From contig NZ_FMDF01000238.1 in NCBI RefSeq assembly GCF_900091955.1, positions 1 to 64,000 of the forward strand: DNA of 64,000 bases, read 5' to 3'. The notes under the pieces are model-generated. The model did no database searches. It was not told the DNA's origin and saw only the letters and a program-made list of their open reading frames with translations. Both the position numbers and the translations under genes were made by a program. This DNA comes from Streptomyces sp. Ncost-T10-10d. Its GTDB lineage: Bacteria; Actinomycetota; Actinomycetes; Streptomycetales; Streptomycetaceae. Numbering within the stretch: the first letter of the stretch is position 1; every line of letters begins with the position of its first letter. Positions 1 through 64,000 of this stretch are shown here, in pieces.

Positions 1-698
1 GGCTTCCGGCACGCGCTGGAAGACCGGGGCCTGGCCTACGCACTGCAGGTCAAGGGCGAACTGACCGCTCGTGCCGAGGCGGCCAAGCCCCACCAGCCGC
101 CCTACGGTGGGCTCGGTCCCAGGCCGCTGCCCCGCTACCGAACCCGCCCACTCAGCCTGCGCGAACACGTCCTGGCCGCTGGCCGCGACAAAGCGGTGAC
201 GGTCACCTGGCGCAAGGGCTCCAAAGCCGCGATGACCTCCCGCTTCGTGTTCCTGCGCATCCGGCTCGCGGGACGCCGTCCAAAGCCCGCTCCCGACGGT
301 GTCATCGGCCTGACCTGGCTGATCGCCCAGTGGCCCGAGGGTGAGGACGAGCCGGTCAAGTACTGGATATCCAACCTGCCCGCCGACATCCCGGCCCGGG
401 ATCTGGTCCGCCTCGCGAAGTTACGGTGGCGCATCGAGCACGACTACCGCGAGCTGAAGACCACCCTCGGACTCGACCACTTCGAAGGCCGCTCATTCAC
501 CGGCCGGCACCGCCACGTCACCCTCGTCACCGCCGCCCACCTGTTCCCGACCGAACAGCGGACCTGCCCAAAAGTCCCTGCCAGGGCCTGACCCTCTGCC
601 AGACCCTGGACCTCCTCCAACATCTGCTGGCCACCTGGACCGGAACCTGCCCCACCTGCCGACAACCCACCCCATGGCAGCCCTACGACACCACCTAA
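1..698 (+). pseudogene. IS701-family transposase, 3' part, frameshifted
   Basis: The reading frame is already open at base 1 and runs to a TGA at 589-591. It carries the C-terminal half of a DDE transposase (LRWRIEHDYRELKTTLGLDHFEG, here named by its ends LRWRIEHDY and GLDHFEG), a typical IS701 pattern with the catalytic Glu region. After KVPA the expected family tail (GLTLCQTLDLLQHLLATWTG) continues in another frame to a TAA at 696-698, and two C..C pairs follow (CPTC). One C appears to be missing in the run near 583-587, so the gene is a one-base-deletion pseudogene. The 5' part lies outside the window. The right end of this insertion sequence is not recognisable. The next 250 bases (699-950) hold no convincing gene. 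Confidence 0.8.
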
Positions 699-950
699 CA
701 AAGCCCTACCAGGCCCTGCCCGGCCGATCATGTGACTGGCGCGTCCGTGACTCGTTGGTCTGAGTATGGGGCGGGATCAGCGTGGTGACTTAAATGCATC
801 GAAGCCGCGGCCCGCTGGTCCGCGGCTGTATGGAAAGGGAGTTGAGGTCTGTGGACGAGTGGCCCACCGCGTTCTGGAGGCCGGCCCAAGGGGAGATCAG
901 CGACGCCGTGGCTGCTACGCTGTTGGTCGATCTGAGGAAGTGTCTTTTCG

Positions 951-1811
951 GTGCACATACTCGACGATCCGTCGGGGCTCTCGCGTCGTGCTGTTGATTT
1001 TTTGGCACATTCCGCATACATGGATCTCCCCACGTGGGAGCGCCTGCCCACCGATTTCATGCAGGTCCGTGATCTCCGAGGCAAACTCGTGTCGGCACCC
1101 TGGGAGTTGGTAGTACGCCGGGAGGGATTCGCCCAGAAATTCGGTGGCTTGAGGTACACGGTTCGTGGCGGTCCACACGGGTACATGCATGTCCCCTCAA
1201 GCGTCCGCCAGATGCAGAACGAATACCCGGATGAGGTCAGGACATGGCTCCTGGACCGCATGACCCGCAGCGCTGCCAAGGGCCCCCGGGAGCGGTGGGA
1301 CAGGTTTTTGGGATGGGACTTCGACCTGCAGTGCGGAGTGTGGCAGGATCGCCGCGGATGGTTCTTCCACTGGGGTGGCGAGGATGTGGCCGCTCCATTC
1401 AACAGGGTTCAGCACACCGATGGCCGCTGCGGCGCGTATCTCCCCCTTGAAAACCGTCCCCCCCTGTTCGAGTCCGAATACCCCACCGTCCTCCACATGA
1501 TCGAATCGCAGTCCCTCTCGGATCTTGTGGCTGACTGGGATGAGTGGCACGGCGCAACAGGACCCATAGCCCGGGCATTCGACGAGCTCCCCGTCGTTCC
1601 CGAAGCGTCTGGCCCATGGGCAGGCTGGCGTATGGACGCGGATGTCGCCGTATACGAATTTCAGTATTTCTTGGGAGAACCGAAGCCGCAGCGGCCCTGG
1701 GGGTTCGGATCTACACGTCTGGCGGGAAAGGTCGGCGGCGGGTGGAGCAGGCTGCCTGCCAGGCGACAGCCGCGGCAAGCACTTGAGAAGCTGTTGTCCT
1801 TCCAGACTTGA
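951..1811 (+). CDS. Hypothetical protein (286 aa), possibly 5'-truncated
   Basis: I do not recognise the family. The frame opens with GTG and encodes a soluble, Trp- and acidic-rich protein (WDRFLGWDF, WQDRRGWFFHWGGED, ADWDEWHGATGP) without signal peptide or membrane segment. Composition and third-position GC look like a real gene. Just upstream, in another frame, lies a gene-like stretch (VDEWPTAFWRPAQGEISDAV) that ends about where this frame starts, so a frameshift near 945 may have split off the true N terminus. Tryptophan-rich soluble proteins of this size are common among polymorphic-toxin immunity proteins and SMI1/KNR4-like proteins, but I see no diagnostic motif. It lies between an IS701 remnant and an IS1182 element, so it is a stranded accessory gene. 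Confidence 0.5.
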   Translation: MHILDDPSGLSRRAVDFLAHSAYMDLPTWERLPTDFMQVRDLRGKLVSAPWELVVRREGFAQKFGGLRYTVRGGPHGYMHVPSSVRQMQNEYPDEVRTWLLDRMTRSAAKGPRERWDRFLGWDFDLQCGVWQDRRGWFFHWGGEDVAAPFNRVQHTDGRCGAYLPLENRPPLFESEYPTVLHMIESQSLSDLVADWDEWHGATGPIARAFDELPVVPEASGPWAGWRMDADVAVYEFQYFLGEPKPQRPWGFGSTRLAGKVGGGWSRLPARRQPRQALEKLLSFQT

Positions 1812-1877
1812 GGGCCGCGTTTCCGGTGATCTCTGAGTAGCCCCTGGTCATGGGGCGGCCATCGCGTAACTCTCCGA

Positions 1878-3723
1878 CTAACTTGACTCTGTCGGTGATC
1901 TTGGACGGGGTCAGGTGCCGAGGGTGCGCCAGGACTTTGGTCGAGGTAACCCCTGCTGGTCCAGGAAGGTCTGGAAGGCAGTCGGCCGTCTCGGTGAGGA
2001 GGCATCGTCGGTCGCTGACCGGCTGCTGAGTCGTTCGATGTTCACGGCGATGGCTGTGAGTACGTGTTGCAGGTGGGCTTTTGGTTGTCCTCGGTAGCGG
2101 CACCGGCGCATGCCGTGTCCGTGGGCGAACTCGTTGATGGTGCCCTCGACTCCGGAGCGGACCGCGTAGCGGGCCTTCCAGTCGGGTGTCTGCTGCTCAG
2201 CGCGGACTCGGAGTTGCAGGTCGCGGAGTTCGCGTGGCGGGAAGCCCACGGTTCGGGCGCTGTCCGCGGTGGTGGTGCAGTGGGTGCGAGCCGGGCAGGG
2301 GCGGCACTGGCTCTTGGTGAACCGGGCCACGATCAGCGGTGCCGCGGTGGGTGAGGAGGTCGGGTAGGGGCCGTGCCAGCCCGCGCTGACCTGGCCCTGG
2401 GGGCAGGTGACCTGTCGGCGGTCGAAGTCGATGTGGAAGTCGTCCCGGTCGAAGCCTTCATTCTTGCGGTGCTGGCGGGTGGGGTTGCCTGGCAGCGGCC
2501 CGGTGACAGTGATCTGGTGTTCGCGGGCGGCTCGTTCCACGTGGACCAGGGAGGTGTAGCCACCGTCGACCAGGTGTTCGGCGGGCAGCAACCCCCGACG
2601 GGCCAGGCGGGTGTGGATGCCGGGCAGGGCCTGGCCGTCGTTGGTGGCGGCCGAGGTGGTGGCCACGTCGGTGATGACGTCGGCGCTGCCGGGGGTGCAC
2701 GTCTCGGTGAGATGAGCGGCGAAGCCCATCCAGCGGATGATGTGCCCGTGACGGACGTAGCGTGCCGTGGTGTCGTAGGGAGAGACGATCACCAACGAGG
2801 AGGGTGGCAGTCCGCCGTCCTCCTTGGTGCGCCAGCTCAGGCGTCCTGCCGCGTCGCGGCAGTAGTTCTGCACGATGATCTGCCGCAGCGCCCGCACCGC
2901 TGGGCCGGTTCGGTAGCTGGAACTGTCCCGGTTGAGGTGCTCCAACAGCTGGCAGGCGTCGTTGCCTGCGGCCAGGATCCGGGTCTTGGGCCGGGTGGGG
3001 TTCTTGCCCAGGCGGACCGGGCGGCCGTAGCGGCGTCCCCATTCCTCGTCGACCAGGCCGACAAGCAGGTGTCCGGCTGTGCGGGCTACTTCTTCGAGTG
3101 AGGCACGGACCGCCTCGGTGACGAGTTCCAGCCGGGTCAGGTCGCGCACCGCGGCCACGACATGGGTGGAGTCGGTGCGCTGCGTAGTGCGCTCGCTTAC
3201 CAGCCCTGCCTCTTTCAGACGGGCGAGTGCCAGGTCGAGGAGGCGGTCGGCCCTGCCGTCTTCGGTGAGGCGCTCGCGGAAGTCGGCGAGCACGCTGTGG
3301 TGGAAGCCAGGATCGTCCAGCTCCAAGGCCATGGCGTACTTGAAATCGATGCGGCAGCGGATGTCGGCGTACGACCTCCGCTGCCTGCCGGTCCGACATG
3401 CCCATCAGGAACTGCAGAACGCAGACGGTGGCCAGCTGGGCCGGCGAGAGCCCGGGGCGTCCGTCACGCGGGTACCAGCCCGCGAAGTCCTCGTCGCACC
3501 ACAGCCCGTCCAGCCGGTCTCTCACCCACATCGCCGTCGTACCGCCCGGGTTGCTTGCCCGGGCGATTCGCGCGGTCAGAGAAGGGACTTGCTCACCGGA
3601 ACGGGGGCGGAGCGACAACGGACACCTCGGTAGCTGCATCGGCCTTCGGAACAGCCCCGAGCATGCCCGCTGATCACGCTGACGCACTGGAAAACTCCAA
3701 GATCACCGACAGAGTCAAGTTAG
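1878..3723. mobile_element. IS1182-family insertion sequence
   Basis: A 28-bp perfect inverted repeat bounds the element at 1878-1905 and 3696-3723 (outer tip ctaacttgactctgtcgg). The 1846-bp length and the single transposase gene on the minus strand fit IS1182. The transposase is frameshifted, so the element is probably immobile unless helped in trans. Its right tip shares the bases ttag with the left border of the next mobile unit. No convincing target duplication is visible (left flank ctccga, right flank agctcg). Confidence 0.85.
1911..3639 (-). pseudogene. IS1182-family transposase, frameshifted
   Basis: The N-terminal part starts at ATG 3639 (MQLPRCPLSLRPRSG), preceded by GAAGG, and contains the helical segment WVRDRLDGLWCDEDFAGWYP and DRQAAEVV. 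Near 3380 the frame must change by +1 to continue into [18 protein letters not shown] and the rest of the enzyme, which runs to 1911. Downstream are the expected DDE-fold blocks: TQRTDSTHV (first Asp), HLVDGGYTS (second Asp) and [19 protein letters not shown] (Glu), with a [10 protein letters not shown] cysteine cluster. Extra bases (about CCGACATC) at the break are the likely cause. Both halves keep good codon usage, so the lesion is recent. Confidence 0.8.
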
Positions 3724-3766
3724 AGCTCGCGCGGATAGGGGTGGGGTCATGGTTAGCGGTTCGGGC
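3722..3766 (-). repeat. Inverted copy of the IS5-family right end
   Basis: This 45-bp stretch is the reverse complement of 7542-7586 with about one mismatch (core gagctcgcgcggatagggg). It includes the complement of the last transposase codons and stop, so it is a remnant of a second IS copy rather than an ordinary terminal repeat alone. The IS1182 right end abuts it directly. Confidence 0.8.
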
Positions 3767-3786
3767 TGGCTTTGTTCACTTCCAGC

Positions 3787-3927
3787 GGTTCTGGCTCAAC
3801 TTCCGTGATGCGGTGCGGTCGCTGAGTGTGTGGCGGCCAACGCGCGACGGGATCGGCAGGTCAGCGGCTTGCCGCGCTTCGAGCACCGGCCAGCAGCGCC
3901 CGGCATCACAGAAGTTGAGCCAGAACC
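3787..3927. mobile_element. MITE-like element (141 bp) with 25-bp inverted ends
   Basis: Two inverted repeats, 3787-3811 and 3903-3927, match at 24 of 25 positions (outer tip ggttctggctcaacttc). The 91 bp between them has no coding potential. The size and end structure fit a miniature inverted-repeat element, or the two fused ends of an internally deleted insertion sequence. The end sequence reminds me of ISL3-type termini, but I cannot assign it. The rest of 3724-4125 shows no gene. Confidence 0.6.
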
Positions 3928-4125
3928 TTCAGCAGCAGCATTTGTTCGTCGGTTCGGGAGACATCTGGCGCGTGGAAGCGTCGGGAGTGTTCACGAGAAA
4001 TGACGTGGGGTGCATGGGCGGCTCGCCTGTGAGGAAGGCGGCCGGGTAGCCGTGCAGGGCGCCGCCGCGGGCGGGTCGCGGCTGGGCGCCTGGCGATGCG
4101 GTGACGAATGGCCCCGTGGTGGGTC

Positions 4126-4770
4126 TCACTCGCGGTCGGGTACGTCCGGCGTGAGGAGCTGGAGGGCGAGGGTGTCGGCCGCCCATCGCTCCCATGCGGC
4201 GGGCGTCCAGGCGCGGTCGCGGGTGAGGGTGAGGAAGAGTTCAGGGCTGAGCAGGGCGTAGAGAATGTCGGCGGTCTTGTCGACTGTCAGGCCGGGCCGG
4301 GCCCCTGGCTTGTCCAGCAGCGCTTTGGCCGCTGCGGTATGCACGGTGTAACGCGGATCTCCGTGTTCGGGCCACACCTCGCGCAGCTCGGGGTGGGCAG
4401 CGGCTGCGGCGCGGACCATCTCGGAGATGGCGGCGACGCGCTCCAGGATGGTGCGGCTGCCAGTCACGAGTGCGGCAAGGCCGCTGTCGGCGTCCGGCGC
4501 TTCCACCACCTGCGCGAACCAAGGGCGGTCCATCGTTGCCACCGGCGCGTCATCGCCCGCGATGGCTACATCGACCAGTTCCTTCAGCAGCCCGGGCTTG
4601 TTACGGAAGTTGAAGTAGATGGTCTGGATGGCCACGCCCGCGTGGTCGGCGACCTGCTGGAGCGTGGTAGCGCCATAGCCGTTCGCGACGAACAGCTCGG
4701 TGGCGGCGGCAATGATCCGCAGACGTGTACGGGTGGCCCGATCCGACTGAGGTGCCTTGACATCACTCAT
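4126..4770 (-). CDS. TetR-family transcriptional regulator
   Basis: A 214-aa one-component repressor. The N-terminal TetR DNA-binding domain spans about residues 12-60 (RLRIIAAATELFVANGYGATT, then TLQQVADHAGVAIQTIYFNF, the recognition helix-turn-helix). The C-terminal half is a ligand-binding or dimer domain with the Ala-rich helix EMVRAAAAAHPELREVWPEH. It is divergent from a SAM-dependent methyltransferase, and a 32-bp palindrome between them covers both promoters. The mRNA is probably leaderless: a TAGGCT box lies six bases before ATG 4770 and there is no purine-rich ribosome site. It is likely autoregulated and represses the methyltransferase genes. The inducer is unknown. It sits in the IS5-bounded unit, so it is probably horizontally mobile. 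Confidence 0.9.
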   Translation of the reverse strand: MSDVKAPQSDRATRTRLRIIAAATELFVANGYGATTLQQVADHAGVAIQTIYFNFRNKPGLLKELVDVAIAGDDAPVATMDRPWFAQVVEAPDADSGLAALVTGSRTILERVAAISEMVRAAAAAHPELREVWPEHGDPRYTVHTAAAKALLDKPGARPGLTVDKTADILYALLSPELFLTLTRDRAWTPAAWERWAADTLALQLLTPDVPDRE

Positions 4771-4776
4771 GACTAG

Positions 4777-4816
4777 AGCCTACGTCTAGAGTCGACTTCT
4801 AGAGGTCGACTCTAGA
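4777..4816. promoter_or_regulatory. TetR operator and divergent promoter
   Basis: Positions 4785-4816 form an almost perfect 32-bp palindrome: 12-bp arms tctagagtcgac / gtcgactctaga around an 8-bp centre that is itself symmetrical except for one base pair. It lies just upstream of the TAGGCT -10 box of tetR (4777-4782, minus strand), over the expected -35 region, and 24 bp before the methyltransferase start. This is the obvious operator for the divergent TetR. Confidence 0.8.
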
Positions 4817-4839
4817 ACCGTGCGTGAGGGAGAACCCTG

Positions 4840-5673
4840 ATGTCAGCGATCGCCAACCGGGAGCAAGCCAAGGCGTGGAACGACTGGGAGGGCCAGCTCT
4901 GGGCCGACCACCCTGAGCGTTACAACGCAATGCTGGACGCCTTCAACGTGCCGTTGTTCGCAGCGGCCGACATCGCCGCCCACCACGCTGTTCTGGACGT
5001 CGGCTGCGGCACCGGGCTCACCACCCGCCTGGCCGCCCGCCACGCGCACCGCGGCCACGCGCTCGGCATCGACCTGTCCGCGCCCATGCTGGAACGGGCC
5101 CGCCAAGACGCAGCCGCCGAGAACATCACCAACATCACCTTCGAGCAGGGGGACGCGCAGGTCCACCCCTTCGCCGTGCCCGGCTTCGACACCATCATCA
5201 GCCGCGGCGGCGTGATGTTCTTCGCCGACATGGTCGCGGCGTTCACCCACCTGCACGGCGCCCTGGCGCCGGGCGGGCGCCTGGCCTTCCTCGGCCCACA
5301 GCCCGGCGGCCCTCACAGCGCCTACGCGCGGGCGACTGCGGCGCTCGCTCCCTACCTGCACGAGCCCTCACCCGCCGCGCGCGGCATGGGCTCCCTGCTG
5401 GACCCGGCACGGATCACCGAGGTGCTCACGGAGGCGGGCTTCCGCGCCATCGAGATCACCCCGGTCAGCGCGGACATGGGCTTCGGTGCAGACGCCAGTG
5501 ACGCGGCCGACTTCATCTTCTCGATGGGACCCACCCACCACAACCTGCGAGACGTGGACACGGCCACGGTGGCCGCACTACACGCCCAGGTGCAGGACGC
5601 CCTCGGTGAGTTCGAGACGCCGCAAGGCGTGCGCATCCCCGGCGCCGTGTGGATCGTCACCGCCGCACGCTGA
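4840..5673 (+). CDS. Class I SAM-dependent methyltransferase
   Basis: A 277-aa soluble methyltransferase. Motif I, VLDVGCGTG, is at residues 51-59 and binds S-adenosylmethionine. The acidic residue after strand 2 is in GIDLSAPMLERAR, and motif II/III regions follow as FEQGDAQVHPF and ALAPGGRLAFLGP. The substrate is unknown; the fold is that of small-molecule methyltransferases of the UbiE/COQ5 type. GAGGGAG precedes the ATG. It is the first gene rightward of the palindromic TetR operator, and a paralogue follows after 133 bp. The N-terminal motif NREQAKAWNDWEGQLWADHP recurs in both other methyltransferases of this window, marking a distinct subfamily that travels with tetR genes. Confidence 0.88.
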   Translation: MSAIANREQAKAWNDWEGQLWADHPERYNAMLDAFNVPLFAAADIAAHHAVLDVGCGTGLTTRLAARHAHRGHALGIDLSAPMLERARQDAAAENITNITFEQGDAQVHPFAVPGFDTIISRGGVMFFADMVAAFTHLHGALAPGGRLAFLGPQPGGPHSAYARATAALAPYLHEPSPAARGMGSLLDPARITEVLTEAGFRAIEITPVSADMGFGADASDAADFIFSMGPTHHNLRDVDTATVAALHAQVQDALGEFETPQGVRIPGAVWIVTAAR

Positions 5674-5806
5674 AGCCCGCCCGTCGCCCCGCGTGGGCGA
5701 CGGGCCATCGGCAGAGGGCTTGGACGCCCGCTGACCTCGGCGGTTGGACGAGCCCAAAAGCTTCTTGAGCAGACGCCCATACTTTCTCTCCGACGGAAGC
5801 GATCCG

Positions 5807-6685
5807 ATGCACGAACTCGTCAACACCGCACAGTTCGAGGCCTGGAACGGCGACGAAGGCCAACACTGGAGCGATCGCCACGACCGCTGGAACGCGATCA
5901 ACCAGGGCTTCAATCAACCGCTGCTCGAAGCCGCCGGGATCGGCCCCGTGGACCGGGTGCTCGACATCGGCTGCGGCGCAGGCCAGACCACCCGGCTCGC
6001 CGCCAGGGCTGCCTTCCGCGGCGCGGTTCTCGGCCTCGACCTTTCCGGGCCCATGCTCATCAGGGCACGCGCCCAGGCCGCCGAGGAGGGCCTGGACCGG
6101 ATCACCTTCGAGCAGGGCGACGCCCAGGTCCATCCTCTGCCCACATCCGCGTTCGACGTGGCCATCAGCCGGTTCGGGGTCATGTTCTTCGACGACCCGG
6201 TCGCCGCGTTCGGCAACATCGGCCGGGCCCTTTGCCCCGGCGGCCGACTCGCCTTCGTCTGCATGGCCGACCCGACCCGCAGCGAGTGGGTGCCCGTATT
6301 CGGCACAGCACGCACCTCTCTGCCCCTGCCTGCCGAGGAGCCGGCCACCCCCGACGGGCCAGGGATGTTCTCACTCGCCGACCCCTGTGTCATCCACCGG
6401 ATCCTGGACACAGCCGGCTTCGACAAGGTGCGCACCGAACCCGTCGAGACCCTCAGTGACTTCGGACGCGATGCCCACGACGCAGCCGAGCACCTGCTCG
6501 GATCAGGCCCCGGCCGACACCTGGTCAAGCTGCTCGACTCCGCGAGCAGCGTCGACAGCGCGGACCGACCGAGCGGCACCGACAGCGTACGAACCGCGTT
6601 CACCGTCGCTCTTGCCGCCCACGAGCAGCCCGCAGGCGTCCACCTCCGCACCTCCGCCTGGCTCGTGACCGCGACGCGACGCTGA
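5807..6685 (+). CDS. Class I SAM-dependent methyltransferase (paralogue)
   Basis: A 292-aa methyltransferase, paralogous to the preceding gene and to the one at 54645-55490. Motif I is VLDIGCGAG (residues 51-59); LGLDLSGPM and FEQGDAQVHPLP follow, then SRFGVMFFDDPVAAF, which is nearly identical in the distant copy. I chose ATG 5807 because GGAAG lies 8 bases upstream and the homologous N terminus (AQFEAWNGDEGQHW) begins right after it. A further in-frame start at 5744 is less likely. It is probably co-transcribed with the first methyltransferase. The IS5-family transposase gene starts only 33 bp after its stop, so the downstream end of its original operon has been lost. Confidence 0.87.
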   Translation: MHELVNTAQFEAWNGDEGQHWSDRHDRWNAINQGFNQPLLEAAGIGPVDRVLDIGCGAGQTTRLAARAAFRGAVLGLDLSGPMLIRARAQAAEEGLDRITFEQGDAQVHPLPTSAFDVAISRFGVMFFDDPVAAFGNIGRALCPGGRLAFVCMADPTRSEWVPVFGTARTSLPLPAEEPATPDGPGMFSLADPCVIHRILDTAGFDKVRTEPVETLSDFGRDAHDAAEHLLGSGPGRHLVKLLDSASSVDSADRPSGTDSVRTAFTVALAAHEQPAGVHLRTSAWLVTATRR

Positions 6686-6718
6686 GCATCGCCGCCCGGC
6701 CCGCCACTGGGGAGACCT

Positions 6719-7561
6719 ATGCCCGCGCTGCCATCATGGCTGACCGAACCGCTCTGGGACCAATTCGCGGCTCTGCTGCCCGAACGGCCGGTGTATCACC
6801 CGGACCATCCGCTCGGCTGCCACCGCCCGCGGATCAGCGACCGGGTCATCTTCGACAAGCTCCTGCAACTGCTGCGCTTCGGCTGTTCTTACGAGGCGAT
6901 CGCCGACACGACCTGCTCGGCCACCACGATGCGAAACCGCCGCGATGAGTGGATCCGACTCGGCGTCTTCGCCCGGCTCAAGCAGATCGCAATGGAGTCC
7001 TACGACCGAATCGTCGGCCTCGTCCTCGACCAGATCGCCGTCGACGGCTCCATCACCAAGGCCCCCGGAGGCGGCGAGGTCGCCGGACGCTCACCGGTCG
7101 ACCGCGGCAAACAGGGACTCAAACGCTCGGGCATGACGGATGGATACGGCATTCCGCTGGGGCGTGTCCTGGCCGGTGCCAACCGCCACGACTCCCCACT
7201 GCTCGCCCCCACCCTGGACCGCCTGGACGACCTCGGCCCGTTGCCCGAAGACAGCACCGTGCACCTGGACGCTGGTTACGACTCGGACAAGACACGCGCT
7301 CTGCTCAGCGAACGCGGTCTCCGCGGCCGCATCGCGCACAAAGGTGAGAAAGCGCCGATCCAGGCCAGTCAGCGTTGGCACGTCGAACGCACGCACGCCT
7401 GGCAGAACGCCTTCCACCGACTCGCCCGCTGCTACGAACGCCGCGCCATCGTCATCAACGCCTTCTTCGACCTTGCCGACACGATCATCACCGTGCGTAG
7501 CCTGATCCGACGAGCATGGACAACCCACCGCTGGGACGAACGCCCGAACCGCCAACCATGA
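6719..7561 (+). CDS. IS5-family transposase
   Basis: A 280-aa intact transposase of the IS5 superfamily. The N-terminal DUF4096-like helical region (WLTEPLWDQFAALLPERP) is followed by a DDE core with Asp109 (AVDGS), Asp184 (LDAGYDSD) and Glu223 (HVERTHAWQN). The stop codon is 25 bp from the right end, and that end is copied inverted at 3722-3766. GGGGAG precedes the ATG. Third-position GC is high and no frameshift is visible, so the enzyme may be active. It reads in the same direction as the two methyltransferase genes and may be read from their promoter. Confidence 0.88.
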   Translation: MPALPSWLTEPLWDQFAALLPERPVYHPDHPLGCHRPRISDRVIFDKLLQLLRFGCSYEAIADTTCSATTMRNRRDEWIRLGVFARLKQIAMESYDRIVGLVLDQIAVDGSITKAPGGGEVAGRSPVDRGKQGLKRSGMTDGYGIPLGRVLAGANRHDSPLLAPTLDRLDDLGPLPEDSTVHLDAGYDSDKTRALLSERGLRGRIAHKGEKAPIQASQRWHVERTHAWQNAFHRLARCYERRAIVINAFFDLADTIITVRSLIRRAWTTHRWDERPNRQP

Positions 7562-7604
7562 CCCCACCCCTATCCGCGCGAGCTCTTAGCCTCGATCTTT
7601 CTTG

Positions 7605-7633
7605 ACGGTCCGCCGACGGTGTCGGCGGACCGT
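7605..7633. terminator. Hairpin inside the IS1380 left end
   Basis: A perfect 13-bp stem (acggtccgccgac / gtcggcggaccgt) with a 3-base loop is followed by TTCGTTTTC. It lies just inside the IS end, downstream of both the IS5-family transposase (from the left) and the IS1380 transposase (from the right). It can end transcription in either direction and shield the element from read-through. Confidence 0.7.
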
Positions 7634-7749
7634 TTCGTTTTCGGTGGCGGAGGGCGGGCAGGCCGACAGCCCGAATGTCGCGTCGGGTGAGCGCCGGGTT
7701 CCACTGCTCCGGTGGGATGGTGCTCCTCGTAGGGGTGGAAAGTTGCTGG

Positions 7750-9069
7750 TCATCCGGGCTTTGGCAGGAGAGCGAGTCGTGCGAGTGCTGTGGTGATCTC
7801 ATCGGTCCACGGCCAGTGGCGGGCGAAGCGGAGGATGCGACGCCTGCCAGTCGTGACGAGCTGGGCGGCTGGGGAGAAGAGGCGGAGCCGAAGTCGGCGG
7901 GGTTCCCAGAGCCGGGCTTTCCCGGTCAGGGCGAGCATGGGCATCCACGCCAGCAGGTCGAGCGCGATCTGGACGATCTCCAGCCAGACCTTGTTCTGCG
8001 CGGTGTCGTGCAGAGGCAGGTTACGCAGTCCCGTCGCGCGGGCGGCCCGGATCCGGTCTTCGGCCCGGGCCCGCAGTCGGTGACGGAGCTCGAGTTCGGT
8101 GATGGGACGGCCTGCGGTGTTGGTGGCGAAACAGGTGATCCGCATGCCGTCGGCGTCGGTGATCCTCAACTGAGCCCCGGGATGCGGACGTTCTTTGCGG
8201 ACAATCAGCCGCATCCCTGTAGGCCAGCCCTCGAGCAAGTCGCCGGTGAGTTCGGCGACCCAGGCCCCATCGCGGACCTCGCCGTCCGACTCGATGGCTG
8301 GGGTCCATGCCGATGCCGGGATCTTGAGGACGTGCTGGTGGATGGTTACGTTGATCACCATGCCAGCGGGGTAGGACAGCCAGCGCCCGCGCTGGGAGAG
8401 CCAGGAGACGAACTCGTGGGTGCCGCCCGCGGAGTCGCAGCGGATGAGGGTCTGTCGTCCGCGCCGGTATTTCTGGGGCAGTTGAGCGAGAGCGAGGCGG
8501 GCGGCGACGGGTTCGCCCGTTCCACCCGGCCCGTGGTCGACGAACCCCATCAGCGGGTGGTGGCCGTAGGTCTTCTTCCAGGTCGGGGCTGCATCCTGCT
8601 TGTCGGAGTGGGAGACGACCAGGACTCCGTCCAAGTCCACGATCACCTGCCCATCGGTGTCCGGTGCCCGATTGCCTGCCAATGTCCAGGCTTTTTGGCG
8701 CACTTCAGATCGCGCGGAGCGGATCGCGGTCAGTGCCTTCTCTCCCGCAGCAGCGAGGGTGTTGATCAGGCGGGAGACGGTCGGGTCGGAAGCCACCGGC
8801 CCGAACACGGCCGGCTCGGCCCGCAGCATGCCCACATCGGCCAGGCAGTCCCCACCCAACGCGACCGCGAGCGCCACATCGAGCAGGATCTTTCCCGGAT
8901 CGTGCACCGCCCGCGGCTTGCGCCACGGCGCCAACGCCACCGATATCGCCCTGTCCAGCCCGGTTTTGCGGACAGTCTCGACCATCAGCACGCCGCCGGC
9001 CTGGGAGACCACCCCGCGACCACGGCCCTCGATGTGGACACGCGGGTAGGACCCGATACGCTTCTTCAC
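7750..9069 (-). CDS. IS1380-family transposase
   Basis: A 439-aa full-length transposase of the IS1380 family (DDE, DDE_Tnp_1-like group). Landmarks are VIVDLDGVLVVSHSDKQDA (first Asp), KYRRGRQTLIRCDSAGGTHEF (second Asp with the family-specific DSAG), and the C-terminal ENRIRA-like stretch RAEDRIRAARATGLRNLP with the catalytic Glu, followed by a basic tail. The gene looks intact. The alternative start just downstream, at the GGVLMVETVRKTGLDRAISV block, would give a shorter N terminus. The first 22 residues (KKRIGSYPRVHIEG) are duplicated in the remnant near 10000. Confidence 0.88.
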   Translation of the reverse strand: MKKRIGSYPRVHIEGRGRGVVSQAGGVLMVETVRKTGLDRAISVALAPWRKPRAVHDPGKILLDVALAVALGGDCLADVGMLRAEPAVFGPVASDPTVSRLINTLAAAGEKALTAIRSARSEVRQKAWTLAGNRAPDTDGQVIVDLDGVLVVSHSDKQDAAPTWKKTYGHHPLMGFVDHGPGGTGEPVAARLALAQLPQKYRRGRQTLIRCDSAGGTHEFVSWLSQRGRWLSYPAGMVINVTIHQHVLKIPASAWTPAIESDGEVRDGAWVAELTGDLLEGWPTGMRLIVRKERPHPGAQLRITDADGMRITCFATNTAGRPITELELRHRLRARAEDRIRAARATGLRNLPLHDTAQNKVWLEIVQIALDLLAWMPMLALTGKARLWEPRRLRLRLFSPAAQLVTTGRRRILRFARHWPWTDEITTALARLALLPKPG

Positions 9070-9191
9070 CTGGGAAGTGCTTCTTTCCTCGCAGCCAACA
9101 GGACTCTCGACAAGCCCTATCGTTGCAGGTCAGGAGCACTTCTCGCGTTTGCGATCAAACCTCGGACGGCCCGTTTGGCGAAAGCGCGAGG

Positions 9192-9836
9192 CTAGTCGGC
9201 GCGGCCCGTCGCTGCCACGGTCACACCCAGTCCGATCATCGCGAAGCCGCCCGCGCCACCGACCATCGACAGGCGGCGGTCCGAGCGGGCGAACCAGGAG
9301 CGGGCCGCCGAGGCGCCCAGTCCCCAAAGGGTGTCCGTGATCACGCCGATGGCGACCGGGACCAGCCCCAGCACCATCATTTGGAGGGGGACACGGCCCG
9401 CCGAATGGTTCACGAACTGCGGTAGCACCGCCGCGAAGAAGACGAGGCCCTTCGGGTTGGTGAAGCCCACGAGAATACCGTCCAGGACCGTGCGCAGATC
9501 GCCGCGCCGCTCACCCGCCGGGGCCTCCATGTCCGCTGCGCGCATCTCCTTGCGGTGCCGAAACGCCTGCACGCCGAGGTAGACGAGATACGCCGCGCCG
9601 ACCAGCTTCACGCCCGTGAACACCGCCGCAGAAGTCTCCACCAGCATGCCAAGGCCCCACGCCACAGCGGTCACCAGGAGGTACGAACCGATCAAGTTGC
9701 CCAGGACGGTCGCGAGCGCCGTGCGGCGGCCGTGCGCTAGGGCTCTACCGATCACAAACAGCACACTCGGCCCTGGAATCACGATCACGAGTAGTGACAT
9801 CGCCGCGAACGCGAGAATGCTCTCCATGGACACCAT
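9192..9836 (-). CDS. LysE/RhtB-family amino acid exporter
   Basis: A 214-aa inner-membrane protein with six predicted hydrophobic segments. The LysE signature is clear: N-terminal IVIPGPSVLFVIGRALAHGRR, central VYLGVQAFRHR and VGFTNPKGLVFFAAVLPQF. The family exports amino acids or analogues such as homoserine, threonine or lysine; the substrate here is unknown. GGAGG lies ten bases before ATG 9836. The stop codon is the TAG of the CTAG at 9192-9195, where the IS1380 element ends, so the 3' end directly touches the insertion and the last codons may be altered. It lies between a full IS1380 and an IS1380 remnant in the same orientation, like the cargo of a composite transposon. Confidence 0.88.
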   Translation of the reverse strand: MVSMESILAFAAMSLLVIVIPGPSVLFVIGRALAHGRRTALATVLGNLIGSYLLVTAVAWGLGMLVETSAAVFTGVKLVGAAYLVYLGVQAFRHRKEMRAADMEAPAGERRGDLRTVLDGILVGFTNPKGLVFFAAVLPQFVNHSAGRVPLQMMVLGLVPVAIGVITDTLWGLGASAARSWFARSDRRLSMVGGAGGFAMIGLGVTVAATGRAD

Positions 9837-9929
9837 CTGTCCGTCACCTCCTGGACTGCCTTCCAGAGGTCATACAAACAGACAGCGAACCGTCCGCTCT
9901 AGGCTCATCCATCTGCCGAGACGCCGCTC

Positions 9930-10123
9930 CGGCCTGGACGCCACGACCCGGCCGCTGCCCTCGACACGGACGCACGCATACGGCCCGATGCGCTTCTTCA
10001 CCCGAGGAGTGCAGCATTCCCGACGGCGTACAGGAACCTGGACAAGTCCCATCGGTCAAGGTCAGCGGCGCTCCTCGCGCATCTGAACAAGCCTCGGACA
10101 GGTCGCCTCATGAAAGCGCGAGG
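9930..10123 (-). pseudogene. IS1380 remnant: right end and transposase start
   Basis: This stretch matches the last 200 bp of the intact IS1380 (about 8990-9191). It encodes KKRIGPYACVRVEGSGRVVASR, named here by its first residues KKRIGPYACVRVEG, against KKRIGSYPRVHIEG in the full copy, and ends with the same tip gaaagcgcgagg followed by CTAG at 10124-10127. The remainder of the element is deleted. Between the lysE start (9836) and this remnant (9837-9929) is a short upstream region without a clear promoter. The first 130 bp after the remnant belong to the next IS. Confidence 0.7.
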
Positions 10124-10127
10124 CTAG

Positions 10128-11712
10128 TACTCCAGCAGGAATTCGCAGTCTGACCTGCGGATTTCGCTGGGCGGCTGGAGTGTAGCGGGCTGTGGAGTGG
10201 TCAGGGGCGGTTTCACGGAGGCCGCCCCTCGATCGTGCGACAACGCCGCAGGTAATGACGGCGGGTGGGAAAGCTCCCCACGTGATCACCGAGCATGATG
10301 CCGAGCAGTGGGACCTTGAACTGGACAACCTCTTCGTGACCATCGGTCATCGCTTCGGCCGTGTGGAACTTCGCCGCCGCATGCGTGACTACGTGCGTGG
10401 GCTGCTCGCCCCGGTGGCCCGCAAGAACAGCTGGCAGCTGGCCGAACAGGCAGGCCACGCCACCCCCGACGGCCTGCAGCATCTGCTCGCCGGGGCGAAG
10501 TGGGAGCCGGACGACATCCGCGATGAACTGCAGGGATACGTCGCCGAAAAGCCTGGCGAGGACGACGGAGTCCTCATCATCGACGACACCGGGTTCATCA
10601 AGAAGGGCACCACCTCCGCCGGGGTCCAACGCCAATACTCCGGGACCGCCGGTCGCACCGAGAACTGCCAGATCGGCGTGTTCGCCGCCTATGCCACCGC
10701 CCGCGGCCGGGCCTTGGTCGACCGTGAGCTGTATCTCCCCAAGTCCTGGGCAGAGGACCGTGAACGCTGCCGCGCGGCCAAGGTCCCCGACGATCGGGAG
10801 TTCGCCACCAAGGGGGCACTGGCCCGGCGCATGGTGCTGCGTGCCCTCGGCTCGCCGCTGCCCATCACCTGGGTCACCGCGGATTCCGCCTACGGACAGG
10901 AGAGCCGCTTCCGCCGGCTGCTGGAGCAATCGGGCGTCGGCTACGTGCTGGCCGTGCCCAAGTCCCAGTTCACCGTGGGGTGTCCCCGCATCGAGGGTCT
11001 GTTCGCGCAGGCCCCGGCCGAGGCGTGGGAGAAGATCTCATGCGGCAACGGCGCGAAGGGACCGCGCGTCTACCACTGGGCGGCGGTGCGACTGCCGGCT
11101 GTCGCCGAGTTCGATTACCAGGGCGAGGTCCCTCACCGGATGCGGTGGGCGCTGGCCCGTCGCAGCATCCGCAAGCCCGACGAGATCGCCTACTACCTCG
11201 CCTACGCCCCTTTGGAGACCACCGCCCAGAAGCTGGTGCGGATCGCCGGGACGCGCTGGGCGATCGAGGAGTGTTTCCAGGCCGCGAAGAACGAGTGCGG
11301 TCTGGATCAGTACGAAGTCCGTCGTTACCCGGGTTGGTACCGGCACATCACCCTAGCAATGCTCGCGCGTGCCTTCCTGGCAGCCACGGCGCACCGGGCC
11401 CGGGAAAAGGGGGGCGGAACCGGCGAGGCAGCCGGGGCCATCGAGCTCACAGTGGCGGAGGTTCGGTGACTCCTGGCAGCTTGTCGTCCCCGGCCCCGCA
11501 CCTGCGCGGACATCGAGGCCGGCACCACGCGGTGAGCTGGTCGCAGTGGCGCCGACGACGCCAAGCAGTCGTTCGCCGCTGTCATTACCTGCGGCGTTGT
11601 CGCACGATCGAGGGGCGGCCTCCGTGAAACCGCCCCTGACCACTCCACAGCCCGCTACACTCCAGCCGCCCAGCGAAATCCGCAGGTCAGACTGCGAAAT
11701 CCTGCTGGAGTA
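10128..11712. mobile_element. IS701-family element with 132-bp terminal inverted repeats
   Basis: Positions 10128-10259 and 11581-11712 are inverted copies matching at 131 of 132 positions (outer tip tactccagcagg). CTAG flanks both sides (10124-10127 and 11713-11716), the target duplication expected for IS701. The repeats are far longer than the roughly 20-30 bp normal for the family. The left repeat ends at the transposase start codon region, so the right one is effectively an inverted duplicate of the promoter-bearing end. The element is 1585 bp long. Confidence 0.85.
10255..11469 (+). CDS. IS701-family transposase, probably missing its C-terminal tail
   Basis: A 404-aa DDE transposase. 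The catalytic blocks are VLIIDDTGFIKKG (first Asp), WVTADSAYGQ (second Asp) and AIEECFQAAKNECGLDQYEVR (Glu), with the family motif QRQYSGTAGRTENCQIGVF. I chose ATG 10255, preceded by GCAGG; a longer frame to GTG 10192 lies inside the terminal repeat. The frame stops at a TGA after LTVAEVR, where the family normally continues. The usual Arg-rich tail (WSQWRRRRQAVVRRCHYLRR) is encoded downstream in another frame up to about 11595, so the tail was lost by a nonsense change plus a frameshift. Whether the shortened enzyme works is unknown. Confidence 0.85.
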   Translation: MTAGGKAPHVITEHDAEQWDLELDNLFVTIGHRFGRVELRRRMRDYVRGLLAPVARKNSWQLAEQAGHATPDGLQHLLAGAKWEPDDIRDELQGYVAEKPGEDDGVLIIDDTGFIKKGTTSAGVQRQYSGTAGRTENCQIGVFAAYATARGRALVDRELYLPKSWAEDRERCRAAKVPDDREFATKGALARRMVLRALGSPLPITWVTADSAYGQESRFRRLLEQSGVGYVLAVPKSQFTVGCPRIEGLFAQAPAEAWEKISCGNGAKGPRVYHWAAVRLPAVAEFDYQGEVPHRMRWALARRSIRKPDEIAYYLAYAPLETTAQKLVRIAGTRWAIEECFQAAKNECGLDQYEVRRYPGWYRHITLAMLARAFLAATAHRAREKGGGTGEAAGAIELTVAEVR

Positions 11713-11761
11713 CTAGTACTCCAGCTGTAGTTCGTGATGGTCCGTGGGACAGAGTGGGGGC

Positions 11762-12265
11762 ATGACTACGTACGAGACGATGCCGTTCCACCTTGAGACC
11801 GAGCGGCTGATACTGCGGCCGTGGGCCGAGTCGGACGCCGCTGAGTTCTGCGCCCTCCTTTCCGAACGCGGCAAGGGGACCCCCACGGTTGAGCACATCC
11901 GGACGTCCATCGCGGAGCTGCTGACCGCGACGGCGACTACGGGGATCGCCCTGTTGCCCATTCAGCGCCGTGACGAGGGGGACTTCATCGGCTACTGCGG
12001 GTTGATCACCGGCCGCTCCACCCTGGAGGAGCCTGAAATCGCGTATGAGCTGTTCCAGCGCGCGCATGGGCGTGGCTACGCCACCGAGGCGGCCAGGGCG
12101 GTGCTCGATGCCGCTATCGCGACCGGGCGGAAGCGGCTCTGGTCGACCGTCGGCGCATGGAACACACCGTCGCTCCATGTCCTTGAGAAGCTCGGGTTCG
12201 AGCGGGATCACGTGTCCACGGAAGACAACGGTGAAGTGGTCTGGCTCACACGCTCGTTGCCGTGA
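11762..12265 (+). CDS. GNAT-family N-acetyltransferase (IS passenger)
   Basis: A 167-aa acetyl-CoA-dependent acetyltransferase of the RimJ/RimL type. It starts with the family hallmark LETERLILRPW, has the core strand DFIGYCGLITG, the acetyl-CoA pyrophosphate loop QRAHGRGYATEAARAVLDAA, and the C-terminal NTPSLHVLEKLGFERDHVS. Substrates of this group include ribosomal protein N termini, aminoglycoside-like or other small amines; the target here cannot be told. GGGGG precedes ATG 11762, and the alternative start at 11744 is poorer. It is carried between an extra IS end and an IS701-family element, pointing in the opposite direction to the transposase. A GC-rich hairpin (12301-12317) lies after the stop and may act as a weak terminator. 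Confidence 0.87.
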   Translation: MTTYETMPFHLETERLILRPWAESDAAEFCALLSERGKGTPTVEHIRTSIAELLTATATTGIALLPIQRRDEGDFIGYCGLITGRSTLEEPEIAYELFQRAHGRGYATEAARAVLDAAIATGRKRLWSTVGAWNTPSLHVLEKLGFERDHVSTEDNGEVVWLTRSLP

Positions 12266-12288
12266 TGCGAGAGCACGCTCCCGGGGCT

Positions 12289-13677
12289 TCATGCTCGAGT
12301 GCGCTCCGGCGGAGCGCCAGGCATGCCGAGATCGGTACTCCAGGTGCAGATCGTGATCTTCATGTCTGGGCTGCGGCTTGTCGACGGTAATGGCTGGTGC
12401 GTGATCGCTCCTGATGGCGGCGCCGCCAGTCGGACCAGCCGAGTCGGTGGGCCATGTCGTGGAGAGGCCGGACGACGACCCGTGATGAACAGGCGCTGGA
12501 TCTCGTTGCAGGACAGCGGGACCAGGTCGGCCGGCCCGGGATGGCGGGCGTGTTCGTCGGCACGGACGGCCGCGAGGAAGGCATGGGCGAGCATGGCCGG
12601 GGTGAGCCAGCGTGTCCAGGACGAGTAGCGGCGGACCTGGTGCTCATCGAGTCCCGCCATCCCCTTCTCGGTCTGGAAGGTCTCTTCCACTTGCCATCGT
12701 GAGCCGGCGACCTTGACCAGGGCGGACAGGGGCACCGGCTCGGTGGAATGACAGCGGTAGTAGGCGAGTTCGCCGGTGGTGCGGTTGCAGCGGATCAGGA
12801 TTTGGTGTCTGCCCGACGCCGGCTCGGTGTGGTCGATGATGGCCCAGTCGTAGAACCGGTGTCCCTTCGCCCCCCGTCCGGCCGAGAGCTTCTGCCAGGC
12901 CCGCTTCGGAACCTTCGCCGCCAGGGTGTCGGCGCGGAACCTGCCTGCACCGGTGGTCACTTCGGCCGAACAGGCCACCGCGAGGACATAGCCGATGCCG
13001 CGTTCCTCCAGAGCCGTGCGCAGTTTCGGATTGCCTCCGTAGACCTCATCCCCGGTGACCCAGCCGACGTGGTGTCCGGCGTCCAGGAACCGCTCGATCA
13101 TCCTGCGGGCCAGTTCCGGCTTGGTCGCGAAGGTCGTGTCCTCGCCGAGCCCCGCTGCCCGGCAGCGGTCCGGGTCGCACGTCCAGGAGCGCGGGATGTA
13201 CAGCTCCCGGTCCACCGCCGCGTGTCCCCGCTCACCCGCGTAGACGAGGTAGACCGCGACCTGCGAGTTCTCGATCCGACCGGCCGTGCCGGTGTACTGA
13301 CGCTGAACCCCGACGGTGTGGGTGCCCTTCTTCACGTCGCCGGTCTCGTCGACGACCAGCACCGCAGCATCGTCGTGGAGGTGCTCGACGATGTACTCAC
13401 GCACGTCGTCACGGACGGCATCGGCATCCCAGGAGGCCCGACACAGCAGATGCTGCATGCCGTGCGGGCCGGCCTCCCCGGCCCACTCCGCGATCGTCCA
13501 ACAGTTCTTGCGCGGCAGGTCCGACAGGAGCCCCAGCACCAAACGCCCTGCCCGCAGGCGGGGTTCGTACCGGGCGAACCATCCCGCGATCCGGCCCATG
13601 GCCACCTCGAACGCCTCCCGCCACCGGGCGGGATCCAAGCTGTGACCTGCGGCCACCGTCTCATCGTTAGTCCACAC
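12289..13677 (-). CDS. IS701-family transposase with altered C terminus
   Basis: A 462-aa frame with the IS701 DDE blocks AAVLVVDETGDVKKGTHTVG (first Asp), WVTGDEVYGGNPKLR (second Asp) and WQVEETFQTEKGMAGLDEHQ (Glu). QRQYTGTAGRIENSQVAVY is the family signature between them. It differs clearly from the neighbouring IS701 transposase, so it is another member. The expected C-terminal tail (MAHRLGWSDWRRRHQERSRT) lies in another frame at about 12380-12470, so a frameshift near 12470 has replaced roughly the last 50 residues by an out-of-frame tail that runs through the IS end. GTG or ATG near 13677 starts the gene. Confidence 0.85.
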   Translation of the reverse strand: MWTNDETVAAGHSLDPARWREAFEVAMGRIAGWFARYEPRLRAGRLVLGLLSDLPRKNCWTIAEWAGEAGPHGMQHLLCRASWDADAVRDDVREYIVEHLHDDAAVLVVDETGDVKKGTHTVGVQRQYTGTAGRIENSQVAVYLVYAGERGHAAVDRELYIPRSWTCDPDRCRAAGLGEDTTFATKPELARRMIERFLDAGHHVGWVTGDEVYGGNPKLRTALEERGIGYVLAVACSAEVTTGAGRFRADTLAAKVPKRAWQKLSAGRGAKGHRFYDWAIIDHTEPASGRHQILIRCNRTTGELAYYRCHSTEPVPLSALVKVAGSRWQVEETFQTEKGMAGLDEHQVRRYSSWTRWLTPAMLAHAFLAAVRADEHARHPGPADLVPLSCNEIQRLFITGRRPASPRHGPPTRLVRLAAPPSGAITHQPLPSTSRSPDMKITICTWSTDLGMPGAPPERTRA

Positions 13678-13812
13678 AACTCACGATGATCAACGGTGGC
13701 CGCACCCATCTCCGCGCCGGCCCCGCCAGCAAGATCACGATCTACAGCTGGAGTACTAGATGAATGAGTCCAAGGGATCCGGGAGGGCCGCAACGAGGCT
13801 GACTGCGCCTGC

Positions 13813-14382
13813 TCAGTTCAGGCGCCGCCGGTAGTAGGAGATCGCGACGACCACGAGCAGTGGTCCCCATAGCAGCAGTGGTGCGTAACAGGCGTCCATC
13901 ACGACGAGCGCCGGCCCGGTCGGGGCTCCCTGGGCCCCTCCGAAGCCGCCCACCCGGGGGATCGTCAACAGCATCACAACGGCCGCGCCGAGCAACGCCG
14001 GAATCACCGCCGCCAGCGGCGCGACACGCTTCCCGCCGATCAGCGGGATCCAGCCCGGCACCACCTCGCCCCAGGGTTTGACCAGCCCAAGTGTGAGCAA
14101 CGCGAACCCTTCGGTACCCAAGCTCATCGCGATGCACATGGCGCTGAACCAGCCGGGGATGTCCAATCCCTTGGTGTCGAATCCCACCGGTATGCCGACC
14201 CCCATCGCGATCCGCCAGATCCCGGACGGCACAGCAGTGAGTGCCGCAATGTACGCGGCTCGGACCGCCCAACGGGCAGGGGGCTTAATCTCGGAGACGG
14301 CAGCGGCTGCCGGTGTCCCAAACGCGACCATGGCCCCATGGTGTCTCGCAGTCCGCTCCGCCGAATCATGCTCAAGGTCCAA
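13813..14382 (-). CDS. Integral membrane protein (IS passenger)
   Basis: A 189-aa protein with four hydrophobic segments (YIAALTAVPSGIWRIAMGVG, CIAMSLGTEGFALLTLGLV, AAVIPALLGAAVVMLLTIP and YAPLLLWGPLLVVVAISYY). It resembles an uncharacterised actinobacterial family with the blocks PPARWAVRAAYIAAL, KPWGEVVPGWIPLIGGKR and LLLWGPLLVVV, often annotated only as a hypothetical membrane protein. The start is TTG 14382, supported by GGAGGAG six bases upstream. It lies between the extra left IS982 end and the inner IS982 end and reads away from the transposase. No function can be given. Confidence 0.78.
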   Translation of the reverse strand: MDLEHDSAERTARHHGAMVAFGTPAAAAVSEIKPPARWAVRAAYIAALTAVPSGIWRIAMGVGIPVGFDTKGLDIPGWFSAMCIAMSLGTEGFALLTLGLVKPWGEVVPGWIPLIGGKRVAPLAAVIPALLGAAVVMLLTIPRVGGFGGAQGAPTGPALVVMDACYAPLLLWGPLLVVVAISYYRRRLN

Positions 14383-14514
14383 CTCGACTCCTCCGCGCGG
14401 GGGATGGAGCCCTTCGGCCCCGACCGGACAGCCGCCGACACCCGACTGCCCACACGCCTACCGAGTCCAAGGGATCCCCTGCGGACATGGCGCGAGGGCA
14501 TCCAATGTCAGTGT

Positions 14515-15429
14515 GTGAAGACAGAATTGGACACCCTCGCAACGGCACTCTACGCCAGGATCGACGACCAGCTGAAGGCTTCGCCGCATCTGGCTCCGTG
14601 GCGCCCGGCGGTCGGGATCGCACCCAAGCTCAGTGACGCCGAGCTGGTCACCCTCGCGGTGATGTCGGCGCTGCTCGGCTACACCTCGGAGCGGCGGTGG
14701 CTACGGCGCGCGAACCGGGACTTCCGCCGCCTGTTCCCCTACCTGCCCCAGCAGTCCGGGTACAACAAGCGGCTCCGCAACGCATCCGAGCTGATCAAGC
14801 ACGTGATCAGGATGCTGGCACAGGACACCTCGCTGTGGAGCGACGACGTCTGAGTGGTTGATTCCACCCCGGTCGGCTGCGGCTGCTCACGTGAAACCGC
14901 CAAACGCTCCGACCTCGCCGGCTGGGCCGAGTACGGCTATTGCGCGTCGCACTCCCGATACTTCTGGGGCCTGCGCCTGCACTTGGTCTGCACGCTGGGC
15001 GGACTGCCTGTCCTGTTCGCGCTCACCGGCGCGAAGGCCGACGAACGCGAGACCCTGCGCGGCATGCTCGATGCCGCACCCGACATCACCGCCGCCCATC
15101 CAAGGCAGACGATCATCGGCGATAAGAACTACTACGGCCGCGACTTCGAGAGCGACCTCACAGAGCGTCACCTGGAGTTGCTGCGCCCGGCCCGAAAAGG
15201 CGAACCCGAACGGGCCGGGGCACATCTGTTCAAGCCGCTACGGCAGGTCATCGAGTCGATCAACCAGACCTTCAAAGGGCAGCTCGACCTGGAACGCCAT
15301 GGCGGGCGAACTCCAGCCGGAGTGATCGTCCGGGTACTGATGCGGATCCTGGCGCTCACCGCCGCGATCTGGTTCAACGACAAGACCGGCCAACCCGTTA
15401 AGCGATCCCTGATCGCCTTCGATCACTGA
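14515..15429 (+). pseudogene. IS982-family transposase with in-frame nonsense codon
   Basis: From GTG 14515 the frame encodes the IS982 N terminus (TELDTLATALYARIDDQLKA, LVTLAVMSALLGYTSERRWL) and then meets TGA at 14851-14853 in SDDV-stop-VVDSTPV. All related sequences known to me have Trp here, so TGG became TGA at codon 113. The same frame continues without other damage through VDSTP (first Asp), IIGDKNYYG (second Asp) and SINQTFKGQLDLERHGGR (Glu region) to 15429. Only one base change inactivates it, so the lesion is recent; a suppressor or readthrough would restore a 304-aa enzyme. Confidence 0.88.
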
Positions 15430-15473
15430 TCGCGACAACATCCCTTGGACTCATTCATCTAGGGAAGGCCGCC

Positions 15474-15701
15474 ATGACTCCTGACGCGCTTCTCTCGCTC
15501 TACGAGTGGAAGGCCGGCACATGCTTCCGCTGCGCCCAGCAGGAGGTCTACGTCACTCCCAGCGGTCACATCAGCACTCCCTCCGGCGATAGTTACGGGC
15601 TGGCCGCTTGCGGTGCATGCGTCCTGGATCTGCAGTTGGAGCGCCAGCGGTACGCCGACCGCAAGGGCTTCGACTACCTGCCCGGAACCCTCGGCTCGTA
15701 G
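15474..15701 (+). CDS. Small zinc-ribbon-like protein (75 aa)
   Basis: A 75-aa protein with two CxxC pairs (CFRCAQQE and CGACVLD), a spacing that fits one zinc-binding knuckle, and an acidic/basic C-terminal helix LDLQLERQRYADRKG. No family is recognised; short proteins of this kind are common orphan genes in Streptomyces. AGGGAAGG precedes the ATG by six bases, but the IS982 unit ends only 15 bp upstream of the start codon, so its native promoter has been cut away. A strong terminator follows. Confidence 0.65.
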   Translation: MTPDALLSLYEWKAGTCFRCAQQEVYVTPSGHISTPSGDSYGLAACGACVLDLQLERQRYADRKGFDYLPGTLGS

Positions 15702-15714
15702 ACACCTCGCCGAA

Positions 15715-15750
15715 GCCGCTCCCCGGTAGTTCGGGGGAGCGGCTTTTCGC
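15715..15750 (+). terminator. Rho-independent terminator
   Basis: A 10-bp perfect stem (gccgctcccc / ggggagcggc) with a 9-base loop is followed by TTTTCGC. It ends the small zinc-ribbon-like gene. Confidence 0.8.
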
Positions 15751-15929
15751 TGTAGACGGGCTGGTGGGAGGGGCTTTCTCGGGGGAGTGGCTGGGGAGAA
15801 TCTGGGGGTGGGGAGTGATTGGGGAGCGGCGAGAATCCCCACATCGACTTCGGATCGGAACGGATCGGAACCCAAAGGAACGCAGGTCAGAGGCATGAGC
15901 CGACTACCTGCCGACGAAACCGCTGGACC

Positions 15930-16070
15930 AACAATCTCAGGGGCCAGTTCTTCACGAACTACGACCTGCTTGCCGCAGGCTCGGTGATCGTCGCTCTGCC
16001 GACCCTCGTGGTCTTCCTGCTGCTCCAGCGCCACTTCATCGCGGGCCTCATCCTGGGCTCCGGCAAGGGG
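15930..16070 (+). pseudogene. Remnant of a MalG-type sugar ABC permease C terminus
   Basis: An isolated stretch encodes LAAGSVIVALPTLVVFLLLQ, RHFIAGLILGSGKG, the highly conserved last 40 residues of carbohydrate ABC-transporter permeases. It has no start and no upstream permease, and it reads on past the usual end. It is the scar of a deleted sugar-uptake operon. The rest of the 15751-16466 interval holds no recognisable gene: the first part (15760-15830) is G-rich, and 16071-16466 has only weak coding signals on both strands. Confidence 0.7.
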
Positions 16071-16466
16071 TGGTCCAGGTCTCAGAGGGCCCGGTCCGTC
16101 GACTGCTGCGGTACGACCACCAGGAACGCGTCCTGCTCCAGATCCATCACCACCTCGGCCGCCATGCCCTCGCAGCGGCGAGCGGCCGCGAATTCCTCCG
16201 CGGGTCGGCTGCCTCGCGGTCCTCCTGCGGGAAATCGTTCAAGTGCTGTGCGACACACGGTGTGCTCCCTGGTCGTCGCCCCGGCCTGTCCGCTCCAACG
16301 ACCTTCCGCCGTCCCCGTCGAGGCTGCGCGGACGGCCGGACTCGCACAGGGGGACGCAGTCCGCGGGCATCCGGTGATTCCTTTCCAGCAACAGCATCGC
16401 CACAGCCGGGTTTTCGCGGCAGGGTGTTGCGGGCAAGCCACAGGGGGCTACGGAAGAGGGGGAACC

Positions 16467-17504
16467 GTGATCGTCTGGATCAACGGTGCGTTCAGTGCGG
16501 GCAAGACGAGCGCCGCGCGCGAGCTGGTCGATCTGATCCCGAACAGCACGTTCTACGACCCTGAGCTGATCGGCGCAGGGCTGCGGTATCTGCTGCCCCA
16601 GAAGAGACTTGCCGAGGTGACGGACTTCCAGGACCTGCCGATCTGGCGGCGTCTGGTGGTGGACACCGCCGCGGCCCTGCTCGCCGAGGTGTCCGGGGTG
16701 CTGGTGGTGCCGATGACACTGCTGCGACAGGAGTACCGCGACGAGATCTTCGGAGGGCTGGCCTCCCGGCGCATACCGGTGCGTCATGTCCTGCTCTCAC
16801 CCGAGGAAACGATCCTGCGCAAACGGATCGCCGACCGGGTGGAGTTCGCCGACGACCCGGAGCACAGCGAGCGCATCCAGCAGTGGGCCTACGAGCACAT
16901 CGAGCCCTACCGGGCGGCGCTCGGCTGGCTCACCCGGGACGCCCACATCATCGACACCGGCGCGCTCACTCCGTACGAGACGGCCGAGCGGATCGCCGAG
17001 GCGGTCCGCACCGGAGCGGCCACCGCATGCGAGATCGTGCAGACGCCCGAGCCGACTGCGGAGACCGTCGCGGCCGGCGTGCTGCTCTTCGACGAACGCG
17101 ACCGGGTCCTGCTCGTCGACCCGACGTACAAGCCCGGCTGGGAGTTCCCGGGCGGAGTGGTCGAAGCCGGCGAGGCACCGGCACAGGCCGGGATCCGCGA
17201 AGTGGCCGAGGAGATAGGCATCCATCTCGAACGAGTGCCGAAACTGCTCGTCATCGACTGGGAGGCGCCCGAACCACCCGGCTACGGAGGGCTGCGGATG
17301 CTCTTCGACGGCGGCCTGCTGCCCGGTGCGGACGCCGACCGGCTGCTGCTGCCCGGCTCCGAGCTGCGCGGCTGGCGGTTCGTCACGGAGGAGGAGGCGG
17401 CCACCATGCTTCCTCCGACCCGGTACGAACGGCTGCGTTGGGCACTGCGCGCCCGGGAGCGGTCAACCGTGCTCAACCTGGAGGCCGGAGTCCCGGTCGG
17501 CTGA
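16467..17504 (+). CDS. TmrB-like P-loop ATPase fused to a NUDIX hydrolase
   Basis: A 345-aa two-domain protein. Residues 1-190 are a P-loop domain starting with IVWINGAFSAGKTSAARELV (Walker A GAFSAGKT), followed by TFYDPELIGAGLRYLLP, a pattern of TmrB-type tunicamycin-resistance ATPases and AAA/kinase-like proteins. Residues 205-345 are a NUDIX domain with the complete box GGVVEAGEAPAQAGIREVAE plus EIG (Gx5Ex7REVxEExG), which hydrolyses nucleoside-diphosphate derivatives. I chose GTG 16467, preceded by GAAGAGGGGG; longer frames upstream overlap the permease scar. The fusion suggests a nucleotide-linked detoxification or sanitation role. Its 3' end overlaps the convergent metallo-hydrolase gene by 42 bp. 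Confidence 0.85.
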   Translation: MIVWINGAFSAGKTSAARELVDLIPNSTFYDPELIGAGLRYLLPQKRLAEVTDFQDLPIWRRLVVDTAAALLAEVSGVLVVPMTLLRQEYRDEIFGGLASRRIPVRHVLLSPEETILRKRIADRVEFADDPEHSERIQQWAYEHIEPYRAALGWLTRDAHIIDTGALTPYETAERIAEAVRTGAATACEIVQTPEPTAETVAAGVLLFDERDRVLLVDPTYKPGWEFPGGVVEAGEAPAQAGIREVAEEIGIHLERVPKLLVIDWEAPEPPGYGGLRMLFDGGLLPGADADRLLLPGSELRGWRFVTEEEAATMLPPTRYERLRWALRARERSTVLNLEAGVPVG

Positions 17505-18173
17505 GGCACGCAGCACCGCGGCGGCGTCGACGGTGAGGGGATCGCCGTGCCCGAAGCAGACCGTGTCCGGTTCCAGCGCGGCCAGCTGTCGGAACGAGGC
17601 CACGGCCCGCGGCCGGTCGATGTTGAAGACGCCCAGCATCACCTGACCGACCCCGGCCACGCAGTCGCCGGTGAACAGCACTCCGTGGTGCGGCAGATGG
17701 ATACCGATGGAGCCGGGGGTGTGGCCCGGCGCGTGGACCACACGAGCCCCCGATCCGAAGCGGATCTCGTCGCCGTCGGCCAGCTCGCGGTCGACACGGG
17801 TCGGCGGGGCCGGGGGTACGGTCAGCGCATGCTCGTACAACGGGCGTTCCCAGTCCAGCAGGGCGGGGTCGGCAATCTCCTCCTCGCCACGGATCACCGG
17901 GGCGTCCAGCCGATGGGCCAGGATCTCGGCGCCGTGCCGGTCGGCGAGCACCTGGGCGGAACCGTAGTGGTCGCGATGCCCATGAGTGACGACGATCCGG
18001 CTGATGCCGTCGGGGTCCAGGCCGAGGCCGCGCACCGCGGCCTCGATCGCGGGGGCCGCATCGATGTCGCCCGCGTCGATCAGAGTCAGGTCCGTGCCGT
18101 CGCGCCACAGATACGCCTGGCCGATGGGGAAGCGGAACATGTGCAGCTGGGGAAGTACCTCGACGAGATCCAT
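17463..18173 (-). CDS. Metallo-beta-lactamase-fold hydrolase
   Basis: A 236-aa cytoplasmic MBL-fold enzyme. The metal-binding motif HGHRDH (VVTHGHRDHYGSAQVL) is complete; further ligands are HAPGHTPGSIGIHLP (His), VLFTGDCVAG (Asp) and CFGHGDPL (His). The family covers glyoxalase II-like thioesterases, lactonases and RNases; the substrate cannot be deduced. The start ATG 18173 is chosen because the domain begins right there (MDLVEVLPQLHMFRFPIGQ). It converges with the TmrB-NUDIX gene, overlapping its last 42 bp. The 269 bp upstream (18174-18442) show no gene. Confidence 0.88.
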   Translation of the reverse strand: MDLVEVLPQLHMFRFPIGQAYLWRDGTDLTLIDAGDIDAAPAIEAAVRGLGLDPDGISRIVVTHGHRDHYGSAQVLADRHGAEILAHRLDAPVIRGEEEIADPALLDWERPLYEHALTVPPAPPTRVDRELADGDEIRFGSGARVVHAPGHTPGSIGIHLPHHGVLFTGDCVAGVGQVMLGVFNIDRPRAVASFRQLAALEPDTVCFGHGDPLTVDAAAVLRASADRDSGLQVEHG

Positions 18174-18442
18174 AAGGCGAACGTATGCGGACGTACCCGC
18201 CCGTCGCCCGGATCTACGCTCTGGGCGAGCTTCGCTCAGCGCGTAGTGCGGCTGCGCGGGCCTCCGTCGGCAGCGCCCGGCCGATCCCTGGCCCCGTCGT
18301 CCCGGGCCGATTCTGTGAAACCGGGCGCGGACCGACCCGTGGCGGGTGGTCCGGACCCGGTCCGCCACGTACGGAGCGGCGGACCGGTCGAGCCCTGCGA
18401 ACAGGAGATCCGCAGGAACACGGCGGGATCGATGACGTGAAG

Positions 18443-19807
18443 TCAGGCCTGCTTGGAATCCGCGTAGTTCCGCAGGAACAGCGCCTCGGCGAGCGAAAGC
18501 CGCTCCAGCTCCCCGGGTGACACGCTCTCGTTCACCGCGTGGATCTGTGCCTCCGGCTCGCTCAGGCCGATCAGGAGGATCTCGGCCTGCGGGTAGAGGG
18601 CGGCGAGGGTGTTGCAGAGCGGGATCGAGCCGCCCATCCCGGACGTCTGCATCTTCTCGCCGGGGTACGCGGCTTCCATCGCCTGCGCCATGGATGTGTA
18701 CGCCGGGCTGGAGGTGTCCGCGCGGAACGGCTGGCCCTGGCCGACCTGCTCCACCGACACCCTGGCCCCCCACGGGGCGTGCGCCTTGAGGTGAGCGGTC
18801 AGCAACTCGGTCGCCTTCGCGGCGTCCTGGCCCGGTGGCACCCGCAGGCTGATCTGCGCCCGCGCGCTCGCCTGCAGCGACGGTGTCGCGCCGACCACCG
18901 GCGGGCAGTCGATACCGATGACGGTGACGGCGGGCCGCGCCCAGATCCGGTCGGCGACCGTACCCGTGCCGATCAGTCCGACGCCGTCGAGGACCTTCGC
19001 GTCCTTGCGGAACTCGGCCTCCGTGTACTGCAGTCCGTCCCATTCGGCGTCCGTGGCGAGCCCGTCGACTGTCGTGGTGCCGTCCTCGGCGCGCAGCGAC
19101 GACAGCAGCTGGATCATCGCCGCCAGCGCATCCGGGGCGGCGCCGCCGAACTGTCCGGAATGCAGGTTTCCTTCGAGGGTGTCGAGTGTGACCCGCAGCA
19201 TCGTCATACCGCGCAGCGTCGCGGTCACCGTCGGCAGACCGACCCGGAAATTGCCGGTGTCGCCGATGACGATCGTGTCGGCGGCCAGCAGTTCGGGGTG
19301 CGCCTCGGCGTACCGTTCCAGGCCGCCGGTGCCCTGTTCCTCGGAACCCTCGGCGATCACCTTGACGGAGACCGGGATGCCGCCGTTCGCCTTGAGGGCG
19401 CGCAGGGCGAGGAGATGCATGATGAAGCCGCCCTTGCAGTCGGCCGCGCCGCGGCCGAACCAGCGGCCGTCGCGCTCCGTCAGCTCGAACGGCGGGGAGA
19501 GCCAGGCGCTCTCGTCGAGCGGAGGCTGCACGTCGTAGTGCGCGTAGAGCAGTACGGTCGGGGCGTCGGCCGGGCCGGGCAGGAAGCCGTACACCGACTG
19601 GGTGCCGTCGGGGGTGTCGAGCAGGGCGACATCCTGGAAGTCCTCGGCGCGCAGCGCGTCGGCGACCCAGTTGGCAGCCGCCTCGCACTCGCTCTTCGGG
19701 AACTGCGCGGGATCCGCCACCGACTGGAAGGCCACGAGCTCGGTCAGCTCCGCCTTGGCGCGGGGCATCAGCGAGGCAACGGTCTCGGAGATCGGACGGG
19801 CGGTCAT
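18443..19807 (-). CDS. M20-family dipeptidase / metallopeptidase
   Basis: A 454-aa zinc-dependent amidohydrolase of the M20 family (dipeptidase, carnosinase-like). Metal and catalytic residues are visible: LLYAHYDVQPP (His90, Asp92), RGAADCKGGFIMH (Asp123), AEGSEEQGTGG (catalytic and metal Glu pair near 157), VIGDTGNF (Asp), and a C-terminal His in EAQIHAVNESV. The lid/dimerisation domain lies in between. GAGGAG lies seven bases before ATG 19807. It is divergent from the flavoenzyme gene. A cytoplasmic role in peptide turnover is likely. Confidence 0.9.
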   Translation of the reverse strand: MTARPISETVASLMPRAKAELTELVAFQSVADPAQFPKSECEAAANWVADALRAEDFQDVALLDTPDGTQSVYGFLPGPADAPTVLLYAHYDVQPPLDESAWLSPPFELTERDGRWFGRGAADCKGGFIMHLLALRALKANGGIPVSVKVIAEGSEEQGTGGLERYAEAHPELLAADTIVIGDTGNFRVGLPTVTATLRGMTMLRVTLDTLEGNLHSGQFGGAAPDALAAMIQLLSSLRAEDGTTTVDGLATDAEWDGLQYTEAEFRKDAKVLDGVGLIGTGTVADRIWARPAVTVIGIDCPPVVGATPSLQASARAQISLRVPPGQDAAKATELLTAHLKAHAPWGARVSVEQVGQGQPFRADTSSPAYTSMAQAMEAAYPGEKMQTSGMGGSIPLCNTLAALYPQAEILLIGLSEPEAQIHAVNESVSPGELERLSLAEALFLRNYADSKQA

Positions 19808-19990
19808 GGGCACGCTCCTCGTGGGTGCGACGTTATGTGTACGAATCCGGGTACATGTACACCGAGTGTGCGGCGTTGCATGTAGGACGAAAGCACGGTC
19901 GATCCTCCCACAGCGGGGGCCGGGCCCGGCGCGCCGTAGGATGCCGTGAGCAGCATGGGCCACTGGTGGGATCGGGAGCAGAAGCACATC

Positions 19991-21205
19991 GTGAGCAGCG
20001 AGAACGCAGACGCCGTACATGAGCACGAAGAGTCGTCCGTGTGGGACGTCGTCGTAGTGGGTGGCGGACCGGCCGGAGCCTCCGCGGCATACGCGGCGGC
20101 GGTCGCCGGCCGACGGGTACTGCTCCTCGAGAAGGCGGAACTGCCGCGCTACAAGACGTGTGGCGGCGGCATCATCGGGTTCTCACGGGATTCGCTGCCG
20201 CCCGGGTTCGAACTGCCGCTGCGGGACCGGATCCACGCGGTCACGTTCTCGCTCAACGGCAGGCTGGCGCGGACCCGCCGCTCCAAGAGGATGCTCTTCG
20301 GGCTCATCAACCGCCCCGAGTTCGACGCGGGGCTGGTCGAGGAGGCGCAGAAGGCGGGCGCCGAGCTCCGTACCGGAGCGACCGTGACGAGGGTCGAGCA
20401 GCACGGCGCCGCGGTGCCGGACCGGCGCACGGTCGCCGTGGTGCTGTCCGGCGGCGAGACGCTCCTGGCCCGCGCGGTCGTCGGTGCGGATGGCAGCGCC
20501 GGGCGGATAGGAGCCCATGTCGGGGTGAAACTCGACCAGGTGGACCTCGGCCTGGAGGCCGAGATCCCGGTTCCGGAGACGGTCGCGGAGGACTGGGCGG
20601 GACGGGTGCTGATCGACTGGGGCCCCATGCCCGGCAGTTACGGCTGGGTGTTCCCCAAGGGCGACACCCTCACCGTCGGCGTGATCTCGGCGCGGGGTGA
20701 CGGGGCGGGAACCAAGCGGTATCTGGAGGACTTCATCGCCCGGCTCGGTCTCGCCGGCTTCGAGCCGAAGATCTCCTCCGGGCACCTGACGCGCTGCCGC
20801 AGCGACGACTCGCCTCTCTCGCGCGGGCGGGTGCTGGTGTGCGGCGATGCGGCGGGGCTGCTGGAGCCGTGGACCCGCGAAGGCATCTCCTTCGCACTGC
20901 GGTCGGGGCGGCTCGCCGGTGAGTGGGCGGTCCGGATCGCGGAGTCGCACGATGCCGTGGACGCCCGACGCCAGGCGCTCAACTACGCCTTCGCCATCAA
21001 GGCCGGCCTGGGCGTCGAGATGGGTGTCGGGCGGCGCATGCTGAAACTGTTCGAGCGTCGGCCCGGGGTGCTGCACGCGGTGCTGACGGGATTCCGCCCG
21101 GCCTGGAACGCGTTCGCCGGGATCACCCGCGGAACGACTTCGCTGGCTGAGCTGGTCCGTACGCATCCGCTGGCGCAGCGGGCCCTGTCGGCGATGGACC
21201 GCTGA
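19991..21205 (+). CDS. Geranylgeranyl reductase family FAD-dependent oxidoreductase
   Basis: A 404-aa flavoprotein. The FAD dinucleotide fold is VVVVGGGPAGASAAYAAAVA near the N terminus, then LPRYKTCGGGIIG, a family landmark, ARAVVGADGSAGRIG, and the second FAD motif VLVCGDAAGLLEPWTREGIS. Such enzymes reduce isoprenoid double bonds (geranylgeranyl chains, menaquinone tails) or act as related monooxygenase-like reductases. A TAGGAT box at 19937-19942 suggests transcription starts just downstream, so GTG 19991 is preferred over GTG 19946. It is divergent from the M20 peptidase gene. Confidence 0.87.
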   Translation: MSSENADAVHEHEESSVWDVVVVGGGPAGASAAYAAAVAGRRVLLLEKAELPRYKTCGGGIIGFSRDSLPPGFELPLRDRIHAVTFSLNGRLARTRRSKRMLFGLINRPEFDAGLVEEAQKAGAELRTGATVTRVEQHGAAVPDRRTVAVVLSGGETLLARAVVGADGSAGRIGAHVGVKLDQVDLGLEAEIPVPETVAEDWAGRVLIDWGPMPGSYGWVFPKGDTLTVGVISARGDGAGTKRYLEDFIARLGLAGFEPKISSGHLTRCRSDDSPLSRGRVLVCGDAAGLLEPWTREGISFALRSGRLAGEWAVRIAESHDAVDARRQALNYAFAIKAGLGVEMGVGRRMLKLFERRPGVLHAVLTGFRPAWNAFAGITRGTTSLAELVRTHPLAQRALSAMDR

Positions 21206-21245
21206 CACCTGACACCTGACGCCGAGGGCGGGCCGGGCCGCACGG

Positions 21246-21698
21246 TCAGCCCTCCACGGTGATCCGGAAGACGGGGTGGTCCGGGCAGGCGGCCAGGAGT
21301 TCTGCGTCCGTGGACTGTGCGGTGATGCCCCGGAAGTACTGGTTGACCTCCCAGCCCCACCGCTCGAGGTAGGCGCGGATGATCAGCGTCTTCTGCTCGT
21401 CGTCCGCGATCTCCACGGCCGTGAAGGTACGGATCTTCCGGCCCACCCGCAGCTCGCCGCCACCGGCGACCCGCATGTTGCGCACCCACTGGGAGTGGCC
21501 CCGCGCGGAGACCAGATACTGCGTGCCCTCGTAGGTGTGGCAGTTCACGGGAATGCGCTGCATCTGCCCGCTCTTGCGGCCACGCACCGACATCTCGGCC
21601 GAGCCGAGAAGGCTGACGCCGTGCCGGGCGAGCCAGCCGACGATGCTGTTCATCCGGACGTTGAACGCGTTGCCCTGAAGGTAGTACGGCTGAGACAT
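21246..21698 (-). CDS. Deazaflavin-dependent nitroreductase-family protein
   Basis: A 150-aa split-barrel protein of the Ddn/DUF385 type, whose members use F420 (deazaflavin) to reduce nitro groups, quinones or other substrates. Landmarks are MSVRGRKSGQMQRIPVNCH and QYLVSARGHSQWVRNMRVAG, with WVRN being the cofactor-site motif, and the C-terminal PVFRITVEG. ATG 21698 is preceded by GGGAGAGT. The gene is divergent from a tetR gene, with two copies of an agagcagtgctct palindrome between them, so it is very likely the repressor's target. Confidence 0.87.
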   Translation of the reverse strand: MSQPYYLQGNAFNVRMNSIVGWLARHGVSLLGSAEMSVRGRKSGQMQRIPVNCHTYEGTQYLVSARGHSQWVRNMRVAGGGELRVGRKIRTFTAVEIADDEQKTLIIRAYLERWGWEVNQYFRGITAQSTDAELLAACPDHPVFRITVEG

Positions 21699-21718
21699 GG
21701 TGACTCTCCCACTGTTTT

Positions 21719-21785
21719 GAGAGCAGTGCTCTCGCTTGAGATCAGTGTGCATGGAAGTGGTGGTCAAAAGCAAGAGCAGTGCTCT
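21719..21785. promoter_or_regulatory. Twin TetR operator
   Basis: Two copies of the palindrome agagcagtgctct, at 21719-21733 (extended to gagagcagtgctctc) and 21773-21785, lie between the divergent deazaflavin-dependent reductase and tetR genes, about 52 bp apart. One is close to each start codon. They are the probable binding sites of the TetR encoded at 21828. Confidence 0.72.
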
Positions 21786-21827
21786 CGTTGTTGGTCGATG
21801 CTCTTCATTCGTGGCAGACTGAAGACC

Positions 21828-22538
21828 ATGAGCGCTATCCGAGGAGCCAGGGAACGGGCCCGTATCGAGGTCACCGCCGCCATCAAGGACGAGGCGAGGA
21901 AACAACTCGCGGCCGAAGGCGCCGCAAAGCTCTCGCTGCGCGCCGTGGCACGTGCACTCGGAATGGCGTCCTCCGCGCTCTACCGCTACTTCCCCAGCCG
22001 GGACGAACTGCTCACGGCCCTGATCGTCGATGCGTACGACTCCGTGGGCGAGAGTGCCGAGGCCGCACACCGGGCCGCCCGTGCCGCTGCCGCCCCCCAC
22101 GCCACCCGCTGGACCGCCGTCGCCCACGCCGTACGCGACTGGGCCCTCGCCCACCCCCATGAGTACGCCCTGATCTACGGCTCGCCCGTGCCCGGTTACA
22201 CCGCACCGCAGGCGACGATCGGTCCCGCCTCCCGCGTCGGTCTCGTCCTGATCACCGTCGTCGGCGAGGCCTACCGAACGGACGGTCTCGCGCTGCCGCC
22301 GCTCGCCGACGAGTTGCGCGCCGAGGCTGAACGGATGGTCGCCGAGTTCGCCCCCGACCTTCCTCCGGAGATCGTCGCCCCACTGATCGCTGCCTGGTCG
22401 CAGCTGTTCGGGCTGATCTCTTTCGAGGTTTTCGGCCAGTTCAACCGAGTGGTGGAGGCCCGGCAGACCTTCTTCCAGGAAGCAGTCACCGAACTGGCCC
22501 GCGCGGTCGGTCTGCTCGGCCGCCGAGGCGGCTTGTAG
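21828..22538 (+). CDS. TetR-family transcriptional regulator
   Basis: A 236-aa repressor. The N-terminal HTH is ARERARIEVTAAIKDEARKQ followed by AAKLSLRAVARALGMASSAL and YRYFPSRDELL, the canonical TetR recognition helix. The C-terminal domain starts after residue 75 and contains HEYALIYGSPVPGY, a motif of the WHG/TetR_C subgroup. It is divergent from the deazaflavin-dependent reductase gene and likely represses it and itself via the two agagcagtgctct palindromes. GAAGACC precedes ATG 21828, so the mRNA may be weakly led or leaderless. The 211 bp after its stop contain only the promoter of the two-component operon. Confidence 0.88.
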   Translation: MSAIRGARERARIEVTAAIKDEARKQLAAEGAAKLSLRAVARALGMASSALYRYFPSRDELLTALIVDAYDSVGESAEAAHRAARAAAAPHATRWTAVAHAVRDWALAHPHEYALIYGSPVPGYTAPQATIGPASRVGLVLITVVGEAYRTDGLALPPLADELRAEAERMVAEFAPDLPPEIVAPLIAAWSQLFGLISFEVFGQFNRVVEARQTFFQEAVTELARAVGLLGRRGGL

Positions 22539-22671
22539 GGTCGCCCGCGCTGTGCGGCAGCCAGTCGTTGATGGCGAGCAGAACCGGGCAGCCGAGCCCC
22601 ACAAGCGTGCTCGGCAGGGCCCACAGCGGCGTGACGCGGGCCGCCGCATGGAGGTCACGGACCCCGTACGA

Positions 22672-22742
22672 CGTACTCCACAGGGAGTACGGGTGATCAC
22701 CACGCCCGGCTGACGCCTCCGCCGCGGCTCGCGGTCTAGCGT
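22672..22742 (+). promoter_or_regulatory. Promoter and palindromic site of the two-component operon
   Basis: A perfect inverted repeat, cgtactcc-acag-ggagtacg (22672-22691), lies about 60-78 bp before a TAGCGT -10 box at 22737-22742. The A of ATG 22750 is seven bases after the -10 box, so the kinase mRNA is probably leaderless. The palindrome is placed where an activator would bind and may be the site of the downstream NarL-type regulator. Confidence 0.55.
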
Positions 22743-22749
22743 GGCCGAC

Positions 22750-23991
22750 ATGGAAGAGCAACGCTCACACTGGGCGCACGGCGAGCCGCCGCGCTGGCTG
22801 ACGGGGGCGCCGGGGCACTACGCCGCCCGGCTGCCCTGGCCGTCGACGATCCTGCTCGGTGCCGTCGTCATGGTCGGTTCGACGATCGCGGCCCGGGGGC
22901 AGATGGACGAGCGGGCGCCGCTGGACATCTTTGCGCGGCTGCTGCTCTTCCTGGCCGTCGCCGTACTTCTGCTGCGCCATCGCCACCCCGTGCTGGCCGT
23001 CTTCGGCAGTTCGGCCGCGGCGATGATCTACCTCGCGGCCGGCTATCCGTACGGACCGGTCTTCCTCGCCGTTGCCGTGGGCTGCTTCAGCGCCGTTGTC
23101 TCCGGGCACCGGCGGGCCGCCTGGACAGCCGTCGGGATGGTGTGGCTGGGGCACGTCCTGGTGGCTCACTGGCTCTACCGGTGGCTGCCGCCCTCCGAAG
23201 ACCACGTCGCCGCCTGGGGGCAGGAACTGGGCGTTGCCGCTTGGGTGGTGGCCATCATCGCCGCCGCCGAGTTCGTACGCGTGCGCCGTGAGCAGTGGGA
23301 AGATCAGCGCGCGGAGCGGCACGCCGCGGAGCAGCGCCGGGCCGACGAGGAGCGGCTGCGGATGGCGCGCGAGCTCCATGACGTCCTGGCCCACAGCATC
23401 TCCGTCATCAACGTCCAGTCGAGTGTGGGGCTGGCGTTGCTGGACTCCGACCCCGAGCAGGCCCGTACCGCCCTCACCACCATCAAGGCCGCCAGCAAGG
23501 AGGCGCTGGGCGAGGTCCGCCAGGTCCTCGACACCCTGCGTACGCCTGGAGACGCCCCCAGGGCCCCGGCTCCCGGACTCGACAGGCTCCCCGAGCTCGT
23601 CGAACAGGCGGCGGGCGCCGGGCTGACCGTCACGGTCGAGACCGATGGTGTACGCGGCGCGGTCCCGCCCGGCGCGGATCTTGCTGCTTTCCGGATCGTG
23701 CAGGAGGCGCTGACGAATGTGGTCCGGCACTCCGGATCGCGCACCGCGCGGGTCCGTATCGGTTACGGGCCCGCCCGCATCCGGCTGCGCATCGACGACG
23801 AAGGCCCCGCCACCGACAACGACGCAGGGGGCAGCGGCAACGGGCTGGCAGGAATGCGGGAGCGGGCCGCCGCACTGGGTGGCACGATCGAGGCGGGGCC
23901 CCGGGCCGACGGCGGCTTCCGGGTGTGTGCCGAGCTTCCGCTGCCGTCCGATTCGCCCGGCGTGGCAGCGCACAAGGAGGAGACACCGTGA
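22750..23991 (+). CDS. NarL-group sensor histidine kinase
   Basis: A 413-aa membrane kinase. The N-terminal third has about five hydrophobic segments (ILLGAVVMVGSTIAARG through WVVAIIAAAEFV), then a charged coiled region (RREQWEDQRAERHAAEQRRA). The HisKA_3 dimerisation motif RMARELHDVLAHSISVINVQ holds the phosphorylated His near residue 210. The ATPase domain carries FRIVQEALTNVVRHSGS (N box) and GNGLAGMRERAAALGG (G box). It phosphorylates the response regulator encoded next, with which it overlaps by four bases (GTGA). The short periplasmic loops suggest it senses something in or at the membrane, such as cell-envelope stress. Confidence 0.92.
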   Translation: MEEQRSHWAHGEPPRWLTGAPGHYAARLPWPSTILLGAVVMVGSTIAARGQMDERAPLDIFARLLLFLAVAVLLLRHRHPVLAVFGSSAAAMIYLAAGYPYGPVFLAVAVGCFSAVVSGHRRAAWTAVGMVWLGHVLVAHWLYRWLPPSEDHVAAWGQELGVAAWVVAIIAAAEFVRVRREQWEDQRAERHAAEQRRADEERLRMARELHDVLAHSISVINVQSSVGLALLDSDPEQARTALTTIKAASKEALGEVRQVLDTLRTPGDAPRAPAPGLDRLPELVEQAAGAGLTVTVETDGVRGAVPPGADLAAFRIVQEALTNVVRHSGSRTARVRIGYGPARIRLRIDDEGPATDNDAGGSGNGLAGMRERAAALGGTIEAGPRADGGFRVCAELPLPSDSPGVAAHKEETP

Positions 23992-24653
23992 TCCGGGTAC
24001 TGCTCGCCGACGATCAGCTGCTGGTCAGGGCCGGCTTCCGGGCCCTGCTGGACGCTCAGCCCGATATCGAGGTGGCGGGGGAGGCCGCCGACGGTGAGGA
24101 GGCCGTGCGCTTGGTGCGCGAACTGCGGCCGGACACCGTGCTGATGGACATCCGGATGCCGCATCTCGACGGCTTGGCCGCGACCCGTGCCATCACCGGG
24201 GACTCCGAGCTGAGCGGCGTCAAGGTGGTCATGCTCACCACCTTCGAGCTCGACGAGTACGTCTTCGAGGCGATCCGCTCCGGTGCCTCCGGCTTTCTCG
24301 TCAAGGACACCGAACCGGAGGAGCTGCTGCGGGCGGTACGCGCGGTGGTGGGCGGGGACGCCCTGCTCTCACCGGGGGTCACCCGACGGCTGATCGCCGA
24401 GTTCGCGGCCCGGTCCAAGGAGCCGGCGGCGGCAACGGGGCTGAGCGAACTCACCGAACGTGAAAGGGAGGTGATGGCACTCGTAGGCATAGGGCTCTCC
24501 AATGAGGAGATCGCCCGCAGGCTGGTCGTCAGCCCGCTCACCGCCAAGACCCACGTCAGCCGCACCATGGTGAAGCTCGGCGCCCGCGACCGGGCCCAAC
24601 TCGTCGTGCTCGCCTATGAGTCGGGGCTCGTACGCCCCGGCTGGCTCGGCTGA
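23988..24653 (+). CDS. NarL/FixJ-family response regulator
   Basis: A 221-aa regulator. The receiver domain has the acidic pocket LLADDQ (Asp8, Asp9), the phospho-acceptor Asp54 (TVLMDIRMPHLDG), Thr near 85 (VVMLTTFE) and Lys near 106 (FLVKDTEPEE). The LuxR-type HTH is in the last 65 residues: LTEREREVMALVGIGLSNEE, then IARRLVVSPLTAKTHVSRTM. Its GTG overlaps the kinase stop (GTGA), with AAGGAGG upstream, so the two are translationally coupled. It probably binds the palindrome at 22672-22691. A strong bidirectional terminator follows. Confidence 0.93.
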   Translation: MIRVLLADDQLLVRAGFRALLDAQPDIEVAGEAADGEEAVRLVRELRPDTVLMDIRMPHLDGLAATRAITGDSELSGVKVVMLTTFELDEYVFEAIRSGASGFLVKDTEPEELLRAVRAVVGGDALLSPGVTRRLIAEFAARSKEPAAATGLSELTEREREVMALVGIGLSNEEIARRLVVSPLTAKTHVSRTMVKLGARDRAQLVVLAYESGLVRPGWLG

Positions 24654-24704
24654 CCCGGCCTCGACGCAGGGTGCGCAACCGCCTGTGCTCCGAAGCGTCA
24701 CAGG

Positions 24705-24745
24705 TGCGGTGGCCGACGCGGGAGAACTCCCCGTCGGCCACCGCA
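24705..24745. terminator. Bidirectional terminator
   Basis: A perfect 14-bp stem (tgcggtggccgacg / cgtcggccaccgca) with a 13-base loop lies between the convergent response regulator and MFS transporter genes. It is followed by a short T-containing stretch on the right. Confidence 0.8.
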
Positions 24746-24764
24746 CATTTCCCCTCGCCGGCTG

Positions 24765-26267
24765 TCAGCCCCGCACGGATACCTTCTGCGCGGCGGTTGC
24801 CTCGGCCGCGTCGGCCCGGTCCGTTTCGGATGAGGCGACCAGCACGGTGTGCTGCACGGGCCTACTGCGCCGCAGCCCGGTCAGTGTGATCAGCAGCCCG
24901 GCGAAGGCGACCAGCGTCACCACGACCAGACCGGGCCGGTAGCTGTCGAGGACCGCCTGCCGGGATCCGTCGCCGCTGCCGTGCGCCGTGATCACCGCGG
25001 TCACGACCGCCAGGAAGATCGCCCCGCCGACCTGGATCGAGGTGTTCAGCAGACCCGAAACCATGCCCTGTTCGTCGTCGTCCACGCCGTTGGTGGCCTG
25101 GATGTTGAGCGAGGGGAAGGTCAGTGCGCACGCCGCGCCCAGCAGCAGCATGGACGGCAGGATCACCGCCGCGTACGACGGAGTGAGCGTGATCCGAAGG
25201 AAGAGCGCGTAGCCGATGACGAGGAACGTGAAGCCGGTCGCGATCACACGCGGTGTCCCGAACCGGTCCACCACATCACCGATCTTCGTCGACGAGAGGG
25301 CGACCAGCACGCCCGCGGGCAGGAAGGCCAGTGCGGTCTGCAGCGCGGACCAGCCGAGCAGCGACTGCATGTACTGGGTGACCAGGAACTGGAACCCCAC
25401 GTAGCTGCCGAAGAACGCCGCGGCGCCCGACTGCGCCCTGACCTGGCTGCCGGAGCGCAGCACCCCCAGCCGGATCAGCGGGTTCGCGCTGCGCCGCTCG
25501 ATGGTGACGAAGACGGTCAGCAGCACGGCGACGGCGAGGAACGACAACAGCGTGCGGGCGGAGGTCCAGCCGGCTTCCGGGGCCTGTACGACCGTGAAAA
25601 CCAGCAGCAGCATGGAGGCCGTGCCGGTCACGGCGCCCGGCAGGTCGTAGCCGCGGCGGGTGTGCTCGCGCTCGCTGTGCGGGATCAGTTTCAGACCCGC
25701 GACCAGGGCGATCAGCGCGATGGGGGCGGGCAGCAGCATCGTCCACCGCCAGGACAGCTGGGTGAGGAGGCCCGAAAGGACCAGGCCCATGGAGAAACCG
25801 GTGGCAGCGCAGGTGGTGTAGATGGAGAGCGCGCGGTTGCGCTGCGGGCCCTCCTTGAACGTCGTGGTGATGACGGAGAGTCCGGCCGGTGCGGTGAAGG
25901 CGGCGCTCAGTCCCTTGATGAAGCGACTGGCGATCAGAAGCGGGCCGGAGTCGACGAATCCGCCGAGCAGTGAGGCGAGTGCGAAGACGCCGAGCGCGAC
26001 CAGGAAGACGTGGCGCCTGCCCAGCAGATCCGCCGCACGGCCGCCGAGGAGCAGCAGACCGCCGTAACCGAGGATGTAGCCGCTGACGATCCACTGGAGG
26101 GTCGAGGTGGTCAGTCCGAGATCGTCGGCGATGGACGGCAGCGCTACGCCGACCATGGAGACGTCGAGGGCGTCCAGGAACATCGCGGCGCAGAGCACGA
26201 GCAGTGTGCCCCACAGGCGCGGGCTCCAACGCTCGTGGGAATCGGGGACGTTGAGCGGAGAGGTCAT
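24765..26267 (-). CDS. MFS (DHA2) drug efflux transporter
   Basis: A 500-aa, 14-segment major-facilitator transporter of the DHA2 drug:H+ antiporter group. Motif C-like residues and motif A are visible: MFLDALDVSMVGVALPSIAD at TM1, GYILGYGGLLLLGGRAADLLGRR (motif A around TM2-3, GGRAADLLGRR), and RFIKGLSAAFTAPAGLSVI (motif C region). I chose ATG 26267 because the first hydrophobic helix follows 18 residues later; the in-frame ATG codons upstream lie in the MarR operator. No good Shine-Dalgarno sequence is present. Divergent from a marR gene, so it is probably induced by a MarR ligand and exports that compound. Confidence 0.9.
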   Translation of the reverse strand: MTSPLNVPDSHERWSPRLWGTLLVLCAAMFLDALDVSMVGVALPSIADDLGLTTSTLQWIVSGYILGYGGLLLLGGRAADLLGRRHVFLVALGVFALASLLGGFVDSGPLLIASRFIKGLSAAFTAPAGLSVITTTFKEGPQRNRALSIYTTCAATGFSMGLVLSGLLTQLSWRWTMLLPAPIALIALVAGLKLIPHSEREHTRRGYDLPGAVTGTASMLLLVFTVVQAPEAGWTSARTLLSFLAVAVLLTVFVTIERRSANPLIRLGVLRSGSQVRAQSGAAAFFGSYVGFQFLVTQYMQSLLGWSALQTALAFLPAGVLVALSSTKIGDVVDRFGTPRVIATGFTFLVIGYALFLRITLTPSYAAVILPSMLLLGAACALTFPSLNIQATNGVDDDEQGMVSGLLNTSIQVGGAIFLAVVTAVITAHGSGDGSRQAVLDSYRPGLVVVTLVAFAGLLITLTGLRRSRPVQHTVLVASSETDRADAAEATAAQKVSVRG

Positions 26268-26282
26268 GAGAAGGGACGGTAC

Positions 26283-26349
26283 ATGCATATGCATTGAATG
26301 CAAGTGCATTTAATTACGATGCAACAAATGGCCTCGCCTCTGCTAACGT
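26283..26349. promoter_or_regulatory. MarR operator and leaderless marR promoter
   Basis: Nested ATGCA-based palindromes lie between the divergent MFS and marR genes: tgcattgaatgca (26290-26302) and atgcaagtgcat (26298-26309), with further TGCA half-sites on both sides (26285-26325). The AT-rich stretch is striking in this GC-rich window. TAACGT at 26344-26349 is six bases before ATG 26356, so marR is probably leaderless. Confidence 0.7.
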
Positions 26350-26355
26350 GCGGTC

Positions 26356-26757
26356 ATGGCAGCGAACAAGTCCGAGCGGGTGCTCGTCGACGAGTGGCGG
26401 GACATCCTCGCGCTGCATGCCAGGACGCTCTGTGAGCTCGACCGCGAGCTGCACCAACACGGTCTCGGCGCCAGCGATTTCGAGGTGCTCGACGTCCTCG
26501 CGGAGGGCGCGGGGGAGGACGGCGGCTCCGCCTGTCGTGTACAGGAACTTGCTTCCCGGGTCCATCTCAGCCAGAGCGCGCTGTCCCGTCTGGTCGCTCG
26601 CCTGGAGAAGGACGACCTCGTGCGCCGCGGGATGTGCAGCGAGGACCGGCGAGGTGTCCGGGTCGAGCTGACGGCGAAGGGCCGGGCACGGCACGCCGAG
26701 GTGAAGCCGTTGCAGAGGTCGGTGCTCGCCCGCATGCTGAACGAACCGAGGCGCTGA
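26356..26757 (+). CDS. MarR-family transcriptional regulator
   Basis: A 133-aa winged-helix repressor. The core is SDFEVLDVLAEGAGEDGGSA, then RVQELASRVHLSQSALSRLV (recognition helix) and the wing DDLVRRGMCSEDRRGVRVEL. LTAKGRARHAEVKPLQRSVL is the family's C-terminal dimer helix. The Cys in the wing region (MCSEDRR) could be redox-sensitive, but that is only a possibility. It is divergent from the DHA2 efflux pump and should repress it through the ATGCA palindromes. Confidence 0.9.
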   Translation: MAANKSERVLVDEWRDILALHARTLCELDRELHQHGLGASDFEVLDVLAEGAGEDGGSACRVQELASRVHLSQSALSRLVARLEKDDLVRRGMCSEDRRGVRVELTAKGRARHAEVKPLQRSVLARMLNEPRR

Positions 26758-26793
26758 GTGCCCCGTCGCGCGATGCCCCGCTCCGGCCTGCTG

Positions 26794-27549
26794 TCAGGAC
26801 CAGGTGACTCCGGAGTTCTCGCACCAGAGCCGGGCCGGCTCCGGGTCACCCGTCAGTGTGATCGCCGTGAGCGGCAGCCGGTTCCACAGCAACAGATAGA
26901 GCTGCTCGGCCGTCGCGCTCAACTCGCAGTCCGCAGAGCCCTCTTCCCGTGCCGCTGCATGCCGTACGGCCTGCGGCGGTTCCGACGAGAGCCGCACGGT
27001 CCAGATGGCGTCCGTGTCGGTGGCCCGCACCCGCAGGGAACGCGGCGTTTCCGTACGCACTCTGCTCTTCGGGCGGGCATGGAACCCGCGCAGCAGCTCG
27101 TCGATTCCGTCCACCGCGTGATCGGCCGCCAATGGCGACAGCCGCCCACCGCGTGCCGACTCCGCGTCCACCCGGTGAATCGTGGTCTCGTGCGCCTGTC
27201 GTCGGGCCCAGAAGGCCAGTGGCGACGGCGCGGGCATGAAGGTCCAGCACTCCAGTCCGGCCGGCGCGGCCGCCAGCGCGTCGACCAGGAGGCCGTGGCC
27301 CTCGCGGAACCAGTCGAGCAGCCCGGGCCCGTCCAGATCCGGTTCCCCGCCGTCCGGGTGGTACGACGTGTGGCCCTCGACGACGAACGCGGTCGCCCAG
27401 CGGTGCACCATCCCGGTGTGCCGGAGCAGATCGCGCACCTGCCAGCCCGGACAGGTCGGCACCGGTGCCCCGGGTCCCGCCTCCTGCGCCGCGGTCGCCA
27501 GCAGCTGTCCCTCGACGGTCAGGGACTTGATGTGGGCCGTGATCTCCAT
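26794..27549 (-). CDS. Maleylpyruvate isomerase family mycothiol-dependent enzyme
   Basis: A 251-aa enzyme of the MDMPI/DinB-like fold. The N-terminal four-helix bundle carries the metal ligands: His near residue 44 in WQVRDLLRHTGMVHRWA, Glu and His in RRQAHETTIHRVDAE. The C-terminal MDMPI_C domain contains AEQLYLLLWNRLPLTAITLT. Family members use mycothiol, the actinobacterial thiol, as cofactor for isomerisation or conjugation; the substrate is unknown. It converges with marR and is followed on its 5' side by an SCO4225-type membrane gene on the same strand, 21 bp away, so the two may share an mRNA. Confidence 0.88.
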   Translation of the reverse strand: MEITAHIKSLTVEGQLLATAAQEAGPGAPVPTCPGWQVRDLLRHTGMVHRWATAFVVEGHTSYHPDGGEPDLDGPGLLDWFREGHGLLVDALAAAPAGLECWTFMPAPSPLAFWARRQAHETTIHRVDAESARGGRLSPLAADHAVDGIDELLRGFHARPKSRVRTETPRSLRVRATDTDAIWTVRLSSEPPQAVRHAAAREEGSADCELSATAEQLYLLLWNRLPLTAITLTGDPEPARLWCENSGVTWS

Positions 27550-27570
27550 GGCCCCGATTGTGCCGGCGGT

Positions 27571-27939
27571 TCAGGTTCCCCGGGGGTGGGCGGTGAGAGT
27601 CCGGCTGCCGTCGCGCAGCAGCCGGACGAACCAGCCGAGGGCGAGTGACTGCAGCAGCACGGACACCACCGGGGCGAGGCAGACGAACCATGCGGGTCCG
27701 GCTGCCTCCGCGCCCCACCTCGCGCCGCCGATGAAGAAGACGAATGCGGTGGGCGCCGCAAGGAGGAACAGCCGGACCCCGGCGAGCGAAGCGTCCTCGC
27801 GGGTGACGAACAGGGTGTCCACGGTGACGAACACCGAGGCCGTCAGGACGAGGCCGAGGCAGATCAGCGAGGCGGCATTGCCGAAGGTCAGCCGCGCGAG
27901 CGTGCGGACGTGCCGCTTGTCGACGACCGGCTTGTTCAT
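27571..27939 (-). CDS. SCO4225-family membrane protein
   Basis: A 122-aa integral membrane protein with three hydrophobic segments (LICLGLVLTASVFVTVDTLF, LFLLAAPTAFVFFIGG and CLAPVVSVLLQSLALGWFV). The blocks RTLARLTFGNAASLICLGL and EDASLAGVRLFLLAAPTAF mark the Streptomyces SCO4225 family, whose function is unknown. ATG 27939 has GGGGAG eight bases upstream; the frame could extend to 27966. It is upstream of the maleylpyruvate-isomerase-type gene and may be co-transcribed with it. Confidence 0.85.
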   Translation of the reverse strand: MNKPVVDKRHVRTLARLTFGNAASLICLGLVLTASVFVTVDTLFVTREDASLAGVRLFLLAAPTAFVFFIGGARWGAEAAGPAWFVCLAPVVSVLLQSLALGWFVRLLRDGSRTLTAHPRGT

Positions 27940-28020
27940 GGTCCGCTCCCCGTGGATGGATGACACTTCCCTCGTGTCTCCGGGGAGCTGTCCCTGCCCG
28001 AGTACGGGCCACTCAATCGC

Positions 28021-29139
28021 TCATGTGTGCGCCGCGTTGCGTGCCCCGTACCCCAGTGCCGCGGCCGCGGCGGCCAACAGCGCCACCGTGGTGAGGGCCA
28101 GGGGGAGGGAGAACCAGTCGGCCAGGAAGCCGATCGCGGGCGGCCCGAGCAGCATCCCGCCGTAGCCGAGCGTGGACGCGGCGGCCACTCCGCCGGGCCC
28201 GGCCAGTTCCCCGGCCCGGCCGACCGCGACGGGGAAGATATTGGCCAGACCGAGACCGGTGACGGCGAAACCGAGGAGCGCCAGCCAGGCGGTCGGGGCG
28301 AGTGAGCCGAGCAGCATCCCGGCGGTGGCCGTCGCACCGCCCGCGACGAGGGTCCGGGTCTGGCCGAGCCGTTCGAGCAGTGCCGTGCCGCTGAGCCGGC
28401 CGGCCGTCATGGCCAGTGCGAACAGGGAGTATCCGGCGGCGGCGATGCCCGGGTGGGCGTGCAGGTCCTGTTCCAGATGGAGGGCGCCCCAGTCGGCCAG
28501 CGCGCCTTCGCCGTACGCGGTGCAGAGCGCGATCACACCGAACAGGAGGACCATGCGGCGGGCCCGCCCGGCCGGTCGCCGCGACTTCTCGGCGTCGTCG
28601 GCCGTGGATGCGGGCTTCGGCGCGGGTTGGCGCAGCAGCACCGGTCCGACCGCCGCGGTGACCAGGAGCCCGATCCCGGTGAGGACGAAGAGATGCACGG
28701 CGGGGGAGAGGCTGCCCGCGACCAGTCCGCCGAGCCCGGCACCGACCATTCCGCCGAGGCTGAACGCGGCGTGGAAGCTGGGCATCACGGGACGTCGCAG
28801 GGCAGCGACCAGGTCGACCGCCGCGCTGTTCATCGCCACGTTCATCCCGCCGTACGCGGCGCCGAAGACCAGCAGTACCAGGCCGAGTGCGAGCGCCGAA
28901 CGCGTCTGCGCGGGCAGGGCGATGCTCAGGGCGAGCAGAACACCGCAGACCACGGTCACCGGATGGCTGCCGAAGCGCCGGCACAGCCGGCCCGTGAGCG
29001 TCATGGTCACCACGGCCCCGGCGGATACGCCGAGCAGAGCGAGGCCCAGGGTGGAGGCCGAGGCGCCGGTCTGATGCTTGATGGCCGGAATGCGGACCAC
29101 CCAGCCGGCGAAGAGGAAGCCGTCGAGGGCGAAGAACAC
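28021..29139 (-). CDS. MFS transporter (12 segments)
   Basis: A 372-aa or slightly longer MFS permease. Motifs include GRLCRRFGSHPVTVVCG (motif A, GRLxxRFG), FGAAYGGMNVAMNSAAVDLV (TM4), and in the second half GRLSGTALLERLGQTRTLVAG. The best-supported start is GTG 29139, but it lies inside the first hydrophobic helix, and the open frame extends about 20 codons upstream (PSPARLRTALT), so the real start is probably earlier with a rare codon. It resembles exporters of the YbjJ/sugar-like group. Divergent from a ROK regulator gene with an AGTTTG/CAAACT palindrome between, so sugar-linked control is likely. Confidence 0.85.
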   Translation of the reverse strand: MFFALDGFLFAGWVVRIPAIKHQTGASASTLGLALLGVSAGAVVTMTLTGRLCRRFGSHPVTVVCGVLLALSIALPAQTRSALALGLVLLVFGAAYGGMNVAMNSAAVDLVAALRRPVMPSFHAAFSLGGMVGAGLGGLVAGSLSPAVHLFVLTGIGLLVTAAVGPVLLRQPAPKPASTADDAEKSRRPAGRARRMVLLFGVIALCTAYGEGALADWGALHLEQDLHAHPGIAAAGYSLFALAMTAGRLSGTALLERLGQTRTLVAGGATATAGMLLGSLAPTAWLALLGFAVTGLGLANIFPVAVGRAGELAGPGGVAAASTLGYGGMLLGPPAIGFLADWFSLPLALTTVALLAAAAAALGYGARNAAHT

Positions 29140-29214
29140 GGTCAGCGCGGTACGGAGGCGGGCCGGCGAAGGTGGAGCGGCGTTTCCGCCCGGTCCCCCG
29201 GTAGGGCCGTCCGC

Positions 29215-29239
29215 AGTTTGTTTAGTTGCGGCACAAACT
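29215..29239. promoter_or_regulatory. Candidate ROK operator
   Basis: The inverted repeat AGTTTG (29215-29220) / CAAACT (29234-29239), 13 bp apart, lies between the divergent MFS and ROK genes. Its AT content and spacing resemble sites of NagC/XylR-type ROK repressors. No experimental link is implied. Confidence 0.5.
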
Positions 29240-29355
29240 CAGCATAGGGGCGCCGGGACAGCGGGCGCAACATGGTCGCCCGCCGCGGCCGCGCGCGGTA
29301 CAAGCACGCCGCCGGGGCATCGGCGGCACCCGCGGATCATGGGAGACTCGCCCCC

Positions 29356-30570
29356 ATGAATGGCAAGGTGACCACCACCCGGACAAAGTTGGAGAGGGGC
29401 CGCAGCGCGCTCGGACCCGCGCTGGAACTGGTCCACACCGGACGCGCGCCCACCCGTGCCGTCCTCACCTCCGAGCTCGGGGTCACCCGGGCGACAGCCG
29501 GTGCGGTCGCCGCGGAACTGGAGGCACTCGGCCTGATCCGGGTCGACTCCCGGCCGGGCTCCGCCGCCGGCTCGCAGGGCCGCCCCTCGCACCGGCTGGC
29601 CATCCGGGAGTCCGGGCCCGTCGCCATCGCCGCGCAGGTGCACGCCGACGGCTTCCGGGCCGCGCTCGTCGGGCTCGGCGGACGGATCGTCGCCACCGCC
29701 CCCGGCTGTGTCACCGTCACGGCGGACCCCGCCCAGGTCATCGGCGAAGTGGTCGACGACTGTGCCCGGCTGCTGCGGGACAGCGGACTGCGCTGTGTCG
29801 GTGCGGGCCTCGCGGTGCCGTCCGCGGTCGCCGAACCGGAGGGCACCGCGCTCAACCCGCTGCACATCGCCTGGCCGGCGGGCGCCCCGGTGCGAGAGAT
29901 CTTCACCACCTGCGTACGGGAAGCGGGCATTCCCGGACCCGCGTTCACCGGGAACGACGTCAACCTCGCCGCGCTCGCCGAACACCGGCACGGTGCTGGG
30001 CGCGGTGCCCAGCATCTGCTCTGTGTGGCCACCGGTCACCGGGGCGTGGGCGGTGCCCTGGTCCTCGACGGCCGTCTGCACACCGGGAGTTCGGGACTCG
30101 CGCTGGAGGTCGGCCATCTCACGGTGAACCCCGAGGGCCGTCCGTGCCACTGTGGCGGACGCGGCTGCCTCGACGTCGAGACCGACCCGCTGGCCTTCCT
30201 CATCGCCGCCCGTCGCGAACCCGGTCCGGAGGAGTCGCTGCTCAAGCAGGCCGGCGATCTGCTGCGCACGGAGTACGAGGACGCGGCGGTGCGGGGCGCG
30301 GCCGAGGAGCTGATCGACCGGCTCGGCCTCGGGCTCGCCGGACTGGTCAACATCCTCAACCCCGATCGCATCATCCTCGGCGGACTGCACCGCGCACTGC
30401 TCGACGCGGATCCCGAGCGGCTGCGTGCGGTGGTGGCCGACCGCAGCCTGTGGGGGCGCAGCGGCAGTGTGCCCATCCTGCCGTGCACGCTCGACCACAA
30501 CAGCCTGGTGGGGGCGGCGGAACTGGCCTGGCAGCCGGTGCTGGACGATCCGCTGGCCGCGCTTGCGTGA
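29356..30570 (+). CDS. ROK-family transcriptional regulator
   Basis: A 404-aa regulator. The N-terminal winged helix (RAPTRAVLTSELGVTRATAG, then AVAAELEALGLIRV) is followed by the ROK sugar-kinase-like domain. The ROK zinc motif is present: EVGHLTVNPEGRPCHCGGRG, plus CLDVE (Cx(G)H.C.CGGRGCL pattern). NDVNLAALAEHRHG holds the catalytic-Asp position. LVNILNPDRIILGG is the typical ROK signature near the C terminus. ATG 29356 is the first start after the promoter region. Divergent from an MFS gene, which it probably represses in response to a sugar or sugar phosphate. Confidence 0.9.
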   Translation: MNGKVTTTRTKLERGRSALGPALELVHTGRAPTRAVLTSELGVTRATAGAVAAELEALGLIRVDSRPGSAAGSQGRPSHRLAIRESGPVAIAAQVHADGFRAALVGLGGRIVATAPGCVTVTADPAQVIGEVVDDCARLLRDSGLRCVGAGLAVPSAVAEPEGTALNPLHIAWPAGAPVREIFTTCVREAGIPGPAFTGNDVNLAALAEHRHGAGRGAQHLLCVATGHRGVGGALVLDGRLHTGSSGLALEVGHLTVNPEGRPCHCGGRGCLDVETDPLAFLIAARREPGPEESLLKQAGDLLRTEYEDAAVRGAAEELIDRLGLGLAGLVNILNPDRIILGGLHRALLDADPERLRAVVADRSLWGRSGSVPILPCTLDHNSLVGAAELAWQPVLDDPLAALA

Positions 30571-30602
30571 CGGGGGCCTCGGGCGGCCGCACCGTCCTCA
30601 AC

Positions 30603-30816
30603 CGTCGGACGGGACCGAAGGCGTCCATCCGGCAGATCGCCGCAGAGCTCGGCCGCAGCCCTTCCACCATCAGCCGGGAGATACGCCGCAACCGGCGCCC
30701 CATGCCCAAGGGCGGCTTTGCCCACCAGCCGTTTCACGCTCACCGTCGCGCCGAAAGGCGGCTACCTCGGCCGAAGCGAGGCAAGATCGGCCAGAACGCC
30801 GAGCTGCGGGACTTGC
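30603..30816 (+). pseudogene. IS30-family transposase fragment
   Basis: A fragment of about 70 codons encodes the IS30 N-terminal helix-turn-helix (SIRQIAAELGRSPSTISREI) and the first part of the linker (KRGKIGQNAELRDL). There is no start, and the frame ends at 30830 just after fusing with cupin-derived sequence. It begins 33 bp after the ROK stop. No IS30 terminal repeat is visible. The fragment replaced the 3' part of the cupin gene on the other strand. Confidence 0.75.
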
Positions 30817-30945
30817 GAAGTGGACGCTGAGCATCCGTAGCCTGGAGGGAGCCCGGGGTGCCACGATCTCGTCGAGCCGGACGGTGCCGTTGAAATGCGC
30901 GGCGGGCCCGGCGGAGGTGTCGGGACGGTTCCTCGTGAGGTGCAT
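30817..30945 (-). pseudogene. Cupin-domain protein, 5' fragment truncated by IS30
   Basis: ATG 30945, preceded by GAGGAG, starts MHLTRNRPDTSAGPAAHFNG, followed by TVRLDEIVAPRAPSRLRMLS and VHF, the N terminus of small quercetinase/mandelonitrile-lyase-like cupins. The reading frame then enters the IS30 fragment, so the metal-binding cupin motif (with the HTHP-type histidines) is lost. The gene follows the tetR stop by 21 bp and was probably its operon partner. Confidence 0.7.
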
Positions 30946-30966
30946 GTGTGGTGTGCTCCTCGAGTG

Positions 30967-31536
30967 TCAGACGGCGCTGTCACCGGGGGCGAGCAGCGAG
31001 AGCAGTCCGCGCGCGCCCGCGTCGAAGGAGTCCGTCGAACCGGAGGCGCGGGCCAGCACATAGCCGCCCTGCACCGTCGCGACGATCGTCGCCGCGACGT
31101 CCTCGGGAACCAGGGGACGGGTGAACTCTCCCTGGTCCAGGCCCTCCTGGACGATCTCGGCGAGCCTGCCGCGCAGCCAGCCGATCGTCTCGTCGACCGG
31201 TGCACGCAACTCGTCACTGGCGATGACATCCGGATCCATCGTCAGTCGGCCCACCGGGCAGCCGCGCAGCACATCGCGCTCGCGCAGGAGGTATGCCGAG
31301 ATCCGCTCGTACGCCGTTCCCGGGCCGCCGAACAACTGCCCGGACGTCTCGCGCATCTGCGAGGCCGTGCGACGGATCGCCGTGAGCGCCAGATCGGGTT
31401 TGCCCGCGAAGTGGTGGTACATGCTGCCCTGACCCGCGCCCGCCTGCTGCTGGATGGCCTTGGGACTGGTGCCTACATAGCCCCGCTCCCACAGGAGCTC
31501 CTGGGCGGCTTCGATCAGACGGTCCGGAGCGCTCAT
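30967..31536 (-). CDS. TetR-family transcriptional regulator
   Basis: A 189-aa repressor. RLIEAAQELLWERGYVGTSP, KAIQQQAGAGQGSMYHHFAG and KPDLALTAIRR make up the N-terminal TetR HTH domain. The C-terminal part (VGRLTMDPDVIASDELRAPV, EDVAATIVATVQGGYVLARA) is of the TetR_C/LmrA-YxaF type, a subgroup that senses flavonoid- or quinone-like ligands in other bacteria. A perfect 20-bp palindrome lies just upstream of the start at ATG 31536. Its likely target, a cupin gene in the same operon, has been truncated by IS30 sequence, so the regulator may now be an orphan. Confidence 0.88.
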   Translation of the reverse strand: MSAPDRLIEAAQELLWERGYVGTSPKAIQQQAGAGQGSMYHHFAGKPDLALTAIRRTASQMRETSGQLFGGPGTAYERISAYLLRERDVLRGCPVGRLTMDPDVIASDELRAPVDETIGWLRGRLAEIVQEGLDQGEFTRPLVPEDVAATIVATVQGGYVLARASGSTDSFDAGARGLLSLLAPGDSAV

Positions 31537-31544
31537 GAATCGAC

Positions 31545-31564
31545 TGTACCTACTAGTAGGTACA
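31545..31564. promoter_or_regulatory. TetR operator, perfect 20-bp palindrome
   Basis: The sequence tgtacctactagtaggtaca is a perfect palindrome of 20 bp, located 9 bp before the tetR start on the minus strand. Its position covers the -10 region and fits autorepression by the TetR encoded at 30967-31536. Confidence 0.8.
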
Positions 31565-31738
31565 GGATCCAGGTGATGCCGGCCCGCCGACGGGAGCAGC
31601 CGCAGATCAGCCACGTACTCCCGAGGGGGTACGCGTACGGCCGCTGGCCGTACGACGACTCGGACCCCCTTCCGGGGCCAGGCTCGGAATCGTCAGGAAA
31701 ACCTGAACGCGAACCCTGAACCGAGGGAGTTGACCGAG

Positions 31739-32029
31739 ATGAACACCCTGGCGTACAGCGGTGGACCCGGACCCTGGATCCTCCTCTTCCCGCTCTTCTG
31801 GACGGCCGTCGTGATCGGCGGCGTCACCCTGCTGCGCCGTACCGTCCGGCGCGGCCGAGGAGGCCCCTGGCAGGCCCGTACCACCCAGGAAGCACCCGCC
31901 GAAGGGTCACCGATCACCCTGCTCGGCCGCCGCTTCGCGGCCGGAGAGGTCGACGAGGACGAGTACTGGCGCCGGCTCTCCGTACTCGACGAACAGTTCG
32001 GCCGCGGCAGGAAGGGAGGAGTGGCATGA
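31739..32029 (+). CDS. SHOCT-domain membrane protein
   Basis: A 96-aa protein with one transmembrane helix (ILLFPLFWTAVVIGGVTLLR), a basic linker (RRTVRRGRGG) and a C-terminal SHOCT motif (LLGRRFAAGEVDEDEYWRRL). SHOCT motifs mediate oligomerisation in many short bacterial proteins. GGGAG lies seven bases before ATG 31739. The stop overlaps the start of the ABC ATPase gene (ATGA), so it belongs to the exporter operon and may help assemble or regulate the transporter. Confidence 0.85.
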   Translation: MNTLAYSGGPGPWILLFPLFWTAVVIGGVTLLRRTVRRGRGGPWQARTTQEAPAEGSPITLLGRRFAAGEVDEDEYWRRLSVLDEQFGRGRKGGVA

Positions 32030-32817
32030 CCACCACCGTCCCCACCTCCGAGCCCACCCCCACGTCCACCTCTGCCGCCTCCGCTGCCCGGGTCGTCGAT
32101 GCCGTGAAGCTCTACGGCACCGGCGAAACCCGGGTCAGGGCCCTCGACCGGGTGAGCGTAGATTTCCCGGCCGGCCGCTTCACCGCGATCATGGGACCCT
32201 CCGGATCCGGCAAATCCACCCTGATGCACTGCGCGGCGGGACTCGACACCCTCACCTCCGGCTCCGCCTTCATCGGCGACACCGACATCAGTGCCCTCGA
32301 CGACCGCAGGCTCACCCTGCTGCGCCGGCGGCGCATCGGCTTCGTCTTCCAGTCCTTCAACCTGCTGCCGACGCTCACCGTCGCCGAGAACATCACCCTC
32401 CCGCTGGATCTCGCCGGGGAGCGACCCGACCCGGAGTGGCTCGACGCACTCGTCGACACCGTCGGACTGCGGGACCGGCTGCACCACCGGCCCGGCGAAC
32501 TGTCCGGCGGACAGCAGCAGCGGGTGGCGGTGGCGCGGGCCTTCGCGGGCAGTCCCGATGTCGTCTTCGCCGACGAACCGACCGGCAACCTCGACTCCCG
32601 CGCCGGCCAGGAGGTGCTCTGGCTGCTCGGCCGGACCGTCCGGCAGACCGCCCGCACGGTCGTCATGGTCACCCACGACCCGGTCGCCGCCGCCCACGCC
32701 GACGAGGTCGTCTTCCTCGCCGACGGCAGGCTCGTCGACCGGATGCCCGATCCCACGGCGGAGCGCGTGCTCGACCGCTTCAAGTCCTTCGCCCCCCACC
32801 CGTCACGCAGGCGGTGA
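32026..32817 (+). CDS. MacB-type ABC transporter ATP-binding protein
   Basis: A 263-aa ATPase of the LolD/MacB group. Walker A is GPSGSGKST (residues 57-65), the Q-loop is FVFQSFNLLP, the signature LSGGQQQRVAVARAFA, Walker B VVFADEPTGNLDS and the H-loop VTHDP. The first 20 residues are a Thr/Ser/Pro-rich extension. It overlaps the SHOCT gene by four bases and is followed after four bases by the FtsX-type permease gene, with which it forms the exporter. Such pairs export peptides, antibiotics or lipids, or act as mechanotransmission complexes, rather than typical uptake systems. Confidence 0.93.
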   Translation: MTTTVPTSEPTPTSTSAASAARVVDAVKLYGTGETRVRALDRVSVDFPAGRFTAIMGPSGSGKSTLMHCAAGLDTLTSGSAFIGDTDISALDDRRLTLLRRRRIGFVFQSFNLLPTLTVAENITLPLDLAGERPDPEWLDALVDTVGLRDRLHHRPGELSGGQQQRVAVARAFAGSPDVVFADEPTGNLDSRAGQEVLWLLGRTVRQTARTVVMVTHDPVAAAHADEVVFLADGRLVDRMPDPTAERVLDRFKSFAPHPSRRR

Positions 32818-32821
32818 CGAC

Positions 32822-35392
32822 ATGACCAGCACCCGGGCCTCCGTACGCCTGAGCATCTCCTCACTCCGCGCCCACAAGCGCCGCTTCGCCGGTACGTTCG
32901 TCGCCGTCCTGCTCGGCGTCGCGTTCCTCACCGGGACGCTCGTCATGGGCGACACCCTCCGCGCGAGCTTCGACACCCTGTTCGGCAACGCCACCGCCGG
33001 TACCGACGCCGTCGTGCGCAGCTCCAACGTGGTCACGGTCCCCGGCGAGTCCCAGGGCACCCGGCAGCCGGTGAGCACCGCACTCGTGAAGAGGATCGAG
33101 CAGGTCCCCGGTGTCGCCGCGGCGGCCCCCGACATCCAGGGCGCCGGCCAGCTCATCGGTTCCGACGGAAAACCCATCGGCGGTCAGGGGCCGCCCACCC
33201 TCGCCGGCAACTGGATCGACGACCCGCAGCTCAATCCGTACCGGCTCGCCGCCGGACGCGCCCCGTCCGCGCCCGGTGAGGTCGTCATCAACCGCGGCAC
33301 CGCCGACCGGGGCGGGCTCGGGATCGGCGACACGACCGTGCTGCGCACCCCCGACCCCGTGCACGTCACGATCGTCGGGCTGGCCACCTTCGGCGGCCAG
33401 GACGGCATGGGCCAGGTCACCTACACCGCTATGACGCAGGCCGATGCCGAGAAGTACCTCACGCCGAAGCCCGGCGAGGCATCGACCATCCAGGTGCGCG
33501 CAGGCCCCGGCACCAGCCAGCAGCATCTCGTGGACGCACTGCGCCCTGTACTCCCCAAGGACGTCGAGGCCATCACCGGACAGGCATCGGCCGCCGAGAA
33601 CCGGGACATGATCTCCGGTGCCTTCCTCAGCGTGTTCACCACGCTGCTGCTGGTGTTCTCCGGGATCGTGCTGCTGGTCGCCACCTTCTCCATCCACAAC
33701 ACTTTCGCGATCGTCGTCGCCCAGCGGACCCGCGAGAACGCCCTGTTGCGCGCCCTCGGCGCCTCCCGCAGGCAGGTCGTCGGCTCGACCCTCGTCGAGG
33801 CGGCCGCGGTCGGTGTGATCGCCTCCGCCGCCGGTCTGGCCGGTGGCATCGGCATCGCCGCCGGACTGCAGGCGCTCTTCCCCGCCGTCGGATTCCCGTT
33901 TCCCGAGGGAGCGCTGGTGATCAGCGCCGTCTCCCTGCTGCTGCCGCTCGCCGTCGGTGTCCTCGTCTGCCTCGGCTCCGCCCTCGTGCCCGCCGTCCGG
34001 GCCGGACGCACCGCTCCGCTCGCCGCCCTGCGCGAGAGCGCTGTCGACGACTCCGCGGCGTCCCGGGCACGTGCCCTCGCCGGGCTCGTGCTGCTGGTGG
34101 CCTCCCTCGGCACCATCCTCACCGGTGCCCTGGCCGATGTGTCCGTCCGGCTGTCGGCCGCCGGCGCGGTGTCGGCACTCGCCGCGTTCGTGGTGCTCGG
34201 ACCGGTCGCCTCCTCGTACGCCGTTCGGATCCTCGGCGCCCCGCTCGACCGGTTGCGCGGTGTCACGGGCCGACTGGCCCGGCGCAATGCCCTGCGCAGC
34301 CCCCGGCGGACCGCATCCACCGCGACCGCACTGATGATCGGCGTCGCCGTGGTCTCCCTCTTCACCGTCTTCGGCGCCTCCCTGAAGGCGACCATGAACC
34401 AGACGGTCGACCGCTCCTTCGCGGGAGATGTCGCCATCAGCGCTCCCACCTTCGGGGCGGGCGGCAGCGGCCTCAGCCCCCGGCTGGCCCCGGCCGTCGA
34501 CCGGCTGCCGGAGGTCGCGACCGCCGTCGGTCTCGGCAAGGGGGTCGCGGAGGTCGACGGTGCGGGACGCGCGCTGACCGTCACCGACCCGGCCGCACTC
34601 GGCCGGGTCCTCGACCTCGGCCGGGTCGACGGATCGCTGAAGGGGCTGGGCGCGAACGGGATCGCCGTGTCCGACACCGAGGCCGGCAAGCGCGGTCTGC
34701 ACACCGGCTCCACCGCACGGCTCACGTTCACCGACGGCACGCAGCAGAACTTCACGGTCCGTGCCGTCTACGGCCGGTCGGAACTGGCGGGCGACTACGT
34801 CATCACCCGCCTGGCCTGGGCCCCGCATCGTGCACAGGACTCCGACTCGCTGATCGCCGTCGCCTTCAAGCCCGGTGTCACCACCGCCGACGGCAGAGCG
34901 GCGGTCGCGAAGACCGCGGCGGCGTACGGCAACCCGGACGTACAGACCCGCAGCGAGTACGCGCAGTCCTCGGCCGGCGGCATCGACATGATGCTCACAC
35001 TGGTCTACGCCCTGCTCGCACTCGCCGTACTGATCGCGCTGCTGGGCATCGCCAACACACTGACCCTGGCGCTTCACGAACGCACCAGGGAACTGGGCCT
35101 GTTGCGGGCCGTCGGACAGACCAGGAGACAGCTGCGGTCCATGGTCCGCTGGGAATCCGTACTGGTCGCGGCGTTCGGCACGGCGGGCGGCCTGTTGCTC
35201 GGCGGCGTCCTCGGCTGGATGCTGGTCAAGGCATCCGCGGGCACAGGCGAAACCGCCTTCGCCTTCGTGCTGCCGCCACTGCGGCTCCTGGTGGTGGCCC
35301 TTGTGGGAATCACCGCCGGGGCACTGGCGGGCTGGCGCCCCGCCCGTCGGGCGGCGCGGCTGGACGTGCTCCGCGCGATCGCCGCCGAATAG
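32822..35392 (+). CDS. FtsX-like ABC transporter permease
   Basis: An 856-aa membrane protein with two FtsX domains. An N-terminal helix (FAGTFVAVLLGVAFLTGTLV) is followed by a large extracytoplasmic MacB_PCD domain (about residues 40-250), then three helices with the FtsX motif QRTRENALLRALGASRRQVV. A second half repeats this: helix near 505, extracellular loop to about 710, then ALHERTRELGLLRAVGQTRR. This is a duplicated MacB-type architecture. It works with the ATPase encoded immediately upstream. ATG 32822 follows the ATPase stop by four bases. A very strong terminator lies nine bases after the stop. Confidence 0.93.
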   Translation: MTSTRASVRLSISSLRAHKRRFAGTFVAVLLGVAFLTGTLVMGDTLRASFDTLFGNATAGTDAVVRSSNVVTVPGESQGTRQPVSTALVKRIEQVPGVAAAAPDIQGAGQLIGSDGKPIGGQGPPTLAGNWIDDPQLNPYRLAAGRAPSAPGEVVINRGTADRGGLGIGDTTVLRTPDPVHVTIVGLATFGGQDGMGQVTYTAMTQADAEKYLTPKPGEASTIQVRAGPGTSQQHLVDALRPVLPKDVEAITGQASAAENRDMISGAFLSVFTTLLLVFSGIVLLVATFSIHNTFAIVVAQRTRENALLRALGASRRQVVGSTLVEAAAVGVIASAAGLAGGIGIAAGLQALFPAVGFPFPEGALVISAVSLLLPLAVGVLVCLGSALVPAVRAGRTAPLAALRESAVDDSAASRARALAGLVLLVASLGTILTGALADVSVRLSAAGAVSALAAFVVLGPVASSYAVRILGAPLDRLRGVTGRLARRNALRSPRRTASTATALMIGVAVVSLFTVFGASLKATMNQTVDRSFAGDVAISAPTFGAGGSGLSPRLAPAVDRLPEVATAVGLGKGVAEVDGAGRALTVTDPAALGRVLDLGRVDGSLKGLGANGIAVSDTEAGKRGLHTGSTARLTFTDGTQQNFTVRAVYGRSELAGDYVITRLAWAPHRAQDSDSLIAVAFKPGVTTADGRAAVAKTAAAYGNPDVQTRSEYAQSSAGGIDMMLTLVYALLALAVLIALLGIANTLTLALHERTRELGLLRAVGQTRRQLRSMVRWESVLVAAFGTAGGLLLGGVLGWMLVKASAGTGETAFAFVLPPLRLLVVALVGITAGALAGWRPARRAARLDVLRAIAAE

Positions 35393-35400
35393 CGCGACAG

Positions 35401-35446
35401 CGGAAAGTGGAGCGGGGCACCGGACGGTGCCCCGCTCCACTTTCCG
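35401..35446. terminator. Strong bidirectional terminator
   Basis: A perfect 21-bp stem (outer cggaaagtggagcggggcac) with a GGAC tetraloop lies between the convergent FtsX permease gene and the ATP-binding regulator gene. A-rich and T-rich tracts within the stem ends suit termination in both directions. Confidence 0.88.
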
Positions 35447-35455
35447 TCGGTGCTG

Positions 35456-35977
35456 CTAGCCGACCACCGACGACCGCGCGACGGAGGGCGTCCGGCCGTC
35501 CAGGTACGTCACGGCGTCCGGCTCGAAAGGGCCGTCGGTGGTTGCCCCGTACACCGCGTGCAGCGGTAGTGCGGTGAACAGGGAAGGCGCCGGAAGAGTG
35601 AACCAGACAACCTTCCCGGCCCCGCCCCTCGGGCAGACCCCCCAGCTCTCGCTGACCGCGGCGATCAGCGCGAGCCCGCGCCCCGACGTACTGGACGCAG
35701 AGGCCTCGCGCACGGTCGGCAGCCGTGGGTCGTGGTCGTGGACGGACACCGTCAGGCGTTCGAGCAGCAACTCGATCTCGACGGTGCATGACTTGTCCGG
35801 CTGGGCATGCCGGTGGACATTGGTCAGCAGTTCGGTGACGCCGAGCGCCGCATGGTCGATCAGAGGATCGAGATGCCAGTAGCGCAGTTGCGCCGAAACG
35901 ATTCTGCGGACCTGACCGATCCGCGACGGCAGGGCCTGGAGCTCCACCGTGCAGTGCCTGCTCGGCTCGCTGATCAC
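35456..35977 (-). CDS. RsbW-like ATP-binding protein (anti-sigma-type kinase)
   Basis: A 173-aa GHKL ATPase of the HATPase_c_2 group, common in Streptomyces as partners of BldB/DUF397 or anti-anti-sigma systems. The N box is ALGVTELLTNVHRHAQPD (Glu and Asn), the G1 box DHDPRLP, and the G2 box TSGRGLALIAAVSESWGV; the C-terminal part is GAGKVVWFTL plus a 35-residue extension. No partner gene is adjacent. The protein binds ATP and may control a sigma factor, but that is inferred from the family. The start is ATG 35977; the next 180 bp hold no gene. Confidence 0.85.
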   Translation of the reverse strand: MISEPSRHCTVELQALPSRIGQVRRIVSAQLRYWHLDPLIDHAALGVTELLTNVHRHAQPDKSCTVEIELLLERLTVSVHDHDPRLPTVREASASSTSGRGLALIAAVSESWGVCPRGGAGKVVWFTLPAPSLFTALPLHAVYGATTDGPFEPDAVTYLDGRTPSVARSSVVG

Positions 35978-36160
35978 GGCTGCGACTCCCCGAAATAGGT
36001 CCGGAAGAAGACGAAGGAACGATCCAGCAGATGACTGGCTGCTGATTCAGCTCCGGCGGTGCGGATCACAATGTCACCGCCGGTAAACCATGAGTGACGT
36101 GTGACCAATGTCGCTCAGGGGGCACGGCTCCGCAACTCGCGGTGTACCGGAGGCGCCCTG

Positions 36161-36478
36161 TCAGATCATCCGGCCGCCCGCACTGCGCAGCGTCTCGAGA
36201 AATCTGTGGGCCGGCCCGGCCTTGTCCGGACCGTGATTGCGCTGCCCCATCGTCAGTCGGTACCGCGTCCCGTTGAGGCGCGCCACGGCCGCACCGGCTC
36301 CGGCGAACCATGGCCTGCCCGCGCTCACCGCCCCCACCGGGGCGCTGTCGATCTCCCGGCCGTAACTGGTCAGCAGAGCCAGTCTGCCGTCCTTGACGAT
36401 CACCTGTCCCGCCCGCGTGAGTGAACGGGCCCACCGCTCGATCCTTACCCCCGTCGCACTGAACTCCGTTTCCGGCAT
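36161..36478 (-). CDS. Conserved hypothetical protein (105 aa)
   Basis: A small basic protein. ATG 36478 follows GAAGGGGGCGAAG. The sequence GVRIERWARSLTRAGQVIVK, DGRLALLTSYGREIDSAPVG and AVARLNGTRYRLTMGQRNHG alternates short hydrophobic strands, as in a small beta-barrel (PH-like) fold. I recall similar uncharacterised Streptomyces proteins but no function. It is divergent from the cds1-type gene with about 200 bp between, and no operator stands out. Confidence 0.7.
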   Translation of the reverse strand: MPETEFSATGVRIERWARSLTRAGQVIVKDGRLALLTSYGREIDSAPVGAVSAGRPWFAGAGAAVARLNGTRYRLTMGQRNHGPDKAGPAHRFLETLRSAGGRMI

Positions 36479-36686
36479 GACTGCTTCGCCCCCTTCGTAA
36501 CGCTTCTGATGGGCAGTCTGCACAAGCCGGGGCCGACGCGCCAGGCTGCGTCCCGGGTCGATGTCGCAGCTGCCCCGCCCGCCAACGCCAAGGCAGGGCT
36601 ATGGACCATCAAAGCGAACGTTTGTGCAGGTGGACGGAATATCGTTGACGGTGGAGAGTGGCGGCGACACGAGGAGGAACGCGCTG

Positions 36687-37820
36687 ATGGGCACCACAAT
36701 GCACAGAGATGACGGCCGGGCCACGGCGACCATCGACATCGACCGCTCCGACCCCGAGTACCGGGCCTGGCTCAAGGAAGCCGTACGCAAGGTCCAGGCC
36801 GACGCCAATCGCTCCGCCGACACCCATCTGCTGCGCTTCCCGCTGCCCGAGGCATGGGGCATCGACCTCTATCTCAAGGATGAGTCGACGCACCCCACCG
36901 GCAGCCTCAAGCATCGGCTGGCCCGCTCGCTCTTCCTCTACGGGCTCTGCAACGGCTGGATCCGGCCGGGCAAGCCGGTGATCGAGGCGTCCAGCGGTTC
37001 GACGGCCGTCTCGGAGGCGTACTTCGCCAAGCTGATCGGTGTGCCGTTCATCGCCGTGATGCCCCGCACCACCAGCCCCGAGAAGTGCCGCCTGATCGAA
37101 TTCCACGGCGGCCGCTGCCACTTCGTCGACGATTCACGGAAGCTGTACGAGGAGTCCGCCGAGCTCGCCGCCGATAGCGGCGGCCACTACATGGACCAGT
37201 TCACCTACGCCGAACGGGCCACCGACTGGCGCGGGAACAACAACATCGCCGAGTCGATCTACCAGCAGCTGGGGCTGGAGCGCTACCCGGAGCCGACGTG
37301 GATCGTGGCCACGGCCGGAACCGGTGGCACCTCGGCCACCATCGCCCGCTACGTGCACTACATGCAGTTCGACACCCGGATCTGTGTGCCCGACCCGGAG
37401 AACTCCTGCTTCTTCGACGGCTGGACCCACCACAACCCCCTGGCCACCAGTGACTGCGGTTCCCGGATCGAGGGCATCGGCAGGCCCCGGATGGAGCCGA
37501 GCTTTGTGCCCGGGGCCATCGACCGCATGATGAAGGTGCCGGACGCAGCCAGTGTCGCGGCTGTGCGCGCCCTGGAAAAGGCCATCGGCCGGAAGGCGGG
37601 CGGCTCCACCGGCACCGGACTGTGGAGCGCGTTCAAACTGGTCGCCGAAATGGTCGAGCAGGGCAGCACCGGCAGCATCGTCACCCTGATCTGCGACCCG
37701 GGCGACCGTTACCTCGACAAGTACTACTCCGACAGCTGGCTCGCCGAACAGGGCCTGGACATCGCCCCGTACACGGAAACCATCGACTCCTTCCTGGCCG
37801 ACGGCAACTGGCCCGGATAG
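36687..37820 (+). CDS. cds1: PLP-dependent cysteine synthase-family enzyme, Cds1-type L-cysteine desulfhydrase
   Basis: A 377-aa fold-type II PLP enzyme. The PLP Lys is Lys75 in [15 protein letters not shown], the phosphate-binding loop is [16 protein letters not shown], and [16 protein letters not shown] is the substrate-side loop. The first block is almost the same as in mycobacterial Cds1, a desulfhydrase that turns cysteine into pyruvate, ammonia and sulfide, so I prefer that over a biosynthetic cysteine synthase. GAGGAGG lies ten bases before ATG 36687. It stands alone, with unrelated neighbours. Confidence 0.85.
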
Positions 37821-37859
37821 CCCGGACGGAACGCGGCGCACCCGGGTCCGCGGCCGCTC

Positions 37860-38339
37860 TCAGGCCGCGGGCCCGGCCAGCCGCCTGTCGAGATTGCGTA
37901 CCGCGTCCCGGAAAGCCCGGCCCACCCCCGACCGGCCCAGCCGCAGCGCGAACCGGAAGGGTGCGGAACCGTCCGCGGCGAACGTCCACCGCACCCGCGT
38001 CCCGGTCCCGGCCGGGGTGAGCCGCCACTCCTCCAACAGGGCCCGCAGGCCAGGGGCGTTCGACTCGTCGACCCGGTAGACGTACCGCTCGCCGGGTGCC
38101 GCCGCGATGATCGTCTCGCGCAACACCGTGCCGCCCTTGAGCCGGACCTCGCGACCTGCGCCGTCCTCGGTGGGCCGGGCCGCAGTCACCGAGGTGAACC
38201 AGCTGGGCCAGCCCGCCACATCATCGGTGAGCGCACGGTAGACCACCTCGGGAGGCGCTGACACCTCGGCGGCGAAAACCAGTCGCAGCGGAGCGGATTC
38301 GACGAAGTCGAGGTCGACGGAACGGAGTCGGCGTGGCAC
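37860..38339 (-). CDS. SRPBCC-family protein
   Basis: A 159-aa START-like protein (polyketide cyclase/dehydratase type). FAAEVSAPPEVVYRALTDDV and WPSWFTSVTAARPTEDGAGR form the N-terminal strand/helix of the fold. LLEEWRLTPAGTGTRVRWTF continues the beta sheet and FRDAVRNLDRRLAG the long C-terminal helix. Such proteins bind hydrophobic ligands in a deep cavity. The start is set at GTG 38339 because GGGAGG then has eight-base spacing; the in-frame GTG 38348 would overlap the ribosome site. It converges with cds1. Confidence 0.85.
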   Translation of the reverse strand: MPRRLRSVDLDFVESAPLRLVFAAEVSAPPEVVYRALTDDVAGWPSWFTSVTAARPTEDGAGREVRLKGGTVLRETIIAAAPGERYVYRVDESNAPGLRALLEEWRLTPAGTGTRVRWTFAADGSAPFRFALRLGRSGVGRAFRDAVRNLDRRLAGPAA

Positions 38340-38439
38340 GGATCGCACCTCCCATGAGGTCGGCGGCGGGCGGGGTAGCGCACCATAGCTGGCGCATCGT
38401 CAGATGTCCCTGCTCGAAAGGGTGTTACGCGGCAGAGTG

Positions 38440-39936
38440 CTACGGGACCGCTCGTGCGGCTGCGGTGATGTTGCGGGCCATACCGCCGAACACCACCGAG
38501 TGGAACGGCCACACGCTCCACCAGTAGGCGTGGCCCAGCAGTCCGTGCGGATGGAACAGCGCCCGTTGTCGATAGACCGTCCGCCCCTGCTCGTTCTGGT
38601 CCACCGACAGTTCGAGCCAGGCCGGACCGGGCAGCCGCATCTCCGCGCGCAGCCGCAGCAGCTCACCCGGAACGATCTCCTCCACACGCCAGAAGTCCAA
38701 TGAGTCGCCCACCCGCAGCCGCTGCGCGTCCCGCCGCCCGCGCCGCAGCCCGACGCCACCGATGATCCGGTCGAGCCATCCCCTCACGGCCCAGGCCAGC
38801 GGGAAGGAGTACCAGCCGTTCTCGCCCCCGATGCCCTCGATCACCCGCCACAGCGCGTCCGGCGCCACCGGCACCGTGAGTTCCCGTTCGTCGCTGTAGA
38901 GACTGCCGCCGGACCAGTCGGGGTCGGTGGGCAACGGGTCACTGGGGGCACCGGGCACCGCCGCGGACGACCAGCGGGTGTCGACCCGGGCATCCTTGAT
39001 CCGCTGGAGCGCCAGCCGCAGCGCCTGATCGAAGCCGATGGTGCCGTCGGCCGGATCGGGTACGTACCGGGCGATGTCGCGCTCGTGGCAGACCACCTCG
39101 TGGCGCAGCGACTGAGCCAGCGGACGGGCGATGGAGGGCGGCACCGGGGTCACCAGGCCGATCCAGAGACTGGAGAGTCCCGGGGTGAGCACCGGCACGG
39201 GGAGGATCACCCGGTGCGGCAGCCCGGCGACCGCGGCGTACCGCTGCATCATGTCCCGGTACGTCATGACGTCCGGGCCGCCGATGTCGAACGTACGGTT
39301 CACGTCGGCCGGCAGCTGGGCGCATCCGACGAGATACCGCACCACGTCCCGTACCGCGATCGGCTGGATCGATGTGCGCACCCAACTCGGGGTGATCATC
39401 ACCGGAAGCCGTTCGGTGAGATGACGCAGGATCTCGAACGATGCCGAGCCCGATCCGATGATGACCGCAGCCCGCAGGACGGCCGTCGGTACCCCGGAAT
39501 CCAGCAGAATGCGCCCCACCTCGGCCCGCGACCGCAGATGCGGTGACAGTTCCCGTTCAGGCACCCCGGCCGGAGTGAGCCCGCCGAGGTAGACGATCCG
39601 GCCGACCCCCGCCGCCCGTGCCTGCTCACCGAAGATTCGGGCCGCCTCGCGGTCCGTCTCCTCGAATCCGGGTCCGGAGCCGAGCGCGTGCACCAGGTAG
39701 TACGCCACATCCATGTCCCGCATCGCCGCCCGCACGGAGGCGGCGTCGGAGACATCGCCCTCGACCACCTCGACCCGTTCCGCCCACGGGTGGTCACGCA
39801 GTTTCCGCGGGGTCCTGGCCAGTGCGCGCACCTGGTGGCCGGCGTCGAGGAGTGCGGGCACCAGTCTGCCGCCGATATACCCGGAAGCACCGGTCACCAG
39901 ACAACGCGGCTGCGCACCACCGGAGGATTCGCTCAC
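38440..39936 (-). CDS. SDR-family NAD(P)-binding protein with C-terminal DUF2867
   Basis: A 498-aa two-domain protein. The N-terminal Rossmann domain (CLVTGASGYIGGRLVPALLD) belongs to the extended/atypical SDR group (NmrA-like). Its substrate domain has YYLVHALGSGPGFEETDREA and GRIVYLGGLTPAG. The C-terminal 160 residues are a START-like DUF2867 domain (SLDFWRVEEIVPGELLRLRA, MRLPGPAWLELSVDQNEQGR). GTG 39936 is the start, as GGAAGA lies upstream and the Rossmann motif begins 12 residues later. The gene lies head-to-tail with the next SRPBCC gene, which has the same fold as its own C-terminal domain. Confidence 0.88.
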   Translation of the reverse strand: MSESSGGAQPRCLVTGASGYIGGRLVPALLDAGHQVRALARTPRKLRDHPWAERVEVVEGDVSDAASVRAAMRDMDVAYYLVHALGSGPGFEETDREAARIFGEQARAAGVGRIVYLGGLTPAGVPERELSPHLRSRAEVGRILLDSGVPTAVLRAAVIIGSGSASFEILRHLTERLPVMITPSWVRTSIQPIAVRDVVRYLVGCAQLPADVNRTFDIGGPDVMTYRDMMQRYAAVAGLPHRVILPVPVLTPGLSSLWIGLVTPVPPSIARPLAQSLRHEVVCHERDIARYVPDPADGTIGFDQALRLALQRIKDARVDTRWSSAAVPGAPSDPLPTDPDWSGGSLYSDERELTVPVAPDALWRVIEGIGGENGWYSFPLAWAVRGWLDRIIGGVGLRRGRRDAQRLRVGDSLDFWRVEEIVPGELLRLRAEMRLPGPAWLELSVDQNEQGRTVYRQRALFHPHGLLGHAYWWSVWPFHSVVFGGMARNITAAARAVP

Positions 39937-40050
39937 CCGCCCGAGTCTTCCACCGGACCGCCGCACGGGGCCCGGTGGAGCACTCCGAACGGCGGCACCC
40001 GGGTACCCGGGCCCACCGCACCGCCACCGGCCCCGCGCAACCGCGGCCAC

Positions 40051-40503
40051 CTACGGATGCGGCCGCGCCGGACGGTCCAGTAGGCCCTCCAGCACCCTGC
40101 CGAAGACCCGGCGGCCTGCTCCGGCGAGCAACGGATCGGCCCATCGCGGCAGCAGTCGGACAGTCAGCTCCTCCACCCACACCACATGCGATCCGGAATC
40201 TGTCGGATACACGTCGATCGAGGCGCGGCCCAGCACCAGCGAACCGCGCTTCTCCAGTCGGCACAGCCCCGCGCGCCCGGCTGCGGGCGGTGTCCACCGC
40301 ACCACTTCCATCGGATCGTCGAACCCCAGCGGCCCCACACCCGTGCGCGCCACCAAAACGGTTCCGATCCGGGTCGTCAGCCCCGTGGGAACGGTGATCG
40401 TGGTCAGCGGTACCTGCTCCGCGTGCCGTTCCCAGTCCGTCACCCGGCGCCAGGACTCGGCTGCGGGCAGAGACGTGAAGCGCTCGATCCGGAAGACGGC
40501 CAC
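40051..40503 (-). CDS. SRPBCC-family protein
   Basis: A 150-aa START-like protein. FRIERFTSLPAAESWRRVTD, WERHAEQVPLTTITVPT and WVEELTVRLLPRWADPLLAG show the N-terminal strand, the first helices and the C-terminal helix. A TAGGAT box lies about eight bases before GTG 40503, so the mRNA is probably leaderless. Its stop is 114 bp before the SDR-DUF2867 gene, and the two may be co-transcribed as a small hydrophobic-ligand-binding module. The biochemical role is unknown. Confidence 0.82.
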   Translation of the reverse strand: MAVFRIERFTSLPAAESWRRVTDWERHAEQVPLTTITVPTGLTTRIGTVLVARTGVGPLGFDDPMEVVRWTPPAAGRAGLCRLEKRGSLVLGRASIDVYPTDSGSHVVWVEELTVRLLPRWADPLLAGAGRRVFGRVLEGLLDRPARPHP

Positions 40504-40568
40504 AGCACGATCCTAGGCCGTGTACCGCCCATCGCGAGCTGAGCGGAATCCGCGCACCGGCCCACCGT

Positions 40569-41459
40569 TCAGGAGTCGGCGTCCGCGATGCGGCCCGTCA
40601 CCAGCAAGCCCGGAAGGTGCTCCTCGATCTCCTCACGGGCGGCGGCCGACAGACCCGCGTCCGTCACGAACGTGTCCACCTGCTCCAGAGTCGCGAACGA
40701 ACTCAGGCCCACCTTGCCCCACTTGGTGTGGTCGGCGACCACCACCACACGCCGTGCCGACTGGACGAAACGGCGGTTGGTCTCGGCCTCCGCCAGATTC
40801 GGCGTCGAAAGACCGGCCTCCAGCGAGATCCCATGCACCCCGAGGAACAGCACATCGAAGTGGAGCGAGGCGATCGCCTGATCCGCGACCGGGCCGACCA
40901 GCGAGTCCGACGGGGTCCGCACCCCACCGGTGAGCACCACCGTGGCCGCCCCGGTACGCGCCCCGCCCGCGGCCCCCGACCGTTGCGCGGAGTGGAACAC
41001 ATCGGCGACCCGCACCGAGTTGGTCACCACCGTCAGATCCGGTACGTCCACAAGCTGTTGGGCGAGCGCATATGTCGTCGTACCGCCGGAGAGCGCGATG
41101 GCGCTGCCGGGCACGGCCATCGCTGCGGCCGCCCGCGCGATGTCCTCCTTGGCGCTCAGCTCCAGAGCCGACTTGGCCTCGAAACCGGGCTCGTGCGTGC
41201 TGGCCTCGACCACCGGAACGGCCCCGCCGTGCACCTTCTCGATCACACCCTGGCGGGCCAGCGCGTCCAGATCCCGGCGGACAGTCATGTCGGAGACGCT
41301 CAGCTTGCGGGTCAGCTCATTGACCCGGACCCCGCCGCGCCTGCGTACCTCGTCGAGGATCAGGGCGCGCCGCTGCTCCGCGAGCAGGTTCTGATTCTCG
41401 CTCAACGCCGGTCCGGTCCTTCCCACTGGCCGTACAACAGTCTCTTCGGACGGGGTCAT
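40569..41459 (-). CDS. DeoR-family transcriptional regulator
   Basis: A 296-aa sugar-phosphate-responsive repressor. The DeoR winged helix is QRRALILDEVRRRGGVRVNE, LTRKLSVSDMTVRRDLDALA and RQGVIEKVHGGAV. The C-terminal DeoR effector domain (DeoRC) has AIALSGGTTTYALAQQL, VTNSVRVADVFH, VVLTGGVRTPSDSLVGPVAD and VADHTKWGKVGLSSFA (the conserved DxTKWG motif). ATG 41459 is preceded by GGCAGG. It is isolated between an SRPBCC gene and a divergent membrane hydrolase, and the target operon is not obvious. Confidence 0.92.
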   Translation of the reverse strand: MTPSEETVVRPVGRTGPALSENQNLLAEQRRALILDEVRRRGGVRVNELTRKLSVSDMTVRRDLDALARQGVIEKVHGGAVPVVEASTHEPGFEAKSALELSAKEDIARAAAAMAVPGSAIALSGGTTTYALAQQLVDVPDLTVVTNSVRVADVFHSAQRSGAAGGARTGAATVVLTGGVRTPSDSLVGPVADQAIASLHFDVLFLGVHGISLEAGLSTPNLAEAETNRRFVQSARRVVVVADHTKWGKVGLSSFATLEQVDTFVTDAGLSAAAREEIEEHLPGLLVTGRIADADS

Positions 41460-41591
41460 CCTGCCACGCGGTGTCGTCGGCCGTCGCACTGGGGAGATTC
41501 CGTGAGGGCGGTGCGTGACACCGGCCCTCTTCCATGATTCTGGTGACCGTGCATCAGCACCCCCCCACGACCGAGAGAGCGAGTCACCCCA

Positions 41592-43988
41592 GTGCCACCT
41601 GTCACCCAGGCCCCGCAGAGTCCGGGGCCCGCGCTGGAACTGCTGGTCCATGGCGTGGGCGGAGCCACCCCGCAGGAAATGCTCGACGATCCGCGTCCGG
41701 TCCGGGTCACCGGCGACGTGACCGCCGCCATCTACCGCCGCGCCGGGGACATGGACGCCGAACAGCACCCGGAGCGCTACCGCGACCGGCCCATCCCCGA
41801 GGCCTACTGCTGGTCCAACCTCACATCCGGCAACGGCTCGCGCGCGCTGTGGCTGCTACTGCTCCCTTTCATGGTGGTCAACCTCGCCCACTGGATGCGC
41901 CCCACCGCACGGCGCCGTACCCGCGCGGTGCGCCTGTACGGCGTCCTCGTCCGGCTCGTCGCGCTCAGCCTCACGGTCCTGCTGACCGCGGCGGTGTGCG
42001 AGGTCGCGCTCGATCTGACGGCCTGGCAGTGCGCGGGCGTGCCTGACTGCTCGAACCGGCGGTCCTGGCTCGGCTTCCTGTCGACGGCACAGGGCGGTTG
42101 GTGGTCCCAGCCGGGCCGCAGGCTCGCCCTTGCCTCTGTGGTGCCCACCGCCCTGGTGGGGCTGCTCTGGTTCCTGTCCAACCGGACATGGAGCGCGTAC
42201 GAATCGCAGCGCCCGCTCACCGGATCCGAACCGGACGACGCAGACACCGAGACCGCTCACGACGCGAACACCTCCGGCGCCGCGATCGGCGGCCGCCCGG
42301 CTCTCGGCCGGCCCGGATTCTGGTACGGCCGCCGGCTGGTCGCCCGGCTGCGCGCCGCCCACACCGCCGCCGGATTCCTCACCGTCGCCGCATCGGTCGC
42401 GGGCGCCGCGGCCCGTCACGACCGCGCCGTCACCGGCCCCGTGCCGGAGATCCTCGGCAGGCTGGTCGAGGCGGCGCTGATCCTGGGCGCGCTCGTCGTG
42501 CTCTGGGTCATCTGCCGCCGCGGCCGCAGCGAACGACGTCTCGACAACCGGCTCGACCATGCCCTCATCACCTATCTGCCCGCCGCCGCCCTGGCCCTGC
42601 TCGTCCTCGCCGCGGTGTACGCGGCCTGGTCGCGCCCCGCCTGGGTCTCCGCGGGCGCCCTGCCCGGCGATGTCGCCTTCAGCGTCGTTACGCTCGGCCA
42701 GGGGGCGCTCGTCGTCGTCCTCGCCGTGGTGTCGCTGGGTCTGTACCGCCGGACCCCCGAACCCCGCACCGTCATGTACGGGCTCGGCGGACCGGCTGTC
42801 GCCATGCTCGCGTGCGCTCTCGGCGGCGTCATGACCGGCGGGGTCGCTCAGCGCGTCGCCGACTGGCTCGACGGCTCCGGCACCCCGGGCATGGGCAGGA
42901 ACTCCGCCATCGAAGGACCGCCGGTGCTGCTCAGCTGGCAGGCCTCGGTCATCCCCGTGCTCCTGGTGCTGCTGGCGGTACCCGGCCTTCTGCTGCTCGT
43001 ACGCACCTGGCTCGCCGCCCGCGCCCTGGAACCCCAGGTCGACCGGGAGTACGGGCAGGAGCGTCCGGACACCGCCCGGACCCGGCAGATCGCCCGGATC
43101 CGGGCCACGGCAGCCCTCACCGATTCCGCGCCCTGGATCCTCGGCCCGGTCTCCGGCGCCGCGCTGCTGCTCGGTGCGGCGGCGGTCGGCGGGGCCTGGG
43201 CCAGCGGTGAGGTGCCCGGGCTCGCGACGGAGGGAAGCGGCCCGTTCGTCGAGTCCGTGGCCGAAGCGGCCCAGTCGACCGGCTCCTGGATGGTCGGACT
43301 CGGCTTCCTGCTCTTCGTCACCTGGGGACGGCGTGCCTACCGCGACGCCTCCGCCCGGCGCACCATCGGCATCCTCTGGGACGTCGGTACGTTCTGGCCC
43401 CGCGCCGCCCACCCCTTCGCACCTCCCTGCTACGCCGAGCGCGCCGTCCCCGATCTGGCGTCACGGATGTCCGGCTGGACCGGACAGACCCGCGGCAGAC
43501 TCGTCATCTCCGGCCACTCCCAGGGCAGCGTCCTCGCAGCGTCCGCGGTCTGGCAGCTGTCCGCCGAGACCAGGAGCCGGGTCGCCCTGCTCACCTACGG
43601 CTCGCCGATCGAGCGACTGTACGCGCGCTGGTTCCCGGCCTACTTCGGTCCCGCACCGCTGCACGGACTGCACCGGTCCGTGCACTGCTGGCGCAACCTC
43701 TGGCGGGCCACCGACCCGATCGGCGGCCGGGTCCGGCTCGACGAGGGACCGGGGCCCGAGGTGGACCAGGGGCCGTTGAAGGACCCCCTGGTCTACGGGC
43801 GCACCCCCGAACATCCGCTGCCCGAACCCGTTCTGGGGCACTCGGACTACCAGGCCGACCCGGTCTTCGCCCAGGAGCGGGCCGCACTGCTGGACCGGCT
43901 GGCACCGGTCCTGCCGCGCCAGACCGACGGGGAGGAGGCCCAGGACACCCCGCGGTCTCAGGGAAGCTCCGGCAGATCCTCCGGGTAG
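41592..43988 (+). CDS. Multi-pass membrane protein with split alpha/beta-hydrolase elements
   Basis: A 798-aa protein. Near the N terminus, ALELLVHGVGGATPQEML contains an HGxGG oxyanion-type motif. A central region of about 500 residues holds roughly nine to ten transmembrane helices (for example LLLLPFMVVNLAHW and AALALLVLAAVYAAWSRPA). Near the C terminus, GRLVISGHSQGSVLAASAVW contains the nucleophile elbow GHSQG, and later SDYQADPVF is followed by a short tail. In a normal alpha/beta hydrolase the HGxGG strand and the elbow are about 80 residues apart; here a membrane domain separates them. The family is a conserved Streptomyces membrane protein of unknown substrate. GTG 41592 is the start. 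It overlaps the convergent AAA gene by 31 bp. Confidence 0.75.
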   Translation: MPPVTQAPQSPGPALELLVHGVGGATPQEMLDDPRPVRVTGDVTAAIYRRAGDMDAEQHPERYRDRPIPEAYCWSNLTSGNGSRALWLLLLPFMVVNLAHWMRPTARRRTRAVRLYGVLVRLVALSLTVLLTAAVCEVALDLTAWQCAGVPDCSNRRSWLGFLSTAQGGWWSQPGRRLALASVVPTALVGLLWFLSNRTWSAYESQRPLTGSEPDDADTETAHDANTSGAAIGGRPALGRPGFWYGRRLVARLRAAHTAAGFLTVAASVAGAAARHDRAVTGPVPEILGRLVEAALILGALVVLWVICRRGRSERRLDNRLDHALITYLPAAALALLVLAAVYAAWSRPAWVSAGALPGDVAFSVVTLGQGALVVVLAVVSLGLYRRTPEPRTVMYGLGGPAVAMLACALGGVMTGGVAQRVADWLDGSGTPGMGRNSAIEGPPVLLSWQASVIPVLLVLLAVPGLLLLVRTWLAARALEPQVDREYGQERPDTARTRQIARIRATAALTDSAPWILGPVSGAALLLGAAAVGGAWASGEVPGLATEGSGPFVESVAEAAQSTGSWMVGLGFLLFVTWGRRAYRDASARRTIGILWDVGTFWPRAAHPFAPPCYAERAVPDLASRMSGWTGQTRGRLVISGHSQGSVLAASAVWQLSAETRSRVALLTYGSPIERLYARWFPAYFGPAPLHGLHRSVHCWRNLWRATDPIGGRVRLDEGPGPEVDQGPLKDPLVYGRTPEHPLPEPVLGHSDYQADPVFAQERAALLDRLAPVLPRQTDGEEAQDTPRSQGSSGRSSG

Positions 43989-46396
43989 AGCAGCGTGAGG
44001 TCGTCCGTGCTCGGCTCGGCGAGCTGGGCGACCCGGCCCGCATGCCGCTCCACCATCGACTCGAAGGTCTGCCGAGCCGTCCGCCCATTGCCGAAGGCGG
44101 GGCCTTTGGGAAGCTCCGTGAAGTACTTCAGCAGCGCTTCCCCGGCCCCGGACGCCAGGTTGTACTCGTGCTCGTCGGCCTGCTGCTCGACAATGCGCAG
44201 CAGCTCGGCGGGCTCGTAGTCGCTGAAGGTGATGGTCCGTGAAAAGCGGGACGCCACACCGGGGTTGATGGTGAGGAACCGCTCCATCTCATGGGTGTAC
44301 CCGGCGACGATGACGACCACCGCGTCCCGGTGGTCCTCCATCAGCTTCACGAGCGTGTCTATCGCCTCCCGGCCGAAGTCCCGGCCGGAGTCCTCGGGTG
44401 ACAGGGCGTAGGCCTCGTCGACGAACAACACCCCGCCGCGCGCCCGGTCGAAGGCCTCCTGGGTGCGGATGGCAGTGGAGCCGATGTGCTCACCGACCAG
44501 ATCGACGCGGGACACCTCGATCAGGTGGCCGCGCTCCAGTACCCCGAGCGAGGCGAGGATCTCGCCGTACAGCCGGGCCACGGTGGTCTTGCCGGTGCCG
44601 GGGGAGCCGGTGAAGACGAGATGGCGCCGGACCGACGCGGCCTTGAGCCCGGCCTCCTGACGCCGGCGGCCGACCTCGATCATGTCGGTGAGGGCGCGCA
44701 CCTCCCGCTTCACGCTGTCCAGGCCCACCAGCGCGTCCAGTTCCCCGAGGACGGCGTCCGACGCGCGTACCGGCTCCGCGGCGGGCGCCTCGGCCGGGGC
44801 GGGCTCCACGGCACGCGGCCCGGGGACCGCACCGAGCAGCCCGGGGGCCGACTGGGTCGCCGTCAGCACGGCAGGGGCCAAAGGAGCGGGGGAGCGGAGC
44901 GCGCTCTCGTCGCTCGTGCAGTCCTCCACGACGGGCCCCGCTCCCGTGCCGTCGCCGTGGGCGGCGCCGCCTTCGGCGAACTCGTATCCACCGCGGGCAC
45001 ACCGCTCGGTACGGCAACGGGTCAGAGTCGTACGGCAGCCGTCCATCACATGGAAGCCATAGCCCTCGCTTCCGGTGACCCGGCAGCTGTGGAAGGTGCC
45101 GCGGCCCTCTGCGGAGACGTAGAAACCGGCCTCGGCGGGGGAGGTGACCGTGCAACGCTCGATCGTCGGGTCGGCGCCCTTGGTGACGATCACTCCGGTC
45201 TGCGCGGCGTCGATGGTGCAGTTGTTCAGCGTGCCGCCGCTGCCGTGATCGCGGAACCAGGCGCCGGTGGACGCCTCACGGATGCGGCAGTCGTCGAGCT
45301 GAGCGGTCGCCCCGTCGCTCACCGACACCGCGGTATTGCGGACCTGGGACAGATCGCTGTCGACCACATCGGCGCGCGATCCCCGGTCGAGCACGAAGAT
45401 GGCGTCCGGTACGTCGTGGACCCGGCAGGAGTCCAGTATCACGGTCGCCCCGTCACTCACCCAGACCGCCGGGTAGTCGCCCGTACTGTCATGTATTTCA
45501 CACTGGTTGGCGTCGACACGGGTACCGGGGTCCCAGACCGACAGGCCGTTGCGGCCGAACCGGCGCACCGTGGAGCGGGTCAGCGTCAGGACCGAACGGG
45601 AACGCAGATCCACCGCGTTCTCCGGGATGTCGTGGATGTCGCAGTCGGCGAGTGTCAGTACGGCGTCGGTGTCGAGCGTGACCCCGTCCGCCGAAGTTCG
45701 GTGCACCGTACAGTCGGTGAGGTGGGCGGCCGCGCGAGCGGTCACCTGTATCCCACTGCCCTTGATCTCGTACACCTCGCAGCCGACGGCCTCCAGGCCG
45801 CTGCCCTCGCCGGTGACGTTCAGCCCCGCGCCCGACGCATGGTGGATCCGGCAGCGCTCCAGCCGCGGATGCGCACCGTCACGTACCGAGACACCGGACT
45901 GACCGGCCGAGACGACCTCGCACTGTTCGAACACCCCGCCCGCACCGTCGAGTACGGCGATCCCGACCCCGGCCGGGTTGTCGACCGTGCAGCGGCGTAC
46001 GGTCGGCCGGGCCGCACCACGCACCTCGATCCCGGCGGCCGAACGCGTGACGATCCGCAGATCCGCGAGTTCCGGCGCGCCGTCCTCGACGAGCAGTGCC
46101 GGGGCCGTCGAGTCCTGACCCTCCACATGCAGGTCCGAGACGACGGCGGAGGCACGGACGGTCAGCGGCACGCCGTCGACCGGTGCGATCCGAACGGAAC
46201 CGACCGAGCCCTCGGGGCCGCGCAGCGTCACCGCACGGTGCAGGACCAGATTCTCCCGGTAGGTGCCCGGCGCGACGGTGAGGACATCACCGTCGGCCGC
46301 GGCCTCCAGGGCTGCGGTGAGGGAGGCGTATTCGCCTGTGCGGCGCCGCCACCGCGATGTGCCGGTGTGCGTCACCTGGACCGTGCCCTGTGCCAT
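43958..46396 (-). CDS. Right-handed beta-helix protein fused to a CbbX/EccA-type AAA+ ATPase
   Basis: An 812-aa fusion. Residues 20-480 form a parallel beta-helix built from many 22- to 24-residue repeats (GVTLDTDAVLTLADCDIHDI, AVWVSDGATVILDSCRVHDV, GAWFRDHGSGGTLNNCTIDA), as in pectate-lyase-like proteins. An Ala/Pro-rich linker spans about 500-550. The C-terminal AAA+ domain has LVGLDSVKREVRALTDMIEV, Walker A GSPGTGKTT (near residue 598), Walker B GVLFVDEAYAL, and ASRFSRTITFSDY (sensor and arginine finger). AAA domains of this type remodel Rubisco activase clients (CbbX) or serve type VII secretion (EccA). A repeat scaffold directly on an ATPase suggests a substrate-recruiting arm. It lies head-to-tail with the downstream membrane gene. 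Confidence 0.88.
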   Translation of the reverse strand: MAQGTVQVTHTGTSRWRRRTGEYASLTAALEAAADGDVLTVAPGTYRENLVLHRAVTLRGPEGSVGSVRIAPVDGVPLTVRASAVVSDLHVEGQDSTAPALLVEDGAPELADLRIVTRSAAGIEVRGAARPTVRRCTVDNPAGVGIAVLDGAGGVFEQCEVVSAGQSGVSVRDGAHPRLERCRIHHASGAGLNVTGEGSGLEAVGCEVYEIKGSGIQVTARAAAHLTDCTVHRTSADGVTLDTDAVLTLADCDIHDIPENAVDLRSRSVLTLTRSTVRRFGRNGLSVWDPGTRVDANQCEIHDSTGDYPAVWVSDGATVILDSCRVHDVPDAIFVLDRGSRADVVDSDLSQVRNTAVSVSDGATAQLDDCRIREASTGAWFRDHGSGGTLNNCTIDAAQTGVIVTKGADPTIERCTVTSPAEAGFYVSAEGRGTFHSCRVTGSEGYGFHVMDGCRTTLTRCRTERCARGGYEFAEGGAAHGDGTGAGPVVEDCTSDESALRSPAPLAPAVLTATQSAPGLLGAVPGPRAVEPAPAEAPAAEPVRASDAVLGELDALVGLDSVKREVRALTDMIEVGRRRQEAGLKAASVRRHLVFTGSPGTGKTTVARLYGEILASLGVLERGHLIEVSRVDLVGEHIGSTAIRTQEAFDRARGGVLFVDEAYALSPEDSGRDFGREAIDTLVKLMEDHRDAVVVIVAGYTHEMERFLTINPGVASRFSRTITFSDYEPAELLRIVEQQADEHEYNLASGAGEALLKYFTELPKGPAFGNGRTARQTFESMVERHAGRVAQLAEPSTDDLTLLYPEDLPELP

Positions 46397-46547
46397 GGCG
46401 CTGTTGTGCCCCCACCTCGTGCGTGTGTGATGCCCGTGTCACCGGCCTTGCGGCAGCGACGAACCCCGGGCCCGCCCACCGAGGAAACGGGCGGGCCGGT
46501 CCACCGTAGCGCGCGCGGGGGCGGGAGTTGACCCGATCGGCAGCTGA

Positions 46548-47156
46548 TCAGCTGCCGGTCCCCGTCCTGCCCCAGTCCGGACCGGCCTTCGCCCAGGCTC
46601 GGTCGATGCGGATGTACCGCCCCCGCATCATGCGCCGGACGATCAGGCGCCGGCCGCCCTCGACCAGTCCGGCGGCGAGCAGCATCGCCCCGAGCCCGGC
46701 CAGCGCGGCATGCCTATGAGCCGTCGGCGCGTCCATGGGCCGTAGCGTGGGGCGGCCGTCGAGGTCTGTCCAGATCTTCACCTCGGCCCCGGGATCCGTC
46801 TTGCGGGAGGAGGTGGTCACCGTACCGCGGCGGTCCGTGCCGTCCGGAGCCTTCCAGCGCGCCACCACCGAGGTCTGCGTGGTGCGTTCCGAGGACACTT
46901 CGGGATCGGCGACGCGATGTGCTGCTCCCGAAGCCCGGCGCACCACGACCGCGGTCGTGGTACGACGCTGGGCCTGCTGAGCCCGCACCGATTTCTGCAG
47001 GGCGTCGTCCGTGAGCGAACCGCACACCCAGCCCACTGCCGGTGCCGCCAGCACCATGAGCAGCAGTGCGACAAGAGCCACCCACGCCTCGCGCCGGTCA
47101 GTGGCGCGGCGCAGGGGGTTGTGCCGCCAACGCCACACTCCCGTAACCGCTCGCAC
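46548..47156 (-). CDS. Rv1733c-like two-TM membrane protein
   Basis: A 202-aa protein with two hydrophobic segments (EAWVALVALLLMVLAAPAVG near the N terminus and HAALAGLGAMLLAAGLVEGG near the C terminus) enclosing an extracytoplasmic domain of about 110 residues with short beta strands (TTAVVVRRASGAAHRVADPE, TVTTSSRKTDPGAEVKIWTD). This architecture is that of the Rv1733c family, common in actinobacteria and of unknown function. GTG 47156 is preceded by GGAAGGGGG. It points the same way as the upstream low-complexity gene. Confidence 0.8.
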   Translation of the reverse strand: MRAVTGVWRWRHNPLRRATDRREAWVALVALLLMVLAAPAVGWVCGSLTDDALQKSVRAQQAQRRTTTAVVVRRASGAAHRVADPEVSSERTTQTSVVARWKAPDGTDRRGTVTTSSRKTDPGAEVKIWTDLDGRPTLRPMDAPTAHRHAALAGLGAMLLAAGLVEGGRRLIVRRMMRGRYIRIDRAWAKAGPDWGRTGTGS

Positions 47157-47350
47157 AGTCCTGCACCCCCTTCCGTATCCGTCTTAACCTGATACGGCAC
47201 GCTTCGCTCGCCGGAGCAGCGAAGAGAGAGCAACCTCACCCTGGCCAACGCACGGACTGCCCCCGCCAGTTCCCCTGCCCCACCGGTCCGGGCTGACGGT
47301 TCGTCCGGGGCGTGCGCGACCGAGGGGCTGTGCTGTCGGCGCGGGAACAC

Positions 47351-47391
47351 CGAGGTCGCCGTCGAGTCCCCATGGCTCGACGGCGACCTCG
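47351..47391 (-). terminator. Terminator of the low-complexity protein gene
   Basis: A 16-bp perfect stem (cgaggtcgccgtcgag / ctcgacggcgacctcg) with a 9-base loop lies 14 bp after the stop of the Pro/Gln-rich gene, reading leftward. No T tract follows, as is usual in Streptomyces. Confidence 0.7.
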
Positions 47392-47404
47392 TGCGATTCC
47401 CGGC

Positions 47405-47878
47405 TCAGTACCCCCGGCCCTGGTACGGGCGGTTGTACGGGTCCTCGTAGGGCGAGGGTGCCGGCGCGGGCCGCGGTGACGCCGGACGCATCGCCTCGTA
47501 ACCGGTGCCGGGCGCGGGCCGCTGCTGCTGCGGCGGATAGGGCGCCTGGTACCCGCCGCGGGCCGCGGTCGGCTGCTGCGGGATGTACGGCGCCGGGGCG
47601 TGCTGCAACTGCGCGGGCTGCATCGGCGCGTAACCCTGCTGAGCCGGCTGCTGGTAGCCGTAAGACGGATTGGACTGGGAGGGCGCCGCGGGAAGAGCCG
47701 GCAGCGCCGCCGGGAGAGCCGGCAGATAGCTGTTGCCGGTGTCATAGGCGGCAGGCACTCGGATCGGAGCGATCTGAGGGGTGCCCCGCTCCGCGACCAG
47801 GGAGTCGTAGATCGGAGTGTCGGGGAACGACGGTGCGGCGTAGTAGCCGCCGCCGTAGGTGGAGCGGGGGGAGGTCAT
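47405..47878 (-). CDS. Conserved Pro/Gln/Tyr-rich low-complexity protein
   Basis: A 157-aa disordered protein. The N-terminal 60 residues are conserved-looking (MTSPRSTYGGGYYAAPSFPD, TPIYDSLVAERGTPQIAPIR, VPAAYDTGNSYLPALPAALP), and the rest is rich in Q, P, Y and A (YGYQQPAQQGYAPMQPAQLQ). I recall very similar N termini in many Streptomyces genomes, so it is a genus-conserved protein, likely cytoplasmic with a scaffold or condensate-like tail, but no function is known. It starts at ATG 47878, close to a divergent promoter region. Confidence 0.8.
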   Translation of the reverse strand: MTSPRSTYGGGYYAAPSFPDTPIYDSLVAERGTPQIAPIRVPAAYDTGNSYLPALPAALPALPAAPSQSNPSYGYQQPAQQGYAPMQPAQLQHAPAPYIPQQPTAARGGYQAPYPPQQQRPAPGTGYEAMRPASPRPAPAPSPYEDPYNRPYQGRGY

Positions 47879-48022
47879 GACACCTAAGTTAAGCCCACGA
47901 TGTGCTGGTTGGGGAGTCCCAATCTTAGGGTCATCCGTTTTACGCTGGTTCTGTCCGCCTGACCTGCTAAATCACCGTTAAAGCTTCCGTTAACAGCGGG
48001 GGCTTTTCCGTTGGAGGGCCCC

Positions 48023-48547
48023 ATGGCTGACGAGAAGTGGTGGATGGGCTGCAAGGACGGCACCCGCGTGGCACCCGCCGGGACGGAGGGCTTCGACCCC
48101 GAGCGCCTGGAACCCGACGACTGTCAGGAGATCGCCGAGGGCAACCGCGGCCCGCCGATCGTCACCGCCGGCTGCGCGCTCGGGGACTACTGGGCCTACT
48201 GGCTCGGCGGCGTCGCCACCCACCGGTTTCGGGAGAACATCCACCCGCTGCGCCGCCTGCGTCCGTCTCCGCCGCATCCCCGATCTGCGGCACCAAGAAG
48301 GACGCCCGACTCACGGTCAAGGACGTACGCACCTTCTTCGAGCGGTTCCACCGCCTCCGAGCCGCTGCGCGAGTCCGCACTGAGGCGAGACGTCGCATAC
48401 GGCGACCACGAGAACCTCGTCGAGGAGTTCCGGGCGCGCGTCAGGGCACAGAATGTCACCCCATCCGCCATGCGGGAACTCACCTCCAAGTACACCGAGT
48501 TGAAGGAGGCGCTGACAGTCGGCACACACGATCTCGCCAAGGAGTGA
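48023..48547 (+). CDS. Hypothetical protein (174 aa), possibly frame-damaged
   Basis: ATG 48023 follows GGAGGG with good spacing. The first 80 residues (MADEKWWMGCKDGTRVAPAG, FDPERLEPDDCQEIAEGNRG, WAYWLGGVATHRFRENIHPL) and the last 60 (DVAYGDHENLVEEFRARVRA, MRELTSKYTELKEALTVGTH) look like real protein. The middle in this frame is R/P/S-rich and unnatural, while another frame there reads KKDARLTVKDVRTFFERFHR. Two compensating frameshifts, or loss of function, are likely. I recognise no family. Confidence 0.5.
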   Translation: MADEKWWMGCKDGTRVAPAGTEGFDPERLEPDDCQEIAEGNRGPPIVTAGCALGDYWAYWLGGVATHRFRENIHPLRRLRPSPPHPRSAAPRRTPDSRSRTYAPSSSGSTASEPLRESALRRDVAYGDHENLVEEFRARVRAQNVTPSAMRELTSKYTELKEALTVGTHDLAKE

Positions 48548-48718
48548 GCCGTCACCGCGACCCTCCGGCGGACAGTTGCGGAACTCGACCTGGAACTTCA
48601 GCAGGCCCGGGTAGAAATCGAGCAGTCCGGGAACGTCACCCGTCTTCCTGCCCAGCGCCGACGGGCGTCCCGTCGTTGACTGTTCCCAAGCGGGATGGGT
48701 GCCGCCACCGGTCCGCGC

Positions 48719-49243
48719 TCAGCCCTCCAGGCTTCCGATTGCCTCGGCCAGCCATTTCTTCTCCTCGGCGCTGGTGGCGCGAGCGATGCGCAGCATGCCC
48801 TGCCGGAAGAGGCCGGGCGCCTCCTCGGCTCGCACGGGCTCGCCATCGCGGTAGAAGAAGCTCGCCGGGATGTCGAGGAAGGTCTGCCGGCGGCGCAGGA
48901 CCTCGGCCTGCTCGGCGCGGTCCGGGAGATGGTGCAGGAAGGCAAGCAGAGTGAAGAAGCGCTGCCCATCGGTGATTTCGGACTCCTTGGGGTGCCGCAA
49001 TCGGGCCAGCAGTTCGGTGCGGCCCGCCTCGGTGAGGGACAGGATCCGGCGGGGCGCGGCACCGCTTCCGGGCTGGGTGCGCTGCTCGACCAGACCCGCT
49101 TTCACCAGCCGGGAGATGGCCGGATAGAGCGCCCCGTCACTTACCGGGCGGATGTGGCCACTGAGGCCCTGGATGCGGGCTTTCACCTCGTATCCGTGCA
49201 GTGACTCCTCGAAGAGGAAACCCAGAATCGACAGCTCCAGCAT
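48719..49243 (-). CDS. PadR-family transcriptional regulator
   Basis: A 174-aa winged-helix repressor of the PadR group. ILGFLFEESLHGYEVKARIQ, IRPVSDGALYPAISRLVKAG and LVEQRTQPGSGAAPRRILSL form the DNA-binding domain with the conserved GxLYP motif. The C-terminal helical domain (FTLLAFLHHLPDRAEQAEVL) mediates dimerisation. ATG 49243 is preceded by GGAAGGAG. It is divergent from a MATE efflux gene, with a 41-bp near-complete inverted repeat between, the probable operator. Confidence 0.9.
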   Translation of the reverse strand: MLELSILGFLFEESLHGYEVKARIQGLSGHIRPVSDGALYPAISRLVKAGLVEQRTQPGSGAAPRRILSLTEAGRTELLARLRHPKESEITDGQRFFTLLAFLHHLPDRAEQAEVLRRRQTFLDIPASFFYRDGEPVRAEEAPGLFRQGMLRIARATSAEEKKWLAEAIGSLEG

Positions 49244-49302
49244 GCCCCGAGCTCCTTCCTGCGCCTGTCAGCGCGCTTGCCCGTCCCGTCCCGTCATGTT
49301 AT

Positions 49303-49343
49303 CTCTTTTCGCTGTACCTCGATTAGAGGTACAGCGAAAAGAG
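49303..49343. promoter_or_regulatory. PadR operator: 18-bp perfect inverted repeat
   Basis: Arms at 49303-49320 and 49326-49343 (ctcttttcgctgtacctc and its perfect complement) flank the 5-bp spacer GATTA. The AT-rich arms contrast with the GC-rich surroundings. It lies 10 bp before the MATE start and about 60 bp before padR, so it can control both divergent promoters. Confidence 0.8.
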
Positions 49344-49353
49344 GGGTGCAGTC

Positions 49354-50742
49354 ATGGGGGCAGCAGAACACCGGCGCAGGCTGGTGTCGCTCGCGTATCC
49401 GGTCTACTTCGAGCTTCTCGCGGGTGTCACGGCCGGGATCATCAACATGGTGTGGGTGGCGCGGCTCGGCGGGGGCGCTGTCGCCGCGGTGGCTGTCGCC
49501 ACGAATGTTGAGAACCTGCTGCTCGGCGTCATCCTCGTCGCCGGCTCGGGCACGACTGTGCTCGTCGCACGAGCCAGAGGCGCGGAGGATTCGGCAGCGA
49601 TGCGCTCCGCCGTGCGTGGCGGATGGGTCCTGTGGGCGCTCGTCACACCCTTCGTCGCCATCGGTGGATACCTGTGCCGCGAACCGCTCGCCCACCTCGT
49701 ACTCGGCGGCACTGGCGGCGACTCGCTGCCCCTCACCACTGGCTATTTCTCGATCGCATTGCCAGGAATCGCGGTGTTCTTCGCCACCAACGTCGTCGAC
49801 GGCATCATCAAAGGTGCGGGCGACACCCGCACCCCGATGAAGCTGGCGATCCTCGCGAACGGACTGATTCTCGGGCTGGATCCCTTGTTCATCCTGGGGC
49901 TCGACCTCGGGGTGCGTGGGGCGGCGATCGCCACAGTGCTGGGCCGGACGGTTGCGCTCATGTGCGGTTTCGTGGCGCTGCACCGCAACGGCGTACTGCG
50001 ACAGGCAGCCCGGACGGCCCCGAACCGGGCCGGTTCGCCCGGCGCCGATGCGCGCAGGACGGCTGCGACCGGGCTTCCCATGTCGGCCGACTTCGTCGCA
50101 CGGATGGCGGGGGCGCTCGCACTCGTCGCCATCGTCGCCCGGATCGGCGTCAGCGAGGTCGCTGCGTACGGGATCGCGACGAAGGCGATGTACGTCGCGA
50201 CCATGGCCTTCTACGCGATACGCCAGGCTGCCGCCATCCGCACCGCCCATCTGCTCGGTGCCGGACGCGACGAGCGGCGGGCCATCGGGCGACAGGTGGT
50301 GCTCCTCGCCGGATCGCTCGGGGTCACGGCCCTGCTGACACTGCTCGCCGTCGGGCCGTGGATCATGCGGGCCTTCGGCAGCGAGGGGGAGGTGGCCGAG
50401 GCGGGGGCACTCTATCTGCGCTGCCTGGGGCCGTACTTGATGCTTCTCGCTTGCTTCATCGCGCTGGGCGGGGTGTTCGAGGGCAGCGGTGGCAGCGCCG
50501 CTCTTGCGCGGATCACCGCGTGCGGCGTGGCACTCCAACTCACCCTGGCATACAGCCTGTCGGGTTCGGGGCTGCCCGGCATCTGCCTGGCCATGGCGCT
50601 GTCCATGGCACTCCAGTGCGCAGCCATCGCCAGGATGTATCGGCGCACGGAACATCCGACAGCTACTGACTGCGACAACAGTCGGGTGAAAGTCTCTGTC
50701 ACAGAGCCCGACAGCCCTTCCCCCGACAAGCGACGTGCCTGA
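49354..50742 (+). CDS. MATE-family multidrug efflux transporter
   Basis: A 462-aa transporter with 12 hydrophobic segments in two MatE bundles. The first bundle has FELLAGVTAGIINMVWVARL and NVENLLLGVILVAGSGTTVL, then NVVDGIIKGAGDTRTPMKLA, a typical MATE motif. The second starts near 250 with GLPMSADFVARMAGALALVA and has AYGIATKAMYVATMAFYAIR. Na+ or H+ drives export of cationic drugs. GAGGGG precedes ATG 49354. It is divergent from padR and behind the 41-bp palindrome, so it is probably derepressed by a PadR ligand. Confidence 0.92.
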   Translation: MGAAEHRRRLVSLAYPVYFELLAGVTAGIINMVWVARLGGGAVAAVAVATNVENLLLGVILVAGSGTTVLVARARGAEDSAAMRSAVRGGWVLWALVTPFVAIGGYLCREPLAHLVLGGTGGDSLPLTTGYFSIALPGIAVFFATNVVDGIIKGAGDTRTPMKLAILANGLILGLDPLFILGLDLGVRGAAIATVLGRTVALMCGFVALHRNGVLRQAARTAPNRAGSPGADARRTAATGLPMSADFVARMAGALALVAIVARIGVSEVAAYGIATKAMYVATMAFYAIRQAAAIRTAHLLGAGRDERRAIGRQVVLLAGSLGVTALLTLLAVGPWIMRAFGSEGEVAEAGALYLRCLGPYLMLLACFIALGGVFEGSGGSAALARITACGVALQLTLAYSLSGSGLPGICLAMALSMALQCAAIARMYRRTEHPTATDCDNSRVKVSVTEPDSPSPDKRRA

Positions 50743-51148
50743 TGGACGGTCAGAAAATGCCAGATGTGCGCGGCGTAGGCAGAGTCGGGACGACGGAGGC
50801 CGAGCAGCACCCGGCCGCCGCCGTCGCGCCGTGGGACGGGGCCATTGAAACGCCCTCGTTCGAGCGATGGTCGCCCGTTCGGCCGCATCTCCGGAGGGTT
50901 TCCGGCCAACCTGAAACCCCGGCCGACCCGTGCAGGAGCAGCGCACCGATGGTGCGCGCCGCACGGAGTCACGGCGGCAGCAATGGCCCGATTCCGTGCG
51001 GCCACACCCCCGCCGCCGAGCCTGCGTGCCAGGCTGCCACCCACCGCGGCGCCCCCACTCGTCCCCAACTCCGCCCGCACATCTGCCCTCTTGCGGCACG
51101 GCGACGCGCGTCCACCACCCTGACAAGCCCCCACAGCGAGGACCCTCC
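50743..51148. other. Intergenic region without a recognisable gene
   Basis: This 406-bp gap follows the MATE gene. Some frames are open on both strands, one on the minus strand with a fairly natural stretch (RFNGPVPRRDGGGRVLLGLR), but none has a start, ribosome site and codon use that convince me. It may be the remnant of a deleted gene. Confidence 0.4.
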
Positions 51149-51562
51149 ATGACCGACCGCCCCACATCCCCGACACCAGCCATGTACACCGGTGGCTGCC
51201 TGTGCGGACACATTCGCTTCGAAGCGGCCGGGGAGCCGTACGACCCCCACTTGTGTTCCTGCCCCCACTGCGCTCGCCTGTCTGGCGGCCCGTTCATGGG
51301 CTGGGTCGGTTTCCGTCGAAGCGCCTTCACCTGGACCGGGCCCGGCACACCCGGCTCGTTCCGGTCCTGGCCCACGATGGAGCGATGGTTCTGTCCCGTG
51401 TGCGGTACGCCCCTGGGGGCGGCGGGCGACGGGGAGGACTACCTCGGCATCTGTCTTTCGGCCCTGGACAACTGTGCCGAGATCATCCCCATCGGTCACA
51501 GCTTCCGCGACAAAACCCCCGCATGGCTTCCGCCCATCCCCTCTACCCAACCGGCGTCCTGA
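51149..51562 (+). CDS. GFA-family (glutathione-dependent formaldehyde-activating) zinc protein
   Basis: A 137-aa protein with the GFA zinc signature: GGCLCGHIRFEA (CxCG), HLCSCPHCARLSGG (CxCxxC) and WFCPVCGTPLG (CxxCGt). The fold resembles CENP-V/GFA enzymes; in actinobacteria, which lack glutathione, the thiol is likely mycothiol or the activity differs. ATG 51149 follows GCGAGGACC. It stands alone between an intergenic gap and a convergent membrane gene. Confidence 0.88.
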   Translation: MTDRPTSPTPAMYTGGCLCGHIRFEAAGEPYDPHLCSCPHCARLSGGPFMGWVGFRRSAFTWTGPGTPGSFRSWPTMERWFCPVCGTPLGAAGDGEDYLGICLSALDNCAEIIPIGHSFRDKTPAWLPPIPSTQPAS

Positions 51563-51698
51563 TCTTCCAGGTCCCGAGGGAGTCCCGACGAGGGCCGTCA
51601 CCCGGTGGGTGCAGGTCACTGGCCTGTCCTTCCGCGGGTGTCCAAAGGGCTTCGGTGTCCCGCCGAAGCTCTCGGGAGCCGCGAGCCGACGCCTGCCC

Positions 51699-52220
51699 TC
51701 ACGCGGCTGCGAGATGCCGGGTGATCAGCGACCGCAGTCGCTCGGAGTCCTGCGGAGCACCCAGACCACGTTTGGGGAGGATCAGTACTCCGGTTCCCCA
51801 CACGTCCGGGGTGAGCAGCACGAATACCCGCCGGCCCTCGACGCTGCGCCCGTAGAACCCCCAGCCGGTCTGATTCGTATGCCGCTCGGAAACGGTACTG
51901 ATCCCGCCCTCATCGACTGTCACGCGATGTTCGCCCAGATGCCGGGCGTAGGCGAGCAAGGCCAGAGCCATCAGCCAACGGACGGCTACCAAGAAGAGGC
52001 AGGCAATCAGAAAGAACTTCCACACCCCCAGGCCAACGGCACCAACGCCTCTGATCAACAGGTTGGTTGTGCTCACCAGACCGAGCAATGCCACCAGTCC
52101 CCACAGGACGCGATAGCACCACCGCCCGGCCGGGCTGTGTCGCATCTGGATCTTCAATCCGTCAGATATCTCCCGCCAAGTCACTACGTAAGTCAGCCGC
52201 ACCGACACATCGACGACCAT
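51699..52220 (-). CDS. YcxB-family membrane protein
   Basis: A 173-aa protein with two adjacent hydrophobic segments (WCYRVLWGLVALLGLVSTTN and VWKFFLIACLFLVAVRWLMA) and a C-terminal YcxB-like beta domain (LGEHRVTVDEGGISTVSERH, WGFYGRSVEGRRVFVLLTPD, VLILPKRGL). YcxB proteins are widespread and of unknown function. ATG 52220 is preceded by GGGAGGACGC. It is followed on the 5' side by decayed membrane-gene fragments. Confidence 0.85.
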   Translation of the reverse strand: MVVDVSVRLTYVVTWREISDGLKIQMRHSPAGRWCYRVLWGLVALLGLVSTTNLLIRGVGAVGLGVWKFFLIACLFLVAVRWLMALALLAYARHLGEHRVTVDEGGISTVSERHTNQTGWGFYGRSVEGRRVFVLLTPDVWGTGVLILPKRGLGAPQDSERLRSLITRHLAAA

Positions 52221-52439
52221 GCGTCCTCCCTGGATCCGACGGGCAGGGACTGTACCGGTAGGTGATCAATGGCGGCGAATGCCTGCCGAAATGCAGTGGT
52301 TGGCGCGTCCAGTGAGGGAATCACCCGCGACGGCGTCGTACGCAAGGACGCCGGATCGGCAGCATGCTGCCCTCGGCAGCCGCGTGAAACGGCTCGGTGG
52401 CCGGAGGCGCCGTAGAGGAGGGTCTCGTCGAGGGTGAGG

Positions 52440-52598
52440 GAGACCATGGGTGATGGCGGTGACGACGAACCCCGCCAGGGTGATCACGCCGCCGGCGATC
52501 GTGGCCAGGGTCACCTGCGCGGTGGAGGCGTTGAAGGTGAGCTCGCCTGAGGGCAGGCCGCCCTCCCAGCGGGGCAGTGCCCATCTGAACAGCACACG
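52440..52598 (-). pseudogene. DUF2254-like membrane protein fragment
   Basis: A stretch of about 50 codons (WEGGLPSGELTFNASTAQVT, LATIAGGVITLAGFVVTAIT) resembles the N-terminal membrane region of DUF2254 proteins. No start is nearby, and the surrounding frame is R/P-rich shadow sequence. The 52221-53040 interval as a whole holds only such decayed pieces. Confidence 0.4.
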
Positions 52599-52738
52599 CC
52601 CCCGGCGGCGAGCAGCAGCGCCGCAGCCTCCGGGGACGCGCGGCGACGGATCGTCGTCGACGACCAGGACGTGGCCGTGTTCGGTACCGGGGCGGGAAGG
52701 AAGTGCCTGGGCCTGAACCGGCCGGGATGTTCTCCGTC

Positions 52739-53040
52739 TCACCACCCTGGCACGCACGTGCGGCACGCGCGGCCCCCGTCCGCTGCTACCAGGCCGACGC
52801 AGCGGGAGGCGGACGGCCGCCCCTTCGTGTCCCTGCGCCGCAACCGGGCGGTACGGATGGCGAGCAGGAGCGCCGAGCCTGCGCACAGCAGCGCCGTGAT
52901 CAGCAGCCAGTTGCCGGGGAACACGTCGGGGGACAGCCCGCTGTAGGGCTCGTACCGCACCGCGTGCCGGGTGATCAGCGGTCACCACATCAGCAGGAGC
53001 AGGCCGGAGAGGAAGGCCGGTACGCGCAGGCTGGCCATTG
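52739..53040 (-). pseudogene. Decayed membrane protein with early stop
   Basis: ATG 53040 opens MASLRVPAFLSGLLLLMW, then meets a TGA (codon 19) and continues in the same frame as PLITRHAVRYEPYSGLSPDV, FPGNWLLITALLCAGSALLL and AIRTARLRRRDTKG. The pattern is a two-helix membrane protein; a TGG-to-TGA change at codon 19 is the simplest explanation. It is divergent from the MFS gene at 53103 and shares the ATACCCC palindrome with it. It could be read as two parts, but the second has no ribosome site. Confidence 0.5.
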
Positions 53041-53057
53041 ATACCCCTAGGGGGTAT
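53041..53057. promoter_or_regulatory. CsoR-like palindrome upstream of an MFS gene
   Basis: ATACCCC-TAG-GGGGTAT is a perfect 7-bp-arm palindrome, 45 bp before the MFS start codon. A related TACCCCCC...GGTAT stretch follows at 53074-53089. Inverted C/G tracts flanked by AT are typical of operators of the CsoR/RcnR copper- or persulfide-sensing family. No csoR gene is in the window, so the regulator would act from elsewhere. Confidence 0.55.
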
Positions 53058-53102
53058 GTTTCAGCTCGTCGACTACCCCCCTCCGGTATAGGAGTACTTG
53101 CG

Positions 53103-54557
53103 ATGACCGCATCAGCCGCACCAAACGCACCAGCCGATTCGCGGAGATGGTCCGCGCTCGCCTTGATCGCCCTGGCTCAGTTCATCGTCATCATGGACAC
53201 GTCGATCATCGGCGTGGCCCTGCCCAAGATGCAGGCCGACCTGGGCTTCTCCCAGGAGAACCTGTCGTGGGTTTTCAACGCCTACGTCGTCGCCTTCGGA
53301 GGGCTGCTGCTGCTCGGCGGACGACTCTCGGACCTGCTCGGTGCCAGACGCCTCTTCAGTGCCGGATGGGTCGTCCTCGCCGCAGGTTCCCTGACCGCGG
53401 GCCTCGCAGGTGAGGTCTGGGTCGAACTGGCCGGACGGGCCCTGCAGGGTTTGGGCGCCGCGCTGATCGCCCCGTCCGCCCTCACCCTGCTGATGACGCT
53501 GTTCGGCTCACGGCCCCAGGAGCTGGGGAAGGCCTTCGCCCTGTACGGCGCGGCCGCACCGGCCGGCGGTACCGCCGGAGTCTTCCTCGGCGGGGTCATC
53601 ACCCAATACGCCAGCTGGCCCTGGGTGTTCTACATCAACATCCCCGTGGCCCTGATCGTCCTGGCCGCCACGCCCGCCGTCATGCCTTCGGGCGCGGGAC
53701 GACGCGGCTCGATCGACCTCACCGGCGCGGTCACCGTCACGGCGGGTCTCGCCGCCGCCGTCTACGCCATCGTCCGGGCCCCCGAGACCGGTTGGGGTTC
53801 CGCCGAGACGTGGCTGGTCCTCCTGGCAGGCGTGGCGCTGATCGCGGCGTTCGTCGCGATCCAGTCCAAGCGACGCGAACCGCTGATGCGGCTGGGAATC
53901 TGGCGCGCACCCAACCTGGCCGGTGCCAACATCGCCCAGCTGCTCATGGCCGCCGCGTGGATACCCATGTGGTTCTTCCTCAACCTCTACCTGCAGCAGG
54001 TCCTGGGACTGGACGCCTTCGCCTCCGGCTCCGCGCTGCTGCCCATGACGGTCGCCATCATGATCATGATGATTGTCCTGGCGCCGCGCCTGATCTCGCG
54101 GTTCGGGCCCAAGCCCCTCATCGTCCTGGGGCTGTTCGCGCTCGGCGCGGGCATGTTCTGGCTCTCGCTCGCCCGCCCGGACGGAAACTTCTGGGTCGAC
54201 GTCCTGCCCGCCTCCCTGCTCTCGGCGGTGGGCATGTCGCTGGCGTTCATCCCGTCGCTCGGCACCGCGCTGTCCAGCGCTCGCCCGGAGGAGGGCGGCC
54301 TCGCCTCGGGGATCGTCAACACCAGCTACCAGGTCGGCTCCGCCCTCGGTCTCGCCGCCATGACCGCACTCGCCGCCGCGCACGGCGCCCGCGAACCCGA
54401 GGACCCGGTGGCACTCACCAACGGCTTCTCCGCCGCCTTCCTCGGTGCCGCGGCCCTCGCGGTGGTCGGCGCCTTGGCCGCCCTGCTGACCCTGCGCACC
54501 GCACCCGCCGCCGAGAGTGCGGGCAGCGGCGACCAGCCGGAAAAGGCCACAGCCTGA
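53103..54557 (+). CDS. DHA2-family MFS transporter
   Basis: A 484-aa, 14-segment efflux protein. ALIALAQFIVIMDTSIIGVA at TM1, GRLSDLLGARRLFSAGWVVL (motif A), and ELAGRALQGLGAALIAPSAL (motif C region) are canonical for DHA2 drug:H+ antiporters. AGGAG lies eight bases before ATG 53103. It is behind a CsoR-like palindrome, which would suggest copper- or sulfane-linked induction, although DHA2 pumps usually export organic toxins. No repressor gene is adjacent. Confidence 0.9.
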   Translation: MTASAAPNAPADSRRWSALALIALAQFIVIMDTSIIGVALPKMQADLGFSQENLSWVFNAYVVAFGGLLLLGGRLSDLLGARRLFSAGWVVLAAGSLTAGLAGEVWVELAGRALQGLGAALIAPSALTLLMTLFGSRPQELGKAFALYGAAAPAGGTAGVFLGGVITQYASWPWVFYINIPVALIVLAATPAVMPSGAGRRGSIDLTGAVTVTAGLAAAVYAIVRAPETGWGSAETWLVLLAGVALIAAFVAIQSKRREPLMRLGIWRAPNLAGANIAQLLMAAAWIPMWFFLNLYLQQVLGLDAFASGSALLPMTVAIMIMMIVLAPRLISRFGPKPLIVLGLFALGAGMFWLSLARPDGNFWVDVLPASLLSAVGMSLAFIPSLGTALSSARPEEGGLASGIVNTSYQVGSALGLAAMTALAAAHGAREPEDPVALTNGFSAAFLGAAALAVVGALAALLTLRTAPAAESAGSGDQPEKATA

Positions 54558-54644
54558 AAAGGGGCGACTGTTCTCCGGCGACTACGGCCGGGCGGCGCCC
54601 GCTGCCGGGCGGGTGTCCGCCCCGGCAGCGGACGCCGCCCTCGG

Positions 54645-55490
54645 TCACCCGGGCCGGCGGGCGGTGACCAGCAGGGCGGCGCTGCGCAGTTGGAGTGTTC
54701 CTGACCGCTCGCGGGGTCGCAGGAGGTCGACGAGCCTCCGCCGGGCGCGATCCCGGACATCCTCCCCGGCCTGGCTCATCAGATGCCGGCCGGGGCCGGA
54801 GTCCAACAGGAAGGCGGCGGCGTCGACGGCGTCCCGGCCCCATGTCCCGTACGCCTCGACGGGTGCGGTGCCGATGGCCTCGTACCCGGCGCGGGACAGT
54901 ACGTCGCGCACGGTCGCCGGGTCCGACAGCGAGAACATGCCGGGGCCTCCCGGGGCACCCAGTCCGCCGACGGGCAGGATGTCTCGCAGCCCCTGGATGG
55001 CCTGCAGCCACTCGGTCCGGCCGGGCTCCGCAGGGCACACGAAGGCGATACGGCCACCGGGGCGCAGGGCCCGACCGATGTTGGTGAAGGCGGTGACGGG
55101 ATCGTCGAAGAACATCACCCCGAAGCGGCTGATCGCGACATCGAAGGTGCCGGGACCGAACGGATGGACCTGGACGTCCGCCTGCTCGAACGTCACATGG
55201 CCGAGCGCCTCGCACTGCGCGGACTCCCGCGCACGGGCGAGCATCGGGGCAGACAGGTCCAGGCCCGACGCCCGGCCGCCACTCGCCCGCCGTGCGGCAA
55301 GACGGGTGGTGCACCCCGCCCCGCAGCCGATGTCGAGGACGCGGTCCCGTTCAGTGATCGCTGCGGCGGCAAGGAGCGGTTCGTTGAATCCTTCGTTCAC
55401 ACCGTCCCAGCGGTCCTGGTTGTTGGCCCAGTAGTTCCCCTCGTAACCGTTCCATGCCTTTTCCTGGTCCCTGTTGGCAATGCGTTGCAT
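54645..55490 (-). CDS. Class I SAM-dependent methyltransferase
   Basis: A 281-aa methyltransferase, the third of its subfamily in the window. The N terminus NRDQEKAWNGYEGNYWANNQ parallels the other two; motif I is VLDIGCGAGCTTRLAARRA, FEQADVQVHPFGP and SRFGVMFFDDPVTAF follow. The start is ATG 55490, with GGGGAG ten bases upstream; an in-frame TTG at 55538 would lie inside the promoter. It is divergent from a tetR gene with two GTATGGGC-N4-GCCCATAC operators between. The same gene arrangement occurs at 4126-6685, so this is a recurring module of TetR and methyltransferase. Confidence 0.88.
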   Translation of the reverse strand: MQRIANRDQEKAWNGYEGNYWANNQDRWDGVNEGFNEPLLAAAAITERDRVLDIGCGAGCTTRLAARRASGGRASGLDLSAPMLARARESAQCEALGHVTFEQADVQVHPFGPGTFDVAISRFGVMFFDDPVTAFTNIGRALRPGGRIAFVCPAEPGRTEWLQAIQGLRDILPVGGLGAPGGPGMFSLSDPATVRDVLSRAGYEAIGTAPVEAYGTWGRDAVDAAAFLLDSGPGRHLMSQAGEDVRDRARRRLVDLLRPRERSGTLQLRSAALLVTARRPG

Positions 55491-55541
55491 GTGGTGTTGC
55501 TCCCCGATGGATGCAGGCGCCCAGGAGACGTCAGACAACTA

Positions 55542-55584
55542 GTATGGGCGGGCGCCCATACAAGGTATGGGCAATCGCCCATAC
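55542..55584. promoter_or_regulatory. Twin TetR operator
   Basis: Two 20-bp palindromes with the same arms, GTATGGGC-N4-GCCCATAC, lie at 55542-55561 and 55565-55584, centre to centre 23 bp apart, between the divergent methyltransferase and tetR genes. Two turns of DNA between the centres would place dimers on one face. They are the obvious sites for the TetR encoded at 55612. Confidence 0.82.
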
Positions 55585-55611
55585 TGTAAACACGTTGAGA
55601 GGGAGGGGCCC

Positions 55612-56226
55612 ATGTCACCGCGAGGTGTGACGACTCCGGACGTCCGTGAGCGGCTGTTCACCGCCGCGGAGCGGGTGCTGGAGCGTGAGGGGCCGGGAGC
55701 CCTGACGAGCAGAGCGATCACCGGTGAGGCCGGCTGCGCGAAAGGCCTTCTGCACGCGCACTTCTCCGGACTCGACCAGTTCGTCGCGGAGTTGGTCCTG
55801 GACCGTTTCGCGCGAGTGGCCCGGCACGCCGAAGAACTCCGGGAGCGGGTGGGGCGGGGCACCGTCGCGGAGAACCTTCTCGGTATCGCTCTCGCGCTCC
55901 TGGCCTCGGCCGGCCCCACCGTCGCCGGCCTGGCGCTCACCCGCCCTGCGGCGTCCGTGCGGATCCGCGAGGCCCTGGAGGGCGGTGCGCCGGGCTTCGA
56001 CACGGTCCAGGACGCGATCGCCGACTACTTGGACGCCGAACGGCGGGGCGGCCGGATCGCGGTACGGGCCGACACCGCCTCCGCGGCCCTCGCCCTGGTC
56101 GGGGCCCTCCACCACCTGCTCATGACCGGCGGACACGACGGACGGAACGCACAGGATCGGGTCGGGCGACTGGTGGCCCTGCTCGAAACCACCCTGCGGC
56201 GCGGGCCCGACGACGTCGCCGAGTGA
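55612..56226 (+). CDS. TetR-family transcriptional regulator
   Basis: A 204-aa repressor. The HTH is VRERLFTAAERVLEREGPGA, LTSRAITGEAGCAKGLLHAH and FSGLDQFVAELV. The C-terminal domain (LALLASAGPTVAGLALTRPA, ALALVGALHHLLMTGGHDG) is ligand-binding. ATG 55612 follows GAGAGGGAGGGG. It should repress the divergent methyltransferase gene and itself through the twin GTATGGGC operators, which overlap both promoters. It is the partner of the methyltransferase at 54645. Confidence 0.9.
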   Translation: MSPRGVTTPDVRERLFTAAERVLEREGPGALTSRAITGEAGCAKGLLHAHFSGLDQFVAELVLDRFARVARHAEELRERVGRGTVAENLLGIALALLASAGPTVAGLALTRPAASVRIREALEGGAPGFDTVQDAIADYLDAERRGGRIAVRADTASAALALVGALHHLLMTGGHDGRNAQDRVGRLVALLETTLRRGPDDVAE

Positions 56227-56333
56227 GCCGGTGCGAGGAACGGGGGCGCTGCCGCGGATCGCCGGAGATGCAGCGCCGTCGTTGGCCGGGGGAGCTTCCG
56301 TGTGGATGTCTTCGACCTGTTCGCGATGACGCA

Positions 56334-56843
56334 TCATGTTGAGTGTGTCGCTGTTCTAGAGCCAGTGACGAAGGGCGTCTGAACTGCGGTTTTGCAGTTT
56401 CGTTGAGCTTGTTCGAGCTGCTTTCGGGGCTTGGGCGGGTGCATCGTGTGGAGTGCGTTGCGCCACTCGATCTGATCTGCGGAGCGGTGCTGGCGCGACG
56501 CCTCGGTCCCACCGTTCTGTGCTCGTGACAGGTGGTGCTGTCTGCGGTCGCCTGTGGCGTCCTGACGGCTCGGTGGGCAGGCCGTGTAGGCAAAGTCGCG
56601 CAGGACCTTGGGTGGGCTCGTCCCGGACCCTGCTCGTTGGAGGATGTAGGTCGGCCACTCGGGATTCGTGAAGCCATGCCCGAAGCGATCGTGCTGGTGC
56701 AGCGTCTGGCAGCTGCGGAAGCGGTGCGGGCCCTGCTCGCCCTCTGGCCGCACCGTAGGAGGCGGGGATCCCGCGGCTATGGCGTTCCCGTCCTGTTGGG
56801 TAGCGGTGCGGTGCTCGCCTGTCGGCGCGATTGTCCTTCCCAT
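56334..56843 (-). CDS. Hypothetical protein, start uncertain
   Basis: A 169-aa frame with reasonable third-position GC. The central part (FRSCQTLHQHDRFGHGFTNP, EWPTYILQRAGSGTSPPKVL, DFAYTACPPSRQDATGDRRQ) looks natural, the first 30 codons less so. A start at GTG 56750 would avoid the overlap with the previous gene's 3' end. The protein is hydrophilic, has no signal or membrane segment, and I recognise no family. Together with the next gene it could be an accessory cassette. Confidence 0.4.
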   Translation of the reverse strand: MGRTIAPTGEHRTATQQDGNAIAAGSPPPTVRPEGEQGPHRFRSCQTLHQHDRFGHGFTNPEWPTYILQRAGSGTSPPKVLRDFAYTACPPSRQDATGDRRQHHLSRAQNGGTEASRQHRSADQIEWRNALHTMHPPKPRKQLEQAQRNCKTAVQTPFVTGSRTATHST

Positions 56844-57415
56844 TCTCGCCGCTCCCTCTGTTCGCGCTCTTCGCGCCGGAGGCGTTGCGCGTTGACGACG
56901 GCTTCGAGGCTGGGCAGTCGCCAGTGCTTGGGGTGTATGGATGCGAGGAGTTGGTTGAAGGTGTCGAGCGAGTGCTCGTCGTCGATGGACTCACCTCGGT
57001 CGGCCTCGAGCCGCGTTCGGATCTCCAGCCAGCGGTGTGCCCATTCGCTGATGTGCCAACTGGTCATGGCGTCGAGATAGCGGACGGCGGGGCGGGTGCC
57101 GTTGATGCGATGTTGCTGGTTGAGGGATTGGCGCCCGGCGTGGATCTGTTCAAATTGCCAGAGCAGGTTGAAGTACTGGTCGAGGACTATGTCGGAGGTT
57201 TCGTCCGTGGGCCCGGTCCCGCGCCTGTAGCGCTCCAGGATGCCGCGGGACTTCGCGGTGTTGGCTGAGGTGAGGTTGTTGAAGAGGGAGCGGGCGAGTT
57301 CGAAGCCGGCGCGGGCGCTGTTGCCGCGCGTGGTGTACGCGGCGATGCACGCACTGATCACGGCAATGCTGGCAGACACGAGGGCAGTGTTGGTGGAGTT
57401 CATGCTCGGCAGCAT
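56777..57415 (-). CDS. Membrane-anchored hypothetical protein (212 aa)
   Basis: One N-terminal hydrophobic helix (TALVSASIAVISACIAAYTT) is followed by a soluble, mostly helical domain (SARAGFELARSLFNNLTSAN, VLDQYFNLLWQFEQIHAGRQ, MTSWHISEWAHRWLEIRTRL) and an Arg/Glu-rich tail (RREEREQRERREWEGQSRRQ). This resembles small anchored proteins annotated only as DUF4760-like, which I cannot confirm. ATG 57415 is a start; the internal ATG 57403 is also possible. Confidence 0.6.
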   Translation of the reverse strand: MLPSMNSTNTALVSASIAVISACIAAYTTRGNSARAGFELARSLFNNLTSANTAKSRGILERYRRGTGPTDETSDIVLDQYFNLLWQFEQIHAGRQSLNQQHRINGTRPAVRYLDAMTSWHISEWAHRWLEIRTRLEADRGESIDDEHSLDTFNQLLASIHPKHWRLPSLEAVVNAQRLRREEREQRERREWEGQSRRQASTAPLPNRTGTP

Positions 57416-57454
57416 GGCCCGCCCGGAGCCAGGTCATGCACAGCTTGAGCCGGT

Positions 57455-57610
57455 TCAGAGGCTAACGAGCTCGAGCACATGTTGGCTGCGTCGTGCCGGT
57501 ACCTGTGATGACGGTTCGGGCTTCTGGGGGTAGAACCCGGTGATTCTGTAGGGCAGTTGCTGGAAGCGGACTCGGAAGTCCACGACCCACTCTTCGGACA
57601 GGTCATCCAC
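57455..57610 (-). other. Short open frames with protein-like composition
   Basis: GTG 57610 opens a 51-codon frame (DDLSEEWVVDFRVRFQQLPY, RITGFYPQKPEPSSQVPARR) that ends at 57455. Immediately upstream, 57757-57623 encodes DKLPGIFTVSDLLTEVGPQA, LGLEEDDAELPRYAGAL, but without a start codon. The two overlap one base apart and may be the split remains of one gene. The function is unknown. Bases 57761-57947 show no gene. Confidence 0.3.
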
Positions 57611-57947
57611 GACGAGACTCGGTCACAGGGCACCTGCGTAGCGGGGGAGTTCGGCGTCGTCCTCTTCCAAGCCTAGGGCCTGAGGTCCGACTTCGGTGAG
57701 CAAGTCTGAGACGGTGAAGATGCCAGGAAGTTTGTCGATGCTGGCGACCAGGCGGTCCTAGCATTTGACTAGGGCGAGGATGTGGTTTCCGCGGGCGCGG
57801 TACCTCTTTGCCCCTTGGGCGGATTTCTTGGCCTGATGGTCGAGCCGGTCGGCCTCCCCAAGTTGAGGGGGAGGCCCGTTGTCGAGCCGGCCTGAGGCTG
57901 TGGCCAGAGGTAGTCGCTTGACGCTCATAGGGGGGCGGGCAGGATGA

Positions 57948-58385
57948 GATGTCGCGAACGAGGCGCCCACCACTGGACGTGGTGCGGACCCAGTCCTTCT
58001 CGCGCCAGGGCTTGAGCGCGTTGACCACCGCGTTGCGGGAAGCGCCAATCATCTGAGACAGCTCCGTTTGGGGCAGACGCACGGCAAGATCCGAAGCCGA
58101 AACGGATGCGGCCTCGACCAGCCGCGACAGAGCCGAGGCCAGACGCAGCGGCACTGATGCGGTGGCCAGTTCGAGCCGCACGGCCTCGGATTCCCTGACC
58201 CGGGCTATGGCATGGCGCAGGAGTGGGGCCAGCAGCTCATGCTCCTCAACGAACGTGAGGAAAGCGGCAGCCGGGATGATGCGGATCTGACAGGCCTCGG
58301 CGGCGATGACCGTGGCCGTGCGCGGCTGGGAGTCCAACACGGCCAGTTCGCCGAGTATCTCACCGGCGCCGCGCACGGCAAGAAG
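57948..58385 (-). pseudogene. Crp/Fnr-family regulator, N-terminally truncated
   Basis: The conserved part of a Crp/Fnr regulator is present: LLAVRGAGEILGELAVLDSQ (the cyclic-nucleotide-binding jellyroll's last strands), RESEAVRLELATASVPLRLA (dimer helix) and LPQTELSQMIGASRNAVVNA, LKPWREKDWV (HTH with recognition helix). The first 80 or so residues of the effector domain are missing; upstream is unrelated sequence. The C terminus runs on into R/P-rich sequence that normally is not there. It lies divergent from the protease-MoxR operon, 110 bp away. Confidence 0.65.
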
Positions 58386-58498
58386 CGTCCTTTCAATGAT
58401 GACCCGATCGAGCCGACGGACAGAGAACTTCCGATCGACCCGACTGCCCCGCTGGGTCCAGGCCACGGTAGGCGGACGTTCATGCCATCATGGTGCCT

Positions 58499-58969
58499 AT
58501 GGGGGACGTGAATCTGACCTTTGACGACGGCTCGGTGGTGCGTCTGCACCTTGCCCCGGTCAAGGAAACTGCTGCGGTCGGTGTGGCGGCGTATGGACAG
58601 GCCGAGGCGGATGAGTCTCTTGAGCTTCCAGTGGGCTTCGGCTCCGCGCAGCCTGTCAGCGTCCATGACCGTATGGCGCAGGCACTCACCCGAGGAGGCG
58701 AAGCGCTTACGGAAGCGCTCCGTCCGCTGGGTGGCGTTCTGGATGGGATTCATCAGTCTCTAGCGGATTCCGTTCAACGACCAGACGAGGTGACCGTGGA
58801 GTTCGGGGTGACTCTCGGCAGCGATCTGAGCCTGGGGGTCTTCTCAGGTAAGGGCGAGGCAAGCTTCACTGTTTCAGCGAGCTGGCACTTCACCAGAAGC
58901 GCAGGGCCTGGTCTGTCCCCCGATGGGCCGCTTCCCGCGAACGGGGCGGCTGCGTCAACCGTTTCGTAA
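58499..58969 (+). CDS. Trypco1-like (trypsin-co-occurring) protein
   Basis: A 156-aa protein (159 if ATG 58490 is used). The N-terminal strand block MGDVNLTFDDGSVVRLHLAP and the later strands VTVEFGVTLGSDLSLGVFSG and KGEASFTVSASWHF match the trypsin-co-occurring domain 1 family (CU044_2847-type) that accompanies trypsin-like proteases in actinobacterial conflict loci. The middle contains an amphipathic helix (MAQALTRGGEALTEALRPLG). Neither start has a good ribosome site, so the mRNA may be leaderless. The next gene begins 15 bp later. It is probably a partner, substrate or inhibitor of the protease encoded next, but this is unproven. Confidence 0.75.
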   Translation: MGDVNLTFDDGSVVRLHLAPVKETAAVGVAAYGQAEADESLELPVGFGSAQPVSVHDRMAQALTRGGEALTEALRPLGGVLDGIHQSLADSVQRPDEVTVEFGVTLGSDLSLGVFSGKGEASFTVSASWHFTRSAGPGLSPDGPLPANGAAASTVS

Positions 58970-58984
58970 CGGAAGCGGCGAGAC

Positions 58985-61105
58985 GTGCTTCCTCCCCATC
59001 ACGATGACGCGGCACTTCGCCGGTCGTTCATATCTGTCCTCGGACCGGACGGCTTCGTCGGCGCTGCCGTTCTGATCAGGGACTCCCTGGTCCTCACCTG
59101 TGCTCATGTCGTCAACGCGGCACTGGGGCGGGACGACTTCGAGACCTCCACTCCGGGGCCTGACAAGGTCATCCGGTTGCGGATGCCTCATGTGGACCGC
59201 GACCGGGAACTCACGGGCCGCGTCGATCACACGATGTGGCGTCCGCCAAGGCCGTATGCCTCGGCGGGTAGTGGCGCTTCCGCAGCTGGAAGACTGCCGT
59301 ACTTCGGCGATCTAGCCGTGCTCAGACTCGGAGAGTCAGCTCCGGACGGCGCGGAGCCCGCACCCTTTCTGCCCGAGCGGGACGGGCATGAAGTCACCGC
59401 GCTGTGGGCCAGCGGCAACACACTGACAACCCTCCGTGCCCTGCCGCGTGCTGTGGCCGAGCCGTGGGTAGTACTCGACGTTGTGGCAGGCTCGCTGGTC
59501 GGCGGGTACAGCGGCGGACCGCTCTGGGACCGGGACCGCGAGGCGGTGGTAGGGATCGTTGTCGCTGCCCATGTAACCTCAGGCGCGGGTGAGGCATCGG
59601 CGTCCGCAGCCCCGCTGTATGCCATCGGGTTGCCCACGATCGAGGCCGAGCTTCCGGAACTCCCGCCGCTTGCCGTACCCATGGCAGGACTGGGCCGGCA
59701 ACAGATGTTGGCTGTCCTGGAGCAGCTCTTGCCGGGCAGCGAGTCTGTCCGCAAGTGCGAGGAGAGGCTGGCCGCCAAGCTCTGCAGGGAATCGGCAGGC
59801 CAAGCTGCGGACTGCTACCGGCTGCTCGCCCTCGCTCTGAGCGTGCGGCGCGGGATACCAGAACTGCTGGATGTCGTCCGGGACCACTTGGCGGATGCCG
59901 GAATCAGTGAATCCCCGGCCACAAGGTGGCTCTGGGAGCAGCTGCTGAGCGTGGCCCGTGTGGTGAGCGAGCGGGACGTACTCACCGTGCAACAGCGGCG
60001 TGATCTGGTCGGTCTGCTGGCCCACTGCCACGCCGATTCCGCGGACCTGCTGCGCTCGGTGCTTCCGTACGCCGATGAGCTGCCGCGAGCGTCCGGCCTC
60101 GTTGAAGTCACTGACCTCTTGGAGGGATACGACCCGGTTGCTGGGCGCTTGATGCCTCCTCTGCTTCAGGCGGTCGTCAAGATCGCCCTCACGGAGGGCT
60201 GTGTCGGCAACGCCGTGGCGCGCGACCTTGATGCCTGGGTGACGAGGGTGGCACTTCGACTCGGAGTACCGGAAGCCGCAGTCGCTCAGTTCCGCGAGGA
60301 CGTCCGTCCCGCTCCCCGTGATAGTTCGTCCGCTGTCGTGGGTCCCCGTGTCCAGGTTGAGTTGCTGCCCCTGGCCCCCGGCCATCGCTTCACCTTTCAG
60401 ATCTGGGTCTGGGACGCCGAAGGGCGTCACGAGGTGGTTCTGGTACAGGACTCCGAGGTCTCCAGCGAGCAAGTGGTCGAGGGGATCCGGAGAGTGCTCC
60501 GCAATGAGGTACAGGAACACGTGGACCAAGCCCTGGTGGAGTTCTTCGTGGCACCCTCCTGGCTGCGACTCGACGTCGATACCTGGAAGTTGGCGGGGAA
60601 CGAGGACGACAGCGACTTCCTGCTCGGCATCAGCCGCAGGGTCGTTCTGCGTAGTTCCAGCCGGACACGTGAGACCTACTCCGGCTGGAAGCGGCGTACC
60701 AAGGCCCTTCTGTCCTCTCAGCCCCTTGTTCTCGACCATCACTCGGCGGACCCCACGGTCGCCCAGGCGCGGCTCGAAGCGACTCCGGACGCGGGCATCG
60801 TCATCATGTGTTGCGAGCAGCAGCACCAGAACCGAGTGCTCCGACAATGTCTCCAGGCCGGTGTGCACACCGTCCTGTGGCACCGGCAGAACCACGATAC
60901 GGAAACAGCCAAGAGGCTGCTCGACCTGCTGCAAGGGATCGGGCACGCCGATATTCCGGAGACGGTACGTCTCGAACGGGCTAGAGCATTGGTGGACCCC
61001 GAGTGTCTGACACATCATGGTCGCCGCTTGTCGCTTCTCTACGACGGGCCGGATCACAGGCCGCCGCCGCTCGCCCCCGATGCCTGGGCGCTCACTCAAC
61101 CCTGA
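58985..61105 (+). CDS. Trypsin-like serine protease fused to a VMAP-C domain
   Basis: A 706-aa cytoplasmic protein without signal peptide. Residues 10-225 are a trypsin-like domain with an intact triad: His41 (VLTCAHVVNA), Asp109 (YFGDLAVLRL) and Ser176 (VGGYSGGPLWD). Residues 240-445 are helical (LGRQQMLAVLEQLLPGSESV; LTVQQRRDLVGLLAHCHADS) and may be an effector-associated or VMAP-M0-type module. Residues 450-690 resemble VMAP-C, the vWA-MoxR-associated-protein C-terminal domain (VQVELLPLAPGHRFTFQIWV, VEFFVAPSWLRLDVDTWKLA, RRVVLRSS). GTG 58985 follows GGAAGCGGCGAG. The next genes encode MoxR and a vWA protein, so this is the effector arm of the ternary system. Confidence 0.85.
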   Translation: MLPPHHDDAALRRSFISVLGPDGFVGAAVLIRDSLVLTCAHVVNAALGRDDFETSTPGPDKVIRLRMPHVDRDRELTGRVDHTMWRPPRPYASAGSGASAAGRLPYFGDLAVLRLGESAPDGAEPAPFLPERDGHEVTALWASGNTLTTLRALPRAVAEPWVVLDVVAGSLVGGYSGGPLWDRDREAVVGIVVAAHVTSGAGEASASAAPLYAIGLPTIEAELPELPPLAVPMAGLGRQQMLAVLEQLLPGSESVRKCEERLAAKLCRESAGQAADCYRLLALALSVRRGIPELLDVVRDHLADAGISESPATRWLWEQLLSVARVVSERDVLTVQQRRDLVGLLAHCHADSADLLRSVLPYADELPRASGLVEVTDLLEGYDPVAGRLMPPLLQAVVKIALTEGCVGNAVARDLDAWVTRVALRLGVPEAAVAQFREDVRPAPRDSSSAVVGPRVQVELLPLAPGHRFTFQIWVWDAEGRHEVVLVQDSEVSSEQVVEGIRRVLRNEVQEHVDQALVEFFVAPSWLRLDVDTWKLAGNEDDSDFLLGISRRVVLRSSSRTRETYSGWKRRTKALLSSQPLVLDHHSADPTVAQARLEATPDAGIVIMCCEQQHQNRVLRQCLQAGVHTVLWHRQNHDTETAKRLLDLLQGIGHADIPETVRLERARALVDPECLTHHGRRLSLLYDGPDHRPPPLAPDAWALTQP

Positions 61106-61129
61106 ACCACCATGTCAAGGAGAGCGACT

Positions 61130-62140
61130 GTGTCGCACAACGCTGCATCCGACCAGGTCCCCGGCGAGTCAGCCGAGGACTGGTGGGTGTTCCGCGGCCC
61201 GGCAGACCTGCCCCCTCCACCCCCCTGGCGGAGCCTCGCGGGCTCGAAGCAGACTCCGGCGGCTCAGCAGTACCTGTTGAGCTCGCAGCACGTGGCGGTC
61301 GTCAATGCCGCACTGCATCTGCGTCGTCCGTTGTTGGTCACCGGGCGTCCTGGCACCGGCAAGAGCTCTCTCGCTCATGCCATCGCTGAGGACCTGGGAT
61401 TGGGCAATGTACTTCGCTGGCCGGTCAACAGCCGCTCCACGCTGGAGGACGCCCTCTACCGCTACGACGCGGTGGGCCGGCTGCGAGAGGTGTCGCTGGA
61501 ACGTGAGAGGCGCATGGCACGCGGCGTGCCGAGGAAGCTGCGGCACCGTGCTCGGGGCCACCAGTCGGATATCGGGGACTATCTGCGGCTCGGCCCGTTG
61601 GGGACGGCTCTCGCCACTCCGGACCGCCCGCAGGTTCTGCTCATCGATGAGCTCGACAAAGCCGACATCGATCTCCCCAATGATCTCCTCGTGGTGCTGG
61701 AGGAAGCAGAGTTCGAGATTCCCGAACTCGCGAGGCTACCCGAGGAGCAGCAGACCGTGAACGTCCTCGTCACCGGAAGCAGGAAGCGTGTCCAGGTCCA
61801 CCGCGGCACGGTGTCGTGTCAGCACTTTCCGATCGTCGTCATGACCAGTAATGGGGAGAGGGATTTCCCGCCGGCCTTCCTCCGCCGCTGCGTACGCCTC
61901 GATCTGCAGGACCCCGACGAGCAGAAACTCCGCGACATCATCCAACTCCATCTGGGTGAGGAGGCACTTGCCGACGCGGAAGACCTCATCCAGAACTTCC
62001 TGCAGAGAGCGGCCACACAGACGCTCGCTACCGATCAACTCCTGGCCGCGGTACACCTCCGCGTGACGGGAGCCGATCTGAGTCGCGAGCAGCTGATCAA
62101 CACTGTCATGCACCGTCTTGACGAGGTCTTCCCAGGATGA
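61130..62140 (+). CDS. MoxR-type AAA+ ATPase
   Basis: A 336-aa ATPase. Walker A is TGRPGTGKSS (residues 71-80), Walker B VLLIDELDKADIDLPND (near 169-185), sensor 1 VVMTSNGERDFPPAFLRRC with the arginine finger, and a C-terminal lid (EQLINTVMHRLDEVFP). The insertion between Walker A and B (YRYDAVGRLREVSLERERRM) is typical of MoxR. GTG 61130 is chosen because AAGGAG lies eight bases upstream; ATG 61112 lacks one. It overlaps the vWA gene start (ATGA). MoxR ATPases act as chaperone-like switches with vWA proteins; here the client is likely the protease-VMAP protein. Confidence 0.9.
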   Translation: MSHNAASDQVPGESAEDWWVFRGPADLPPPPPWRSLAGSKQTPAAQQYLLSSQHVAVVNAALHLRRPLLVTGRPGTGKSSLAHAIAEDLGLGNVLRWPVNSRSTLEDALYRYDAVGRLREVSLERERRMARGVPRKLRHRARGHQSDIGDYLRLGPLGTALATPDRPQVLLIDELDKADIDLPNDLLVVLEEAEFEIPELARLPEEQQTVNVLVTGSRKRVQVHRGTVSCQHFPIVVMTSNGERDFPPAFLRRCVRLDLQDPDEQKLRDIIQLHLGEEALADAEDLIQNFLQRAATQTLATDQLLAAVHLRVTGADLSREQLINTVMHRLDEVFPG

Positions 62141-64000
62141 TTGACCGTCTACGACGGATCCTGGACAGCCTCGGCCACCCACTCGGCAGTGCGGAGTTGC
62201 TGGACGTTCTCCTGCTGGCCCGAACCATGGCAGCGAGCAGGAAGGACGTCCTCAGCACGACCGGATCGGGGGCGGGAAAGGAGGCCGATCTCCAGGCCGA
62301 CGACTCCTTGGGGCCCGCCTCAGATTCCGAACAGATGGCCGACCTGGCGGAGACGTCCGGCACAGGCCCGGAAGGTGGGGAGAGGCAGCAGCCGGGAACG
62401 CCCTCACCGGGAAAGCGCCACATGCTCTTCCCGGATACGAGACCGCAGGACCCGTCGACCGGCTCCGCCGCTCACTCGCTGAGAATCCCTGGGCCTCGTG
62501 CCCTGCCGGGCGCGAACCACCTGGTCCGGTCACTGCGTCCGCTGCGTGAACACCGGGAGCATCCGCGTCGTACCGTCGTTGATGTGGAGGCCACGGTCCG
62601 GCTCGCCGCGGAGTCGGACATCTTCGATGTGGTGCTCCGCCCTACCAGTGAGCTACAGAACACCGCTGTTTTTCTGATCGACGACTCCCCGTCCATGCGC
62701 GTGTGGCGATCGCTGCTGTCGGAAGTCGGCCGTCTAGTGGAGCGCAGTGGGGTCTTCCGCACCGTTGAGATCCGTAAGTTCACGCCGGAAGAGCTGGTCC
62801 GGCGGCACCGTGTGCGGAGCGTCGGCCCCTCCGTCGTCTTCCTGTTGACGGACGGTGTTCATCGGGCCTGGGCGAGCTCGGCCATGGCCAACGCCGTCGC
62901 AGCCCTGGGGGCACGCGGACCGGTCACTGTCCTGACACCCCTGCCCCAGCGACTCTGGCGCGCCACAGGGTTCCAGCCGCAGCCGTGCCTCCTCAGGGCA
63001 ACCCAGCGGTTCCCGGCGATACGCGAGTTGTCCATGCTCGACCCCGTGACGGGGGAGTGCCTGCAACTCGGCCCTGGCCGTGTGCCGCTGCCGGTCGTAG
63101 CACTGTCACCGTCGTCGCTCGCCTCGTGGGCGCAGCTGATGACTCGGCCTACCGCTTCACAAATGATCGAATCCGCCCTGCTGGGGTCCCCGGGTGCCAG
63201 CCCGCCGGCAGAACCGGTGACCGCAGATGAGAGTGCGCCGCCGGACAAGCTGATCGCCGCCTTCCGCGGATCCTTCTCCCCACAGGCCTACAGTCTCGCA
63301 GTCAGGCTCTCGGCCATCACGACGCTCAGCCCGCTCGTCATGCAGCTCGTGCGCACCGCCACCCTGCCCGAGGCCACGTCCACGCACGTGGCGGAAGTGC
63401 TGCTCGGAGGTTTGCTCCAGCGCCGGGACGACGCGGCCGACACGCAGGAGCTCCCGGAGACGCTACGCGAGCACGACCTCTACACCTTCCGCCCCGGTGT
63501 GCGCGAGCTTTTGGCCACCGGGCTGAGCAGGGCGCAGACCCACGAGGTGACCGTGGCCGTAGGCCGCGCCCTCGCGCCCTATCTGGGCAGGCTGCCGGAC
63601 TTCTCGGTCCTTGTGCCCGATGTGGCGGGCACCCACCGGATCTCCGAGGAGGCGTTGCCTTTCGCAGCGCTGGCAGGCCCCCGCACCGATAGCGCACCGA
63701 GTCCTACGGCATCGAGCGTAGCGGGCTCGGATATCGGTGGCCAGGAGACCTCCGCCGCGTTGGGCGGGGCCGCGCTGTTCCGGGCACCCGCTCGCGTCGT
63801 CGCGGCGGACGCTCTGCGGGGGTCGCTGATCCTGCTCCTCATCGAACAGCACGTGAGTGCCTTGGGGAGACGACCGACCGCTGCCCGGGTCCGCGCGTGG
63901 GAACAAGATCTTCCAGAGCTGGCAGCCGCGCTCATGGACGTGGGTCTCGGCGAGGTCGAGATGCTGATCGAGTACGGACTTCCGATGAGCAGCTTCCACG
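62137..64000 (+). CDS. vWA-like SAV_2336-type protein, truncated by window end
   Basis: The frame starts at ATG 62137 inside the MoxR stop (ATGA) and stays open to base 64000. After a disordered segment (about 40-130), RRTVVDVEATVRLAAESDIF leads into a von Willebrand factor A domain with an intact MIDAS: DDSPSMRVW (Asp182-x-Ser184-x-Ser186) and LLTDGVHRAW. The part from about residue 370 (PPDKLIAAFRGSFSPQAYSL, LAVRLSAITTLSPLVMQLVR) matches the SAV_2336 N-terminal-related actinobacterial family. Together with MoxR it forms a pair that binds a client through the MIDAS metal. The C terminus, which may carry another effector or receptor domain, lies outside the window. Confidence 0.87.
   Translation, partial: MIDRLRRILDSLGHPLGSAELLDVLLLARTMAASRKDVLSTTGSGAGKEADLQADDSLGPASDSEQMADLAETSGTGPEGGERQQPGTPSPGKRHMLFPDTRPQDPSTGSAAHSLRIPGPRALPGANHLVRSLRPLREHREHPRRTVVDVEATVRLAAESDIFDVVLRPTSELQNTAVFLIDDSPSMRVWRSLLSEVGRLVERSGVFRTVEIRKFTPEELVRRHRVRSVGPSVVFLLTDGVHRAWASSAMANAVAALGARGPVTVLTPLPQRLWRATGFQPQPCLLRATQRFPAIRELSMLDPVTGECLQLGPGRVPLPVVALSPSSLASWAQLMTRPTASQMIESALLGSPGASPPAEPVTADESAPPDKLIAAFRGSFSPQAYSLAVRLSAITTLSPLVMQLVRTATLPEATSTHVAEVLLGGLLQRRDDAADTQELPETLREHDLYTFRPGVRELLATGLSRAQTHEVTVAVGRALAPYLGRLPDFSVLVPDVAGTHRISEEALPFAALAGPRTDSAPSPTASSVAGSDIGGQETSAALGGAALFRAPARVVAADALRGSLILLLIEQHVSALGRRPTAARVRAWEQDLPELAAALMDVGLGEVEMLIEYGLPMSSFH

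What the first reader, a model, noticed from the sequence alone, without database searches (positions are those of the whole stretch)
4126..6685. tetR-methyltransferase module occurs twice in the window
Here and at 54645-56226 a TetR is divergent from a methyltransferase of the same subfamily (N-terminal NR/DQ.KAWN motif, shared SRFGVMFFDDP), with a long palindromic operator between. The operators differ completely in sequence, so the two repressors have diverged. One copy lies in a mobile unit. The substrate may be a xenobiotic or antibiotic that both induces and is methylated, which would be a detoxification pair not usually described.
Basis: partly seen in the sequence, partly recalled or inferred. 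Interest (0 to 1): 0.55.

Follow-up and report, generated by a model that had tools for sequence, protein, structure and literature searches.

The report
Two mobile repressor–methyltransferase modules, one chimeric
This soil bacterium carries two small self-contained switches, each a chemical-sensing repressor beside a methyl-transferring enzyme; such pairs recur in related bacteria, one here sits among jumping DNA, and they probably let the cell disarm a toxic small molecule by methylating it, though which molecule is unknown.

Summary
The pairing is real and conserved, but it is not one module duplicated. Locus A holds a TetR (TetR-A) divergent from one methyltransferase (MT-A1), followed by a second (MT-A2). 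Locus B holds a different-lineage TetR (TetR-B) divergent from MT-B. In a genus sample, all 56 relatives scoring >=364 bits have an adjacent TetR (55 divergent); none of 26 other methyltransferase genes sampled from this genome does. Operators follow the repressor lineage: GTATGGGC-N4-GCCCATAC for TetR-B (73 of 74 rows), TCTAGAG-N5-CTCTAGA for TetR-A (9 of 9 first genes). MT-A2 is a B-type enzyme whose homology to an IS-bracketed TetR-B module begins inside the TetR-B operator, so locus A looks chimeric. Among 59 TetR-A-family loci, 25 instead face a TPMT-like methyltransferase (two tested are close to a heterocyclic toxin methyltransferase), 11 an oxidoreductase, 3 MFS transporters, 2 glyoxalase-like proteins. 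Of 19 next-tier TetR-B relatives, 18 face a third methyltransferase subfamily. One sensor lineage with exchangeable detoxification-type effectors makes inducible detoxification by methylation the best reading. Inducer and substrate are unknown; repression was not measured.

The parts
3722..3766 (-). 45-bp end relic of the IS5-like element, inverted relative to the copy at 6705-7588; left bracket of locus A
   Evidence: 98% identity to the end of the 6705-7588 copy; also matches the outer ends of both IS copies in L024/L090
4126..4770 (-). TetR-A repressor gene
   Evidence: TetR_N 5.8e-15; TetR-A cluster
4772..4816 (.). operator A: three overlapping TCTAGAG-N5-CTCTAGA-type sites (4772 two mismatches, 4785 one, 4798 exact)
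   Evidence: no match with fewer than 3 mismatches elsewhere in the genome
4840..5673 (+). MT-A1, class I SAM methyltransferase, A clade
   Evidence: Methyltransf_25 6.8e-23; groups with methyltransferases of TetR-A modules (99*)
5679..5705 (+). strong hairpin between MT-A1 and MT-A2 (possible terminator)
   Evidence: fold of 5671-5770; z = -4.0 for the whole 100-nt stretch
5766..5782 (.). remnant of operator B; DNA homology to L024 begins here
   Evidence: four mismatches to the 20-bp palindrome, all in the left arm
5807..6685 (+). MT-A2, B-type methyltransferase without its own repressor gene
   Evidence: 91% protein identity to the L024/L090 methyltransferase, 94% DNA identity from 5766; tree
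6705..7588 (+). IS5-like element (transposase 6719-7561); right bracket of locus A
   Evidence: DDE_Tnp_1 and DUF4096; 91% to the IS copy in L024
54645..55490 (-). MT-B, class I SAM methyltransferase
   Evidence: Methyltransf_11 3.2e-21; AlphaFold2 model mean pLDDT 94.5
55542..55584 (.). operator B: two GTATGGGC-N4-GCCCATAC palindromes (55542-55561, 55565-55584)
   Evidence: the only exact copies found in the genome; within 2 mismatches in 73 of 74 TetR-B divergent rows, 66 distinct upstream regions
55612..56226 (+). TetR-B repressor gene (start corrected from 55567)
   Evidence: TetR_N 6.9e-7; TetR-B cluster; AlphaFold2 model mean pLDDT 91

Best explanation
Each locus is a self-contained chemical switch. 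A TetR dimer sits on a dedicated palindromic operator between two divergent genes and represses a methyltransferase (and probably itself). A small molecule releases it, and the enzyme, probably by methylating that molecule or a relative of it, makes it harmless. The two switches come from two TetR lineages that each took up the same methyltransferase subfamily. Locus A is a chimera: a TetR-A/MT-A1 module now stands where TetR-B and part of its operator stood in an IS5-bracketed TetR-B/MT unit, leaving MT-A2 behind MT-A1 without its own repressor. Shown: gene content, conserved pairing, lineage-specific palindromes, chimeric junction in the assembly, IS brackets. Inferred: that the palindromes are bound, repression, release by ligand, substrate, detoxification, order of events.
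For: Pairing: 56 of 56 genus-sample methyltransferases at >=364 bits have a TetR (55 divergent within 350 bp) against 0 of 26 sampled other Methyltransf_11 genes of the genome; TetR within 1.3 kb of 72 of 82 rows of 80 named loci. In 20 divergent TetR-B loci only TetR and methyltransferase recur, 19 of 20 each, within 5 kb on either side. Operators by lineage: B within 2 mismatches in 73 of 74 rows (66 distinct), A within 1 in all 9 first genes of TetR-A loci; none of 870 mononucleotide shuffles within 2 for B. Exact sites only at the loci themselves, so local switches. Gaps of 69 and 121 bp obey the <200-bp rule for TetR repressors (PMC3511530: passages and one section). Chimera: DNA homology to L024 starts at 5766 inside operator B. 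Effector exchange: of 59 TetR-A-family loci, 25 face a TPMT-like methyltransferase (of two searched, one has the heterocyclic toxin methyltransferase as best PDB match, 1.7e-20, the other as second best, 5.6e-19), 8 face this subfamily, 11 a saccharopine-dehydrogenase-like oxidoreductase, 3 MFS transporters, 3 ABM, 2 glyoxalase-like. Accessory: 18 records of the plasmid collection carry a relative; 3 of 3 annotated ones looked at have a divergent TetR.
Against: No inducer, substrate or repression was measured. The closest folds of MT-B are methyltransferases of several functions, many biosynthetic, so fold does not single out detoxification. 31 of 89 genus-sample relatives have no TetR found nearby; 11 of these 31 adjoin a CMD-family gene and 5 also an amidase, which points to a metabolic role in that branch. 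In 9 of 80 named loci, all Actinomadura, the row also holds an oxidoreductase, equally at home in metabolism. Of the 59 TetR-A-family loci, 3 face ABM-family proteins, 6 gave no clear partner and 1 no called ORF; two of the unclear ones gave an ABC transporter and a beta-lactamase-family protein. The hairpin at 5679-5705 may cut MT-A2 off from the TetR-A promoter.
Confidence: 0.6

Rival explanations
1. Endogenous role: the methyltransferase tailors or turns over a metabolite or signal made by the cell, and the TetR senses that metabolite (feedback, not defence).
For: 11 of 31 TetR-free genus-sample relatives adjoin a CMD-family gene and 5 an amidase; 9 of 80 named loci include a saccharopine-dehydrogenase-like enzyme; nearest structures include biosynthetic methyltransferases such as MitM, RebM, AtmM. 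The authors of PMC3511530 suggest that many TetR-enzyme pairs are metabolic (passage).
Against: No other conserved neighbours in 20 divergent TetR-B loci (best 5 of 20); patchy (156 of 392 genus genomes and 19 of 396 phylum genomes at E<=1e-50), present in the plasmid collection and IS-bracketed in two genomes; related TetRs face MFS transporters or glyoxalase/Ble-like proteins.
Confidence: 0.25
2. Locus A is a decaying transposon remnant: MT-A2 was stranded by recombination and is silent or constitutive, without function.
For: Operator B is truncated upstream of MT-A2, a strong hairpin separates it from MT-A1, and the left IS is a 45-bp relic.
Against: The three genes have intact reading frames. 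The same order, TetR-A / A-type MT / B-type MT, exists in two Saccharopolyspora genomes with a second enzyme from a different B branch, closely spaced as in an operon.
Confidence: 0.2
3. Inducer and substrate differ: TetR senses a general stress signal or lipid, and the enzyme acts on a different target such as a lipid, quinone or macromolecule.
For: The best structural neighbours of TetR-B (E 1e-5 or weaker) include fatty-acid, drug and nucleotide sensors alike.
Against: Single-operator local regulons and effector exchange within one sensor lineage fit a specific toxic ligand better.
Confidence: 0.12

Closest known systems
Rv2887-Rv0560c of M. tuberculosis (MarR repressor and heterocyclic toxin methyltransferase; PMC5526998, passages read)
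   Same: Ligand-released repressor of a SAM methyltransferase; the enzyme was reported to N-methylate and inactivate a toxic compound
   Different: MarR instead of TetR; Rv0560c is much closer to the TPMT-like partners of TetR-A relatives (1.7e-20 and 5.6e-19 in the two searched) than to MT-B (3.2e-6)
TetR regulators divergent from enzymes in Streptomyces (PMC3511530, passages and one section)
   Same: Divergent, <200 bp apart, palindromic operators
   Different: 'methyl' does not occur in that paper's main text; lineage-specific partner exchange is not treated in what I read
TetR-TetA tetracycline switch (background passage in PMC3511530)
   Same: Divergent pair, two palindromes between the genes, drug-released repression
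   Different: Effector is an enzyme, not a pump
GtmA/TmtA S-methyltransferases
   Same: Top structural matches of MT-B, Z 25.6-25.7, rmsd 3.1 over 263 residues
   Different: 16-17% identity; fungal, and no TetR known to me (recall). Fold likeness is no evidence of substrate

Membership tests
TetR-family repressor with divergent target | TetR_N DNA-binding domain in both regulators | tested here: met
   5.8e-15 and 6.9e-7, both above cut-off
TetR-family repressor with divergent target | divergent gene less than 200 bp away with a palindrome between | tested here: met
   69 and 121 bp; palindromes
TetR-family repressor with divergent target | represses the divergent gene and is released by a ligand | not testable with these tools
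   needs binding and reporter assays
Class I SAM-dependent methyltransferase | methyltransferase domain above curated cut-off and Rossmann-type fold | tested here: met
   Pfam scores above cut-off for all three; model of MT-B and PDB matches
Heterocyclic toxin methyltransferase (Rv0560c type) | sequence family membership of MT-B | tested here: inconclusive
   Rv0560c matches MT-B only weakly (3.2e-6), behind 21 other distinct sequences; fold match Z 22.1, not distinctive; MT-A1 and MT-A2 were not searched against the PDB on their own
Heterocyclic toxin methyltransferase (Rv0560c type) | methylates a toxic heterocycle | not testable with these tools
   needs enzyme assay
Trans-aconitate methyltransferase (Tam) | reaches the NCBIfam cut-off | tested here: not met
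   39.5 bits against 297 for MT-B
UbiE/MenG quinone methyltransferase | reaches the NCBIfam cut-off | tested here: not met
   53.4 bits against 216 for MT-B
   TetR-A and TetR-B fall in separate clusters without significant BLASTP similarity; MT-A1 and MT-B fall in different clades

The most novel reading that the evidence does not exclude
There is a previously undescribed class of mobile, inducible 'methylate-to-disarm' cassettes in actinomycetes, built from two TetR sensor lineages that exchange methyltransferases from at least three subfamilies. A-type and B-type enzymes have twice been brought into one TetR-A-controlled row, in this genome and in Saccharopolyspora, because they act on the same toxic scaffold, for instance at two positions.
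Probability: 0.25. Interest if true: 0.7.

Novelty: new variant of a known kind. Interest (0 to 1): 0.5.

Why it matters
Resistance by methylating the drug itself is rarely recognised (general knowledge), and these enzymes carry only generic family labels (none of the listed NCBIfam models reaches its cut-off; plasmid records call them class I SAM-dependent or methyltransferase-domain proteins). The operator classes found here give ready-made reporters: the natural inducer can be sought without knowing the substrate, and the enzyme then tested on it. If inducer and substrate coincide, a family of actinomycete resistance determinants gains a function. The operator-level junction and the change of partners also show how a sensor and its effector are recombined in nature.

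Tried and rejected
Rejected: (a) module duplication within the window; (b) known families: none of the listed NCBIfam models (the 25 best for each methyltransferase, all for the two TetRs) reached its cut-off; (c) a wide regulon: matches with up to 3 mismatches, the real sites included, are no commoner than the reversed-pattern control, 27 against 38 for B and 17 against 171 for A; one 2-mismatch B site on contig C25 was not followed; (d) the MFS gene 52971-54557 as part of module B: tblastn against the 80 named loci gave 15 loci with 40-43% matches, each more than 1 kb beyond the methyltransferase, all Actinomadura, none in a Streptomyces locus; (e) 'tetC' TetRs next to L040, L052 and L076 as a further lineage: these loci also carry a TetR-B downstream. 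Led nowhere: fold search for TetR-B's ligand (generic TetR matches); paper searches for the pairing (one search returned no paper; the others seen as listings with starts of abstracts); heterocyclic toxin methyltransferase papers (listing); passages of PMC9736018, not relevant. PMC4978242, the primary Rv0560c paper, is not held, so I cite it through PMC5526998. Whether TetR-A / A-type / B-type rows are more frequent could not be followed further: the genome cap was nearly spent (1972 of 2000).
Full report
WHAT IS THERE. The window is G000:C3:1-64000 of a 9.36-Mb genome in 243 contigs. Its genus is not named by the tools; the closest named relatives of its methyltransferases are in Streptomyces. 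Locus A: TetR-A 4126-4770(-), 69-bp gap, MT-A1 4840-5673(+), MT-A2 5807-6685(+). Locus B: MT-B 54645-55490(-), 121-bp gap, TetR-B 55612-56226(+). Both regulators carry TetR_N and the three enzymes are class I SAM methyltransferases. They share an N-terminal stretch ending in AWN; MT-B is 55% identical to MT-A2 and 47% to MT-A1, and MT-A1 is 45% identical to MT-A2.

THE PAIRING IS CONSERVED. From (392 genus genomes, 156 with a match at E<=1e-50) I examined the 29 best loci outside the window's genome and 60 further loci, every second of the remaining printed rows (one such row left out) plus two extra; matches beyond the printed list were not seen. Of these 89 loci, 58 have a TetR within 1.3 kb (55 divergent within 350 bp, 2 same-strand downstream, 1 convergent) and 31 have none. 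The border is sharp: all 56 with a score of 364 bits or more have one (55 divergent), and 31 of the 33 below have none. 'None' means no TetR found by my profile in 1.5-kb flanks; other regulator types were not sought systematically. Control: 30 of 44 Methyltransf_11 places in this genome were fetched; without the four family members, 0 of 26 have a TetR in flanks of 1.5 kb from the domain. In the best 80 of 252 named relatives, 72 of 82 methyltransferase rows have a TetR within 1.3 kb: mostly divergent in Streptomyces, mostly same-strand downstream in Actinomadura, Streptosporangium, Amycolatopsis and others. Within 5 kb on either side of 20 divergent TetR-B loci (named loci, all Streptomyces but one actinomycete MAG) only the TetR and the methyltransferase recur (19 of 20 each; a cluster of 7 overlaps the TetR gene on the other strand, the next 5 of 20), and TetR and methyltransferase distances correlate (r = 0.857, n = 74 rows, 0 of 999 permutations as high; shared species history contributes). 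In the plasmid collection 18 records hold a relative (one is 11.9 Mb long, so not a plasmid in the usual sense); three of three annotated ones looked at carry the same divergent pair, a fourth is unannotated there. Across the phylum the subfamily is patchy: 19 of 396 genomes at E<=1e-50.

TWO REPRESSOR LINEAGES, LINEAGE-SPECIFIC OPERATORS. BLASTP finds no significant similarity between TetR-A and TetR-B. At 1e-20 the adjacent TetRs fall into a TetR-B cluster of 112, a TetR-A cluster of 9 and a few small ones. Operator B (GTATGGGC-N4-GCCCATAC) is present with at most 2 mismatches in 73 of 74 TetR-B divergent rows (66 distinct upstream regions, since named and unnamed sets overlap); the exception, L020, has a 2-mismatch site farther up. 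None of 870 mononucleotide shuffles reached 2. Operator A (TCTAGAG-N5-CTCTAGA) is present with at most 1 mismatch before all 9 first methyltransferases of TetR-A loci; the 3 remaining TetR-A rows are second genes of tandem rows. In loci where TetR-B follows the methyltransferase, a third palindrome of the ATGAAC..GTTCAT kind lies upstream in 25 of 38 rows, counted by eye. In this genome exact sites occur only at the two loci, so each repressor probably controls only its own module.

LOCUS A LOOKS CHIMERIC, ON MOBILE DNA. In the methyltransferase tree (quick IQ-TREE, 108 rows) MT-A1 groups with TetR-A partners (99*), while MT-A2 groups inside the TetR-B partners (99* with L024). MT-A2 is 91% identical in protein to the enzyme of Streptomyces sp. 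NWU339 (L024; L090 gives identical results). DNA homology (94%) begins at window 5766, inside operator B, so part of one palindrome remains while TetR-B and the rest of the operator are missing; the IS5-like element that follows in both is 91% identical. In L024 the TetR-B module lies between inverted copies of that IS (left copy partial); in the window a 45-bp inverted IS end (3722-3766) lies left of TetR-A. The simplest reading (inference) is that a TetR-A/MT-A1 module replaced TetR-B inside an IS-bracketed unit. An assembly error at the junction cannot be excluded without reads. The order TetR-A, A-type MT, B-type MT also exists in two Saccharopolyspora genomes, where the second enzyme belongs to another B branch (70% to Streptosporangium L053) and follows closely, so it probably arose separately. 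A strong hairpin (5679-5705) leaves open whether MT-A2 is read from the TetR-A promoter.

WHAT THE RELATIVES OF THE REPRESSORS DO. I searched TetR-A in 392 genus and 394 class genomes (39 and 41 with a match) and examined the 59 loci returned, one of them the window's own. Of the unclear ones L280 is an ABC transporter protein and L275 a beta-lactamase-family protein. Two of the 25 TPMT-like enzymes were searched against the PDB: the heterocyclic toxin methyltransferase Rv0560c is best for L250 (1.7e-20) and second for L260 (5.6e-19). In 22 of those 25 loci a site within 2 mismatches of operator A lies before the gene. On the TetR-A tree the partner types form blocks: TPMT-like one branch 99*, the 7 close present-subfamily loci 97*, with L290 a long lone row. 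For TetR-B (394 class genomes, 85 with a match; 30 loci returned and examined): the 11 closest (240 bits or more, one the window's own) all have the present subfamily; of the 19 next (179-193 bits), 18 face a third methyltransferase subfamily, and 16 of these 18 show an AGTGGGC/GCCCACT palindrome (counted by eye), a variant of operator B. The present subfamily shares little more than the SAM-binding core with the other two (33-34% over about 125 residues; the other two were not compared with each other).

HOW IT MOST LIKELY WORKS. Shown: conserved local switch architecture and its recombination. From published work: all five TetR regulators tested with a gap under 200 bp repressed the divergent gene (PMC3511530, passages and one section). 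Inferred: a small molecule releases the TetR and the methyltransferase neutralises it. The inference rests on effector exchange (methyltransferases, oxidoreductase, transporters, glyoxalase-like proteins behind one sensor lineage), on the accessory and IS-linked distribution, and on precedent: Rv0560c, induced through MarR Rv2887, was reported to N-methylate and inactivate a bactericidal compound (PMC5526998, passages). Against it: no substrate, generic folds, and the TetR-free branch of which 11 of 31 sampled loci adjoin a CMD-family gene and 5 an amidase.

NOVELTY. TetR-enzyme divergons and inducible detoxifying methyltransferases are known kinds. I found no paper on this methyltransferase subfamily with TetR, on its operators, or on the exchange of partners, in ten searches of the held open-access library; most subscription papers are not held. 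Hence a new variant of a known kind.

Noticed in passing
L007:5997-9277 (G000:C203) and L214, L216-L218, L220-L225, L227: Relatives without TetR: 11 of 31 sampled loci adjoin a CMD-family gene and 5 also an amidase gene; L007 has both. A different fixed context of the same methyltransferase family.
   Followed up: partly
L035, L039, L040, L052, L055, L059, L067, L068, L076 (about 5.9-7.0 kb): Rows methyltransferase - saccharopine-dehydrogenase-like oxidoreductase - TetR-B in 9 of 80 named loci, all Actinomadura; the same oxidoreductase type faces TetR-A relatives elsewhere.
   Followed up: partly
L183, upstream of the methyltransferase at 1501: A B-type methyltransferase with an exact operator-B palindrome upstream but no TetR-B in the 1.5-kb flanks; its nearest TetR belongs to neither main cluster.
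   Followed up: no
window 1-11650: Dense insertion-sequence region: an IS701-type fragment (196-591), DDE_Tnp_1_6 (1911-3332), IS5-like (6719-7561), DDE_Tnp_1_4 (7750-9069) and DDE_5 (10192-11469) transposases around locus A.
   Followed up: no
window 52971-54557: DHA2-like MFS efflux gene convergent with MT-B (below the NCBIfam cut-off); no such gene found in the named Streptomyces TetR-B loci searched.
   Followed up: yes
L327:2177-3454: The one TetR-B relative of its tier without the third methyltransferase has a neighbouring ORF whose start reads like an FAD-dependent monooxygenase (by eye, no family search); its palindrome also differs.
   Followed up: no
G000:C25:12920-12939: A 2-mismatch operator-B-like palindrome about 330 bp from another Methyltransf_11 match of this genome.
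   Followed up: no
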